Source of the DNA: a virus | IMG/VR virus record: IMGVR_UViG_3300023079_000008 | Coordinates: 1 to 32,442 of that record | DNA length: 32,442 bases | Reading direction: 5' to 3' (one strand) | Part shown: positions 1-32,442 of the stretch, piece by piece | Layout: each line of letters starts with the position of its first letter | How positions within the stretch are numbered: position 1 is the first letter of the stretch | Made by a program: the position numbers and the translations under genes | Notes under the pieces: model-generated | What the model saw: only the letters and a program-made list of their open reading frames with translations | The model's database searches: none | What the model was told of the DNA's origin: nothing

Positions 1-971
1 ACCATCCGCTCCAGCTTCAGACTGATCTCACCCCAGACCTCCGAGACGTTTTTGCTCAGCGCCTCGACCCGCTCCAGCTCGGCGACTTTCTTCGGGTCGA
101 GCGGCTTCAGCTCCCGCTCCATGTCCTCGGCGGTCTGGCCGAATTCCTTGTAGAATTGATTGCGGATGCCTGCGGCAACATTCGCGCCGACGCCAGCATC
201 GAGGGCCTGCCGCTCCAGCTCCTTGCCGTATCGCGCGATCATGTTGCGGGCGGCCTGTGGGTTGGCCACCGCGAGCTGGCTGATCCAGTCGGCGTTGACG
301 CCCTGCGCGAGCAGCCGCTGGCGCAATTGTGAATTGTTTTTGTACAGATCGAACTGCGCAGTTTGCAGGCCCTGAAAACTGCGAATGACCGCCTCCGCAG
401 AGCTGCCGAATGCTTTGGCCTGATCTTGCGCATTCTTCAATTCGGCGAAGCTCATGCCCATGGCGCGGGCGGTTTTGGCGAGCTGATCCATTTCCTTTGC
501 AAACCGGAAAACGGATACGCCGTAAGCCGCGACGGCGATCCCGACAGCCACGACGCCTAGCGCGATGCCGCCCAGCGCAAGCACCGCAATCCGCGCGCTT
601 GGCGCGACGACTTGCAGTGCCGTGCTCATGCCCCTCACGCCCGCAGCCGCATCCCAAAAGCCCAGCGCCAGTTGCGGTATGCCGCCGACACCCTGCCGTA
701 CCGCGAGCCCCATCTGACCAAGGGCGCGGCCGGTGTCGCCAGCGTTGCGCTGCAGATCACGCATCGCCATGTTGGCGGAACGAATCTTCGGTGCCACGCT
801 TTGGGCCGCGTTGCCGAAGCTGACGACTTGACCGGACACATCCGTCAGGCCCGTCGCCATCGCCTTCGACGCCTGCGACATCTGGCCGAGTTCGGCGCGT
901 AGCCGTTGCAGTCCCGTAGACGCGCTGTCTGCGAGATTGACGGTCAAGCGTAGTTCTTCGAATTCAGCCAT
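1..971 (-). CDS. Tape measure protein, N-terminal part (runs off the window)
   Basis: The frame opens at the ATG at 971 and stays open to base 1, giving about 323 residues without a stop, so the gene continues outside the window. The N-terminus (MAEFEELRLTVNLADSAS) is followed by Ala/Gln-rich helical sequence and a strongly hydrophobic Ala/Gly/Val segment at about residues 128-152, then more helical sequence. This is the usual build of phage tape measure proteins, which set tail length and line the tail lumen. It lies directly after the tail tube and tail assembly chaperone genes, the expected place. Its start overlaps the stop of the frameshifted chaperone product (ATGGCTGA), suggesting coupled translation. 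Identity is by position and composition; confidence is fairly high. Confidence 0.82.
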   Translation of the reverse strand, partial: MAEFEELRLTVNLADSASTGLQRLRAELGQMSQASKAMATGLTDVSGQVVSFGNAAQSVAPKIRSANMAMRDLQRNAGDTGRALGQMGLAVRQGVGGIPQLALGFWDAAAGVRGMSTALQVVAPSARIAVLALGGIALGVVAVGIAVAAYGVSVFRFAKEMDQLAKTARAMGMSFAELKNAQDQAKAFGSSAEAVIRSFQGLQTAQFDLYKNNSQLRQRLLAQGVNADWISQLAVANPQAARNMIARYGKELERQALDAGVGANVAAGIRNQFYKEFGQTAEDMERELKPLDPKKVAELERVEALSKNVSEVWGEISLKLERM

Positions 972-1535
972 CGTCCATCGCGGCTCTCTCCCGCTTCATC
1001 TGGTGCGACAGCTCGATGGTTCGCTCCAGATGGATGCGAACCTCCGACGCGGGCATGTCGAGAAAAACCGTGGGCGAGATGTGGTAGAAGTTGGCCAGCC
1101 GATAGCAGTCGAGGACGGTCTCACCTACCAAGCTGTCGGGTCCGGGATAAAAAAACCGCGTAACCGATAGGCGCAGGAATTCCAGTCACGCGGGTCCATC
1201 GCCTCGATGAACGGCGGCAGGATGCCGGATAACGCCGACATCATCGTGGTCATCTTGCGCTCAAGGATGACCACGTCGCCGTCCTGATTGACGTGACACG
1301 GATTCCCGTACCTGTTGATGTCGCCGCCGGTCGGCTCGCGGAAGGTGATCTCATGCACCGTCTCAGCGCCGGACCTGACGCCCCGGTGCAACAGGCGCAC
1401 CTTGACCGGCCAGACTTCCTTCGGCTGCTCGACAACGTCTTCGGGCTCGTTCTCGATCAGCGGCGCTGCGGGCGGCGGATCGTTGAGCGGCTCGGTGTTC
1501 TTGACGAAGCCTTCGCGGTTGTTCGGCTTGTTCAT
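964..1535 (-). CDS. Tail assembly chaperone, -1 frameshift extension product
   Basis: If ribosomes slip back one base on the T7 run at 1149-1155, reading continues as YPGPDSLVGETVLDCYRLAN and on to a TGA at 964-966, giving about 190 residues. The extension is protein-like (helical, FYHISPTVFLDMPASE, then a charged helix ending in KREREPR-like sequence) and there is no independent start with a good ribosome binding site for it. Two overlapping chaperone proteins made by -1 frameshifting just upstream of the tape measure gene are a conserved trait of long-tailed phages (lambda G/GT, P2 E/E'). The frameshift itself is inferred from the sequence. Confidence 0.75.
1125..1535 (-). CDS. Tail assembly chaperone, zero-frame product (Mu gp41 / TAC-like)
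   Basis: The 136-residue protein has the core TFREPTGGDINRYGNP, typical of the Mu-like tail assembly chaperone family (Phage_TAC_7-like), preceded by a beta-rich segment (VKVRLLHRGV). A near-perfect ribosome binding site AGGAGGTGATGC precedes the ATG. These proteins bind the tape measure protein and recruit tail tube subunits during assembly. The gene sits between tail tube and tape measure. Close to its end the codons ggt-ttt-ttt contain a run of seven T on the coding strand, and the -1 frame beyond is open to the tape measure start, so the gene very probably encodes two products. The zero-frame stop comes nine codons after the run. Confidence 0.88.
   Translation of the reverse strand: MNKPNNREGFVKNTEPLNDPPPAAPLIENEPEDVVEQPKEVWPVKVRLLHRGVRSGAETVHEITFREPTGGDINRYGNPCHVNQDGDVVILERKMTTMMSALSGILPPFIEAMDPRDWNSCAYRLRGFFIPDPTAW
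1149..1155 (-). promoter_or_regulatory. Slippery heptamer for -1 programmed frameshift
   Basis: On the coding strand this reads T TTT TTT, an X-XXY-YYZ slippery site in the right phase (ggt-ttt-ttt). The zero frame stops shortly after and the -1 frame runs to the tape measure start. Confidence 0.75.
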
Positions 1536-1545
1536 GCATCACCTC

Positions 1546-1947
1546 CTATCGTGCCAATTGCCGGACTGGCGCGACCGGATTGTCGATGGCCATTTCCTCG
1601 CACCACAGACCTTCCCAGCGCACGCGCACCTGACCGTCGCGGGCGTTGGCTTCCAGCGCGGCCTTGCATGTCGCGCCGATCAGGCTGTACTGCCAGCCAT
1701 TGGCGAGCTGCGCGACCACGTTGACATCGGTCGCGCCGTCGAGATCCTCCAGCGCAAGCCCGCGTGTCGTCGAGATGTCGCCCTCGATGAAGGGCACGCG
1801 CGGCAGCTCCTGATAGCCATGCACGCCGTCCTGTCCGGCGATCATGGTGCGCTCGACCGGCGACGGCGAGACGGTGAAGTTGCCGCGCAACGCCATCATT
1901 TGCGAGCCGACATAGAGATAGGCGATACCAGCAAATCGCTGTGCCAT
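1546..1947 (-). CDS. Tail tube protein (Mu gpM-like)
   Basis: A 133-residue protein matching the Mu-type tail tube family in length and motifs: GIAYLYVGSQ at the start, then a beta-rich body with DGVHGYQELPRVPFIEGDI and the closing WEGLWCEEM segment. Tail tube subunits polymerise into the inner tube of the contractile tail through which DNA passes. It starts at the ATG at 1947 with AGGAG about eight bases upstream. Downstream is the tail assembly chaperone, upstream the sheath, the standard Mu-like order sheath-tube-chaperone-tape measure. Well supported by family features and synteny. Confidence 0.9.
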   Translation of the reverse strand: MAQRFAGIAYLYVGSQMMALRGNFTVSPSPVERTMIAGQDGVHGYQELPRVPFIEGDISTTRGLALEDLDGATDVNVVAQLANGWQYSLIGATCKAALEANARDGQVRVRWEGLWCEEMAIDNPVAPVRQLAR

Positions 1948-2000
1948 CGTTCAGACTCCTGTTTTTGGGGGGATGTTTTGGTGAGGGAGTGGCGCGGGCG

Positions 2001-3569
2001 TCAGCCGTTGCCACCCGCCGCAACGCGGACGCCAGCGTCGCCGATGTCGCGATCCACCCCACGGTCGTACTGCAGCCGGAATTGACCGAGCACCGCGAAG
2101 ACGCGGAGCTGGTTGATGAGGTCCGGCGGATAGAGCACGTTGACGCGGTTCGGATTGTTCGGGTCGCGCTCGACCAGCAGATGGTTCTTGAATGCCCGCG
2201 TGTCCTCGACGAGACCGTTGTATTCATCGATGCGATACTCGGAGACCAACTCGGCCTTGATGATGCCGGGCGTGACGATGGCCTGACCGGGTCCGAACCG
2301 GGTGCCGTCGTTGGCCAGCTTGTGCCTCGGGAATTTCGAGGTGATCGCCTGCCGCTGATTGCGGAACAGCCGCGCCAGCGTCGCCAGCGTGGTGACCAGC
2401 TCGTAAGCATCGTCCTGTTGCGAGTACAGGTTGAGCTGGTAGGTCGTGGTTTCACGAAGGATCATCGGTGCGCCCTGCGAGCCGAGTTCCTGCGTCGCGA
2501 TGCCGTAGCCAGCAATCGTGTTCAGCTCCATCCGGTTGAAGCGTTCGAACAACGGAGCCACCAGAATGCTGGTAAGCGCCAACGTCTGCAGCGGACGCGC
2601 TGGATCGTTGGTCAGGCCGCGCGCTGCCTTCGCGGTGTAGGCGGCGGTCCACTCGTAGACCGGCGACGGGCTGCCCAACTCGACACCCATGATCGATGTG
2701 GTGCCTGCGTTGCGCGTCTCGCCGAACGCGATCATGTTGGCGTAGTCCGCGCGCTTGGCCGAGAAGATGTGACCATAGAGCTGACGCATCCAGCCCCAGC
2801 GCCCGGTATCAGAGAAGCCGTACTCCAGCTCCCACGCCATCAGCGACGTCGAGTCGGTGAACGGCATCGCGACGTATTCGAAATTGCGCTCGCCGAGATT
2901 GGCAATCGCGTCGTCGAACTCCGGCACGCCCGCGCCGCCGGACAACATGCCCAAGGTGGAGTATTCAACGGTGACGCCCTTCGGCAATTCCTCGCTGCCG
3001 ATGCGACCGTAATAGCTGTCGCGCATGTCGATGTCGTTGCCCGCCGTGCCCTTGAAGTTGCACGTCAGTGTCACCTCGGTCGGGCCGCCCACCGACGAGA
3101 CCGGCAGATCGAAGTCCTCGTTGATCGCTGCCGAGATCGCAACGTGGATGTCGTTGACGTCATCGGACGCCGCGATGTTGACCGGCACATGATGACCGGC
3201 GATGTAGAGGTGGATGGTGCCCGCCTCGTGGCCGCTGGGATCGACGTCCACCGTGATGGTGCCGGTCGCAGCGGTGCCGCCCACAGGCTCCGCCACCGGC
3301 AAACCCCACACCTCGTGCGAGAAATTGTTGGCAAAGGAAGCCGCAAACATATTGGCAAGGTGAGAGCCCTGACCAAAATGCTTGTCGGCCTGTGCCTGCG
3401 ATCCAATCGGAATCGCAACATCAGGCGTGGCAGTGCCTTCGGCGGTCATGATGCCGACGAGCAGGATGGGCTGGCGGACGCTCCAGAGACCAGCCATGGA
3501 AGGATCGACTTCCACCCAGTACAGCGGCAAGCGCCAGTTGGCGGGAATGTTGGCATAGCTGATAGGCAT
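2001..3569 (-). CDS. Contractile tail sheath protein (Mu gpL-like)
   Basis: A 522-residue protein of the length usual for Mu-like sheath proteins. The N-terminal MPISYANIPANWRLPLYWVE segment, followed by QPILLVGIMTAEGTA and a GSQAQADKHFGQGSHLANM stretch, is the family opening; the middle holds the beta-rich inserted domain; the C-terminus ends with conserved VNVLYPPDLINQLRVFA and FRLQYDRGV. The sheath surrounds the tail tube and contracts on infection, so the phage is a myovirus. The ATG at 3569 has AGGAG about eight bases upstream. About 80 bases separate it from the gene upstream; no further gene is visible in that gap. Confidence 0.95.
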   Translation of the reverse strand: MPISYANIPANWRLPLYWVEVDPSMAGLWSVRQPILLVGIMTAEGTATPDVAIPIGSQAQADKHFGQGSHLANMFAASFANNFSHEVWGLPVAEPVGGTAATGTITVDVDPSGHEAGTIHLYIAGHHVPVNIAASDDVNDIHVAISAAINEDFDLPVSSVGGPTEVTLTCNFKGTAGNDIDMRDSYYGRIGSEELPKGVTVEYSTLGMLSGGAGVPEFDDAIANLGERNFEYVAMPFTDSTSLMAWELEYGFSDTGRWGWMRQLYGHIFSAKRADYANMIAFGETRNAGTTSIMGVELGSPSPVYEWTAAYTAKAARGLTNDPARPLQTLALTSILVAPLFERFNRMELNTIAGYGIATQELGSQGAPMILRETTTYQLNLYSQQDDAYELVTTLATLARLFRNQRQAITSKFPRHKLANDGTRFGPGQAIVTPGIIKAELVSEYRIDEYNGLVEDTRAFKNHLLVERDPNNPNRVNVLYPPDLINQLRVFAVLGQFRLQYDRGVDRDIGDAGVRVAAGGNG

Positions 3570-3648
3570 GGTCGTGGCTCCTCATTCTGCAACCACGCCC
3601 ATCGGCGCGCTGCGGTTCACGGTTTCCTCTGCTCGATTGAAAGTTTCG

Positions 3649-4338
3649 TCAGGCCGCAGACTTCGGCGGGGAACGCGCTGCCTTCGTCCCGTCTGCGGGC
3701 GCGGTGAAGGTGAAGTCGAGCGGCTCCGAAGAGAGGCTCCCGTTTTTGACCAACACAGGCACGGCGGCGGGCGCGAACAGCGATGGCTTCACTCCGGTCG
3801 TCACCTCGGTCGGTGAGACGAGCGTGGTCGGCTCGTCGTGCTCACCAAATTGGATGATCGTCTCCGAGGTGAACCCGATGCCGATGCAGCTCATCACGAC
3901 GTCTGCTGATCCGGAGACGGCGGTGTTCGGGGAGAGCGAGGTGAGCCGCAATGTCTCTTTGACCTGATCGACGATGGCGCGAGCCCCCGTGAGCACCGCA
4001 GCGTGTTGACGCGGATTGAGCGTCTCATCGAGCACAAGCCCCGGAGCTTCGCGAGCCGGACCATCGATGCGAACCGAGCCATCGTTGATGCGGCGGCGGG
4101 TGAAGCTGTCGTTCGGCCACTCGGCTGGCTGATCGAGCGCCGCCTTGAAGCGCGTGCTGCCGTGGCGCAGGAGACGGCGCATCGCCTCGTTCGCCGCATA
4201 GACCTTGATGGTCTTCGACGGACCGTCGATCACGCGCAAGCGGCGCTCGCGCTCCTCGCGGATTGCCTTGCGCGGGTTCTCGGGCTTCTCGGCAGGCCTC
4301 TGCGCCTGCTGCCGCTCAGTGTTCTTCGTCTCGGCCAT
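3649..4338 (-). CDS. Virion-associated protein: DUF2635-like segment plus IPT/TIG-type Ig domain
   Basis: About 229 residues. After a charged helical N-terminus rich in Arg, Glu and Gln comes KTIKVYAANEAMRRLLRHG and WPNDSFTRRRINDGSVRI, which resemble the short DUF2635 proteins usually found next to Mu-like sheath genes. The C-terminal part (about residues 130-215) begins LRLTSLSPNTAVSGSADV and has the pattern of an IPT/TIG immunoglobulin-like domain, common in phage surface proteins that touch carbohydrate. Start: the ATG at 4338 lies seven bases after AGAGG; a TTG two codons earlier is less likely. The start overlaps the end of the upstream gene. A fusion of a sheath-adjacent protein with an Ig domain is inference. 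Confidence 0.65.
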   Translation of the reverse strand: MAETKNTERQQAQRPAEKPENPRKAIREERERRLRVIDGPSKTIKVYAANEAMRRLLRHGSTRFKAALDQPAEWPNDSFTRRRINDGSVRIDGPAREAPGLVLDETLNPRQHAAVLTGARAIVDQVKETLRLTSLSPNTAVSGSADVVMSCIGIGFTSETIIQFGEHDEPTTLVSPTEVTTGVKPSLFAPAAVPVLVKNGSLSSEPLDFTFTAPADGTKAARSPPKSAA

Positions 4339-4990
4339 GATCAATCCTCTCCAGTTCAGGGGTGAACACGTATTCGGCTGCGACTTGCAGGCGCTGCTCC
4401 ATCTCCAGCGGCGTGTCGCCGGGCTTGACGCCCGTCGTCAGGCTGATCTGCAGAAGGTCGTCGGTGATGATCGGGGTGTAATCGGCGCGATAGCGCACCA
4501 CTTGCTCGTAGCGCAGCTCGCCCATCGGCGTTTCGTTGTTGAGCGGCGGATGATCGAAGAACCGCCGGTTGCCCTTGGCCAGCCCCTCGACCCGCACGTT
4601 GTCCGGATTGCCGATTGCGCCGGGATAGGCGCGGGTGTCGATCATGTTCATCAGGTACGGGTCACGCCACAGCGTGTTCATGATCACCCAGTAGGCCTGA
4701 TCGAGCTTTTCCTGCAGCGCTTCCGGCGAATTGTTGATGACGACGACCGAGAACCCGAGCGTCAGGTTGTGGATCATGTCGATGTCGCCGTGATTGAGAT
4801 CGCCGTCCGGGTCCATCTCCTCCTTGACGAAATAGACGCCGAGCGTCGGCAACTGGTTGATTTGCGTCGGCAACTGGCGGCTCTTGCGGAAATTGAATCC
4901 GGCAAAGAACGGCGCGGCGATCAGCTTCGCGAGAAACATATCGCGGATGACAATGCTGTAGCTGAAGACCGTGGTGTCGGTTGCGGTCAT
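4316..4990 (-). CDS. Tail/neck protein, probable tail terminator (function inferred from position)
   Basis: A 224-residue soluble protein. It starts with VFSYSIVIRDMFLAKLIAAPFF and contains LPTLGVYFVKEEMDPDGDLN and a body typical of phage minor structural proteins (LDQAYWVIMNTLWRDP, LRYEQVVRYRADYTP). Position between the connector genes and the sheath gene is where tail terminator or tail completion proteins lie in Mu-like and P2-like phages. The start ATG overlaps the stop of the upstream gene (ATGA), and its 3' end overlaps the following gene by about 23 bases, so it belongs to the same tightly packed operon. No catalytic motif is seen. The assignment rests on gene order. Confidence 0.6.
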   Translation of the reverse strand: MTATDTTVFSYSIVIRDMFLAKLIAAPFFAGFNFRKSRQLPTQINQLPTLGVYFVKEEMDPDGDLNHGDIDMIHNLTLGFSVVVINNSPEALQEKLDQAYWVIMNTLWRDPYLMNMIDTRAYPGAIGNPDNVRVEGLAKGNRRFFDHPPLNNETPMGELRYEQVVRYRADYTPIITDDLLQISLTTGVKPGDTPLEMEQRLQVAAEYVFTPELERIDHGRDEEH

Positions 4991-5352
4991 GACGGCTTGG
5001 AGGTCATGATCTTGCGGATCACGAGCGTGGTCTCGCCGCCGCCGTTGGACTCGGTATCGACGACTTCGAACTCGCCGAGATCCGGGCCGCCGTTGACGTC
5101 AAAGCCAATCGCGACGCGGTCGAGCTGTTCCGGGACCTTGACAAACTCAGCATCGCGGACGTCGAGGATGGTCTGCTGATCGGAGATGATCGAACCGTCT
5201 TCGCCCTGCACATCGACCGGCCGCGTATCGTAGATGCCGCGCGCGATGTACGCGGGCGCACCGGGCTGCGACGCCAGCGGCGTGATTGTTACCGGGCGCG
5301 AATACATATCTTGGGCGGGCAGATAGACGAGCGTCGAGAAATTCACTGCCAT
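4987..5352 (-). CDS. Small structural protein, probable head-tail joining protein
   Basis: A 121-residue beta-rich protein (VNFSTLVYLPAQDMYSRPV, then AYIARGIYDTRPVDVQGEDG and a C-terminal VIRKIM). The repeated short strands with a conserved RGIYDTRP stretch resemble small head-tail joining proteins placed after gp10-like genes in many tailed phages. An upstream ATG exists at 5370, but the ATG at 5352 has GGGAGG seven bases before it and is the better start. It overlaps the preceding gene by about ten bases and the next by four, showing translational coupling. The family is not firmly recognised. Confidence 0.55.
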   Translation of the reverse strand: MAVNFSTLVYLPAQDMYSRPVTITPLASQPGAPAYIARGIYDTRPVDVQGEDGSIISDQQTILDVRDAEFVKVPEQLDRVAIGFDVNGGPDLGEFEVVDTESNGGGETTLVIRKIMTSKPS

Positions 5353-5696
5353 TCGAGGGCCTCCCTGCACATCTCGGTCATGCGCTTGAAGAGTTGCTCG
5401 ACCAGCACCGGCCGCAGGATCGGCCGGGCAGTGCCGATGACGCGACGGGCCTGCTTGCGCGTGGTCGATTTGCCGCCCCCGCTGCGCCCGATACGTTTTC
5501 TTCGCGAGCGCGGGTAAACGTAGGTCGTAACCGACAACCCACTCCGCTCATCGATCTTCGGAAACTTGCGGTTCATGTCCTCGCGCTGCCATTCGAGGAA
5601 AACATCGGGCAGCTCCTGCTCCAGCCCGGTGATGCGCTTCTGCATGTCCTCGAATTGCTGCAACAGCTTTTCGGACTCGATCTTGACTTCGAACAC
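5343..5696 (-). CDS. HK97 gp10-like head-tail / minor tail component
   Basis: A 117-residue basic protein with an N-terminal helical segment (KLLQQFEDMQKRITGLEQEL), a Gly/Ser/Arg-rich centre and a C-terminal helix (VEQLFKRMTEMCREALEWQ). Length, composition and position just after the gp6-like connector fit the HK97 gp10-like tail-component family. It uses a GTG start four bases after the upstream stop codon and has no clear ribosome binding site, so translation is probably coupled to the gene before it. Motif support is weak; position is the main argument. Confidence 0.55.
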   Translation of the reverse strand: MFEVKIESEKLLQQFEDMQKRITGLEQELPDVFLEWQREDMNRKFPKIDERSGLSVTTYVYPRSRRKRIGRSGGGKSTTRKQARRVIGTARPILRPVLVEQLFKRMTEMCREALEWQ

Positions 5697-5699
5697 GGC

Positions 5700-6329
5700 T
5701 CAGACCCAGTGCCGCACGTAATGGCCGAGCAGCGTCTTCACGGTCTCGCGCATTCCAGAGCTGGAAGCAGAGCCGCCACCGCCGCCGGACGAGCCGGTGT
5801 CGGAATGAAACATCACGCGCGATTCCTTGTGCGCGATCATCTTGACGCCGGTCAGCGCCGCCGCCGCCTGCTCGCCCTTCGACGTCGAGACCATTAGCGT
5901 GACCGCCTGCTTCAGCGCGTCGGGCGCTTCATCCGGCAGATCGAAACCGCCGGTATAGGTCACGATGATCGGCTCGGTGCGATTGGTGAAGATCGAGAGC
6001 TTGCCGGTGGCTTCCTCCAGTTCGTAGTCGAGCCTGTCGGTGCCGTTGGTGGTGACACTCTCAATGTCAGCCTCTTTGACCGGATAGTGCGACAGATACA
6101 CGCGGCGGCTGCCAAGACAGCGCCACGTCTCCTGCACCTTCTCCTTGGCAAAGACGCGGTTGGTCAGTTCGGCAATCACGGCCGAGTTCACGGTGATCAG
6201 CAGGTTGAGCTGCGGATCTGCGGCGGGGTCGGCCGCAGTCGGCATCCCGAGCAGAACCTTCAGCTCCTCCAGCGTGATGAGATCGAAGCTGTCAGCGGGC
6301 TCCAGAATCTTGATGGAGACGTCGGCCAT
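5700..6329 (-). CDS. Head-tail connector protein (HK97 gp6-like)
   Basis: A 209-residue protein with the typical connector opening LITLEELKVLLGMP, then LNLLITVNSAVIAELTNRVF, the strand-rich centre RVYLSHYPVKEADIESVT, LDYELEEATGKLSIF and IIVTYTGGFD, and a helix APDALKQAVTLMVS. This is the signature layout of gp6-like/phage_gp6 connectors, which form a ring under the portal to close the head. A Gly/Ser linker (GSSGGGGGSASSS) precedes the last helix, which is unusual and may be a lineage extension. GAGGTAGG about seven bases before the ATG at 6329 is a good ribosome binding site. Confidence 0.82.
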   Translation of the reverse strand: MADVSIKILEPADSFDLITLEELKVLLGMPTAADPAADPQLNLLITVNSAVIAELTNRVFAKEKVQETWRCLGSRRVYLSHYPVKEADIESVTTNGTDRLDYELEEATGKLSIFTNRTEPIIVTYTGGFDLPDEAPDALKQAVTLMVSTSKGEQAAAALTGVKMIAHKESRVMFHSDTGSSGGGGGSASSSGMRETVKTLLGHYVRHWV

Positions 6330-6334
6330 GATGC

Positions 6335-7930
6335 CTACCTCGCCTCAAGATGAAACTGCTCAAAGAACGCGCGCAGCTCCAGCGGCTTGCCTTCGCGACC
6401 GTCCGCCGTGACCGGCACCGCGCGGAAACCGGCGCGGTCGATCTGCCAGTCGGCGATCACGCCAGACGCGCCGGGCAGGCCTTGCAATCCGCGCTCACCG
6501 CGTTCGCCCTTCGGCCCGGCCTTGCCTTGGCTGACGAGCAACTGCCAGCCGGGACCGGGGCACGCGCCGGGGTCGTCCTTCTTGGCGATGAAGCTGGAGC
6601 CGTTGAGCGCCACGATGCTCAGCCGCCGATAGGTCGCGGTCGCATCGAACAGGCCGCGAATGTCTGGCGACAACCCGTCGTCACCGTCGTTGCCCGCGCG
6701 CGCGAGACAGATCCAGTCCTTGCCGGTGCCGGGCTCCTGCGCGGTGTCGCGCAGCGCCTGATAGGTGGCACCGTCATCAGCGACGACGTCGCCCTCGTAA
6801 TGGACACCGGCCTCCCAGACCTTGACGACGGGCAGCGCGCCCATCGGACCACGCTCGCCACGCTCACCGGGAATGCCGGGCTCACCGCGCGCACCGGGCT
6901 CTCCGGGCTCGCCACGCAATCCGATCTTGCCAAACTCGCCGGGCAAGCCACGCTCGCCGCGTTCGCCACGATCACCCTTGAGACCGATGCCGGGAATGCC
7001 TTGATCGCCTTTTTCGCCGCGCTCACCGCGCTCGCCACGATCACCGCGCTCACCGGAATCGCCTTTGATCGACAGGCCCGGCTCGCCCTTCTCGCCGCGC
7101 TGGCCGGGCTGGCCGTCCTTGCCGGGAATACCCAGCAGCCCCTGCAGGCCGCGCTCGCCCTTCTCGCCGCGCTCGCCCTTGATGCTGAGACCGGGCTCGC
7201 CGTGGTCGCCTTTTTCGCCGCGCTCGCCGGGCAGACCGCGCTCGCCGGGATCGCCCTTGATGGAGAGGCCGGGTTCGCCGCGCTCGCCCTTCTCGCCCTG
7301 CGGGCCGATCTCGCCGCGTTCGCCGTCGTGGCCGGGATCACCAGCCGGACCGGGTAGGCCCTGCTCACCGGGCGGCCCGGCGGGTCCGGGCTCACCCTTC
7401 TCGCCGGGATCGCCGGGTGTCCCCGGTTCACCCTTCTCGCCGGGGTCGCCTTTCTCGCCGGGATCACCAGCCGGACCGGGCTGGCCGGGATCTCCCGGCT
7501 TGCCGGGCTCTCCGGGAATGCCGGGGTTGCCTTCGCGGCCGGGTTCGCCAACGGGGCCGGGCTCGCCGTTCTGGCCCGGCGCACCGGGCTCACCGGCCGG
7601 TCCCTGCTTGCCGAGCTGGCCGGGGAGACCCTGCAGGCCACGCTCGCCGCGCTCGCCTCGGTCGCCCTTGTCGCCGGGCGCACCGTCGCGCAACGAGGCC
7701 AACTTCTCGCTGACCAGTTTATCCAGCAGACCCTTCTGCACGGCGATCTCCGCGCGCAGCTCCGCAATCGTCGCGCGGGTCTGCGCCTCGATCAGCTCAC
7801 GCTCGCGCGACCACTGCTTGCGGTGGGACGAGATGATCTGTCCCATCGCATCGCGCAGCGCTTCAAGCGTCGCTGCGGTCATAATGGTCGGCGCGGGCGA
7901 GGATGTTTCTAAGTTCGCTGGCAACGACAT
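6335..7930 (-). CDS. Collagen-like virion protein with carbohydrate-binding-like modules
   Basis: 531 residues. Residues about 18-80 are a predicted coiled coil; 83-364 are nearly unbroken Gly-X-Y triplets with three GLSIKG interruptions; 368-408 ([26 protein letters not shown]) resemble a small chitin-binding (CBM5/12-type) fold; 427-468 are a second similar copy ([17 protein letters not shown]); a short Gly-X-Y stretch and a conserved-looking end ([10 protein letters not shown]) follow. Such proteins form trimeric fibres, here likely attached to the head or neck and able to bind surface sugars. The longer open frame upstream is a shadow of portal; the ATG at 7930 has AAGGA eight bases before it, giving a 68-base overlap with portal. 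Location within the head-connector genes rather than the tail fibre genes is unusual. Confidence 0.85.
6839..7684 (-). repeat. Collagen Gly-X-Y repeat tract
   Basis: About 94 consecutive Gly-X-Y triplets rich in [12 protein letters not shown] and GPA. The nine-base-periodic, highly GC sequence also creates long false open frames on the other strand. Three GLSIKG segments break the triplet rhythm at regular distances (about residues 221, 248, 285). Confidence 0.95.
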
Positions 7931-9293
7931 CTTGATAGTCCTTTGCCGTGGTGGGCTTTTCCTCTGGGGGCTCTGGCTTCTCAGCCTTGACGGGAGCGCC
8001 CGGTGGTTGAGTTGGAGCGCCCGGCATGCCCGGTGCCGCAGGAATTGCAGCGGCGGCCGACAGCGGCACCACCTGTTGCTGAACGCGCGGCTCGTCGCCG
8101 AAATCGACCGAGTCCATGCCCTCCAGATTCCGCGCTTCGTTCGGGCTGAAGATGCCGCCCTGCGTCGCGCGCACGAGGCCCTCGATGCGGTCGCGGAAGG
8201 CCGAGCGGAGCAGCGCCGCCGTGTCGAACTCGACATACTCGTCGGGCTGGCCCTTGAGATTGAACAGCAGGCCGTAGGCGTCCTCGATATGGTTGAGTGC
8301 AAACCCGAGACCGGACGCGACCCACGACTGCATCAAAAGCTCGGTCGAGGAGAACGCCGTGCCGCCGATGCCGAGAATCGCCAGCGGCACGCGGAACGCC
8401 AACGCGATCTTCTGGTCGGTCATCTTCATCACTTCGGCCAACTCGGAATCCTTGGAGTTGGACGACAGGATCATCGGCTTCAGGCCAGCGGTCAGGATCG
8501 GCGTGCCGCCCTGCTTCAGACCTTTCGACTGTTCGTCCCAGCGGTCGCGGATGAATTGCACCTGATCCTTGTCGAGGATCAGATCGGTGGTCAGCACGGC
8601 GGAGGGCCGCGCTTGGTTCATGTAGAACTGGATTTGTTGCGCGGTCATCGCATTCGACTGCGCAATGTCCTGCAGCGCCGACGCTATCGGCGTGTCGCCG
8701 ACCAACGGGAATGGATGCCGACGCCGCGTCGCATTGAGCCGGATGTGCAGCACGTCGCGCGCGGGCACAAGCAACGGCTCGGAGATCTGACGGTCGATCA
8801 CGTCGTTGCCCGCGAGGCGATAGAACACGTCGCCGGTCACCGCGACTTGCGGTGCGCTCTGGCGCGGGTCCATCAGATGCAGCTCGTCGATCTCAAAGCG
8901 GTCGTTGCGCAGCGCCAACGCGTAGGCGTTGCCGTCCGCATAGAGCGAGCGCGTCGCGTTCAACATGAAATCGGACGGCGACTGATAGGAATTCGGATAG
9001 CGCAGGATGCGTGACAGCGCCGACGTCGTGATGCGGTCGCGGCCCTTCTTGGCGTTCGCGCGCCAGTGATCGCCGGGGCACATCGCGACCGTCTGCGAGT
9101 AGGCCGATAGGCACGCCTCGACCATCGCCGAGGTGTCGCTGCCATAGATCGGGATGTCTGATTGCCACCAATTCCATGGCGAGTTGGCAGGCAGCCAGCC
9201 GCCGGTCACCGGCAGTTGATATGGGCCGGGACCAACTTCGCCCTCCCCCTTGGTCAGGAGAGGGCGAAGAATCCGCGCGAGCAGATTGGCCAC
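7863..9293 (-). CDS. Portal protein (HK97 family)
   Basis: A 476-residue protein with the HK97-type portal layout: an N-terminal wing ([16 protein letters not shown]), [20 protein letters not shown], the clip/stem region with [20 protein letters not shown] and [20 protein letters not shown], and the C-terminal [20 protein letters not shown], a hallmark of this family. The last 70 residues are Pro/Ala/Glu-rich. The portal is the dodecameric ring through which DNA enters and leaves the head. It uses GTG at 9293, eight bases after the preceding stop. Portal follows the capsid gene here, the reverse of the common portal-protease-capsid order. Confidence 0.96.
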
Positions 9294-9300
9294 GGTTTGG

Positions 9301-9600
9301 CTATTCCGACTTCGGGTTAGCGGCGCGGGTCTGATAGCCGCCGGGCTTTTCGGCTTCGACGGTCTTGGTGCCGGGCTTCGGTTGCGCGTTTTGCGTGCCG
9401 GTACCTTCAGGCGGCGGCTCTGGCGGTTCTGTCTGACCCAGTGCCGCGAGTTTGGCCTCGTCGCATTCTTCCTGCGTCGGTGTCGGCTGTTCGATCTCGT
9501 AAGCCTCGGCTACGATCTCCGCTTTCGGGCGCGGCTCAGTGAACGTGTAGGGGTTGGTCCGGCCATCGGGCTTCTTGTCACGATCTTTCACGTCTGCCAT
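9301..9600 (-). CDS. Small hydrophilic protein between capsid and portal
   Basis: A 99-residue, Pro/Glu/Lys-rich protein with no predicted membrane segment and little secondary structure apart from PTQEECDEAKLAALGQ. AGGAG lies seven bases before the ATG. It is packed between the capsid and portal genes in the same orientation, so it is probably a minor head protein or assembly factor. I do not recognise a family. Confidence 0.6.
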   Translation of the reverse strand: MADVKDRDKKPDGRTNPYTFTEPRPKAEIVAEAYEIEQPTPTQEECDEAKLAALGQTEPPEPPPEGTGTQNAQPKPGTKTVEAEKPGGYQTRAANPKSE

Positions 9601-9677
9601 TTCAGTTCTCCTGTTTGGAGTTGGTGATCGGGGACGTCACCACGACATCCCCGACAATCATTGCGACGCTGGGCGCG

Positions 9678-11891
9678 CTACCAAGTGACGCCCGCGACCC
9701 ACGCCACGACGCCCGCGCGGCGCACCGCCCAGTTCATCGGGAGGATCAGCCGCAGGGCCATCGAATCGGTCTGGAACATTGAGACGGCAGGAGCTGCGAC
9801 GACCGCAGGCGTTCCGGCTGCGCCGATGTGCTGCGGCGCGGTGTCTTCCATGTGCAAGGTCGCCTGATCCGAGATCTCGAATCGCGGGGTGTCACCCGTG
9901 ACCGAGACGTAATCAGCCGCATCCATGCAGATCACGGTGCCAAGCGGCACTGTGCCGGACTGAATCACCGCGTAGCCCATCAGACGGTTGTTGGAGATCT
10001 CCGCCGCGAACGGGAAGATTCCGCCGGGTACTGGCGGCTGGATGAATCCAATCGACAGCGCCTGCTGCGGGTTCATGATGAAGACCAACGAGCGGATGTT
10101 GCCGTTGGTGGCCGTCAGCACCGAGCCCGTCAGACCCTTGATGTCACCGACGAGGGCATTGAAGCCGCCGCCTGCGGTCGGGGTCAGACCGACGACGCCA
10201 TTGCGCAGACCGGCGGGACGAATGGTCGTCGCCGGGTTGGCATCGAGCAGAATGGTGTCGATGGAGATCGCCGTGTCTTCGGTGATCGCATTGCGCAGCA
10301 GACCTTCGATGGCGGGCACGCTGTGCTCGTCCATCTCGCGGGTCCAAGTGGTGATCACCGCCATTTTCTTCGGGGTCATCAGCGTCGAGGTGAACGCTGC
10401 CTGACGAACCGGGATCGGTGCGCCTTCACCGACGAACGATCCGGACACGGTCGGCGTTGCCGCACGGGTCGGGACGCTGATGCGACCGTTGCGGCCGAAG
10501 GTGAGCTTGAGGCCCATCGACGACAGCTTCGGATACACCGACGACGGCAGCAGCGACGGCATCAGATCGGCATTGATCTGCTGCACCAGCTCGGCGGCCC
10601 AGCCCACGACCGTGGTCATGGCGGGAGCCGACGCGGCCTTCAGCGTCAGATCGCAGATCACCTTGGTCGCTTCGTCGTCGCCGTAGACCATCTGGCGCAC
10701 GGCATCGACCGGCTGATTGAGCGAGCGGGCCAGCGCGCGGACGGTGCCTGCGCGGACCAAGAACTCAAGCGGCTCGATCTTCTTTGCCGCGAGCGTGAAC
10801 GGCCGACGTTCACCGCTCTTGCTGATGACGGTGCGGGTATTGCCGTCGTCATCGCCGCTGGTTTTCGCGTTCGCGGCCTCGGACTCGATCAGCAGCTTCA
10901 GCGCCGCCTGTTGGGTCGCGATCTTCTTGTTGTAGTCCTGCGTGGTCGCGAGATCTTCATCGGTGACGTTCTCGTCATCGATTTCGTCAAGATGTTTCGC
11001 CAGTTCGTCCTGCCAACGGACGATCCGCTGCTGGGTATCTTCAATTCGCTTGGTGAGGGGGGACATGATCCTGTTCTTTCGTACAGGAGGACTTTCGGCT
11101 TGCCCGCCGTTGAAACCGCGACGTTCGTTGCGTTGGTCTCTTGTGTTGCCTTTCCCGGCAAAGACCATTGCGACGGTGTCGCGGGAGATGTTGAGCGATT
11201 TTGCAATCGCCAATGCGTTCGGATTCGCCGGGATCGACACCAGCGAGCACTCGACCAATTCGGTTTGACGGAAACGAAGCCCGCCCCCGCCGCCCTTGGT
11301 CAGCGGTTCGGACTTGATCGGCAGGAAGCCGACCGATACAGCGCGCAGGATTCCGGCATCGACCAGCGCCCGGATCTCGTCGATACGCGCGGACGTGCCT
11401 TTCGGCGCGAGATGCAGATGGCTGCGCAGTGCGCCGTTCTCGGTCCGCAATCTGATCCATCGGCCAATCGGGAAATCGGCCTTGTGATTGAACAGCGCGA
11501 TGGGATTCTTTCGGAAATTGTTGAGATCCCAACCATCGGGCTCGATCACGTCGCCCATGCGATCCGGCGTCGCGTCTGACAGAATGAATTCGGTGCCGTG
11601 ACCTTCCGAGACGTGCGTCTTGTGCAGCACGCCGTCGCCGGTCCGCTCCGACCACGCCAGCGCGCATTCCTCCTCGTCGCCGGTCTCGCTGATGCACTCG
11701 CGCATGAACTCGGCGCGATTGTCGAAGTCATCCGGCGAGACCGCCTTCAGCGACTTGTCCTTGTCGCGCCAGATCTGCATGCAGATCGCGACCGCCTGCT
11801 CCTGCGGACGCTTGTCATCGCCCATCATCTCGGGCGTGCAGCGTCCCATGAACTCTGACTGGCTCTCGCCCTTGTTCGGTTTCATAGGCAT
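9678..11891 (-). CDS. Prohead protease-major capsid protein fusion (HK97-type)
   Basis: About 737 residues in three parts. Residues 1-85 carry two short Cys/Trp motifs (FMxxC...CxxxW). Residues about 98-235 are an HK97-type prohead protease (U35-like): ILSDATPDRMGDVIEPDGWD, the histidine in ALFNHKADFPIGRW (about 136) and the serine in LRAVSVGFLP (about 186). Residues 276-340 form a charged coiled coil of delta/scaffold type, and the rest is an HK97-fold capsid (SVYPKLSSMGLKLTFGRNGR, FVGEGAPIPV, MTPKKMAVITTWTREM, FIMNPQQALS). The protease would cleave itself off during maturation. The ATG at 11891 has GGAG nine bases before it; a GTG five codons earlier overlaps that site and is unlikely. Confidence 0.95.
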   Translation of the reverse strand: MPMKPNKGESQSEFMGRCTPEMMGDDKRPQEQAVAICMQIWRDKDKSLKAVSPDDFDNRAEFMRECISETGDEEECALAWSERTGDGVLHKTHVSEGHGTEFILSDATPDRMGDVIEPDGWDLNNFRKNPIALFNHKADFPIGRWIRLRTENGALRSHLHLAPKGTSARIDEIRALVDAGILRAVSVGFLPIKSEPLTKGGGGGLRFRQTELVECSLVSIPANPNALAIAKSLNISRDTVAMVFAGKGNTRDQRNERRGFNGGQAESPPVRKNRIMSPLTKRIEDTQQRIVRWQDELAKHLDEIDDENVTDEDLATTQDYNKKIATQQAALKLLIESEAANAKTSGDDDGNTRTVISKSGERRPFTLAAKKIEPLEFLVRAGTVRALARSLNQPVDAVRQMVYGDDEATKVICDLTLKAASAPAMTTVVGWAAELVQQINADLMPSLLPSSVYPKLSSMGLKLTFGRNGRISVPTRAATPTVSGSFVGEGAPIPVRQAAFTSTLMTPKKMAVITTWTREMDEHSVPAIEGLLRNAITEDTAISIDTILLDANPATTIRPAGLRNGVVGLTPTAGGGFNALVGDIKGLTGSVLTATNGNIRSLVFIMNPQQALSIGFIQPPVPGGIFPFAAEISNNRLMGYAVIQSGTVPLGTVICMDAADYVSVTGDTPRFEISDQATLHMEDTAPQHIGAAGTPAVVAAPAVSMFQTDSMALRLILPMNWAVRRAGVVAWVAGVTW

Positions 11892-11951
11892 GGCGAAACA
11901 CTCCACGTTTTCAGGGACCTAGACGCCCGGAAAAGATTTGTGAGGGACGTA

Positions 11952-11980
11952 TTGACCTATAGGCCGTATTAACCTACATC
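11952..11980 (+). promoter_or_regulatory. Accessory-block promoter P1
   Basis: TTGACC (11952) and TACATC (11975) are separated by 17 bases, a sigma-70-type layout. The spacer begins TATAGGCC, the left half of the palindrome shared by all six promoters; the right half (AACCTACA) is degenerate here. It drives the plus-strand genes from 12015 and lies in the divergent gap before the capsid gene. Confidence 0.75.
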
Positions 11981-11986
11981 AGGGGC

Positions 11987-12001
11987 AGGCCATTACGGCC
12001 T
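11987..12001 (+). promoter_or_regulatory. Operator-like palindrome just after P1
   Basis: AGGCC-N5-GGCCT, a perfect inverted repeat with the same five-base gap as the promoter palindromes, placed at the predicted transcription start of P1. It may compensate for the weak palindrome inside P1. Confidence 0.55.
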
Positions 12002-12014
12002 AAGGGGAGATGAA

Positions 12015-12437
12015 GTGATCAAGGTCAAATATTCCAGCGTCGATGGCGGTCGCAGTTCACGGCCATTCAAGTCGCTGAAGGGGGCGCGGAAGTTCGCGCA
12101 ACGGATGATCGGCAAGAACCCGGAGATGGGCTCGACCTACGCGGTGAGCGGCGACGGCATCGGCAAGATTCAAGTCGAGGGCTGCGCACTGGCCGAGCTG
12201 TTCGGCGACGAGAAGCCAACGGAAGCCACGGCCAGATATCTAGTCGTGAACGAGAACGCGCTTTGCTACCGCATCGAGGGCAGCATCCTGCACGGCGTTC
12301 TGGCAGGCAGCGTTTTGCGCGGCGGCCCCGATCCGATGACCGGCACCATTGCGGTCGCGCCCAGCGATGTCGTCCGCCCGGCGACCGTCGAGGACTTCGC
12401 GTTCTTCCGGGTCTCACCGAAAGGCCATCTCACATGA
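12015..12437 (+). CDS. Accessory-block protein of unknown function
   Basis: A 140-residue soluble protein starting at GTG with AGGGGAGA five bases before it. The N-terminal third is basic (SRPFKSLKGARKFAQRMIG), followed by AYAVSG-like beta sequence and a C-terminal domain (ALCYRIEGSILHGV). First gene of the plus-strand block, about 35 bases after P1, and its stop overlaps the next start (ATGA). I do not recognise the family. Position suggests an early gene. Confidence 0.75.
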   Translation: MIKVKYSSVDGGRSSRPFKSLKGARKFAQRMIGKNPEMGSTYAVSGDGIGKIQVEGCALAELFGDEKPTEATARYLVVNENALCYRIEGSILHGVLAGSVLRGGPDPMTGTIAVAPSDVVRPATVEDFAFFRVSPKGHLT

Positions 12438-12667
12438 CCGAAGATCAGGCAGTCGCGTGGATGGCCAAGCATGGCCACCTTGGATACGCGAACGAGATTC
12501 AGGCGCTGGAGGCCACCAAGTGGGAGACCATCGGCGAGGCTGGCCAGCACTGGCAGCACTGCCCGTTCATTCGGGAAAAGATCAAAGACATCGAAACCGA
12601 AATCGCCGAGGTCCGGCGCTCCGCGTGGGAGCGCTACGAGGACTGGCGCACAGATCCAATGAGCTGA
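12434..12667 (+). CDS. Small accessory protein of unknown function
   Basis: A 77-residue acidic, largely helical protein with Trp, His and Cys (AVAWMAKHGHLGYANEIQAL, then HWQHCPFIREKIKDIETEI). It starts at the ATG that overlaps the upstream stop, so it is translationally coupled to that gene. An open frame extends further upstream but only as a shadow of the preceding gene. No family recognised. Confidence 0.7.
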   Translation: MTEDQAVAWMAKHGHLGYANEIQALEATKWETIGEAGQHWQHCPFIREKIKDIETEIAEVRRSAWERYEDWRTDPMS

Positions 12668-12676
12668 GAGGACATC

Positions 12677-13021
12677 GTGAGACAGAAGCTGACCCAAGAG
12701 AAGTACGACAGCATCCCGACCCTGCTGGAGCAGGGTCTCAACAAGACCAAGATCGCCGAGCAGTTCGGCGTCACGACCGCGACTTTGATCGTGCAGTGCT
12801 CGCGGCGCGGCATCTCGTTATCGAGGCATGGCCGCCGGTTGCCGGTGCGCAGCCTGTCAATGCCGGACGCGCCGCTTGATCTGGAGCAGCCGGTGTTGGC
12901 CAAGCTGCGCGAACAGGCGCGCTTCCGTGGCACCAGCGAGATTGACCTGATCAAGCAATTGCTCCGGACAATCGTGCTCGACGATCTCTACACCGCCGTG
13001 CTCGACGAGGAACCTGCATAG
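12677..13021 (+). CDS. Small DNA-binding protein with HTH (GcrA-like fold) and C-terminal helical domain
   Basis: 114 residues from a GTG preceded by AGAGGA. Residues about 8-45 (KYDSIPTLLEQGLNKTKIAE, then QFGVTTATLIVQCSRRGISL) form a helix-turn-helix of the resolvase/GcrA type. The C-terminal part (EQARFRGTSEIDLIKQLLRT and VLDDLYTAVLDEE) matches in pattern the small protein at 27888-28106 (TTRLVRRLMQTIARDQLVLS, VLDDG), so this end is a module shared inside the phage. It is a candidate regulator of the block. It closes the P1 transcription unit; P2 lies directly after. Function is inferred. Confidence 0.7.
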   Translation: MRQKLTQEKYDSIPTLLEQGLNKTKIAEQFGVTTATLIVQCSRRGISLSRHGRRLPVRSLSMPDAPLDLEQPVLAKLREQARFRGTSEIDLIKQLLRTIVLDDLYTAVLDEEPA

Positions 13022-13036
13022 ATCACGAACCTGTGA

Positions 13037-13076
13037 TATAGGTCGTATTGACCTATAGGCCGTTCCGCCCTATATG
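13037..13076 (+). promoter_or_regulatory. Accessory-block promoter P2 with two overlapping operators
   Basis: TTGACC (13048) and TATATG (13071) with a 17-base spacer. Operator one, TATAGGTC-N5-GACCTATA at 13037-13057, is a perfect 8-base inverted repeat over the -35 box. Operator two, TATAGGCC-N5-GCCCTATA at 13054-13074, has one mismatch, covers the spacer and ends in the -10 box. They share the central TATA. Confidence 0.8.
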
Positions 13077-13127
13077 TTGGTGGTCGGGCGGCGGTGGTTC
13101 GCGGCCCCTGAGAAAGGGAGTTCCCCA

Positions 13128-13574
13128 GTGGAATACGGAAGTCTCCGCGAGAAGATTGCGGCCGAGAAAGCCGCTCGGCAGTCCAAGTACGCCGCGTTTG
13201 AGGCCGCCTATAGCAAGGCCGCTGAAGCCGGTCGTGCGGCCGGTGAGGCCAAGGTGCCCCAGCCGATGATGGTCGTGCAGCCCTCCAATCCGCTGAACGA
13301 TAAGAGCGTGCCGAAAGCCATGTGGCATGCGCCGGAAGGCATGTGCGGGTTCGCGTGGGTCAACGTCTCGCCCGGCAACTCCTCGTTCGCCAAGTGGCTG
13401 GTGAAGAACAAGCTGGCGCGGAAGGCATACGGCGGCGGCGTCGATATCTGGATCTCGGCCTTCAATCAGTCGGTCGAACGTAAGGAAGCCTGCGCCAACG
13501 CGATGGCCTCGGTGCTGAGCGCCGAACTCGGAAGCAACAGCCTCCGGATCTACGCTTCCAGCCGGTTGGACTAA
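13128..13574 (+). CDS. Phage protein of unknown function (GFAW...SRLD type)
   Basis: 148 residues. It starts at GTG in the leader AAAGGGAGTTCCCCAGTG, a leader nearly repeated at 18928-18942, which decides the start over an upstream in-frame ATG lying in P2. The N-terminus is an Ala/Lys-rich helix; the C-terminal domain has GMCGFAWVNVSPGNSSFAKW, GGGVDIWISAFNQSVERKEA and ends IYASSRLD. I have the impression this small alpha/beta domain recurs in many unrelated phages (tentative, from memory), with no known function. It is the first gene from P2. Confidence 0.8.
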   Translation: MEYGSLREKIAAEKAARQSKYAAFEAAYSKAAEAGRAAGEAKVPQPMMVVQPSNPLNDKSVPKAMWHAPEGMCGFAWVNVSPGNSSFAKWLVKNKLARKAYGGGVDIWISAFNQSVERKEACANAMASVLSAELGSNSLRIYASSRLD

Positions 13575-13578
13575 CTAA

Positions 13579-13603
13579 AAATCGTTCCCAACGAGAACGA
13601 TTT
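13579..13603 (+). terminator. Inverted repeat, possible weak terminator
   Basis: AAATCGTTC and GAACGATTT form a perfect 9-base stem around a 7-base loop, directly after the stop of the preceding gene. The right arm ends in TTT only, so termination would be weak; the symmetric A/T ends would suit either direction. Confidence 0.45.
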
Positions 13604-13606
13604 AAC

Positions 13607-13628
13607 GGGCGCGGCACGGACCGCGCCC
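13607..13628 (+). promoter_or_regulatory. GC-rich leader hairpin
   Basis: GGGCGCGG and CCGCGCCC form a perfect 8-base stem with a 6-base loop, just ahead of the AAAGGA ribosome binding site of a tiny membrane-peptide gene. Similar hairpins precede the genes at 20573, 20995 and 27793. Confidence 0.45.
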
Positions 13629-13642
13629 AGAAAGGAAAACAG

Positions 13643-13726
13643 GTGGAGCACTTCATCGACGGGTTCGTGCTGACAACGCTCTACCTCATTCCCACCCTGA
13701 TCGCCCTGCGCGTTTTGAACATCTAA
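13643..13726 (+). CDS. 27-residue membrane peptide
   Basis: GTG start with AAAGGA eight to ten bases before it. The peptide (VEHFIDGFVLTTLYLIPTLI, ending ALRVLNI) is essentially one membrane helix. Tightly placed: the next ribosome binding site begins directly after its stop. Function unknown; such peptides in phages can modulate host membrane proteins. Confidence 0.55.
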   Translation: MEHFIDGFVLTTLYLIPTLIALRVLNI

Positions 13727-13738
13727 CAGGAGAACGAA

Positions 13739-13939
13739 GTGGCCAAGAAGTTAAGCGAGAAGAAATTGAAAGCGATGGTGGCGGCTCGGATTCAGAGCGC
13801 CGTCTATGGATTTCTCATCCCGATGACGTCGATCCCCGCGCTGTATCGCCAGATGGAGGCGAAAGTCGCGGCTGGTGGATCGGACGAAGAGCTGAAGGCG
13901 GTGGTTGCCGCGTACCCCGGCGTTGAGCCGAGCGAGTAA
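13739..13939 (+). CDS. Small basic-acidic protein of unknown function
   Basis: 66 residues from GTG with AGGAGAAC eight bases before it. A Lys-rich N-terminal helix (KKLSEKKLKAMVAARIQSAV) is followed by a short hydrophobic stretch (YGFLIPMTSIPAL) and an Ala/Glu helix. Part of the P2 unit, 12 bases after the preceding stop and 11 before the next start. No family recognised. Confidence 0.65.
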   Translation: MAKKLSEKKLKAMVAARIQSAVYGFLIPMTSIPALYRQMEAKVAAGGSDEELKAVVAAYPGVEPSE

Positions 13940-13950
13940 AGGAGAGCGAA

Positions 13951-14571
13951 GTGGGTTGGACGTTTTATCACAAGCCGAAAGGCGTCAAGGCGGTTGACTC
14001 GATCATCGCCGGTTGCGGTCCCGAGTTTGCCAAGAAGATCGTGGCATCGAGCGCTACGCGCGAGGCGGTGTTTCTGGTGGCTCAATTCCACGAGCCCGCG
14101 AGCAAGGTCTACGTCCCCGACGCGGACGGCATGATCCGGGCGCTGCTGGTCTACGCGATCAAGTCGGTGCCCAAGGCAAGCGACGGTTACAATTTCGGTT
14201 ACAAGGACATGGAGGAAGGCATGGGGCCGTATGGCTGCCCCGCTCCGATGTCGATCATCGCCCAGTGCTCCGAGCTGCAGGACCCGATTGGCCCGCTGCC
14301 TGATTATTCCAGCCTCAAGTCTGCCCGCAACTACCGCGCCGGATCGGCGGCACACGCCGCCCGCATGAAGCTGAAGCGCGGCCTGAAGCCCGGCGACAAG
14401 GTGGTGCTGCCAGAGCCGCTGCTGTTCCGCGAGATCCCCTGCCAACGCTTCACGGTCGAGGTCTGCCGCGTCAAGGGACGCAAGGGCAAGAGCACGGTGT
14501 TTCGCGCCGAGAACGGCATGCTGTGCGGACTGAGCGCACGAAGCCTAGAAGGCGCGGTGGTGGAGGCATGA
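13951..14571 (+). CDS. DUF6927-like phage protein
   Basis: 206 residues from GTG with GGAGAGCGAA before it. The opening MGWTFYHKPKGVKAVDSI, the middle YNFGYKDMEEGMGPYGCPAP and the end (KPGDKVVLPEPLLF, RVKGRKGKSTVFRAENGMLC) match the pattern I associate with DUF6927, found in phages and mobile elements of actinobacteria and proteobacteria. The conserved part includes a beta-rich C-terminal barrel-like domain. Function unknown. Its stop overlaps the next start (ATGA). The family name is from memory and moderately certain. Confidence 0.75.
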   Translation: MGWTFYHKPKGVKAVDSIIAGCGPEFAKKIVASSATREAVFLVAQFHEPASKVYVPDADGMIRALLVYAIKSVPKASDGYNFGYKDMEEGMGPYGCPAPMSIIAQCSELQDPIGPLPDYSSLKSARNYRAGSAAHAARMKLKRGLKPGDKVVLPEPLLFREIPCQRFTVEVCRVKGRKGKSTVFRAENGMLCGLSARSLEGAVVEA

Positions 14572-14849
14572 GTCACCTATTCACCCTTGCCAAGGTCGCC
14601 AAACAGCACCTCGACAACGAATGCACTGCCGCCAGCGAGGCCCTCAACGCGGTCCCCGGCATCGGATCTGGCCCGATGGGCCTGACCCCGGACGCGGTCC
14701 GCGCCACGCCCGAATACCGGACCGCCAAGGCGGCGTTCGATGCCGCGTTCGCCGCGCTGCGAGACTTCAATGGCAAATTCAACAAGCAGTTTGCCGCCGA
14801 ATTAAGAGCCGAGCGCCGCGCGCGCGACCAAAAACGAAAAGGAGTCTGA
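14568..14849 (+). CDS. Small helical protein of unknown function
   Basis: 93 residues, starting at the ATG that overlaps the upstream stop. Mostly helical (FTLAKVAKQHLDNECTAASE; TAKAAFDAAFAALRDFNGKF) with a very basic C-terminus (ELRAERRARDQKRKGV), so nucleic acid contact is possible. Belongs to the P2 unit. Open frame upstream of 14568 is a shadow. Confidence 0.7.
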   Translation: MSHLFTLAKVAKQHLDNECTAASEALNAVPGIGSGPMGLTPDAVRATPEYRTAKAAFDAAFAALRDFNGKFNKQFAAELRAERRARDQKRKGV

Positions 14850-14855
14850 CCGACC

Positions 14856-15089
14856 ATGCCGACTTGGATTGAATCCACTGAAGAGCGCTACTGGTACGCC
14901 CTCGAATGTTTGCCACCCGCCTATCGCGCTGGCGGCGGCTTCCTGCTCGGCGAGGCTTACGATCACAACGCCATCGGCGAGCCGCGCTACCGCGCCTACG
15001 TCGAGGCCCCCGAAGGCACGTTCCGTGAATCAGTTGCGCCGATGACCGTCGCCGAATTCAAGGCCGCCAAGGCCGAGGGCTTCAAGTGA
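14856..15089 (+). CDS. DUF1419-like small protein
   Basis: 77 residues. YWYALECLPPAYRAGGGFLL followed by GEAYDH resembles the core of DUF1419, a family of small proteins on rhizobial plasmids and prophages; the C-terminus (VAPMTVAEFKAAKAEGFK) also fits. It supports a Rhizobiales-type host. Function unknown. Its stop overlaps the next start (GTGA). Start ATG at 14856 is preceded by AAAGGAGTCTGACCGACC. Confidence 0.7.
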   Translation: MPTWIESTEERYWYALECLPPAYRAGGGFLLGEAYDHNAIGEPRYRAYVEAPEGTFRESVAPMTVAEFKAAKAEGFK

Positions 15090-15223
15090 GCGTTCACGAC
15101 GAGGCCGACGAGATCCGCGAGCGGATCGAGGATCTCGACATCCTGCTGGAGGCCCTGCGGCAGACGTCCGAAACACTGGCCGTATTTTTACGGCCTCCGA
15201 AACCGCGCGACGTTAAGGATTAA
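15086..15223 (+). CDS. 45-residue acidic coiled-coil protein
   Basis: GTG start overlapping the upstream TGA (GTGA). The first 30 residues form an acidic amphipathic helix (DEADEIRERIEDLDILLEAL), then a short basic Pro-rich tail. The gene contains the perfect hairpin GGCCGTA-TTTT-TACGGCC (15178-15195). Last gene of the P2 unit. Too short to name. Confidence 0.55.
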   Translation: MSVHDEADEIRERIEDLDILLEALRQTSETLAVFLRPPKPRDVKD

Positions 15224-15234
15224 CATCCGCTCGT

Positions 15235-15263
15235 TTGCCACATAGGCCGCTATGGCCTATACC
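15235..15263 (+). promoter_or_regulatory. Accessory-block promoter P3
   Basis: TTGCCA (15235) and TATACC (15258), 17-base spacer. The spacer holds ATAGGCC-N5-GGCCTAT (15242-15260), a perfect 7-base inverted repeat whose right arm enters the -10 box, exactly as in the other five promoters. Confidence 0.8.
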
Positions 15264-15321
15264 TAACTTGAACGAAAGCGCATGACGCGCTGTCAACCCC
15301 AGAGGAGAACGGACCAACACC

Positions 15322-15717
15322 ATGTCACTAGATCGCAAGATGCGCCGCAACAAGCTGCGCAAGCCCTACATCGACAAGAAGACCGGCAACAAGGTGGTGC
15401 CGCTGTCGCCGGAGGCGGTTGATGCCCTGAAGCGGCAGATGCAGGCCTTCAAGGACAAGTTCGGGCGCGAGCCGGAAGGCGACGAGCCGATCTTTTTTGA
15501 TCCCGACTTCGACACACCCACCCCGTGGGATGAAGCGAAGTTCAACAAGATCATGATCGAGAACATGGCCCGCGCTGGCATCCGCGAAGAGCTGATCTAC
15601 GCCTATGCCCGTACCGGCATGATGGTCAGCACCCAGAACGAACATCAGTGGTCGAAAGCCGACATCGCCGAGTGGAATGCCGCGCTCGCAGAATTCGACG
15701 CGATGGAAGCGGCCTGA
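15322..15717 (+). CDS. Phage protein of unknown function
   Basis: 131 residues, basic N-terminus (DRKMRRNKLRKPYIDKKTGN) followed by FKDKFGREPEGDEPIFFDPD and a helical end (IREELIYAYARTGMMVSTQN). The FGREPEGDEPIFFDPD segment looks like a conserved motif of small phage and plasmid proteins, but I know no function. First gene after P3, with GAGGAGAACGG in the leader. The stop overlaps the next start (TGATG). Confidence 0.75.
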   Translation: MSLDRKMRRNKLRKPYIDKKTGNKVVPLSPEAVDALKRQMQAFKDKFGREPEGDEPIFFDPDFDTPTPWDEAKFNKIMIENMARAGIREELIYAYARTGMMVSTQNEHQWSKADIAEWNAALAEFDAMEAA

Positions 15718-16013
15718 TGCAAACCTTCAAGAACCTTCCGGCGGCAGCGGAGGCCGCGAATGGCCTTCCGATCCTGCACGTCAACAGCGGCATGGACACG
15801 CTCTACATCGTGCTCGACGGCAACGTCGATGACATGAAGCGGGCCGAAGTCGCGCTGCTGACCCCGTGCGACGACCGCGAGCAGCGCCACGTCGCCGCCG
15901 GTCATTTGATGCTTGAGCATCTCGACCGGCTCGGCAATGCGAACTGGGCGACCATGACGCGCCCTACCCGGATCAACGCCTTCCCGCGCCCGCGCGCGGC
16001 CTATGGTGAGTGA
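15717..16013 (+). CDS. Small protein of unknown function
   Basis: 98 residues starting at the ATG overlapping the upstream TGA. Alternating alpha and beta segments (FKNLPAAAEAANGLPILHVN; DTLYIVLDGNVDDMKRAEVA), a compact single domain with several His. Part of the P3 unit. No family recognised. Confidence 0.7.
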   Translation: MQTFKNLPAAAEAANGLPILHVNSGMDTLYIVLDGNVDDMKRAEVALLTPCDDREQRHVAAGHLMLEHLDRLGNANWATMTRPTRINAFPRPRAAYGE

Positions 16014-16155
16014 CATGCTGCGAGACATCATCACCCTGACCCCCGAAGAGCGCGCCGCACTGGTCGCGATCTCGCGCATGAACCGGCCGAATGCCAAGCA
16101 ACGCCGCGCGATGGAAGCGATCAAGCGGGCCTATCGCGAGCGCGAGGCCGCGTGA
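16003..16155 (+). CDS. 50-residue basic helical protein
   Basis: ATG at 16003, with a possible later ATG at 16015; both overlap or abut the upstream stop. Sequence LRDIITLTPEERAALVAISR then NRPNAKQRRAMEAIKRAYRE: two basic helices typical of small nucleic acid-binding proteins. Its stop overlaps the next start. Function unknown. Confidence 0.6.
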   Translation: MVSDMLRDIITLTPEERAALVAISRMNRPNAKQRRAMEAIKRAYREREAA

Positions 16156-16406
16156 TGAACACCCCCTGCGCGCATTACGGCGTGGCGTCGAAGGTTGTCC
16201 ATCACGGCCAGATCAAGCATCACATTCTGGTGCTCGGTCCGCTGATCGATCACCCGCACCTCGTCAATTCCGGCGATCAGGAATATGCCGACGCGCTTTG
16301 CAACAGGATGCGCAAGGCGGCGGCTCAATGCCCGGTCCCCAACCACGAAAGGATCTACAGCGTCGTACCGTTGCCGATGACGGGCGGGAGCGACGGCGAT
16401 GCATGA
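16155..16406 (+). CDS. Small His/Cys-containing protein of unknown function
   Basis: 83 residues from the ATG overlapping the previous stop. Rich in His and Cys (CAHYGVASKVVHHGQIKHHI; CNRMRKAAAQCPVPNH), so metal binding is possible but not shown. The 3' end overlaps the GIY-YIG gene start by eight bases. P3 unit. Confidence 0.65.
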   Translation: MNTPCAHYGVASKVVHHGQIKHHILVLGPLIDHPHLVNSGDQEYADALCNRMRKAAAQCPVPNHERIYSVVPLPMTGGSDGDA

Positions 16407-17337
16407 TCAGATTCGCAGCATCGTCGGCGAGCCGCTGGAGTATTACGGCGGCGGCATCTATCAGATTCAGCTTCTCGGCACGGACCGCTGTTATGTCGGA
16501 CGCTCCATTGGCGTTGGCGGTCGCCTGTTTGATCACGTCAAGGCGTTGCTGCTCAACAAGCACGGCAACCCAAAGCTCCAGCGGGCTTGGAATAAATACG
16601 GCCATGACCGCTTCGCTTTCAAGATCCTGCAGAAGGTTGATCCTGCAGAACTGGCCACGGCCGAGCAGAGCTGGATCAATCACTTCCAAGCGGCGTCCAT
16701 CGGCTTTAACATTGTCCCGCTGGTTACCCCCTACGCTCCAATCGACGGTTCGGACCCGAACGTCATCAAGTACCGGCACGCGCTGGATGCGGTCTCGTTT
16801 GCTATGGCCCTTATCGGCGGCGATCAGCTCCCCAAGAAAAAGCGCATTCAGCTTGAGGATTGCCTGCACTGGAATGCCTACGCGCTCAGCATGCTGAAGA
16901 CGTTTCCGCAAGAAATGATCAAGGCCCGGACGACGGCCCGCATTGACGAGGCCCTCAACTACGCGAACGGCCGGATCAAAAAGACCGGCAACCAAACGCT
17001 GATGCCCTACATGGCCGCGCCGGAATCGTACCCGCACGACGCGTCAATGCCGTTGGACCTCTTCCAAAAACTGACGAACGATCTCGCCATGCGAATGAGC
17101 TTCCATAAGGAATGGGAAGCGGCGGCGCTCAAGATGTACAAGCAACGCGCCAGCGCAATCGTCGGCGAGAACGAAGTCAAGCGCCAATGGCGCGCTGTGA
17201 ACTTCGGCGGCGGTCTCATAGGCGATGGCAATTTCATAGAATGGTGCCAGAGCATCGGCGTCAAACAACCTACCGGCGATGAACTGCGGGCCGCCGGACT
17301 GGTGACGTGGGAGTGGAAAAAACGAGAGGCCGCGTGA
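16399..17337 (+). CDS. GIY-YIG endonuclease 1
   Basis: 312 residues. The N-terminal 100 residues form a GIY-YIG nuclease: GIY at 19-21, YVG at 32-34 followed by Arg35, Arg42, His46, Asn57 and Glu89, the metal-binding glutamate. All key positions are kept. The 200-residue C-terminal part is helical, with no recognisable NUMOD or zinc finger, and may recognise DNA. It could be a homing endonuclease or a nuclease attacking host or rival phage DNA. It is followed at once by a second GIY-YIG gene with only an overlapping TGATG between them. Confidence 0.88.
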   Translation: MHDQIRSIVGEPLEYYGGGIYQIQLLGTDRCYVGRSIGVGGRLFDHVKALLLNKHGNPKLQRAWNKYGHDRFAFKILQKVDPAELATAEQSWINHFQAASIGFNIVPLVTPYAPIDGSDPNVIKYRHALDAVSFAMALIGGDQLPKKKRIQLEDCLHWNAYALSMLKTFPQEMIKARTTARIDEALNYANGRIKKTGNQTLMPYMAAPESYPHDASMPLDLFQKLTNDLAMRMSFHKEWEAAALKMYKQRASAIVGENEVKRQWRAVNFGGGLIGDGNFIEWCQSIGVKQPTGDELRAAGLVTWEWKKREAA

Positions 17338-18077
17338 TGCGTCCAAAGAAATTCAATCCGGAAAACCTGCGGAAGGTCAAACCTATCAGCGGGATCTACA
17401 TGATCACCGGACCAGATAAATGTCGTTATATCGGGCAGGCATCAATCTGCAGAACGTCCAACGTACAAAAGCGTCTGAAGACACATTTAAGCATGCTGGT
17501 CAGTGCCACTGCATCGCACCATAATAATCATCTGCAGAATGCTTGGAATTTGTACGGCGCAGACGCTTTCACATTTCAGATTTTGTGCGAAGCGCCTGCT
17601 GACCAACTGGACGAGGCCGAACAACATTGGACCGACTATTATAAAGCACGCAAGAGTGGCGTTTATAACATTTCACCAATCGCTGGCTCACAACGTGGCT
17701 TCAGACATTCGGAAAAAACCAAGGCCGAATACTCTAGGCAACGACGTGGAAATCAGCATGCGCTCGGCAACCGGCACACGCCGGAATTCATCGACCGCTT
17801 TAGAAAGAGCGTCAGCAAACCGCAGTCGGAAGAACACAAAGAAAAACGCCGTCAGTTCAAAACTGAATGGTGGCGAGATCCGGCGCGGGATGCGCAGAGG
17901 GCTGCAATTGCCGAGCGCAACCGCAGCACGGTCTGGACTCCAGCGCGGAGAACGAAACTCAGCAACGCGATGAAGCGCCGCGCACCGACGCTCTGGACCG
18001 ACGAGATGAGAGCAAAGCTCAGTGCAGCGCAGAAGAAACGCTGGGCGAAAGTCCGGGCCGCGAAGGCAGGCAAATGA
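17337..18077 (+). CDS. GIY-YIG homing endonuclease 2 with NUMOD3-like repeats
   Basis: 246 residues from the ATG overlapping the upstream stop. GIY at 19-21, YIGQ at 31-34, Arg46, His50, Asn64 and Glu95 complete the nuclease site. Residues about 122-225 hold repeated short basic motifs (GFRHSEKTKAEYSRQRRGNQ; SKPQSEEHKEKRRQ; TDEMRAKLSAAQKKRW) like the NUMOD3 DNA-binding modules of homing endonucleases. The coding sequence is visibly richer in A/T than its neighbours, which suggests later arrival by transfer. The first 90 residues align with nuclease 1 in pattern, but the C-termini differ. Confidence 0.9.
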   Translation: MRPKKFNPENLRKVKPISGIYMITGPDKCRYIGQASICRTSNVQKRLKTHLSMLVSATASHHNNHLQNAWNLYGADAFTFQILCEAPADQLDEAEQHWTDYYKARKSGVYNISPIAGSQRGFRHSEKTKAEYSRQRRGNQHALGNRHTPEFIDRFRKSVSKPQSEEHKEKRRQFKTEWWRDPARDAQRAAIAERNRSTVWTPARRTKLSNAMKRRAPTLWTDEMRAKLSAAQKKRWAKVRAAKAGK

Positions 18078-18277
18078 TCGTCCTGCTCGTTCTCTTCCTC
18101 CTGCTCGTGCTGCTGTTCTGGTGGTGCCGCCGCGCGCCCGCGTACTACCCGAACCGCTGGGACTCCGATTGCGAGCACTACTGCGAAACCGATTGCGACG
18201 GCGGCGGCGCGGATCACGACTACGACGACGGCGGCGGCTACGACGACTGTCAGGACGACGGCGGATCTGACGATTAA
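18074..18277 (+). CDS. Small membrane protein with acidic Cys/Gly/Asp tail
   Basis: 67 residues. A single hydrophobic helix (IVLLVLFLLLVLLFWWCRR) is followed by a tail of Asp, Gly and Tyr with four Cys (NRWDSDCEHYCETDCDGGG). Likely inner-membrane anchored with the acidic tail outside or inside; metal binding is possible. The ATG overlaps the preceding stop (ATGA). It ends the P3 unit. Role unknown. Confidence 0.65.
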   Translation: MIVLLVLFLLLVLLFWWCRRAPAYYPNRWDSDCEHYCETDCDGGGADHDYDDGGGYDDCQDDGGSDD

Positions 18278-18304
18278 CCATCGCCCAAAAGTCGCTTATC
18301 CGCT

Positions 18305-18333
18305 CTTGCATATAGGCCGGAATGGCCTATACT
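18305..18333 (+). promoter_or_regulatory. Accessory-block promoter P4
   Basis: CTTGCA (18305) and TATACT (18328), 17-base spacer. The spacer and first four bases of the -10 box form the perfect palindrome TATAGGCC-N5-GGCCTATA (18311-18331), the best copy in the window. It lies inside the longest open frame of the next gene, which shows that the real start is downstream. Confidence 0.82.
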
Positions 18334-18357
18334 GAGCTTGAAAGGAGGTACAGGGTC

Positions 18358-18867
18358 ATGGAACCCCTAGTCCGGAAGGCCCACGAGTTCGCCGAGAAGG
18401 CGCACGCCGGGGTGTTCCGTCAATACACGGGCGAGCCCTATGTCGAGCACGTCAAGCGGGTTGCCGCCAGCGTTGCCGCGCTAGGGTTCGGTCCTGAAGT
18501 GGTCGCCGCCGCCGTGCTGCACGACGTGATCGAGGATTGCGAAGTCAGCGAGGCCGAGCTGGCCGCCGAATTCAGCCCCAAGGTCGCCGCGCTGGTGGCC
18601 GAGGTATCAAACCCCAAGATCCCCAAGGCACCCGGCAACAGGCCGTTCCGGAAGGCCGCCGAGAAGGCCCATCTGGCTGGCGCGTCCTATGAGGGCGCTT
18701 CGATCAAGCTGGCCGATATGATCGACAACTCGTCAAACCTCGCCGAGCACGATCCTGCGTTCGCTCAAGTGTATCTGAGCGAAATGGTCAGCCGTGCCGC
18801 GCTGGTCGCCCATGGCCACCCGGAACTGGTGGCAAGGCTGCAAAAGAATCTTCAGAAATACCGCTAG
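18358..18867 (+). CDS. MESH1/SpoT-type HD-domain hydrolase (small alarmone hydrolase-like)
   Basis: 169 residues, the size of stand-alone MESH1-type (p)ppGpp hydrolases. The HD-site residues are all present: YTGEPYVEHV with His31, AAVLHDVIED with His55, Asp56, Glu59 and Asp60, and SIKLADMIDN with Asp120 and Asn124. In the SpoT/MESH1 family these bind a divalent metal and remove the 3'-pyrophosphate of (p)ppGpp; some members also act on NADPH. No synthetase or TGS domain is attached. The longest frame begins at 18322, but that ATG lies in the P4 -10 region, whereas the ATG at 18358 follows AAAGGAGGT by eight bases. It is the only gene between P4 and P5, so it can be expressed alone. Substrate is inferred. 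Confidence 0.88.
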   Translation: MEPLVRKAHEFAEKAHAGVFRQYTGEPYVEHVKRVAASVAALGFGPEVVAAAVLHDVIEDCEVSEAELAAEFSPKVAALVAEVSNPKIPKAPGNRPFRKAAEKAHLAGASYEGASIKLADMIDNSSNLAEHDPAFAQVYLSEMVSRAALVAHGHPELVARLQKNLQKYR

Positions 18868-18873
18868 GCCCTA

Positions 18874-18902
18874 TTGACCTATAGGCCGGAACGACCTATA
18901 TT
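18874..18902 (+). promoter_or_regulatory. Accessory-block promoter P5
   Basis: TTGACC (18874) and TATATT (18897), 17-base spacer. TATAGGCC-N5-GACCTATA (18880-18900) has one mismatch. A partial second palindrome (TAGGCC-N5-GACCTA) lies over the -35 box, as in P2. The promoter starts seven bases after the hydrolase stop codon. Confidence 0.8.
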
Positions 18903-18939
18903 CCCTTTGTTGGTTCGGGAAAGAAAAAGGAGTTCCCCA

Positions 18940-19029
18940 GTGTCATTGGTCGCCAAGCTCGTCAACAAGTTCCTCAATGCCATGGTGGCAGCGTTTTTCG
19001 AAGGTTCGCACGCCTACAAGGAGGCCTAA
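18940..19029 (+). CDS. 29-residue peptide
   Basis: GTG start in the leader AAAAAGGAGTTCCCCAGTG, almost identical to the leader of the gene at 13128. The peptide (VSLVAKLVNKFLNAMVAAFF, ending EGSHAYKEA) is an amphipathic or weakly membrane-seeking helix. It may be a leader peptide or a real small protein; the strong ribosome binding site favours translation. Confidence 0.5.
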   Translation: MSLVAKLVNKFLNAMVAAFFEGSHAYKEA

Positions 19030-19032
19030 TCA

Positions 19033-19602
19033 GTGGCTGAATATCTCTCCTGCTCCGCGACCGCCAAGCTGGTCCGTGTCGCGCTCAAGAAGGCCTTCCC
19101 CGGCATCAAGTTCTCGGTGCGCTCCAGCGTCTATTCCGGCGGCGCGTCGATCCGGGTTGGCTGGACCGATGGTCCGTCCTCCAAGGCCGTCAAGGCGGTT
19201 GCCGGTGCCTACGCGGGCGGTGGCTTCGACGGCATGATCGACATGGCCTACTCGGTCGAGGCGTGGCTGCTGCCCGATGGCTCGGCGTCGTTTGCTTCGT
19301 CCCCCGGCACGACCGGATCGCGGGGCGTCTATGAGCCCTTTGACAATCCGGCTCCGGCTCCCGGTGCCAAGAAGGTTCGGTTCGGCGCGGACTACGTGTT
19401 TTGCGAAAAGGAATATTCGGTCGAGGTCTACTCGGCTGCGGTCGCAACGGTCTGCGCGGACTACGGCGTCGAGATCCCTGAAATCAAGGTCAGCGAATTC
19501 GGCGGCACGCCGTTCATCGGTGGCTATCACCCGGTGCCCAATGCTGGCGAAGAGCTGAGCACGCTGGTCTACCGCGAACTGCAAAAGGAGAATCACGCGT
19601 GA
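19033..19602 (+). CDS. LPD29-domain protein
   Basis: 189 residues from GTG at 19033. The N-terminal 60 residues (EYLSCSATAKLVRVALKKAF, then FSVRSSVYSGGASIRVGWTD) match the large polyvalent protein-associated domain LPD29 seen in phage and conjugative-element polyvalent proteins; FDGMIDMAYSVEAW continues it. Polyvalent-protein domains usually act in host cells soon after entry, but LPD29 has no known activity. The C-terminal half is alpha/beta with FVFCEKEYSVEVYSAAV-like strands. The stop overlaps the next start (GTGA). Confidence 0.85.
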   Translation: MAEYLSCSATAKLVRVALKKAFPGIKFSVRSSVYSGGASIRVGWTDGPSSKAVKAVAGAYAGGGFDGMIDMAYSVEAWLLPDGSASFASSPGTTGSRGVYEPFDNPAPAPGAKKVRFGADYVFCEKEYSVEVYSAAVATVCADYGVEIPEIKVSEFGGTPFIGGYHPVPNAGEELSTLVYRELQKENHA

Positions 19603-20126
19603 AGAAAGATGACGAATACGGCCTCTTGATCGACCGGGTCAACGAGTACGGCTCCGAGAAGGTCACGGTGCATGTGGTGCGCCGCCGCGAGGCGGATGGC
19701 AACGTGCCGCTGGGCTGCTCCGGCGATGGCGAACTCTATGCGGGCTATGGCTGCCCGAAGCATCTGCTCGGACTCATCGTCGATGGCCTCGGCATGTACG
19801 GGTTCGTCAGCGACAGCGATGGCGAGTACATCGGCTACGGTGTCGAATTCCGCAACGTCTATTCCATCGACGCGGCCAAGCTCGGCCGCATGCTGAAGGC
19901 GATCAAGCGGGTCAATGCGCGGATCGAAAAGGACGACGCCCGCGAGCCCGGCGACAAGTTCATGGCGCTGGCCAATGCGCTGAAGCTCTCGTTCGCGGTC
20001 TGCCGGATCGGCGAGCGCCGGGCAAATCCGGACTGGCGCTTCATGTCCATCGCGGAAGGCCGCAACACCTACCGCCAGATGATCGAGACCGCGAGCGCTG
20101 AAGTGCTCGCGCGCAAGGTCGCTTAA
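19599..20126 (+). CDS. Protein of unknown function
   Basis: 175 residues from the GTG overlapping the preceding TGA. A strand-rich N-terminus (EKVTVHVVRRREADGNVPLG) leads into LYAGYGCPKHLLGLIVDGLG and a helical C-terminal half (AKLGRMLKAIKRVNARIEKD). Soluble. It is coupled to the LPD29 gene, so the two may act together. Family not recognised. Confidence 0.75.
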   Translation: MKKDDEYGLLIDRVNEYGSEKVTVHVVRRREADGNVPLGCSGDGELYAGYGCPKHLLGLIVDGLGMYGFVSDSDGEYIGYGVEFRNVYSIDAAKLGRMLKAIKRVNARIEKDDAREPGDKFMALANALKLSFAVCRIGERRANPDWRFMSIAEGRNTYRQMIETASAEVLARKVA

Positions 20127-20150
20127 CCCATGTCAACAGGAGCAACACCC

Positions 20151-20495
20151 ATGCAACCACCACCAATCCCGACACGGCCAAAGCCAAAATCAAACGATCT
20201 GGCGAAGGCCCTTGTGGCGACGCTGGCCGCCTTCGTGATCTTCGGCGTTATCGGCAACGGTGTCAGCGACGACAAGGTCAGCACCAAAGTCGCCGCGCCA
20301 CCGCAAACCACCGCAGCAGAGAATGACAAGCCCTCGTCACTCTGTGACTCGATCACGCGCTGGAAGGGCAACAAGCTCTCAGCCAACCCGTCGCCAGCAG
20401 AGGCGCGGGCTTGGAAGGCAGAGCTGGACGCCAAGCTAAACAACCCGGTCTGGGTCAAGTGCATGACCGACAAATATGGCTCGCTGCTCAATTGA
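20151..20495 (+). CDS. Single-pass membrane protein of unknown function
   Basis: 114 residues. Pro-rich, Lys-containing N-terminus, then one membrane helix (ALVATLAAFVIFGVIGNGV) at about residues 20-38, then a periplasmic-like domain with two Cys (SSLCDSITRWKG; VWVKCMTDKY) that could form a disulfide. The ATG at 20151 is eight bases after ACAGGAG; an upstream in-frame ATG at 20130 lacks such a site. First of four consecutive exported or membrane products or near neighbours in the P5 unit. Confidence 0.75.
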   Translation: MQPPPIPTRPKPKSNDLAKALVATLAAFVIFGVIGNGVSDDKVSTKVAAPPQTTAAENDKPSSLCDSITRWKGNKLSANPSPAEARAWKAELDAKLNNPVWVKCMTDKYGSLLN

Positions 20496-20505
20496 CCTTT
20501 CGCCG

Positions 20506-20560
20506 CTGCGCACCCGGTGCGCAGAACGAAGCGCCAATTCCGGCAACTTCAAAACAGGAG
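20506..20560 (+). promoter_or_regulatory. Leader element A: hairpin plus conserved pre-RBS segment
   Basis: CTGCGCACC-C-GGTGCGCAG (20506-20524) is a perfect 9-base stem, followed by ACGAAGCGCCA...CCGG..ACTTCA..AACAGGAGA. The same order and much of the same sequence occur in element B ahead of the gene at 20995. Confidence 0.6.
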
Positions 20561-20572
20561 ACTGCAACAACG

Positions 20573-20917
20573 ATGCGTAAATTTATCATTGCCGCCACCG
20601 CCCTCGCTCTGATGTCCGGTGCCGCGTTCGCCAAGGACGAGAAGCCCGACTATGCGGGCGACAAGGAAAAATATTCCTGCGGCGACGAGACGCTCAGCAA
20701 GTACATGAAGGCGCTCTACAACGACTCCGGCCCCAGCCTGTTCAGGATGGAAGTGCTCTACGTCAAGGACGCCTCTGAGATGAAGCGCTCTGCCGACGAG
20801 CTGCGTTGCAAGGCGACCATCGTGCATGCGCGCGGCAAGGTCGCTGGCGTGGTCGCGTACACCTACGAAGACGGTCACGCCCTGATCGCCTTCAAGCCCG
20901 GTAGCGGCAAGCGCTGA
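20573..20917 (+). CDS. Secreted small protein of unknown function
   Basis: 114 residues with a clear cleavable signal peptide (MRKFIIAATALALMSGAAFA, then KDEK). The mature part has two Cys (YSCGDETLSKYM; LRCKATIVHA) and ends VAYTYEDGHALIAFKPGSG, a compact periplasmic domain likely with one disulfide. The longer open frame upstream is a shadow; this ATG follows ACAGGAG. Located after leader element A. Role unknown; periplasmic phage proteins can block superinfection. Confidence 0.78.
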   Translation: MRKFIIAATALALMSGAAFAKDEKPDYAGDKEKYSCGDETLSKYMKALYNDSGPSLFRMEVLYVKDASEMKRSADELRCKATIVHARGKVAGVVAYTYEDGHALIAFKPGSGKR

Positions 20918-20925
20918 CGTTTCGA

Positions 20926-20986
20926 CTGTCGCCCTGCGGGCGGCAGCACGAAGCGCCATCCCGGTGACTTCACCAACAGGAGAATA
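20926..20986 (+). promoter_or_regulatory. Leader element B: hairpin plus conserved pre-RBS segment
   Basis: CTGTCGCCC-TGC-GGGCGGCAG (20926-20946) forms a 9-base stem with one G-U pair, followed by CACGAAGCGCCATCCCGG, TGACTTCACC and AACAGGAGA. It is a diverged copy of element A with compensatory changes in the stem. Confidence 0.6.
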
Positions 20987-20994
20987 CACGACCC

Positions 20995-21201
20995 ATGAAA
21001 TCGATTGCGAAACTACTGCACGACCTCGCCGTCTGCATTCACTTGCGGACCGTCGCCGACGAGCACGGCGTGGTGACCAACAAGGCGATCCGGCTCGCCT
21101 ATGGCAGCAATACCCCATCGTCCCGCAGCCGCATTGAGCGACTGATCAAGCTCGGGATGATCGAAGTTGCCGGTCGCAACCGCTACCGCCTGATCGACTG
21201 A
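20995..21201 (+). CDS. Small winged-helix-like DNA-binding protein
   Basis: 68 residues. KLLHDLAVCIHLRTVADEHG, then NKAIRLAYGS and SRSRIERLIKLGMIEVAGRN followed by RYRLID, gives helix-helix-recognition helix and a two-strand wing, the outline of a minimal winged helix. A candidate regulator for the block. ATG at 20995 after AACAGGAGAATACACGACCC. Confidence 0.65.
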   Translation: MKSIAKLLHDLAVCIHLRTVADEHGVVTNKAIRLAYGSNTPSSRSRIERLIKLGMIEVAGRNRYRLID

Positions 21202-21237
21202 ACACACCCAAACCCAACAGTAACAGGAGTAACTGAA

Positions 21238-21441
21238 TTGATACGACGACCCGTGACGAGGATCATCCTCGCCTTCGTTTTCTTTGGCTCACTGGCGGCG
21301 GCCTTCGCTGCCAGCAGCAACAGCTTCAATGATCGCTGGACGACAGCGCGCGACGACGTGGTGGCAGCGCAGCGGGACATCCCGCAGCAGAAGCTGCACG
21401 ACCGTGCGTTGGAGATCCTGCGCAACATGGAGGCGAAATAA
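21238..21441 (+). CDS. Small exported or membrane-anchored protein
   Basis: 67 residues from TTG at 21238, eight bases after ACAGGAGT; a GTG five codons later is an alternative. N-terminal RRPVTRIILAFVFFGSLAAA is a signal peptide or anchor, followed by an amphipathic helix (FNDRWTTARDDVVAAQRDIP). Its stop touches the next start (TAAATG). No family recognised. Confidence 0.65.
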   Translation: MIRRPVTRIILAFVFFGSLAAAFAASSNSFNDRWTTARDDVVAAQRDIPQQKLHDRALEILRNMEAK

Positions 21442-22143
21442 ATGAAGCGCACTTCCCTCGCCGTCGCCGCGTTGCTGATCAGCACCGTTGCGGCCTCCGC
21501 CTACGATCTGACGTGCGCCGCGCCGCGTGTCGCGCTCGGCGACGACCCTCGCGATGACAACCCGGTGGTCAGCGTCGAGATCAAATTCGTCCCGGAGGAG
21601 CATCTCTGGCGCGTCTTCCATCACCTCGCCGATGGCCTCGTGGTCTCGCGCTCGGAGCAGTACGCGATTCAGGATGCCTCGACCGATAACAAGGCGCAGT
21701 GGCAAGGCACGTTGAACCGGGCGCGGCATCTCACCATGGTCGGCGAGATCAAGCGCGTCGATGGCGCGCTGGTCTATCTGGAGTGGCTGTACGACCGCAA
21801 GAAGAACGATCAGCTCGTGATGCACGCCGCCGCGCGTTGCACCAAGACGGCACCCCCGCCGCCGGTAGCAACGATGTGGTTTCAAGTGCCGCCCTACGCC
21901 AGCAACGGGATCTTGAACGTCCGCCGAGGCCCCGGCGTCAACCACGGGCTGGTCGGCGTGATCCCGGCCGGACAAGTCGTCAGCGCCTCGCGCTGCACGC
22001 CGCGCGATGACGGCACCGTGGGTGCCGACTGGTGTCTGGTGTCTTGGAATGGCATCACCGGCTGGGCCTCGCAGGCCGTGCTGCTGCCGATCCAGCAGGA
22101 GCAGCAGGCACCCGCCCCGCGCATCCCGCGACCGACGTCGTAA
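21442..22143 (+). CDS. Secreted bacterial SH3-domain protein
   Basis: 233 residues. Signal peptide (MKRTSLAVAALLISTVAASA), a first domain of about 110 residues with strand-rich sequence (VSVEIKFVPEEHLWRVFHHL), a Pro linker, then an SH3b domain at about 152-216 (GILNVRRGPGVNHGLVGVIP, WCLVSWNGITGWASQAVL) and a Pro-rich tail. SH3b domains bind peptidoglycan or proteins in the envelope. No catalytic lysis domain is present. Likely periplasmic, acting on the host envelope or on superinfecting phage. Starts directly after the preceding stop. Confidence 0.83.
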   Translation: MKRTSLAVAALLISTVAASAYDLTCAAPRVALGDDPRDDNPVVSVEIKFVPEEHLWRVFHHLADGLVVSRSEQYAIQDASTDNKAQWQGTLNRARHLTMVGEIKRVDGALVYLEWLYDRKKNDQLVMHAAARCTKTAPPPPVATMWFQVPPYASNGILNVRRGPGVNHGLVGVIPAGQVVSASRCTPRDDGTVGADWCLVSWNGITGWASQAVLLPIQQEQQAPAPRIPRPTS

Positions 22144-22167
22144 TGGGCAGCATCCCAGTGGGCCGTC

Positions 22168-22196
22168 TTGCCAAATTGGCCAGAACGGCCTATATG
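22168..22196 (+). promoter_or_regulatory. Accessory-block promoter P6
   Basis: TTGCCA (22168) and TATATG (22191), 17-base spacer. AATTGGCC-N5-GGCCTATA (22174-22194) keeps the GGCC-N5-GGCC core and register. It drives the HTH gene that follows, with the start predicted near 22203. Confidence 0.75.
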
Positions 22197-22229
22197 GGTG
22201 ATTCCATGTCTCTAACTGCAGGCGGACCA

Positions 22230-22490
22230 ATGACCGCAGACGAATATCGCGCCGCGCTCGATAAGCTCGGCATCAATCAACAGGCTGCGAGCCGTTTCTT
22301 TGGCGTCGGCGCGCGGACCTCGCGGCGTTGGGTGGCGGGCGAAGCGCGCATCCCCAACCCGGTGGCCATGCTGCTGCAACTGATGGTAAAAAAGAAGCTC
22401 AAGCTGGAGATCCCGGTCTGGAATGAAGAGGCACAAGCCTTCGACCGAAGCCAGATCTGGTTGCTGCAGGCGTCCAACAAGCTGGAGTGA
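22230..22490 (+). CDS. HTH regulator (XRE/Cro-like), candidate controller of the palindromic promoters
   Basis: 86 residues. EYRAALDKLGINQQAASRFF then GVGARTSRRWVAGEARIPNP is a Cro/C1-type helix-turn-helix with the recognition helix around ARTSRRW; the rest is a helical and strand end (KKKLKLEIPVWNEEAQAFDR). The ATG at 22230 has AGGCGG just upstream; the ATG at 22206 lies about three bases from the predicted P6 transcription start and would be leaderless. As a DNA-binding protein made from a promoter that itself carries the palindrome, it is a natural candidate for an autoregulated repressor of P1-P6. This is inference. Confidence 0.78.
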   Translation: MTADEYRAALDKLGINQQAASRFFGVGARTSRRWVAGEARIPNPVAMLLQLMVKKKLKLEIPVWNEEAQAFDRSQIWLLQASNKLE

Positions 22491-22495
22491 GCGCG

Positions 22496-22708
22496 ATGGC
22501 AGAACCGTTCTATGGCAGCTTCGACGGCCTCGCCTGTCGCTACACCGCGAGCGAAGGCTGGGTTCTCCATGACGACTGGGTGCAGCTCAACAGCTCCTCG
22601 GTCAACAACGCTGCGCGCGAACTGACGCGCGCGGAATTCGAACAGCTCTTCCCGGATGCGCCGCCGCTCCCGGCGGACGCGTTCAAAGCCTCGGCCGTCC
22701 GTCCGTGA
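22496..22708 (+). CDS. Small protein of unknown function at the end of the accessory block
   Basis: 70 residues from the ATG at 22496, eight bases after GGAG; a GTG at 22487 overlaps the upstream stop and is possible. Acidic, with FYGSFDGLACRYTASEGWVL and LTRAEFEQLFPDAPPLPAD. Its 3' end overlaps the end of the minus-strand gene by 26 bases, so the two transcripts converge here. No family recognised. Confidence 0.65.
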   Translation: MAEPFYGSFDGLACRYTASEGWVLHDDWVQLNSSSVNNAARELTRAEFEQLFPDAPPLPADAFKASAVRP

Positions 22709-23663
22709 CGGCCCAGTCGGTGCCATTGTAACCGTCGAGCACCGCGCCGTAGAGCGCCTGCATCTTGGCATTGAGCCCGGCCTTGCCCGGATCGTCGTCC
22801 TTCATCACCCGCGCCGCCTCGTAAAGCTCGTGACCGCCGCCCTTGGTCTTGGCCTCCAGCATGCGCGGCTCGGTGATCTGCACCTCGCCGATCAGCCCGG
22901 TGGCGCGATCCCGAAACAGCAGCGCGCGGTCGGTGTAGTGCGAGTCTTTCACCGTGCGCCACGGCTCGGCCAGCACCTCGTGGGTGCGCGCGAGCTTGGC
23001 GATCACGGCATCGGCCTGATCCGGCGACGTCAGCACGAACGCGCCACGCGCGGTGTCGGTGACGCGGGCGGTCACGCCCTTACGTTCGACAATCTTCTGC
23101 TTGGTGCGCTCGATGCCCTTGGCACTCGACGTCTTCGGCCCCGGATCTTTGAACGTGATCCCCAGCTCGTCGGCTATTCTGCGGCCCGCCTTGGCAAAAT
23201 TTTTCTGTGCTATCGGCGCGGCCCGGACCACGTCGTCGATGGTCTTGATCGGCGACGCCGCCACCCATGCATCGCGCTTGCGCTCGACCTCGACGGTGCC
23301 GCGTCCCCGCACCCCCGGCTTGTAGTCCGGCACGGCTGCCGCGTCGTCGCTGCCGCCGCCATCGCTCCACCGGCCATGCTCATCGCGCGGTTGCGACGGA
23401 TCGAAGTCGAGAAGCTGAAGCGCCTTGCCCTTCACCCGTGGCCAGCGCAGCGCCCGTGCCTTGGCGCTCTGCTGCGCTTGATGCGCGGCACGGTGGCGCG
23501 CGCGGATCGGGGCCATGATCTTCTCGTCGATGGGATAATCGACCGGGTTGATGATCGCGTTATGCAAATCTGCATCTCGCTTCACACCGTCCGCGCTGTC
23601 GTCGTCGGTGTAGAAAAATTCCTCGGCCTTGCGCTCTTCAGCCACGGGCAGCCCTGCCGACAT
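22683..23663 (-). CDS. Polyvalent virion-module protein with RelA/SpoT-like nucleotide-transferase domain
   Basis: 326 residues. Residues 1-100 are a charged lead ending in FDPSQPRDEHGRWSDGG, a linker motif common in phage minor head and ejected proteins. Residues about 175-290 resemble the RelA/SpoT synthetase fold: basic SAKGIERTKQKIVERKG, Asp203 in VTDTARGAFV, Tyr243 in KDSHYTDRAL, Glu260 and Gln262 in GEVQITEPRM, and His278/Tyr281 in GHELYEAAR, matching the catalytic Asp, stacking Tyr and catalytic Glu of (p)ppGpp synthetases. No HD domain is attached. It overlaps the end of the gene upstream by 26 bases; GTG at 23645 is an alternative start. Activity may be alarmone synthesis or pyrophosphorylation of another target. 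Confidence 0.72.
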   Translation of the reverse strand: MSAGLPVAEERKAEEFFYTDDDSADGVKRDADLHNAIINPVDYPIDEKIMAPIRARHRAAHQAQQSAKARALRWPRVKGKALQLLDFDPSQPRDEHGRWSDGGGSDDAAAVPDYKPGVRGRGTVEVERKRDAWVAASPIKTIDDVVRAAPIAQKNFAKAGRRIADELGITFKDPGPKTSSAKGIERTKQKIVERKGVTARVTDTARGAFVLTSPDQADAVIAKLARTHEVLAEPWRTVKDSHYTDRALLFRDRATGLIGEVQITEPRMLEAKTKGGGHELYEAARVMKDDDPGKAGLNAKMQALYGAVLDGYNGTDWAVTDGRPRL

Positions 23664-26514
23664 ATTCCTTGAACCGGGCCATCGACTCGGCGTCGGTTAG
23701 CTTCAGAACGCCGCTCCAGTTGGTGTTGAGCAACAGCTCCTTGCCGCGTGCGCTGTCGGCAATTTTCCAGATCGACTTCGGGTTGCTCGACTTCACCGCC
23801 GCGAGCAGCGGATCTTCGCCGGGCTTCTCCGGCGGGAAGAGGTCGGGGTTGAGGCCGAGCCCGTCGTCCTCGTCTTCGTCGGCTTCCTCGTCGTCCTCGT
23901 CCGGCTCGATCTCGATGTCGGCCATGCCGTAGTCGATGGCGTGGCGCAGCTTGTCGCTGTCCTCTTTCTGGTCCCAGTATTCGCCCTGATACTCGCTGAC
24001 GCTCTCGGCAAGATAGTCCGGCGGGTCGATGTCGTCCGCGTTCTCTTCCGCCTTCTTGTCGAACGCGGCGATCATGCGCTTCTCGATCCGGTCGCGCATG
24101 TCCTGCGTCAGGTAGCTCGCCGGGTCGATGGGATCGATGCCGGGCAGCGTGCCCTGCGCCGGATCGTAGCCTTCCGGCTCCTGCAGCTTGTCGTCGTGAA
24201 AGGTGATCTCGGGATCATCCTCGCCGTCGCCGTTCCGTGACTCGTAGTCCAGCGTGATGGCGTCGAACAATTGCTTGTTGGTGTAGGGGATCGGCGGCTG
24301 GCCGCGCTCCTCGAAATAGTTTCGTGCGCCGTCGAACGCCTCGGTCGCCCACTCCGGCATGTCGCTGTCGTTGTAGAGACTGGCGAGCTGGTGCTTGGCG
24401 TCGTCCTTGGCCTGCCCGTTCTCGCGCCATTGCTGCTGCTCGCTTTCGAGAAATTCCGAATAGCTTTCGCGCATCCAGCGGTCTCGCACGTCGCTCTGCA
24501 CGTCGTCGCCCAGCATGCTCCATTCTTCGGCCTCGTAGGTGTCGGCTCCGCTCGACGGACGCGAGCTGCTGCCGCCACCGCCGAGCTTGTTCTCCAGCTT
24601 GCCGCGCAGCTCATTCCACGCCGCTTGCGTCGGCACGTAACCGTACTTCGCCCACGCATAGCCGCCGACGTCGATGTTGGCGGAGACCTCGACCTTCTCG
24701 ATGCCGAGCGCTTCGTACATCTCGACGTTGCCCGCCAGAATCTTCTTGCCGATGTCGTGCTTGGTCTGCGACTTGTTCAGCTTGAAGTAGGCGCTGTAGG
24801 CTTCCTTGGCGTCGATCTTGATGTCGCGCTCATAGGTGCCGACTTCCGCGCCCTCGTTCGCGCCCGTGCCCCAGATCGAGCCGGTCACGTTGTACTTGCC
24901 GCCGTAATCGACGATGTTCATGCTGGCATTGACGCCGCCGAGAAACGTTTTCTTGAACTCCTCGGGCTCGATGCCGATCTTCTCGTTCCACTTGGCGATG
25001 AATTCCTGCTCGCTCTGCGTGGTCGCGGCTCCGCCCGCCTTGCGGATGTTGATCTTGGCCTTGTCGAAATCTTCCTTCTTGGCGGGCTTCTTGCTCTTGC
25101 CCGGCTTGCTCGGCTTCGTTGACGAGCTGCCGCTGCCGCCCCCACCGCCTCCCGGCGCAAACTGACCGCTGTCATCGCCCGAGCCCGCAGGCACGCGCGG
25201 ATGATCGGCTTCATTCCATGTGCCGCGCGCCAGCAGCACCCGCGCACTCGCACGCGCGAGACTCCACTGCTTCTGCAGCGTGGCTGCCGCCACCAGCGCG
25301 TCGGCATCGGCATATTCGCCCGGCACCAACCGCAGGCCCGCAAACGGCGTGCCGCTGACATCGACTTCGTAAGGCATGCCGTTGAGCAGCGCGTACAACT
25401 CGCCGCCCTCGTTGACGAACCAGCCGGTCTTGACGTCGGTCGGCTCGGCCGGGGCTGCACGACGGACGATATCGAACTGCTTGATCTGCAGGACGTGCGC
25501 GATGGCTGGCGCGAACAACTGCTCGGTCCGCGCCCACGTCAGGCCACCGAAGAAAGTCTGATCGTCCGAGTGGTTCGGATTGTAGACTTGCGAATACAGC
25601 TCGGCGAACATCTCGCGCTGTCCGCCCCTGATCCAGTAGTTCGCGTTTTTGGCTTCCTGTTCCGTCATCTGCTTGACGGCGTCGGCGAAGGACTGCTTGA
25701 GCCCGACGTCGGCGCTCGGTGCCCACCCGTTGACGTAATCGAAAGCATGCGCCAGCTCGTGGACCGTCACTTGCTCGGGCTGCCGGACCGGCAGCAGCGA
25801 CTCTGTCTTGTGCGACTGGGCCGAGCCCTGCGGCCCGACCTCGGTGATCGTTGCCTGCATCTTGATCGCCTCGGCGACGTCGATGCGCGGCTGGTCGTTG
25901 ATCCAACTGAACAAGCCCACCGTGCTGGCACCGCCCCCGGCGGCGATGTGGCTCGGGAAGTCATCCGACGTTTTGGTCAGCACAACCGGAACGTGGGCGA
26001 TTTGAGCGGCGTGGCTCGCCGGGATTGCGGCCACCGCCGCCTCGATCTTGGCGAACGCCTCGCTCGATGCACCCTTGCCCCGCGTGGTCTTGGGCGCATC
26101 GCTGCTGCCCGAGTCGGTCCATCGGCCGTGCTCGTCGCGCGGATGCTCGCTCTCGTCGAACCTGATTTGCCACGGCGCGTTGCGGCCCTCGCAGGCGAGG
26201 CAGGATGCGCCGCACGGCTCGATCAACAGATCGGCGTCAGCCTCCGCCACGATGGCGGCGCGGGTCACCAGTTCTTTCTTGCCGAGCTTCTCCGACTTGC
26301 GCCATTTGCGGGCGCAGACGCCGGGCGCTTTCTTCGGGCCGACGCATTTGGAAAGCGCGATGACGCAGCGATCCATGAAGGCGTCGCGGCTCTCGTCCTT
26401 TTCCGGCCACAGCTCGATCTCGGTTTTGCCGGGCTTCGGTTTCTTGGCGCGCGCGAGCAGGCGTAGCGCGCGCGCCTTCTCGATCCGGTAACGCTGCTGG
26501 ACCGAGAGCTGCAT
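23638..26514 (-). CDS. Large polyvalent virion-module protein: zinc-protease motif plus acetyltransferase-like domain
   Basis: 958 residues. Order: helical start; a Cys/Trp motif (FMDRC...GVCARKW, 46-71) like that in the capsid fusion; linker HPRDEHGRWTDSG (124-136); a zincin region with VTVHELAHAFD (His252, Glu253, His256) and EMFAELYSQVY (Glu305), resembling lethal-factor-like proteases; a segment ending in linker HPRVPAGSGDDSGQF; a Lys-rich linker; a region at 540-640 (GKKILAGNVEMYEALGI, VSANIDVGGYAWAKYGYVPT) like the GNAT-type fold seen in similar phage proteins; long acidic sequence (about 870-905); and IWKIADSARGKELLLNTNWS near the end. Probably packaged and ejected. It starts directly after the upstream stop with no clear ribosome binding site. 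Confidence 0.8.
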   Translation of the reverse strand: MQLSVQQRYRIEKARALRLLARAKKPKPGKTEIELWPEKDESRDAFMDRCVIALSKCVGPKKAPGVCARKWRKSEKLGKKELVTRAAIVAEADADLLIEPCGASCLACEGRNAPWQIRFDESEHPRDEHGRWTDSGSSDAPKTTRGKGASSEAFAKIEAAVAAIPASHAAQIAHVPVVLTKTSDDFPSHIAAGGGASTVGLFSWINDQPRIDVAEAIKMQATITEVGPQGSAQSHKTESLLPVRQPEQVTVHELAHAFDYVNGWAPSADVGLKQSFADAVKQMTEQEAKNANYWIRGGQREMFAELYSQVYNPNHSDDQTFFGGLTWARTEQLFAPAIAHVLQIKQFDIVRRAAPAEPTDVKTGWFVNEGGELYALLNGMPYEVDVSGTPFAGLRLVPGEYADADALVAAATLQKQWSLARASARVLLARGTWNEADHPRVPAGSGDDSGQFAPGGGGGGSGSSSTKPSKPGKSKKPAKKEDFDKAKINIRKAGGAATTQSEQEFIAKWNEKIGIEPEEFKKTFLGGVNASMNIVDYGGKYNVTGSIWGTGANEGAEVGTYERDIKIDAKEAYSAYFKLNKSQTKHDIGKKILAGNVEMYEALGIEKVEVSANIDVGGYAWAKYGYVPTQAAWNELRGKLENKLGGGGSSSRPSSGADTYEAEEWSMLGDDVQSDVRDRWMRESYSEFLESEQQQWRENGQAKDDAKHQLASLYNDSDMPEWATEAFDGARNYFEERGQPPIPYTNKQLFDAITLDYESRNGDGEDDPEITFHDDKLQEPEGYDPAQGTLPGIDPIDPASYLTQDMRDRIEKRMIAAFDKKAEENADDIDPPDYLAESVSEYQGEYWDQKEDSDKLRHAIDYGMADIEIEPDEDDEEADEDEDDGLGLNPDLFPPEKPGEDPLLAAVKSSNPKSIWKIADSARGKELLLNTNWSGVLKLTDAESMARFKEYVGRAARG

Positions 26515-26925
26515 TTACGGCTTGGCGGATCGACCGGCACCGCCTGCGTTGCCAGCGGCAGCAACCGCACCGCCAACGTCCTCGACCTCGATGGCAACGG
26601 CGAACAACGCGCCAGCAACCTGCGGCACCGGATGCTTGGCGGTGCCTGACCTGAATTTGATGAAGTTGATGAATTGACTCCACGGGTCGCGGACGATGAC
26701 CGCCGAATTGTCGCCACGCACCACGATGGTGATCTCGTTGCCCGCTGCATCGTACAGATCGTTGTAGCCGCTCGCGCCGTCCGTCGAGATCTGGAACGTC
26801 AGGTTGGCCGGTGACCATTGGCCGGGGCATGTGATGCGAACGATGTTGCCCGCCGAGATGTCGATCCCCGATGACAGCGATTCACCGGGTTGAAACAACG
26901 GGCCGTCGATAATCTGCAGGGTCAT
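26515..26925 (-). CDS. Beta-sandwich virion-type protein
   Basis: 136 residues. FQPGESLSSGIDISAGNIVR, CPGQWSPANLTFQISTDGAS, NDLYDAAGNEITIVV and FIKFRSGTAKHPVPQVA make up a small beta-sandwich that recurs in phage structural proteins (the WTAANLTFQ...LYD pattern). Such domains often sit on the virion surface. The Gly/Ala-rich C-terminus is low complexity. It ends exactly where the large polyvalent gene begins. Confidence 0.75.
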   Translation of the reverse strand: MTLQIIDGPLFQPGESLSSGIDISAGNIVRITCPGQWSPANLTFQISTDGASGYNDLYDAAGNEITIVVRGDNSAVIVRDPWSQFINFIKFRSGTAKHPVPQVAGALFAVAIEVEDVGGAVAAAGNAGGAGRSAKP

Positions 26926-26937
26926 GGGGGCCTCTCC

Positions 26938-27165
26938 CTAGTCAGCTTCCAGAACGATGATCGGCAACGTCGGCGTCGGCACGGTTGGCGATTGCACCCG
27001 CAGCGCCAGCTCCTCCGCGATGCACGCCTTGCGCTTCATGCTGTTGTCGTAGTGGTGCGGGAATCGTGCGATTCGCTGCAGCTCGGCGAGGAGCTGCGGC
27101 CCGTTCATGCTCTTGTAGTTGGCCTGCCAGAGATCGGCCGATGGGTACTCGGGTTGCGGCAGCAT
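26938..27165 (-). CDS. Small protein of unknown function
   Basis: 75 residues from the ATG at 27165 with AAGGGGG six bases before it; open frame further upstream is a shadow. Helical centre (SADLWQANYKSMNGPQLLAE; KRKACIAEELALRVQS) with a hydrophobic tail (TLPIIVLEAD). Located 12 bases before the beta-sandwich gene, same operon. Not recognised. Confidence 0.65.
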   Translation of the reverse strand: MLPQPEYPSADLWQANYKSMNGPQLLAELQRIARFPHHYDNSMKRKACIAEELALRVQSPTVPTPTLPIIVLEAD

Positions 27166-27213
27166 GGAGACCCCCTTGCTGGCTTTTGGACAGTGGGCGC
27201 GGTATAAGCGCGG

Positions 27214-27306
27214 ATGCAGAAACTTCCACCGGGGTTGCTGGTTTTCACCGGCATGATGATCGGCGCGGCGTTGTTCGCGGCAGGAGCATTGACGCAATGG
27301 CAATAG
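27214..27306 (+). CDS. 30-residue membrane peptide on the opposite strand
   Basis: ATG at 27214; a hydrophobic peptide (LPPGLLVFTGMMIGAALFAA, then GALTQWQ) forming one membrane helix. It overlaps the next plus-strand gene by ten bases. It is one of only two plus-strand genes inside the minus-strand packaging region. No ribosome binding site is obvious, so confidence is low. Confidence 0.4.
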   Translation: MQKLPPGLLVFTGMMIGAALFAAGALTQWQ

Positions 27307-27515
27307 GACCGGGCAAATACGACGAGACCTGCAGCCGCGTGCGCGAGGAGGTTGGCATCAGTGACGGTGATCGCGGCGGCGTGCTGCTGATTGTGTTCGG
27401 CGGTCACAAGGGTAACGGCTTCGCCTGTCAGGCCGATCTGGAGACCACGCTGGCGCTGCCGGACATTCTGGAAAGCATCGCGGCGCAGATCCGCAAAGAC
27501 GGCATTCTCGGCTAA
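27297..27515 (+). CDS. Small soluble protein on the opposite strand
   Basis: 72 residues from ATG at 27297. GDRGGVLLIVFGGHKGNGFA, then CQADLETTLALPDILESIAA, looks like a genuine compact domain (a buried beta strand and an amphipathic helix), unlike the Arg-rich frame opposite it. AGGAG lies 12 bases upstream (GCAGGAGCATTGACGCA). It converges with and overlaps the secreted Cys-repeat gene by four bases. Function unknown. Confidence 0.6.
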   Translation: MAIGPGKYDETCSRVREEVGISDGDRGGVLLIVFGGHKGNGFACQADLETTLALPDILESIAAQIRKDGILG

Positions 27516-27793
27516 CCGCATTCCTGCCGGAAGCGTCGGCAGTTGCCCTCGCCGCGTTCGCCGCGCTCGTCCTTGAACATGCAGGCGCGGCGCAGTTGCT
27601 CGCAACGGTTCATGCCGCCGCCACCGCCCCCGCCGCAACGCTCGCGGAATCTCCGGCAGTTGCCCTCGCCGCGCTCACCGAGCGAGTCCTTCATCAGGCA
27701 GGCCTGCCGCAGCTCCCGGCAGGATTGCGCCTGCGCTATCGTCGGGATGAACAGCACGAGCGCGGCGGCGATCAGCAACATCGATCTGGTCAT
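27512..27793 (-). CDS. Secreted protein with two Cys-rich repeats
   Basis: 93 residues. Signal peptide (MTRSMLLIAAALVLFIPTIA, QA) then two near-identical 29-residue repeats: CRELRQACLMKDSLGERGEG-NCRRF and CEQLRRACMFKDERGERGEG-NCRRF, each with three or four Cys, joined by a Gly run. Similar repeats occur in exported Rhizobiales proteins of unknown function (from memory). It lies after a GC hairpin and an AAAGGG ribosome binding site. Odd among packaging genes; probably a cell-envelope effector. Confidence 0.75.
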   Translation of the reverse strand: MTRSMLLIAAALVLFIPTIAQAQSCRELRQACLMKDSLGERGEGNCRRFRERCGGGGGGGMNRCEQLRRACMFKDERGERGEGNCRRFRQECG

Positions 27794-27822
27794 GGCAAGA
27801 GCCCTTTCTGTTTGACGGCGGA

Positions 27823-27840
27823 GCGGGCGTCCCTGCCCGC
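27823..27840 (-). promoter_or_regulatory. GC-rich leader hairpin ahead of the Cys-repeat gene
   Basis: GCGGGC and GCCCGC form a perfect 6-base stem with a 6-base loop, about 30 bases before the start codon at 27793. The remainder of the gap 27794-27887 shows nothing further. Confidence 0.4.
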
Positions 27841-27887
27841 GATACCGAACTGTTCACAGCGAGACCACGCTTCGGGCTTGGCCGCCG

Positions 27888-28106
27888 TCATCGAAACAGT
27901 TTCGAACGGTGGTAGCGGCAGTCGGGCGCGGGTGGGTCCGGCTGTGAACCGTCGTCGAGCACCGAGAGCACGAGCTGGTCGCGGGCGATGGTTTGCATCA
28001 ATCGCCGCACCAGCCGTGTGGTCGAGATGTGTCGGATGCGGGCGCAGCTTTGCAGGTAGCGAAGTTCGTCGTCAGCCAGCTCCACTTGACAGTGTTGCTG
28101 GGTCAC
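27888..28106 (-). CDS. Small DNA-binding-like protein (shares C-terminal module with 12677-13021)
   Basis: 72 residues from GTG. VELADDELRYLQSCARIRHI then STTRLVRRLMQTIARDQLVL SVLDDG resembles a ribbon-helix-helix layout (a beta strand and two helices) and matches the C-terminal part of the HTH protein at 12677. It may be a regulator. It is separated by seven bases from the next upstream gene. Function inferred. Confidence 0.6.
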   Translation of the reverse strand: MTQQHCQVELADDELRYLQSCARIRHISTTRLVRRLMQTIARDQLVLSVLDDGSQPDPPAPDCRYHRSKLFR

Positions 28107-28112
28107 GGCGCG

Positions 28113-28208
28113 TCACCTGAAGAGCAGACTGCAGACCGCGATCACCGCAACCACCAGCACCGCGACGCCGATGATGTATTTGATGTCGCGGCGTTCGAAC
28201 GGCGTCAT
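28113..28208 (-). CDS. 31-residue single-helix membrane protein
   Basis: MTPFERRDIKYIIGVAVLVV followed by AVIAVCSLLFR: a charged head and one membrane helix. The start overlaps the stop of the upstream tiny gene (ATGA); a second ATG three codons earlier is possible. Holin-like in outline, but too small to claim. Confidence 0.55.
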   Translation of the reverse strand: MTPFERRDIKYIIGVAVLVVAVIAVCSLLFR

Positions 28209-28306
28209 CCGGGCCATCCAGCAAAGATGCCGATGGCGATGATGATGACCAGCACCGCGAGCGCGACCAGCATCCAGTTGATGAAGCCGTTCGGGAGCGG
28301 CGACAT
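28205..28306 (-). CDS. 33-residue single-helix membrane protein
   Basis: MSPLPNGFINWMLVALAVLV followed by IIIAIGIFAGWPG: one long membrane helix. Start overlaps the upstream stop (TGATG) and the stop overlaps the next start (ATGA), a chain of coupled tiny membrane genes. Role unknown. Confidence 0.55.
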   Translation of the reverse strand: MSPLPNGFINWMLVALAVLVIIIAIGIFAGWPG

Positions 28307-28896
28307 CAACGCCTGCGTTGCGCGCCGGGCGGCAACGCGTTGTCCGGCCGGGGCTGGCCGCCGGGGAGCGAATTGTCGATGCCGGGCTGCGCGCCGGGCA
28401 GCGTGTTGTCGATGCCGGGTTGCTGGCCGACGATGGGATCAGGCTCGCCCACCGGCTGGATCGAACCGGCCACCGCCTCGCCGCCAACGACTTGAATGTC
28501 GCACAGCGTCGTCAGCTCGCGGGTGCCGTCGCCGAGATCGGCGTCACAGGTTGCGGTGATCTGCACCTGACCGAGCGTGCCAACGGGAATCGCGCGGCAG
28601 ATCGTCGAGTCGGTGTCATCGGCTTGCACCGTGACGATGGAAGGGTCGGACGATTCCCAGCTCACGTCACCGTCGATGGTGGCAGGGTTGCCCTTGGCGT
28701 CGGTGTAAGCGACTTGCATGTTGACGGTGTGATCGACCGGGAGCGTGTACATGACGTGTGTCCCTTCTACGGTGACGACGAATTGATCGAACTGAATCAT
28801 CAGGAGCTGATGGCCCAGTTCGGGCACCGGCACTTCCATGATCTTCAGCGCGTTGCCGAACACAATCTCGACGCGGGAGACGACGACCTCAACCAC
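28306..28896 (-). CDS. Ig-like (Big_2-type) protein with PGIDNSLPGG repeat tail
   Basis: 196 residues. After an N-terminal strand-rich segment comes a bacterial Ig-like domain (about 55-138: YTLPVDHTVNMQVAYTDAKG, VSWESSDPSIVTVQA, QITATCDADL), then a tail of about 45 residues with repeats QQPGIDNTLPGA, QPGIDNSLPGG, QPRPDNALPPG. The same repeat type fills the protein at 29154-29792. Ig-like domains are typical of phage surface proteins. It starts at GTG, overlapping the upstream stop by eight bases. A later ATG at 28839 is possible. Confidence 0.72.
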   Translation of the reverse strand: MVEVVVSRVEIVFGNALKIMEVPVPELGHQLLMIQFDQFVVTVEGTHVMYTLPVDHTVNMQVAYTDAKGNPATIDGDVSWESSDPSIVTVQADDTDSTICRAIPVGTLGQVQITATCDADLGDGTRELTTLCDIQVVGGEAVAGSIQPVGEPDPIVGQQPGIDNTLPGAQPGIDNSLPGGQPRPDNALPPGAQRRR

Positions 28897-29107
28897 GGCG
28901 CGGATTCGGCTTTTGGATTTGGTTGACCACCACGATGCTCCAGCCTTTTTCGCGGCAATGCTTGCGGACGCGGTCGCGGGTCCAGCGCTGGCGCTTCATG
29001 TAGCCGAGGATCGGCGCGGTCTCGACCACGATGTTGTCCTGCAGGATCAGCCCGGCGGTGAACGCGCGCGGCGCGGGACAGTGGATCTGGGCGAGGATCT
29101 CGATCAT
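28889..29107 (-). CDS. Small basic phage protein of unknown function
   Basis: 72 residues. PRAFTAGLILQDNIVVETAP, then ILGYMKRQRWTRDRVRKHCR and EKGWSIVVV. The pattern of a beta hairpin followed by a Trp-containing basic helix and a closing strand recurs in many small phage proteins (from memory, e.g. the IVxEAPI...GKxxxEL...KGW type). Soluble. Its stop overlaps the next gene start by eight bases. Confidence 0.65.
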   Translation of the reverse strand: MIEILAQIHCPAPRAFTAGLILQDNIVVETAPILGYMKRQRWTRDRVRKHCREKGWSIVVVNQIQKPNPRRG

Positions 29108-29153
29108 GGGCGGGCGACGCGCGAGATCCGCGCGCCGCCGCGATCCCTAATCG

Positions 29154-29792
29154 TTACTTCGGTTCGGGAGTCTCGGGCAGTTCTTGGTCCGGCGACCCAC
29201 CGGCACCGCCGGACGGCTTCTGCGCCCACGCCCACGCCAGCACACCGTTGACGTTGACGATCACCCATGCGCCCTCCTCGATGTTGACGCTGGTCGGCGG
29301 CGTCGGCGGCACCGCTGCGGCATAGACCTTCGGCTGCGCGCCGGGCAAGCCCTGATCGGGACGGCCCCAGCCACCCGGCAGGCTGTTGTCGATGCCGGGT
29401 TGCTCACCGGGCAAGCCCTGATCGGGACGCACCGGAGCCCAAGGCAGACCTTGGTCGGGATGACCGCCGCCCGAACCCGGCGGGCGATTGCCGGGATGAC
29501 CGTAGCCGGGCAAGCCCTGATCGGGGCGTCCGCCCCATGAGCCGGGCGGACGATTGCCGGGATACGGGCCACCGGGACGACCATAGCCCGGATCGACCGG
29601 ACCGCCGGGGAAGATCGGACCACCGCTCGGGTAATTGCCGCCGCCCCAACCGCCGCCCCAGCCGGGATCGACCGGGCCGCCACCGGGCAGCGAATTGTCG
29701 GGTCGGCCACCATAACCGGGCGGCAGACTGTTGTCGGGATAACCGCCACCGCCGTCGCCAACCGGAATGATCATCGCAAGAATCGGTCGCAT
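29154..29792 (-). CDS. Gly/Pro-rich repeat protein with (R/H)PDQGLPG and PDNSLPG repeats
   Basis: 212 residues. The N-terminal 160 residues are mostly Gly, Pro, Asp, Trp and Arg in repeats such as GYGGRPDNSLPGGG, WGGRPDQGLPGYG and VRPDQGLPGEQ. A short strand-rich domain follows (SVNIEEGAWVIVNVNGVLAW, AWAQKPSG) and then SPDQELPETPEPK. The repeats likely form an extended flexible arm. AAAGGAG precedes the ATG by seven bases. The repeat type is shared with the Ig-like protein downstream. Virion location is inferred. Confidence 0.72.
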   Translation of the reverse strand: MRPILAMIIPVGDGGGGYPDNSLPPGYGGRPDNSLPGGGPVDPGWGGGWGGGNYPSGGPIFPGGPVDPGYGRPGGPYPGNRPPGSWGGRPDQGLPGYGHPGNRPPGSGGGHPDQGLPWAPVRPDQGLPGEQPGIDNSLPGGWGRPDQGLPGAQPKVYAAAVPPTPPTSVNIEEGAWVIVNVNGVLAWAWAQKPSGGAGGSPDQELPETPEPK

Positions 29793-29841
29793 GAGAATCT
29801 CCTTTTTGAGTGAAGTGTACTTTTCTTGCCGCGTCGGAATG

Positions 29842-29952
29842 TCAGGACGTCAGCGCGCGGAAGCCGCAGGCCATGAACAGCGCGAACGCCAGCGCGTAGG
29901 AGTGATCGACCAGCGCGGCCATCGACAGAAAGAACAGCAGCGGCGCGCTCAT
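29842..29952 (-). CDS. 36-residue membrane protein
   Basis: MSAPLLFFLSMAALVDHSYA followed by LAFALFMACGFRALTS: two short hydrophobic segments or one long helix. Its ATG overlaps the upstream stop (ATGA). Followed by a 49-base gap that holds only the ribosome binding site of the next gene. Confidence 0.55.
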   Translation of the reverse strand: MSAPLLFFLSMAALVDHSYALAFALFMACGFRALTS

Positions 29953-30155
29953 TGGTCGGCTTTCTTCAGCACCCCGATATCGAGGCCGCCTCCGACCACC
30001 ATGACGCTGCAGCTCTCCGGGATGTGCTGCTTGAACATGGTCTCGATGTAGGCGGTCTGCTCCTTGGACAGGATCAACTCGGTTTTGACGACGAGAATGT
30101 CGCCGGGGGCCAGCTCCAGTTTGGCGATCTCGAAACGGGTGACTTCGTCGGTCAT
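29949..30155 (-). CDS. Small soluble protein of unknown function
   Basis: 68 residues. RFEIAKLELAPGDILVVKTE then LILSKEQTAYIETMFKQHIP and SVMVVGGGLDIGVL, an alpha/beta fold. LxPGDILVVK looks conserved and, from memory, similar small proteins accompany terminase genes in alphaproteobacterial phages. It begins seven bases after the large terminase stop. Confidence 0.65.
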   Translation of the reverse strand: MTDEVTRFEIAKLELAPGDILVVKTELILSKEQTAYIETMFKQHIPESCSVMVVGGGLDIGVLKKADQ

Positions 30156-30162
30156 GTGGGCC

Positions 30163-31713
30163 TCACGCGATCAGCGTGGCGACATCGACGGGGCGCATCT
30201 GCTGCGCGACGCCGACCGCCATCGCCAGCGCAACGAGGCCGTCGATGCGGCCACTGGATTTGTTCTTCGACAGTTTGCGGTTGGCGTCGTCCTTGCCCTC
30301 GACCACGGCGCAGGCGGCGCACATGCTGAGCACCGGGTGGTTGGCGTGGCAGATCATCTTGTCGCGCAGCAGCTCTTCGAGACTGCGCAGCGCAGGGCTC
30401 ATCGATTGCGTGCCCTGCCCGAACTCGACGAAGCGATCCTCGATCATGTTGACGCTGAACCCGGCCTTCTCCAGCCACGGTTTCAGATGCGTCATATTCC
30501 AGCGGTCGAACGCCAGTTTGCGGATGTTGTAGCGGTTGAACAGATCGCGCAGTTGCTGCGCGACATATTCGTATTTGATCGAATTGCCCTCGGTGGTTTC
30601 GAGGTGGCCCTGCTGCGCCCACAGATCATACGGCACGCGGTCGCTGCGGCTCTTCTCGACGAGGCCTTCGGCTGGCAGCCAGAACGTCGGCTTGACGTGC
30701 CACTTCTTGGTGTCGGGCTGACCGATCAACACCAGCGCGGTCAAGTCAGCGACGCTGGAAAGATCGAGCCCACCGTACAGCGGCAGCGTAGAGGCGAACG
30801 GCAAAACCTGGCCCCCGCACGACTTCCACACGCTCGGTGTGACGAAAGGGTTGGAGGCCTCGACGCGTTGGTTGAGGATCAGATTTCTGAATTCGGCTTC
30901 GCGGGCAGGAAGGCGTCGGGCGTCCTCGGCCATCGCCAGCACTTCGGCAGCGTTCATGAAGATGTGCAGCGCCGGATTGGCCTTGGCTATCGTCGCCTCT
31001 TCGAACGGGTCGTCATCCATCGGCGCGGTGTCGAACCGCACCACGGTGCGCGGATCTGCGCCGGTCAGCGCGTCGTCGATCAGCATCGAGAGCAGATCGG
31101 CATCGCTCGGTGCTTGCGTCGAGATCACCACGGTGAGCGGCTCTTCCTGCGCCGCCGTCGAGGTTTCCATCGCCTCGTAGAGCGGAAAGCGCGGCCCCTT
31201 CACCTGTCCCAGCTCATCATGGATGGTCAGAACAGGCGAGAGGCCGAAGGCGGTCGAGGTCTCCGCCGACAGCGCTTTGTACATCGTGCCGACGCCGGGG
31301 CAGCGCAGCTCTTTCGCGCTCTCGCGGATCTTGACCACGCGGCGCAGCACGGGCGACAGCTTCACCATCTTGGAGGCACGGTCGAAGATGATGGCCGCCT
31401 GATCGCGGGATTGCGCGCAGCTATAGATCGAGGCGTTCGGCCGATATTCCGGGCCGCACAGATGCAGCAGCACAATGGCCGCGCACTCGACGCTCTTGGC
31501 GTTCTTGCGGCCTCTGGAGATGATGGCGCGGCGGGTGCCGTGCTCATTGCCGTAAATCGCCCGGAAGTCCTCCTGCATGAACGGAGCCATCTTCAGCGGC
31601 TCGCCGACATGCTTGCCCTCCGGCAGGAATAGATACTGCTCACACCAGTCGATGTTGCGTTGCGCGCGCTCCGCTGGCGTCAGCGGGGCGTCGAGAACGG
31701 CGGTGTCGGTCAT
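30163..31713 (-). CDS. Terminase large subunit
   Basis: 516 residues with both domains of the DNA-packaging motor (Terminase_1 type). ATPase: Walker A SRGRKNAKS at 66-74, Walker B VLTIHDELG at 161-169, and the coupling motif TVVISTQAPSDADL. Nuclease: YGGLDLSSVADLTALVLIG with Asp317, KLAFDRWNM with Asp403, and RIDGLVALAMAVG with Asp491, the acidic triad that cuts concatemeric DNA. Normal length, no damage. The ATG overlaps the upstream stop (ATGA). With the P27-like small subunit it suggests HK97-type packaging of cos or pac kind, not decidable here. Confidence 0.96.
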   Translation of the reverse strand: MTDTAVLDAPLTPAERAQRNIDWCEQYLFLPEGKHVGEPLKMAPFMQEDFRAIYGNEHGTRRAIISRGRKNAKSVECAAIVLLHLCGPEYRPNASIYSCAQSRDQAAIIFDRASKMVKLSPVLRRVVKIRESAKELRCPGVGTMYKALSAETSTAFGLSPVLTIHDELGQVKGPRFPLYEAMETSTAAQEEPLTVVISTQAPSDADLLSMLIDDALTGADPRTVVRFDTAPMDDDPFEEATIAKANPALHIFMNAAEVLAMAEDARRLPAREAEFRNLILNQRVEASNPFVTPSVWKSCGGQVLPFASTLPLYGGLDLSSVADLTALVLIGQPDTKKWHVKPTFWLPAEGLVEKSRSDRVPYDLWAQQGHLETTEGNSIKYEYVAQQLRDLFNRYNIRKLAFDRWNMTHLKPWLEKAGFSVNMIEDRFVEFGQGTQSMSPALRSLEELLRDKMICHANHPVLSMCAACAVVEGKDDANRKLSKNKSSGRIDGLVALAMAVGVAQQMRPVDVATLIA

Positions 31714-31880
31714 GCCAACAGCAGCGCCATGCCGATGATCACCAGCACGACGCCGACGATCAGGTTGACGGTGGTCCAGTCGGTGTGTCGCCGCCAGTCG
31801 CCGAAGTCATCGATCCAGTCGCGCGGTCGGCCGCGCAGCTCGTCCTGCTTCTCGGCGATCAGGCGCTCCAGATCGGTCAC
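31710..31880 (-). CDS. 56-residue membrane protein between terminase subunits
   Basis: GTG start overlapping the stop of the small terminase gene; stop overlapping the large terminase start. TDLERLIAEKQDELRGRPRD, then WIDDFGDWRRHT, then one membrane helix (VNLIVGVVLVIIGMALLLA). A soluble head on a C-terminal anchor. Its fixed, coupled place between the two terminase subunits is notable. Function unknown. Confidence 0.65.
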   Translation of the reverse strand: MTDLERLIAEKQDELRGRPRDWIDDFGDWRRHTDWTTVNLIVGVVLVIIGMALLLA

Positions 31881-32371
31881 TGCGCCCGGCCGGGCCTGTC
31901 TTCACGGTCGCGCTTCGGAGCCATCCACGGCTGCACCTCGACGTGATCGCGGTTGGCCTTCTCCCGCGTCCTGTCGGCGACGTCAGCGTCCGGGATGCGT
32001 TGCTGGCTGGTCAGGCGCAGGCGGACCATCAAGGCCGTCATCGCCCGCCCCTCGCGGTCGTGCAGCCGCTGCAGGCGCTCGACACGCTCCAAGCTGTCGT
32101 CATCGGTGACGTCGAGCAGCCCGGCGCGAACCTCCTGCAGGCATTGACCAACCCAGCGGCCTTGGCAGATATGGCGGCACAACTGGGCCAGCAGCGGCCA
32201 CGTCTCCCGTGGGAACCAATCCGGGGGCGCGACCAGCCAAAAACGCCGCCATTCCTTGGATTCCTCGGCGTTCAGCTCCTCCGGAGGGTCAGGTTGTGTC
32301 CCCGGAATCGACGGTTGCGCCGTTTCGATCTCCGGTTGTGTTTCTGTATCTTGGTTGTGCTTGAGTTCCAT
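31877..32371 (-). CDS. Terminase small subunit (P27 family)
   Basis: 164 residues. The core PPEELNAEESKEWRRFWLVA, then PPDWFPRETWPLLAQLCRHI, is typical of P27-type (Terminase_4) small subunits, which bind the packaging site and load the large subunit. The N-terminus is Gln/Glu/Pro-rich and the C-terminus is basic. The ATG at 32371 has AGGGAA before it. It is the first gene of the minus-strand packaging unit visible here; the 71 bases to the window end hold A/T-rich sequence, but I could not identify a clear promoter. Confidence 0.82.
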   Translation of the reverse strand: MELKHNQDTETQPEIETAQPSIPGTQPDPPEELNAEESKEWRRFWLVAPPDWFPRETWPLLAQLCRHICQGRWVGQCLQEVRAGLLDVTDDDSLERVERLQRLHDREGRAMTALMVRLRLTSQQRIPDADVADRTREKANRDHVEVQPWMAPKRDREDRPGRAQ

Positions 32372-32442
32372 ATCGGTTCCCTACAGTAGGTTCCTTCTAA
32401 AAATTCCCGTCGGCGTAGAAGGATTTTCTGTCACAAGGACTG

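Follow-up and report, generated by a model that had tools for sequence, protein, structure and literature searches.

The window analysed here, 32,442 nucleotides in length, is an entire virus record from IMG/VR (IMGVR_UViG_3300023079_000008), which is probably a fragment since no end repeats were detected in it. The genes for the sheath, the portal, the head protein and the large terminase of a contractile-tailed soil phage were all located on the minus strand, and small genes of an early type were located on the plus strand, between about 12 and 22.7 kb. A DNA search of a collection of annotated phages identified no near relative of the window, nor did a search of the same collection with the protein encoded by the gene at 13128, and the head protein matched proteins in this collection only at identities below 60%.

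The early-type genes are preceded by 6 promoters, here called P1 to P6, which are of the sigma-70 type and are best written as CTTGAC-N17-CTATAT. This is the sigma-70 consensus of S. meliloti (PMC2573895), and the match points to an alphaproteobacterial host for the phage, without proving it. Each promoter contains a 21-bp palindrome, TATAGGCC-N5-GGCCTATA, here called O1, which fills the promoter spacer and extends four bases into the -10 box. All 6 palindromes were present at the positions given in a previous sequence-only reading of the window, and every site is located ahead of plus-strand genes, as that reading had also stated.

P1 (11952 to 11980) consists of the -35 box TTGACC (11952 to 11957), the O1 site TATAGGCCGTATTAACCTACA (11958 to 11978) with three mismatches to the consensus, and the -10 box TACATC. 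A partial upstream site was identified at 11941 to 11961, of which only the right half, GACCTATA at 11954, was recognisable (9.9 bits, weak). The leader of P1 also contains a short perfect palindrome, AGGCC-ATTAC-GGCCT (11987 to 12001), which may be an extra operator. In the related phage G008, the first promoter is likewise closely followed by a second palindrome of a comparable kind, at 6068. The genes behind P1 (12015 to 13021) are located at 12015-12437 (phrog_11458), 12434-12667 and 12677-13021 (HTH_7). P2 (13048 to 13076; -35 TTGACC, O1 at 13054-13074, -10 TATATG) is followed by genes in the segment from 13128 to 15223, namely 13128-13574, which was conserved in 10 of the 12 records compared, 13739-13939, 13951-14571 (DUF6927) and small open reading frames. 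Behind P3 (15235 to 15263; -35 TTGCCA, O1 at 15241-15261, -10 TATACC) are the genes at 15340-15717, 15717-16013 and 16003-16155.

P4 (18305 to 18333) has a perfect O1 site at 18311-18331 and the -10 box TATACT, and precedes a gene for an HD-domain phosphohydrolase (18358 to 18867). Its best -35 box, TTGCAT, is shifted by one base from the common register and gives a spacer of 16 bp, so that the spacer of exactly 17 bases previously assigned to all 6 promoters does not hold for P4. P5 (18874 to 18902; -35 TTGACC, O1 at 18880-18900, -10 TATATT) precedes the genes in the segment from 19033 to 22143, which are 19033-19602 (phrog_15549), 19599-20126 and several small open reading frames. The last promoter, P6 (22168 to 22196), has the -35 box TTGCCA, a weaker, asymmetric O1 site, AATTGGCCAGAACGGCCTATA (22174 to 22194), and the -10 box TATATG. 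It is the promoter of a gene for a small helix-turn-helix (HTH) protein of 86 amino acids (22230 to 22490, with an alternative start at 22206), the proposed regulator. The genes in this putative regulon are mostly small and unnamed.

The pattern TATAGGCCN5GGCCTATA with at most three mismatches matched the window 8 times, compared with 0.02 matches expected by chance, and none of 100 shuffled sequences reached 8 matches. The 2 matches in addition to O1 are full copies, here called O2, which had been overlooked when the motif was described as confined to 6 sites. They are located at 13037-13057 (TATAGGTCGTATTGACCTATA) and 18863-18883 (GCTAGGCCCTATTGACCTATA), and each lies in tandem 17 bp upstream of the O1 site of P2 or P5, with which it shares the bases TATA, so that it covers the -35 box. 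The O2 site of P2 was kept in G008, at 7190. Scores in the matrix scan ranged from 16.6 to 28.2 bits for the operator sites, whereas the best position in the window outside the arrays reached 8.4 bits. Of the O1 sites, only that of P4 is perfect; those of P2, P3 and P5 each have one mismatch, and that of P6 has two.

Conservation of the operators in related phages

When 2.9 million viral contigs were scanned, an exact copy of the operator was identified in 20 stretches, many of them in contigs with multiple copies, in which all copies were in one orientation and in one register behind TTGAC. Among the relatives from IMG/VR, the whole records of G004, G005, G006, G007, G008, G010, G013 and G014 contained 6 to 11 copies each, tandem copies included. 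Almost all of the sites in the relatives were located in the early region, upstream of genes, and the register and orientation were common to about 12 related phages, in which the surrounding bases have diverged. The comparison thus supports the earlier proposal that the sites belong to a phage regulon and that a dimeric regulator fills the promoter spacer.

In a column profile of 55 distinct promoters, the -35 box, O1 and the -10 box were conserved, with little conservation further upstream, and the sequence ATAYGAC at -16 to -10, which corresponds to the left half of O2, was conserved as well. The offset of O2 was specific, with a mean complementarity of 4.67 out of 8 at 17 bp versus 1.0 to 2.6 at 27 other offsets. 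Between phages, the arms of the palindrome varied symmetrically (TATAGGCC, TATAGGGC, TATACGCC or TATAGGWC), always behind TTGAC and in the same register; symmetric changes of this kind are expected for a binder that acts as a dimer.

A search of bacterial sequences yielded 65 matches, which were isolated except in 2 contigs, L063 and L086. These were the only 2 matches with tandem operators at a -35 box, and both contigs contained a gene of the HTH family nearby, on the same side of the operators. Furthermore, a survey of alphaproteobacterial prophages identified the pattern in 1 of 385 genomes.

The proposed regulator and its specificity

The protein that binds the operators is very probably the HTH protein encoded behind P6. 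In an all-against-all comparison the gene recurred in 9 of the 12 operator-bearing records for which genes were called, and a profile search of 23 further records recovered it from 21 of them. Since these 23 records were chosen either for operators or for HTH homologs, the informative part is the operator-selected subset, in which the gene was present in 9 of 11. In most contigs, the promoter of the HTH gene itself contained an operator in register and of the matching class. In most relatives, including G006, G013, G014, G042 and G036, the operator ahead of the HTH gene was asymmetric and weaker, for example TTTTGGAC-AAAAC-GGCCTATA, and P6 is the version of this site in the window. The HTH gene was absent from G005, G008, G011 and some short contigs, all of which are fragments, and in G007 no operator was detected directly upstream of the gene. 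For many HTH homologs in other phages, no such operator was detected in the stretches compared. Two other genes in the window, 12677, which encodes a resolvase-type HTH protein, and 20995, had been named as candidate binders together with 22230; neither had a recognisable homolog in the operator-bearing relatives searched, and only 22230 was retained.

A predicted model of the HTH protein had a mean pLDDT of 77, with low confidence in the C-terminal part, and placed the helices of the HTH motif at residues 17-24 and 28-36, the latter being the recognition helix. The top matches to the model in a Foldseek search of the PDB were Aca2, Aca1 and Aca10, with TM scores of about 0.6 and weak E-values (about 0.01 to 0.1); HigA2 and MqsA were also among the closest solved folds. 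Profile searches gave weak matches to MqsA, Xre-like HTH proteins, Aca10 and Aca2, with PDB profile E-values for the Aca match in the same range. Among families, the HTH domain matched the MqsA type best (PF15731, TIGR03830), below the curated cut-offs. The protein differs from MqsA in that it has no zinc-binding N-terminal domain and no MqsR toxin was recognised. An MqsRA toxin-antitoxin system was therefore rejected, as the match concerns only the C-terminal HTH domain of MqsA and falls below the cut-off; the 2 neighboring open reading frames scanned (21442-22143, SH3_3, and 22487-22708) had no match to a toxin.

We compared contigs that carry both the HTH gene and operators. The operators fell into the classes TATAGGCC, TATAGGGC, TATACGNC and TATAGGWC, with a constant register, and the recognition helix tracked the class. 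Residue 32 was Q in all 10 contigs of the TATACGNC class, in which base 5 is C, and in none of the 20 others (Fisher p = 3e-8, ignoring relatedness). Residue 27 was D in each of the 7 contigs with TATAGGGC sites only, whereas the remaining 13 contigs of the GG class, mixed ones included, all lacked D at this position (Fisher p = 1e-5, likewise calculated as if the contigs were unrelated). Four contigs, L301, L354, L362 and L366, were left out of the table; they encode HTH proteins of other subfamilies and adjoin a palindrome of the form TATAGGGCC-N3-GGCCCTATA. Three of these 4 also have D27 and so fit the correlation.

The contrast that defines the class with C at base 5 may represent a single event, because the helices of this class form one clade. 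The labels GGCC and GGGC require four changes on the tree, and at least three of these changes are forced by well-supported branches; G036 (D27, GGGC) was nested among sequences that are all GGCC or mixed, whereas L063 and L086 (G27, GGCC) were placed beside GGGC sequences. Judged from the tree, only the switch at position 27 and base 7 is clearly repeated. Taken together, positions 27, 30 and 32 of the recognition helix appear to set the target specificity.

The relatives G004 and G007 encode 2 HTH proteins, one of the RTxRRW and one of the RQxQR type, and in these phages the O1 sites belong to the GG class and the O2 sites mostly to the TA[CT]G class. The O2 sites of G032 resemble those of G004 and G007, and the second HTH protein expected from these sites was found, with the helix RQSQR. 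A single class at both O1 and O2 was observed in the window, in G008, at most G017 sites, in G041 and in G009. G014, G005, G006 and G013 have O2 sites of the TAYG type and no second HTH gene in records that may all be incomplete. The window record stops short of the module in which G004 and G007 encode their second HTH protein. The difference between the specificities of O1 and O2 in the phages with 2 HTH proteins suggests that 2 paralogous regulators act on interleaved sites of each promoter in these relatives.

Proposed mode of regulation and comparison with known systems

The palindromes are most likely operators of an Aca-like autorepressor, the protein encoded at 22230-22490, which would shut off the early regulon; we put the probability of this reading at about 0.85. 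The architecture, register, conservation and co-occurrence of the sites and their covariation with the helix were read directly from the sequences, and from them we infer HTH binding, dimerisation, repression and its timing. In the proposed mechanism, host sigma-70 RNA polymerase would fire the 6 strong CTTGAC-N17-CTATAT promoters early in infection, so that single genes or short groups of genes are expressed, the regulator from P6 among them. A dimer of the regulator would then occupy O1, which fills the spacer and reaches four bases into the -10 box, and a further dimer would occupy O2 at P2 and P5, 17 bp upstream and over the -35 box. The bound dimers would exclude RNA polymerase, and the early set would be shut off together. 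Owing to its weaker operator at P6, the regulator may be the last product to be made and may adjust its own level.

We consider the chances about even that the arrangement is more elaborate across the phage group, with each early promoter acting as a two-input node in which O1 in the spacer and O2 over the -35 box, 17 bp apart and sharing TATA, are read by 2 paralogous repressors with separable specificities, and in which a few helix positions (27, 30 and 32) diversify the specificity and lead to repeated switches of the whole regulon.

Instead of ending early transcription late in infection, the same protein could act as a lysogenic immunity repressor that keeps the early promoters off in the prophage. 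An integrase was identified in several operator-bearing relatives (G004, G017, G037, G039, G041 and others) and not in G014 or G005, and immunity repressors with multiple operators are known, as in the stoperators of L5 (PMC6550527). However, no integrase match was found in G007 (53 kb) or G032 (82 kb), the pattern was recovered from only that single alphaproteobacterial genome, and the regulator gene is one of the last early-region genes and lies under its own operator, so that we regard this explanation as less likely than early shut-off. A stoperator system as such was rejected: in L5, as here, one phage repressor has many sites in the genome and the motif and the specificity diverge together, but stoperators are asymmetric, are mostly located outside promoters and block elongation (PMC6550527), whereas the sites described here are dyads inside promoters.

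In MerR-type promoters, the site of the regulator fills the spacer, and an HTH protein bound to O1 might accordingly be imagined as an activator or switch that remodels the promoter, with the tandem sites recruiting or reorienting the polymerase. Silencing is more likely than remodelling because the 17-bp spacer is already optimal; the spacer and hexamers fit the S. meliloti consensus, which leaves a remodelling regulator no defect to mend, four bases of the -10 box lie within the operator, and every tested Aca repressor of this geometry represses (PMC9410906). We consider activation improbable, and a MerR-type activator in the strict sense, which requires an over-long spacer of 19 to 20 bp, was rejected on the spacer of 17 bp, or 16 bp at P4. 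It is still less probable that the phage has borrowed a host operator whose binder is a host transcription factor. The promoters are indeed of the host sigma-70 type, but the bacterial matches were isolated, the 2 tandem ones carry a phage-type HTH gene nearby, and the operator class follows the phage HTH protein and not any host group. Conserved promoter motifs are common in phages, and the motif might be nothing but a shared strong promoter with no dimeric regulator; this is hard to credit, given that the dyad bases in the spacer (GGCC/GGCC) are as well conserved as the -35 box, change symmetrically and covary with the HTH helix.

Aca-like repressors are familiar as regulators that restrain individual anti-CRISPR operons. 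The best reading of the data is that an entire early regulon, with operators that are interleaved, has here come under Aca-like autorepression, a known kind of control, and that this geometry controls the early genes of a phage group that has no close relative in the collection searched. Aca1, Aca2 and Aca10 are likewise small HTH proteins of phages or mobile elements with a palindromic operator over the -35 and -10 boxes of a strong promoter, and repression, together with an inverted repeat in the core promoter, is a general trait of Aca families (PMC9410906). The protein encoded at 22230 shares two of these traits, a small Aca-like fold (with the weak E-values given above) and an inverted repeat in its own core promoter. 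Unlike the published Aca proteins, which were shown to act on their own acr-aca operon, it would act on up to 11 separate promoters per genome; the phage group also differs in its tandem interleaved operators and in the 2 paralogs of three relatives, and no anti-CRISPR gene was identified here.

The closest likeness concerns Aca10, which binds a dyad of 21 bp, AATACGCTCATTGAGCGTATT, that spans the -35 and -10 boxes of its own promoter, TTGCAA-N16-TATTCT, with a contribution from Q37 (PMC9410881). The site is a TACGC-type palindrome of the same length and in nearly the same promoter register as those described here; its half-site belongs to the TATACGCC class, and Q37 is equivalent to position 32, so that the residue fits. 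This match came to light only when the correlation had already been drawn, and it is therefore an independent check, albeit a single one. The correspondence between residues and bases may amount to a readable specificity code, which could link regulators to regulons in other phages.

A precedent for an early regulon with multiple promoters is provided by SIRV2, in which one conserved regulatory sequence precedes 11 of 13 early genes, including the gene for the proposed repressor Aca8, and labels small genes that have no known function (PMC11065993). SIRV2 is an unrelated virus, with archaeal TATA/BRE promoters and a winged-HTH protein, as opposed to the sigma-70 promoters and the Xre/MqsA-like HTH protein in the phages studied here. 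In the phages studied here, the operator may serve as a tag for early genes, and the many unnamed small genes behind it are candidates for functions in anti-defence or takeover, an approach already taken with SIRV2. Finally, the relatives with 2 regulators resemble phage lambda, in which 2 related HTH proteins, CI and Cro, control early promoters through overlapping operators. CI and Cro share their operators, whereas O1 and O2 have separate specificities and are repeated at each early promoter.

Operators and repeats in other contigs

Tandem operators, with O2 located 17 bp upstream of the palindromic spacer operator O1, were identified in the bacterial contigs L063 (about 7830-7867) and L086 (about 1087-1123), which are labelled gamma- and alphaproteobacterial and which both contain a nearby gene of the HTH family represented by the 86-amino-acid protein encoded at 22230-22490. 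Single TATAGGGCC-N3-GGCCCTATA palindromes adjoined other HTH genes in the contigs L301 (4365), L354 (2419), L362 (2691), and L366 (3803), with the promoter register unchanged. These palindromes and their HTH genes possibly constitute a separate, though related, type of autorepressor.

In L113, L114, and L120, the homologue of the 13128-13574 gene was preceded, at a distance of about 100 bp, by a promoter that was read from L120 as TTGACA-N17-TGTAAT and whose spacer contained the unrelated repeat ATCAC-N4-GTGAT, suggesting that the whole regulator-operator pair has been replaced.

Downstream end of the promoters

In the aligned promoters of relatives (G004, G014, and others), a TG was conserved at positions +28 and +29 from the start of O1 (69% and 85%), 7 to 8 bases past TATAT, and is perhaps part of the start region.

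Other genes in the window

The plus strand between promoters P3 and P4 encoded a GIY-YIG homing endonuclease, also NUMOD3-like (17307-18077), and an adjacent ORF that resembled it (16399-17337). The gene for an HD-domain phosphohydrolase (18358-18867), located behind the sole perfect operator, had conserved counterparts in 8 of the 12 compared records and is a candidate for a role in early takeover or anti-defence. On the minus strand, the longest ORF of the collagen-like (Gly-X-Y) tail fibre gene (6335-8302) overlapped the portal gene, and its true start is probably near 7882.

Follow-up and report, generated by a model that had tools for sequence, protein, structure and literature searches.

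The locus considered here raises the question of whether a phage that encodes both a RelA/SpoT-like synthetase and a small alarmone hydrolase (SAH) delivers the former as an effector and controls it with the latter. The two ORFs exist as originally predicted, 3.8 kb apart on opposite strands of the window, which is the whole stretch of 32,442 nucleotides that was analysed (Table 1; L numbers denote the loci compared with it).

Table 1. Coordinates of the features of the window that are discussed in the text.
Feature	Positions	Strand	Basis or remark
Carrier domain plus RelA/SpoT-fold synthetase cargo, 326 aa	22683..23663	-	profile, model, alignment
Carrier domain, residues 1-~85	23409..23663	-	alone or zeta-toxin-fused in relatives
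Junction motif FDPSQPRDEHGRWSDGG, residues 87-103	23355..23405	-	similar motif ahead of the synthetase in L024, L025
Synthetase domain, residues 139-318	22710..23249	-	alignment, AlphaFold model, Foldseek
958-aa head-operon protein, upstream of carrier gene	23638..26514	-	core residues ~409-956 conserved
S78 protease-capsid fusion	9678..11906	-	homologue directly after stand-alone carrier in L040, L043, L044
Accessory island between capsid and carrier genes	11945..22708	+	opposite strand; our ORF reading
SAH, MESH1/SpoT-type HD, 169 aa	18358..18867	+	HD_4, PDB matches, alignment
HTH protein	22230..22490	+	weak similarity to MqsA-antitoxin HTH; overlaps and lies directly upstream of 73-aa ORF
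73-aa ORF, candidate immunity gene, convergent	22487..22708	+	overlaps last 26 bp of synthetase gene
Palindromic promoter/operator-like element before SAH (P4)	18305..18331	+	
Same element, before HTH/73-aa operon	22168..22194	+	
Same element, before LPD29 gene	18874..18900	+	
Same element, before 15322 ORF	15235..15261	+	

Residues ~139-318 of the 326-aa protein constitute a RelA/SpoT-fold synthetase. The protein has no match in Pfam, PHROG, NCBIfam or PADLOC, and a phmmer search against the PDB retrieves Tas1, with a whole-sequence E of 0.0092, over two colinear stretches that are each weak alone. Of the profile matches proposed as a check in the original prediction, that of the hydrolase to HD_4 was obtained and that of the synthetase to Pfam was not. 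A four-sequence profile that includes the window protein reaches Tas1 at 6.1e-24 and SaSAS at 7e-6. Against an HMM of nine relatives, two rows of which are nearly identical and all of which were aligned jointly with the window protein, the protein scores 144 bits, the best of 2000 shuffles reaching 11 bits. Its AlphaFold model has a mean pLDDT of 74 and a pTM of 0.62, with values of 80-97 per ten-residue block over residues 121-310, and Foldseek returns Tas1 as the best match (6.8e-8), as the fold predicted for this protein would lead one to expect. At E<=0.001 the synthetase model matches 12 rows of the PDB. The titles of ten name Tas1, a small alarmone synthetase or a GTP pyrophosphokinase, and the remaining two are smu.1046c, whose title gives no function; the VIA comparison with Tas1 yields a Z of 15.9 and an rmsd of 3.2 over 164 residues. 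The best profile and model matches of the domain are Tas1/Apk1 and exported alarmone synthetases.

The catalytic positions named in the original prediction (Asp203, Tyr243, Glu260, Gln262) are indeed kept, being invariant across ten aligned sequences, namely the window protein and nine others with 21-39% identity to it; Lys177, Lys190, Arg206, Lys272, His278 and Tyr281 are likewise invariant. By its fold and by the conserved Syn positions D203, Y243, E260 and Q262, the domain belongs to the RSH-synthetase class. Its acceptor site reads HYTDRA, which fits neither GxN (interpreted as in PMC12226406) nor SxH, the motifs of (p)ppApp and (p)ppGpp synthetases, respectively. The remoteness of the sequence and this altered motif could be taken to indicate a decayed, inactive fold retained for virion structure, a reading made very improbable by the conservation of the catalytic positions over sequences as divergent as these. 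Direct searches for homologues of the synthetase were negative: the whole protein recovered a synthetase in 0 of 15 stretches of viral contigs, tblastn of the synthetase against phages gave nothing at E<=0.01, its C-terminus found none in 91 genome-contig stretches, and the synthetase domain of L024 found none in phages. Two weak matches (E = 0.5 and 0.02) supplied the seeds L023 and L022, and a genome scan (A7) gave hits in 2 of 89 stretches (Palleronia and Vibrio).

The synthetase had been placed beside virion-type proteins, and its gene does lie in the head operon, its start overlapped by 26 bp by the gene of the 958-aa protein, in which a zincin module is possible; stand-alone carrier genes also directly precede the capsid gene in three relatives (Table 1). 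The carriers of the window and of L004 share 60% identity, and the C-terminus of the L004 protein matches Zeta_toxin at 1.2e-24. A zeta cargo, whole or begun, follows the carrier in three of the seven loci of the carrier scan (L039, which is the same as L004; L042; and L041, which ends at a contig end inside the cargo and whose zeta part is identical to that of L042), the carrier stands alone in three (L040, and the near copies L043 and L044), and L045 has only the motif in common with it. A constant N-terminal carrier with an exchangeable C-terminal toxin, synthetase in the window and zeta in L004 and L042, situated beside the capsid gene, is a polymorphic-toxin layout.

No MuF or portal domain was detected in the 326-aa protein by Pfam or PHROG, and the synthetase is its one recognised cargo. 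Relatives of the synthetase are fused to ddrB-ParB (L026, L030), ART (L024) or, in L025, where it forms the C-terminus and where alone MuF was seen, to a portal-Acb1 anti-CBASS-MuF protein; L024 and L025 carry several effector domains. RelA/SpoT domains in polyvalent phage-type proteins, some also MuF-fused, are described in PMC5512222 and PMC5576092, the former proposing that they alter the host via an alarmone-like response. Such partners, together with the capacity of the SAHs of phages SSU5 (PaSpo) and PVP-SE1 to counteract toxSAS (PMC11559606 and PMC7644958), would suit an explanation in which the synthetase is an injected polyvalent domain that reshapes host metabolism without toxin-immunity logic, while the SAH counters host toxSAS. 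This host-takeover or counter-defence explanation is nevertheless considered unlikely, given that the same carrier also bears a zeta toxin and that the adjoining small ORF changes with the cargo.

The latter argument depends on the 73-aa ORF, which, like the SAH gene, lies inside the island. The best two matches to it among 2823 ORFs from 35 loci, some of which overlap one another, come from L024 and L025, where each converges on a synthetase gene and overlaps its 3' end, and these still rank first and second when window residues 1-65 alone are used. Since an antisense overlap could mimic homology, the comparison was repeated with the overlap removed from both partners, giving scores of 57 and 59, where the shuffles peaked at 45 and 41; in neither pair did any of 2000 shuffles reach the score. 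The family comprises three members in a scan whose patterns were built from those same three sequences, and L024 and L025, from the same metagenome (3300028800), are not fully independent. No member was found beside a zeta cargo. The HTH gene is conserved in L003, L004 and L042 as well as in the window, and behind it the zeta relatives L004 and L042 have another small ORF in common (E about 1e-12), which was not found in the window and lies clear of the toxin gene; a separate 66-aa ORF of L042 sits between this shared ORF and the toxin gene, with a 4 bp overlap. The layouts of synthetase and zeta phages are therefore alike, not identical, and the association of a putatively cargo-specific small ORF with the toxin concerns three synthetase phages and two zeta phages only.

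Searches with the 73-aa protein gave nothing of note in PDB sequences (best E 0.51), and no match in Pfam, NCBIfam or PADLOC, and the best of its fold matches (E 0.71) was not significant; the Tas1 immunity chain is absent among the best 50 fold matches listed, which does not show that the fold differs. The usual place of an immunity gene in polymorphic toxins is directly behind the toxin gene (PMC5576092), a point against this role for the convergent 73-aa ORF. The ORF is probably the immunity gene of the synthetase. Two same-strand frames downstream of the synthetase (22277-22771 and 22212-22436) were rejected as the true partner, as their only matches in relatives run antisense to the HTH gene and are weaker than those of that gene itself. 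A bicistronic operon of the toxSAS toxin-antitoxin type was not found at the synthetase locus, where the gene next upstream is that of the 958-aa head-operon protein.

The full HD hydrolase site attributed to the second protein was confirmed: it scores 62 bits with HD_4 (cut-off 27), SpoT/Rel/SAH structures are among its best PDB matches, and H31, H55-D56, E59-D60, D120 and N124 are invariant in four aligned sequences, so that, with a single HD_4 domain and the SpoT/MESH1 metal and ED residues, it belongs to the SAH class. In our reading, AAAGGAGG precedes 18358 and therefore makes the upstream ATG at 18322 unlikely as the start. Relatives at E<=1e-3 occur in 336 of 50,697 phage records, and the SAH of SSU5 has 39% identity over 82% of the window SAH. 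At the place of the island that carries it, L004, L042 and, as far as its sequence extends, L003 also have an island, and L040, L043, L044 and L045 have none. No Rfam match indicating a structured RNA was obtained. The possibility that L003 (with SAH) and L044 (with a stand-alone carrier), from the same metagenome, represent one phage was rejected, there being no exact end overlap of 20-399 bases.

Whether the SAH travels with the synthetase bears on the original view of it as the control partner. A dedicated antitoxin or control enzyme of the virion synthetase, comparable to ATfaRel or Aph1, would have a precedent in the product-degrading hydrolase immunity described in PMC12226406. P4, proposed as the promoter of the SAH, does exist in the form of a repeated element, palindromic and promoter-like, and its presence before both the SAH and the HTH/73-aa operon is consistent with such a role. 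Co-occurrence outside the phage group of the window is also real in the gut phage L022/L029, where an SAH lies about 320 bp downstream of the synthetase ORF on the same strand, and possible in L030, whose record holds a weak HD gene. Against this, a synthetase domain was found in 0 of 17 SAH-bearing viral records, several of them fragments (the positive control of that search gave 6 of 6, but its records hold model sequences or a near copy), and HD_4 was not matched at E<=0.01 in the records of L024-L028, L031 and L032, a weak point as the same search missed the SAH of L029. The nearest relatives with both an SAH and a carrier-cargo gene are L004 and L042, and in both the cargo is a zeta toxin; since the SAH is present in these two relatives with readable islands, it is not a dedicated partner of the synthetase, and the dedicated-enzyme alternative is regarded as improbable. 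Small numbers and differing thresholds mean that no SAH-synthetase enrichment is claimed. The proposed pairing is supported in part, both enzymes being present; the dedicated partnership is not supported, and the gene that goes with the synthetase is the 73-aa ORF. By analogy with Aph1, the SAH may serve as a second-line, product-degrading immunity.

Taken together, both folds, the conserved active site, the cargo swap on one carrier, the link between small ORF and synthetase and the island layout make it rather likely that the phage carries at this locus an Apk2-type polymorphic-toxin cassette, consisting of carrier and synthetase toxin, 73-aa immunity protein and SAH as second defence; packaging, toxicity, immunity and product are inferred. 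The head-operon carrier, unrecognised by Pfam or PHROGs, would bear the C-terminal synthetase (pyrophosphokinase) as cargo, and the protein would probably be packaged together with the head, or close to it, and then released into the infected cell, where the synthetase, drawing on ATP, would transfer pyrophosphate to a nucleotide (or tRNA) and growth would stop. The 73-aa protein, expressed from the opposite-strand island, would act as the immunity protein against the synthetase, and the island SAH as a cargo-independent second defence, degrading alarmone-type products of the phage's own toxin or of host toxSAS. A broader model is doubtful: a 'cargo socket', in which a short head-operon carrier gains a toxin cargo and an opposite-strand island (a cargo-matched facing immunity gene, a cargo-independent hydrolase and one palindromic operator), with a synthetase whose acceptor site is divergent and whose product is neither (p)ppGpp nor (p)ppApp. 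The cassette would extend phage-borne alarmone-synthetase toxins to a carrier that the libraries searched did not recognise and to a layout in which toxin and immunity genes converge, so that a late toxin gene and an independently controlled immunity gene could be expressed separately. Carrier, cargo, partner and hydrolase together offer a testable set of parts for the question of the benefit of virion-borne toxins to phages.

A virion-linked alarmone synthetase with hydrolase immunity, Apk2 with IapK and Aph1, has already been published, PMC12226406 describing Apk2 systems as MuF toxins in prophages of S. pneumoniae, M. haemolytica and P. multocida; with this precedent, the predicted virion-delivered alarmone-type effector may be considered a fair reading. 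Like Apk2, the window has a head-linked phage protein with a C-terminal RSH-fold synthetase and, like Apk2/IapK/Aph1, a small immunity candidate and an SAH in one phage. Unlike Apk2, its carrier has no detected N-terminal MuF domain, and the GxN adenosine motif in syn3 is replaced by Y-T-D-R-A. Whereas iapK and aph1 follow the toxin gene, the small ORF of the window is convergent and overlapping and its SAH lies 3.8 kb off on the other strand, and SAHs of the window type accompany other cargo in relatives. The synthetase domain is closest to Tas1 and SaSAS, among the T6SS effector Tas1/Apk1 and the exported synthetases SaEAS and VpEAS (PMC12691689), which differ from the window protein in delivery and N-terminal parts. 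From the polyvalent proteins of PMC5512222 the window protein differs in having a short carrier with a single recognised cargo. PaSpo of SSU5 and the PVP-SE1 SAH are of the same HD family as the window SAH, which, unlike them, is part of an island within the head operon of a group of phages that bear cargo. In the literature searched, outside the scope of which lie many subscription papers, no account was found of this carrier, nor of an immunity gene that converges on the gene of an alarmone-synthetase toxin and overlaps it. Relative to the published Apk2 type, the carrier, the convergent overlapping partner and the island are new.

The 326-aa protein was given no name by searches of Pfam, PHROG, NCBIfam or PADLOC, and among direct searches only the PDB gave a useful lead, Tas1 (E=0.0092), single stretches being weak. 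Two weak tblastn matches, to a gut phage (E=0.02) and to Photobacterium (E=0.5), led to related ORFs, and the four-row alignment of these with the window protein matched Tas1 at 6.1e-24 and SaSAS at 7e-6. This alignment recovered nine viral loci from 23 pattern-matching stretches, with L026/L027 and L031/L032 being largely the same DNA; the best was the metagenomic locus L024 (40% identity, E 4e-28). A profile built from the nine other rows of a ten-sequence alignment scored the window protein at 144 bits, compared with 11 bits for the top of 2000 shuffles. Across the 10 aligned sequences, including two nearly identical rows (L026, L028), 12 columns are invariant, among them Asp203, Tyr243, Glu260 and Gln262, the positions that the original prediction had singled out as key for the synthetase. 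Residues ~121-310 are modelled with confidence by AlphaFold; of the 12 PDB fold matches at E<=0.001, 10 have titles naming Tas1, an alarmone synthetase or a GTP pyrophosphokinase, with Tas1 ranked first, and VIA structure comparison also returned Tas1 (Z 15.9). The assignment to a RelA/SpoT-type synthetase fold is firm.

The acceptor motif of the window protein, HYTDRA, differs both from GxN, which the published account (PMC12226406) ties to (p)ppApp synthetases, and from SxH, tied there to (p)ppGpp synthetases. The nine other rows carry YxDxK (6/9), YxDxL (2/9) or YSGNI (1/9). The Photobacterium ORFs, which have YRDLK, appear to be of the VpEAS kind, an enzyme whose product is described as (p)ppGpp only (PMC12691689).

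The window phage is of the contractile-tail type, its 32,442-base IMG/VR record being possibly incomplete, and its minus strand encodes the small and large terminase, a protease-capsid fusion, portal, head-tail adaptor, sheath and collagen-like fibre. Opposite-strand accessory genes form an island between the capsid gene and the 326-aa gene.

Positions of the features discussed in the window
Feature	Position	Strand	Remarks
Capsid gene	9678-11906	-	protease-capsid fusion
Palindromic elements	11945-22194	+	before the 15322 ORF, SAH, LPD29 gene and HTH/73-aa operon
Accessory block (island)	12015-22708	+ (from reading of ORFs)	between capsid gene and 326-aa gene
GIY-YIG gene 1	16399-17337	+	adjacent to and overlapping gene 2
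GIY-YIG gene 2	17307-18077	+	weak NUMOD3 match
Small alarmone hydrolase (SAH)	18358-18867	+	
LPD29 protein	19033-19602	+	adjoins SAH; LPD29 is a polyvalent-protein domain; L004 and L042 (68-70%) and L025 (50%) have relatives
73-aa ORF	22487-22708	+	downstream of synthetase, overlapping the last 26 bp of its gene
326-aa protein	22683-23663	-	carrier and synthetase
958-aa head-operon protein	23638-26514	-	

Residues 1-~85 of the 326-aa protein constitute a carrier domain with 60% identity to the beginning of a 625-aa protein from the related phage L004, the C-terminus of which is a zeta toxin (E 1.2e-24). A scan with the N-terminal carrier alignment confirmed seven loci out of 65 stretches. Zeta cargo is borne or begun in three of them, namely L039 (the same record as L004), L042, and L041, where the gene is cut by the contig end and 74 residues match the L042 zeta region at 100% identity; stand-alone carriers of 65-73 aa occur in three more (L040, L043, L044), and the seventh, L045, has the junction motif alone in common. 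L043 and L044 are near copies, which leaves two zeta and two stand-alone carriers as distinct cases. In all three stand-alone loci the capsid gene comes straight after the carrier gene, and a homologue of the 958-aa protein precedes the carrier in 6/6 carrier loci; the carrier gene thus belongs to the head operon. Residues ~150-330 of the 958-aa protein contain a possible zincin metalloprotease module (HELAHAFDYVNG; Pfam ATLF at just E 0.042, below the cut-off), perhaps a further swapped cargo since it lies outside the part common with L004.

In L024 and L025, a like junction motif is followed by the synthetase. L025 encodes (856-5268) a single 1470-aa protein comprising portal, Acb1 anti-CBASS, MuF and synthetase, with an ART-like stretch read ahead of the synthetase. 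Such architecture places the synthetase family in structural proteins; the window protein itself is a candidate virion protein. Where domains join in head-operon proteins, motifs like FDPSQPRDEHGRWTDGG recur (16 pattern matches, one in a probably antisense ORF), in the window 958-aa and 326-aa proteins and in L004, L024, L025, L040, L042 and L045, and might represent a processing or recombination site.

Facing the synthetase gene is the 73-aa ORF, with a GTG start codon that overlaps an HTH gene's stop codon. Out of 2823 ORFs from 35 loci, the two that match it best are in L024 and L025, both from one metagenome and so of limited independence; these counterparts also converge on the synthetase genes, overlapping them by 58 and 61 bp. 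With the overlap trimmed from both partners, they scored 57 and 59, whereas 2000 shuffles each reached at most 45 and 41. A viral scan with this family, its patterns drawn from the same three sequences, confirmed the L024 and L025 records again and no others (2/13 stretches). The zeta relatives L004 and L042 have the HTH gene followed by a different small ORF common to both (55-59% identity, E about 1e-12), which has no match in the window at E<=0.01; cargo and adjoining small ORF therefore change together. This would be covariation as seen in toxin and immunity genes, in layouts that are not identical: in L004 the small ORF stops short of the zeta gene, and in L042 an extra 66-aa ORF sits between the two, with a 4-bp overlap into the zeta gene. 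The 73-aa protein is modelled as a small beta-alpha fold (pLDDT 78) and had no match in PDB sequence, Pfam or fold searches; position and association make it a probable immunity protein.

The hydrolase, of the MESH1/SpoT type, has an HD_4 match of 62 bits with conserved catalytic residues and is an ordinary phage SAH, relatives of which occur in 336 of 50,697 phage records. The original prediction paired it with the synthetase as its possible control, and only part of that reading stands: both enzymes are confirmed, and the SAH is not a dedicated partner. The synthetase domain was found in 0/17 SAH records, several of them fragments (positive control 6/6), from a viral scan that confirmed 17 of 35 stretches. 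An SAH occurs in 3/3 readable islands of cargo-bearing phages, namely those of the window (synthetase cargo), L004 and L042 (both zeta); L003 has one too, its sequence stopping short of the carrier. None was found in the records of L040, L041, L043, L044 or L045 (L041, L043 and L044 being short). It follows that the SAH tracks the island rather than the synthetase. A gut phage (L022 4671-6079, MT835636; also L029) has a stand-alone synthetase ORF and, some 320 bp further downstream on that strand, an SAH ORF, and the L030 record has a weak HD gene; L024-L028, L031 and L032 gave no HD match at E<=0.01 in a search that also missed the L029 SAH.

Searched with a pattern derived from its own sites, the window contains four copies of a 27-base palindromic promoter/operator-like element at <=3 mismatches (0.01 expected by shuffles). 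When as many as 5 mismatches are allowed, L003, L004 and L042 have similar sites ahead of the SAH, and sites of this kind also occur at the HTH gene of L003 (2 mismatches) and of L042 (5). Joint regulation of the SAH and the candidate immunity gene is possible, with the HTH protein, as a guess, the repressor.

What makes the locus interesting is its carrier, the overlapping convergent partner and the island in the head operon, rather than the joint presence of synthetase and hydrolase. Accounts of RelA-like MuF toxins and of polyvalent proteins with RelA/SpoT domains date from 2017 (PMC5576092, PMC5512222). The SAHs of phages SSU5 and PVP-SE1 reportedly counteract toxSAS enzymes (PMC11559606, PMC7644958), and Apk2 toxins with the small immunity protein IapK and the hydrolase Aph1 have been characterised (PMC12226406). 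By analogy with Aph1, the window SAH could act as a second immunity; the MuF ADP-ribosyltransferase Bxa is reported to follow the same logic of one toxin and two immunities (PMC11699363). Although the window system would work in like manner to Apk2, it is without the MuF domain, the GxN motif and the Apk2 gene order, and is a variant of Apk2 rather than a member.
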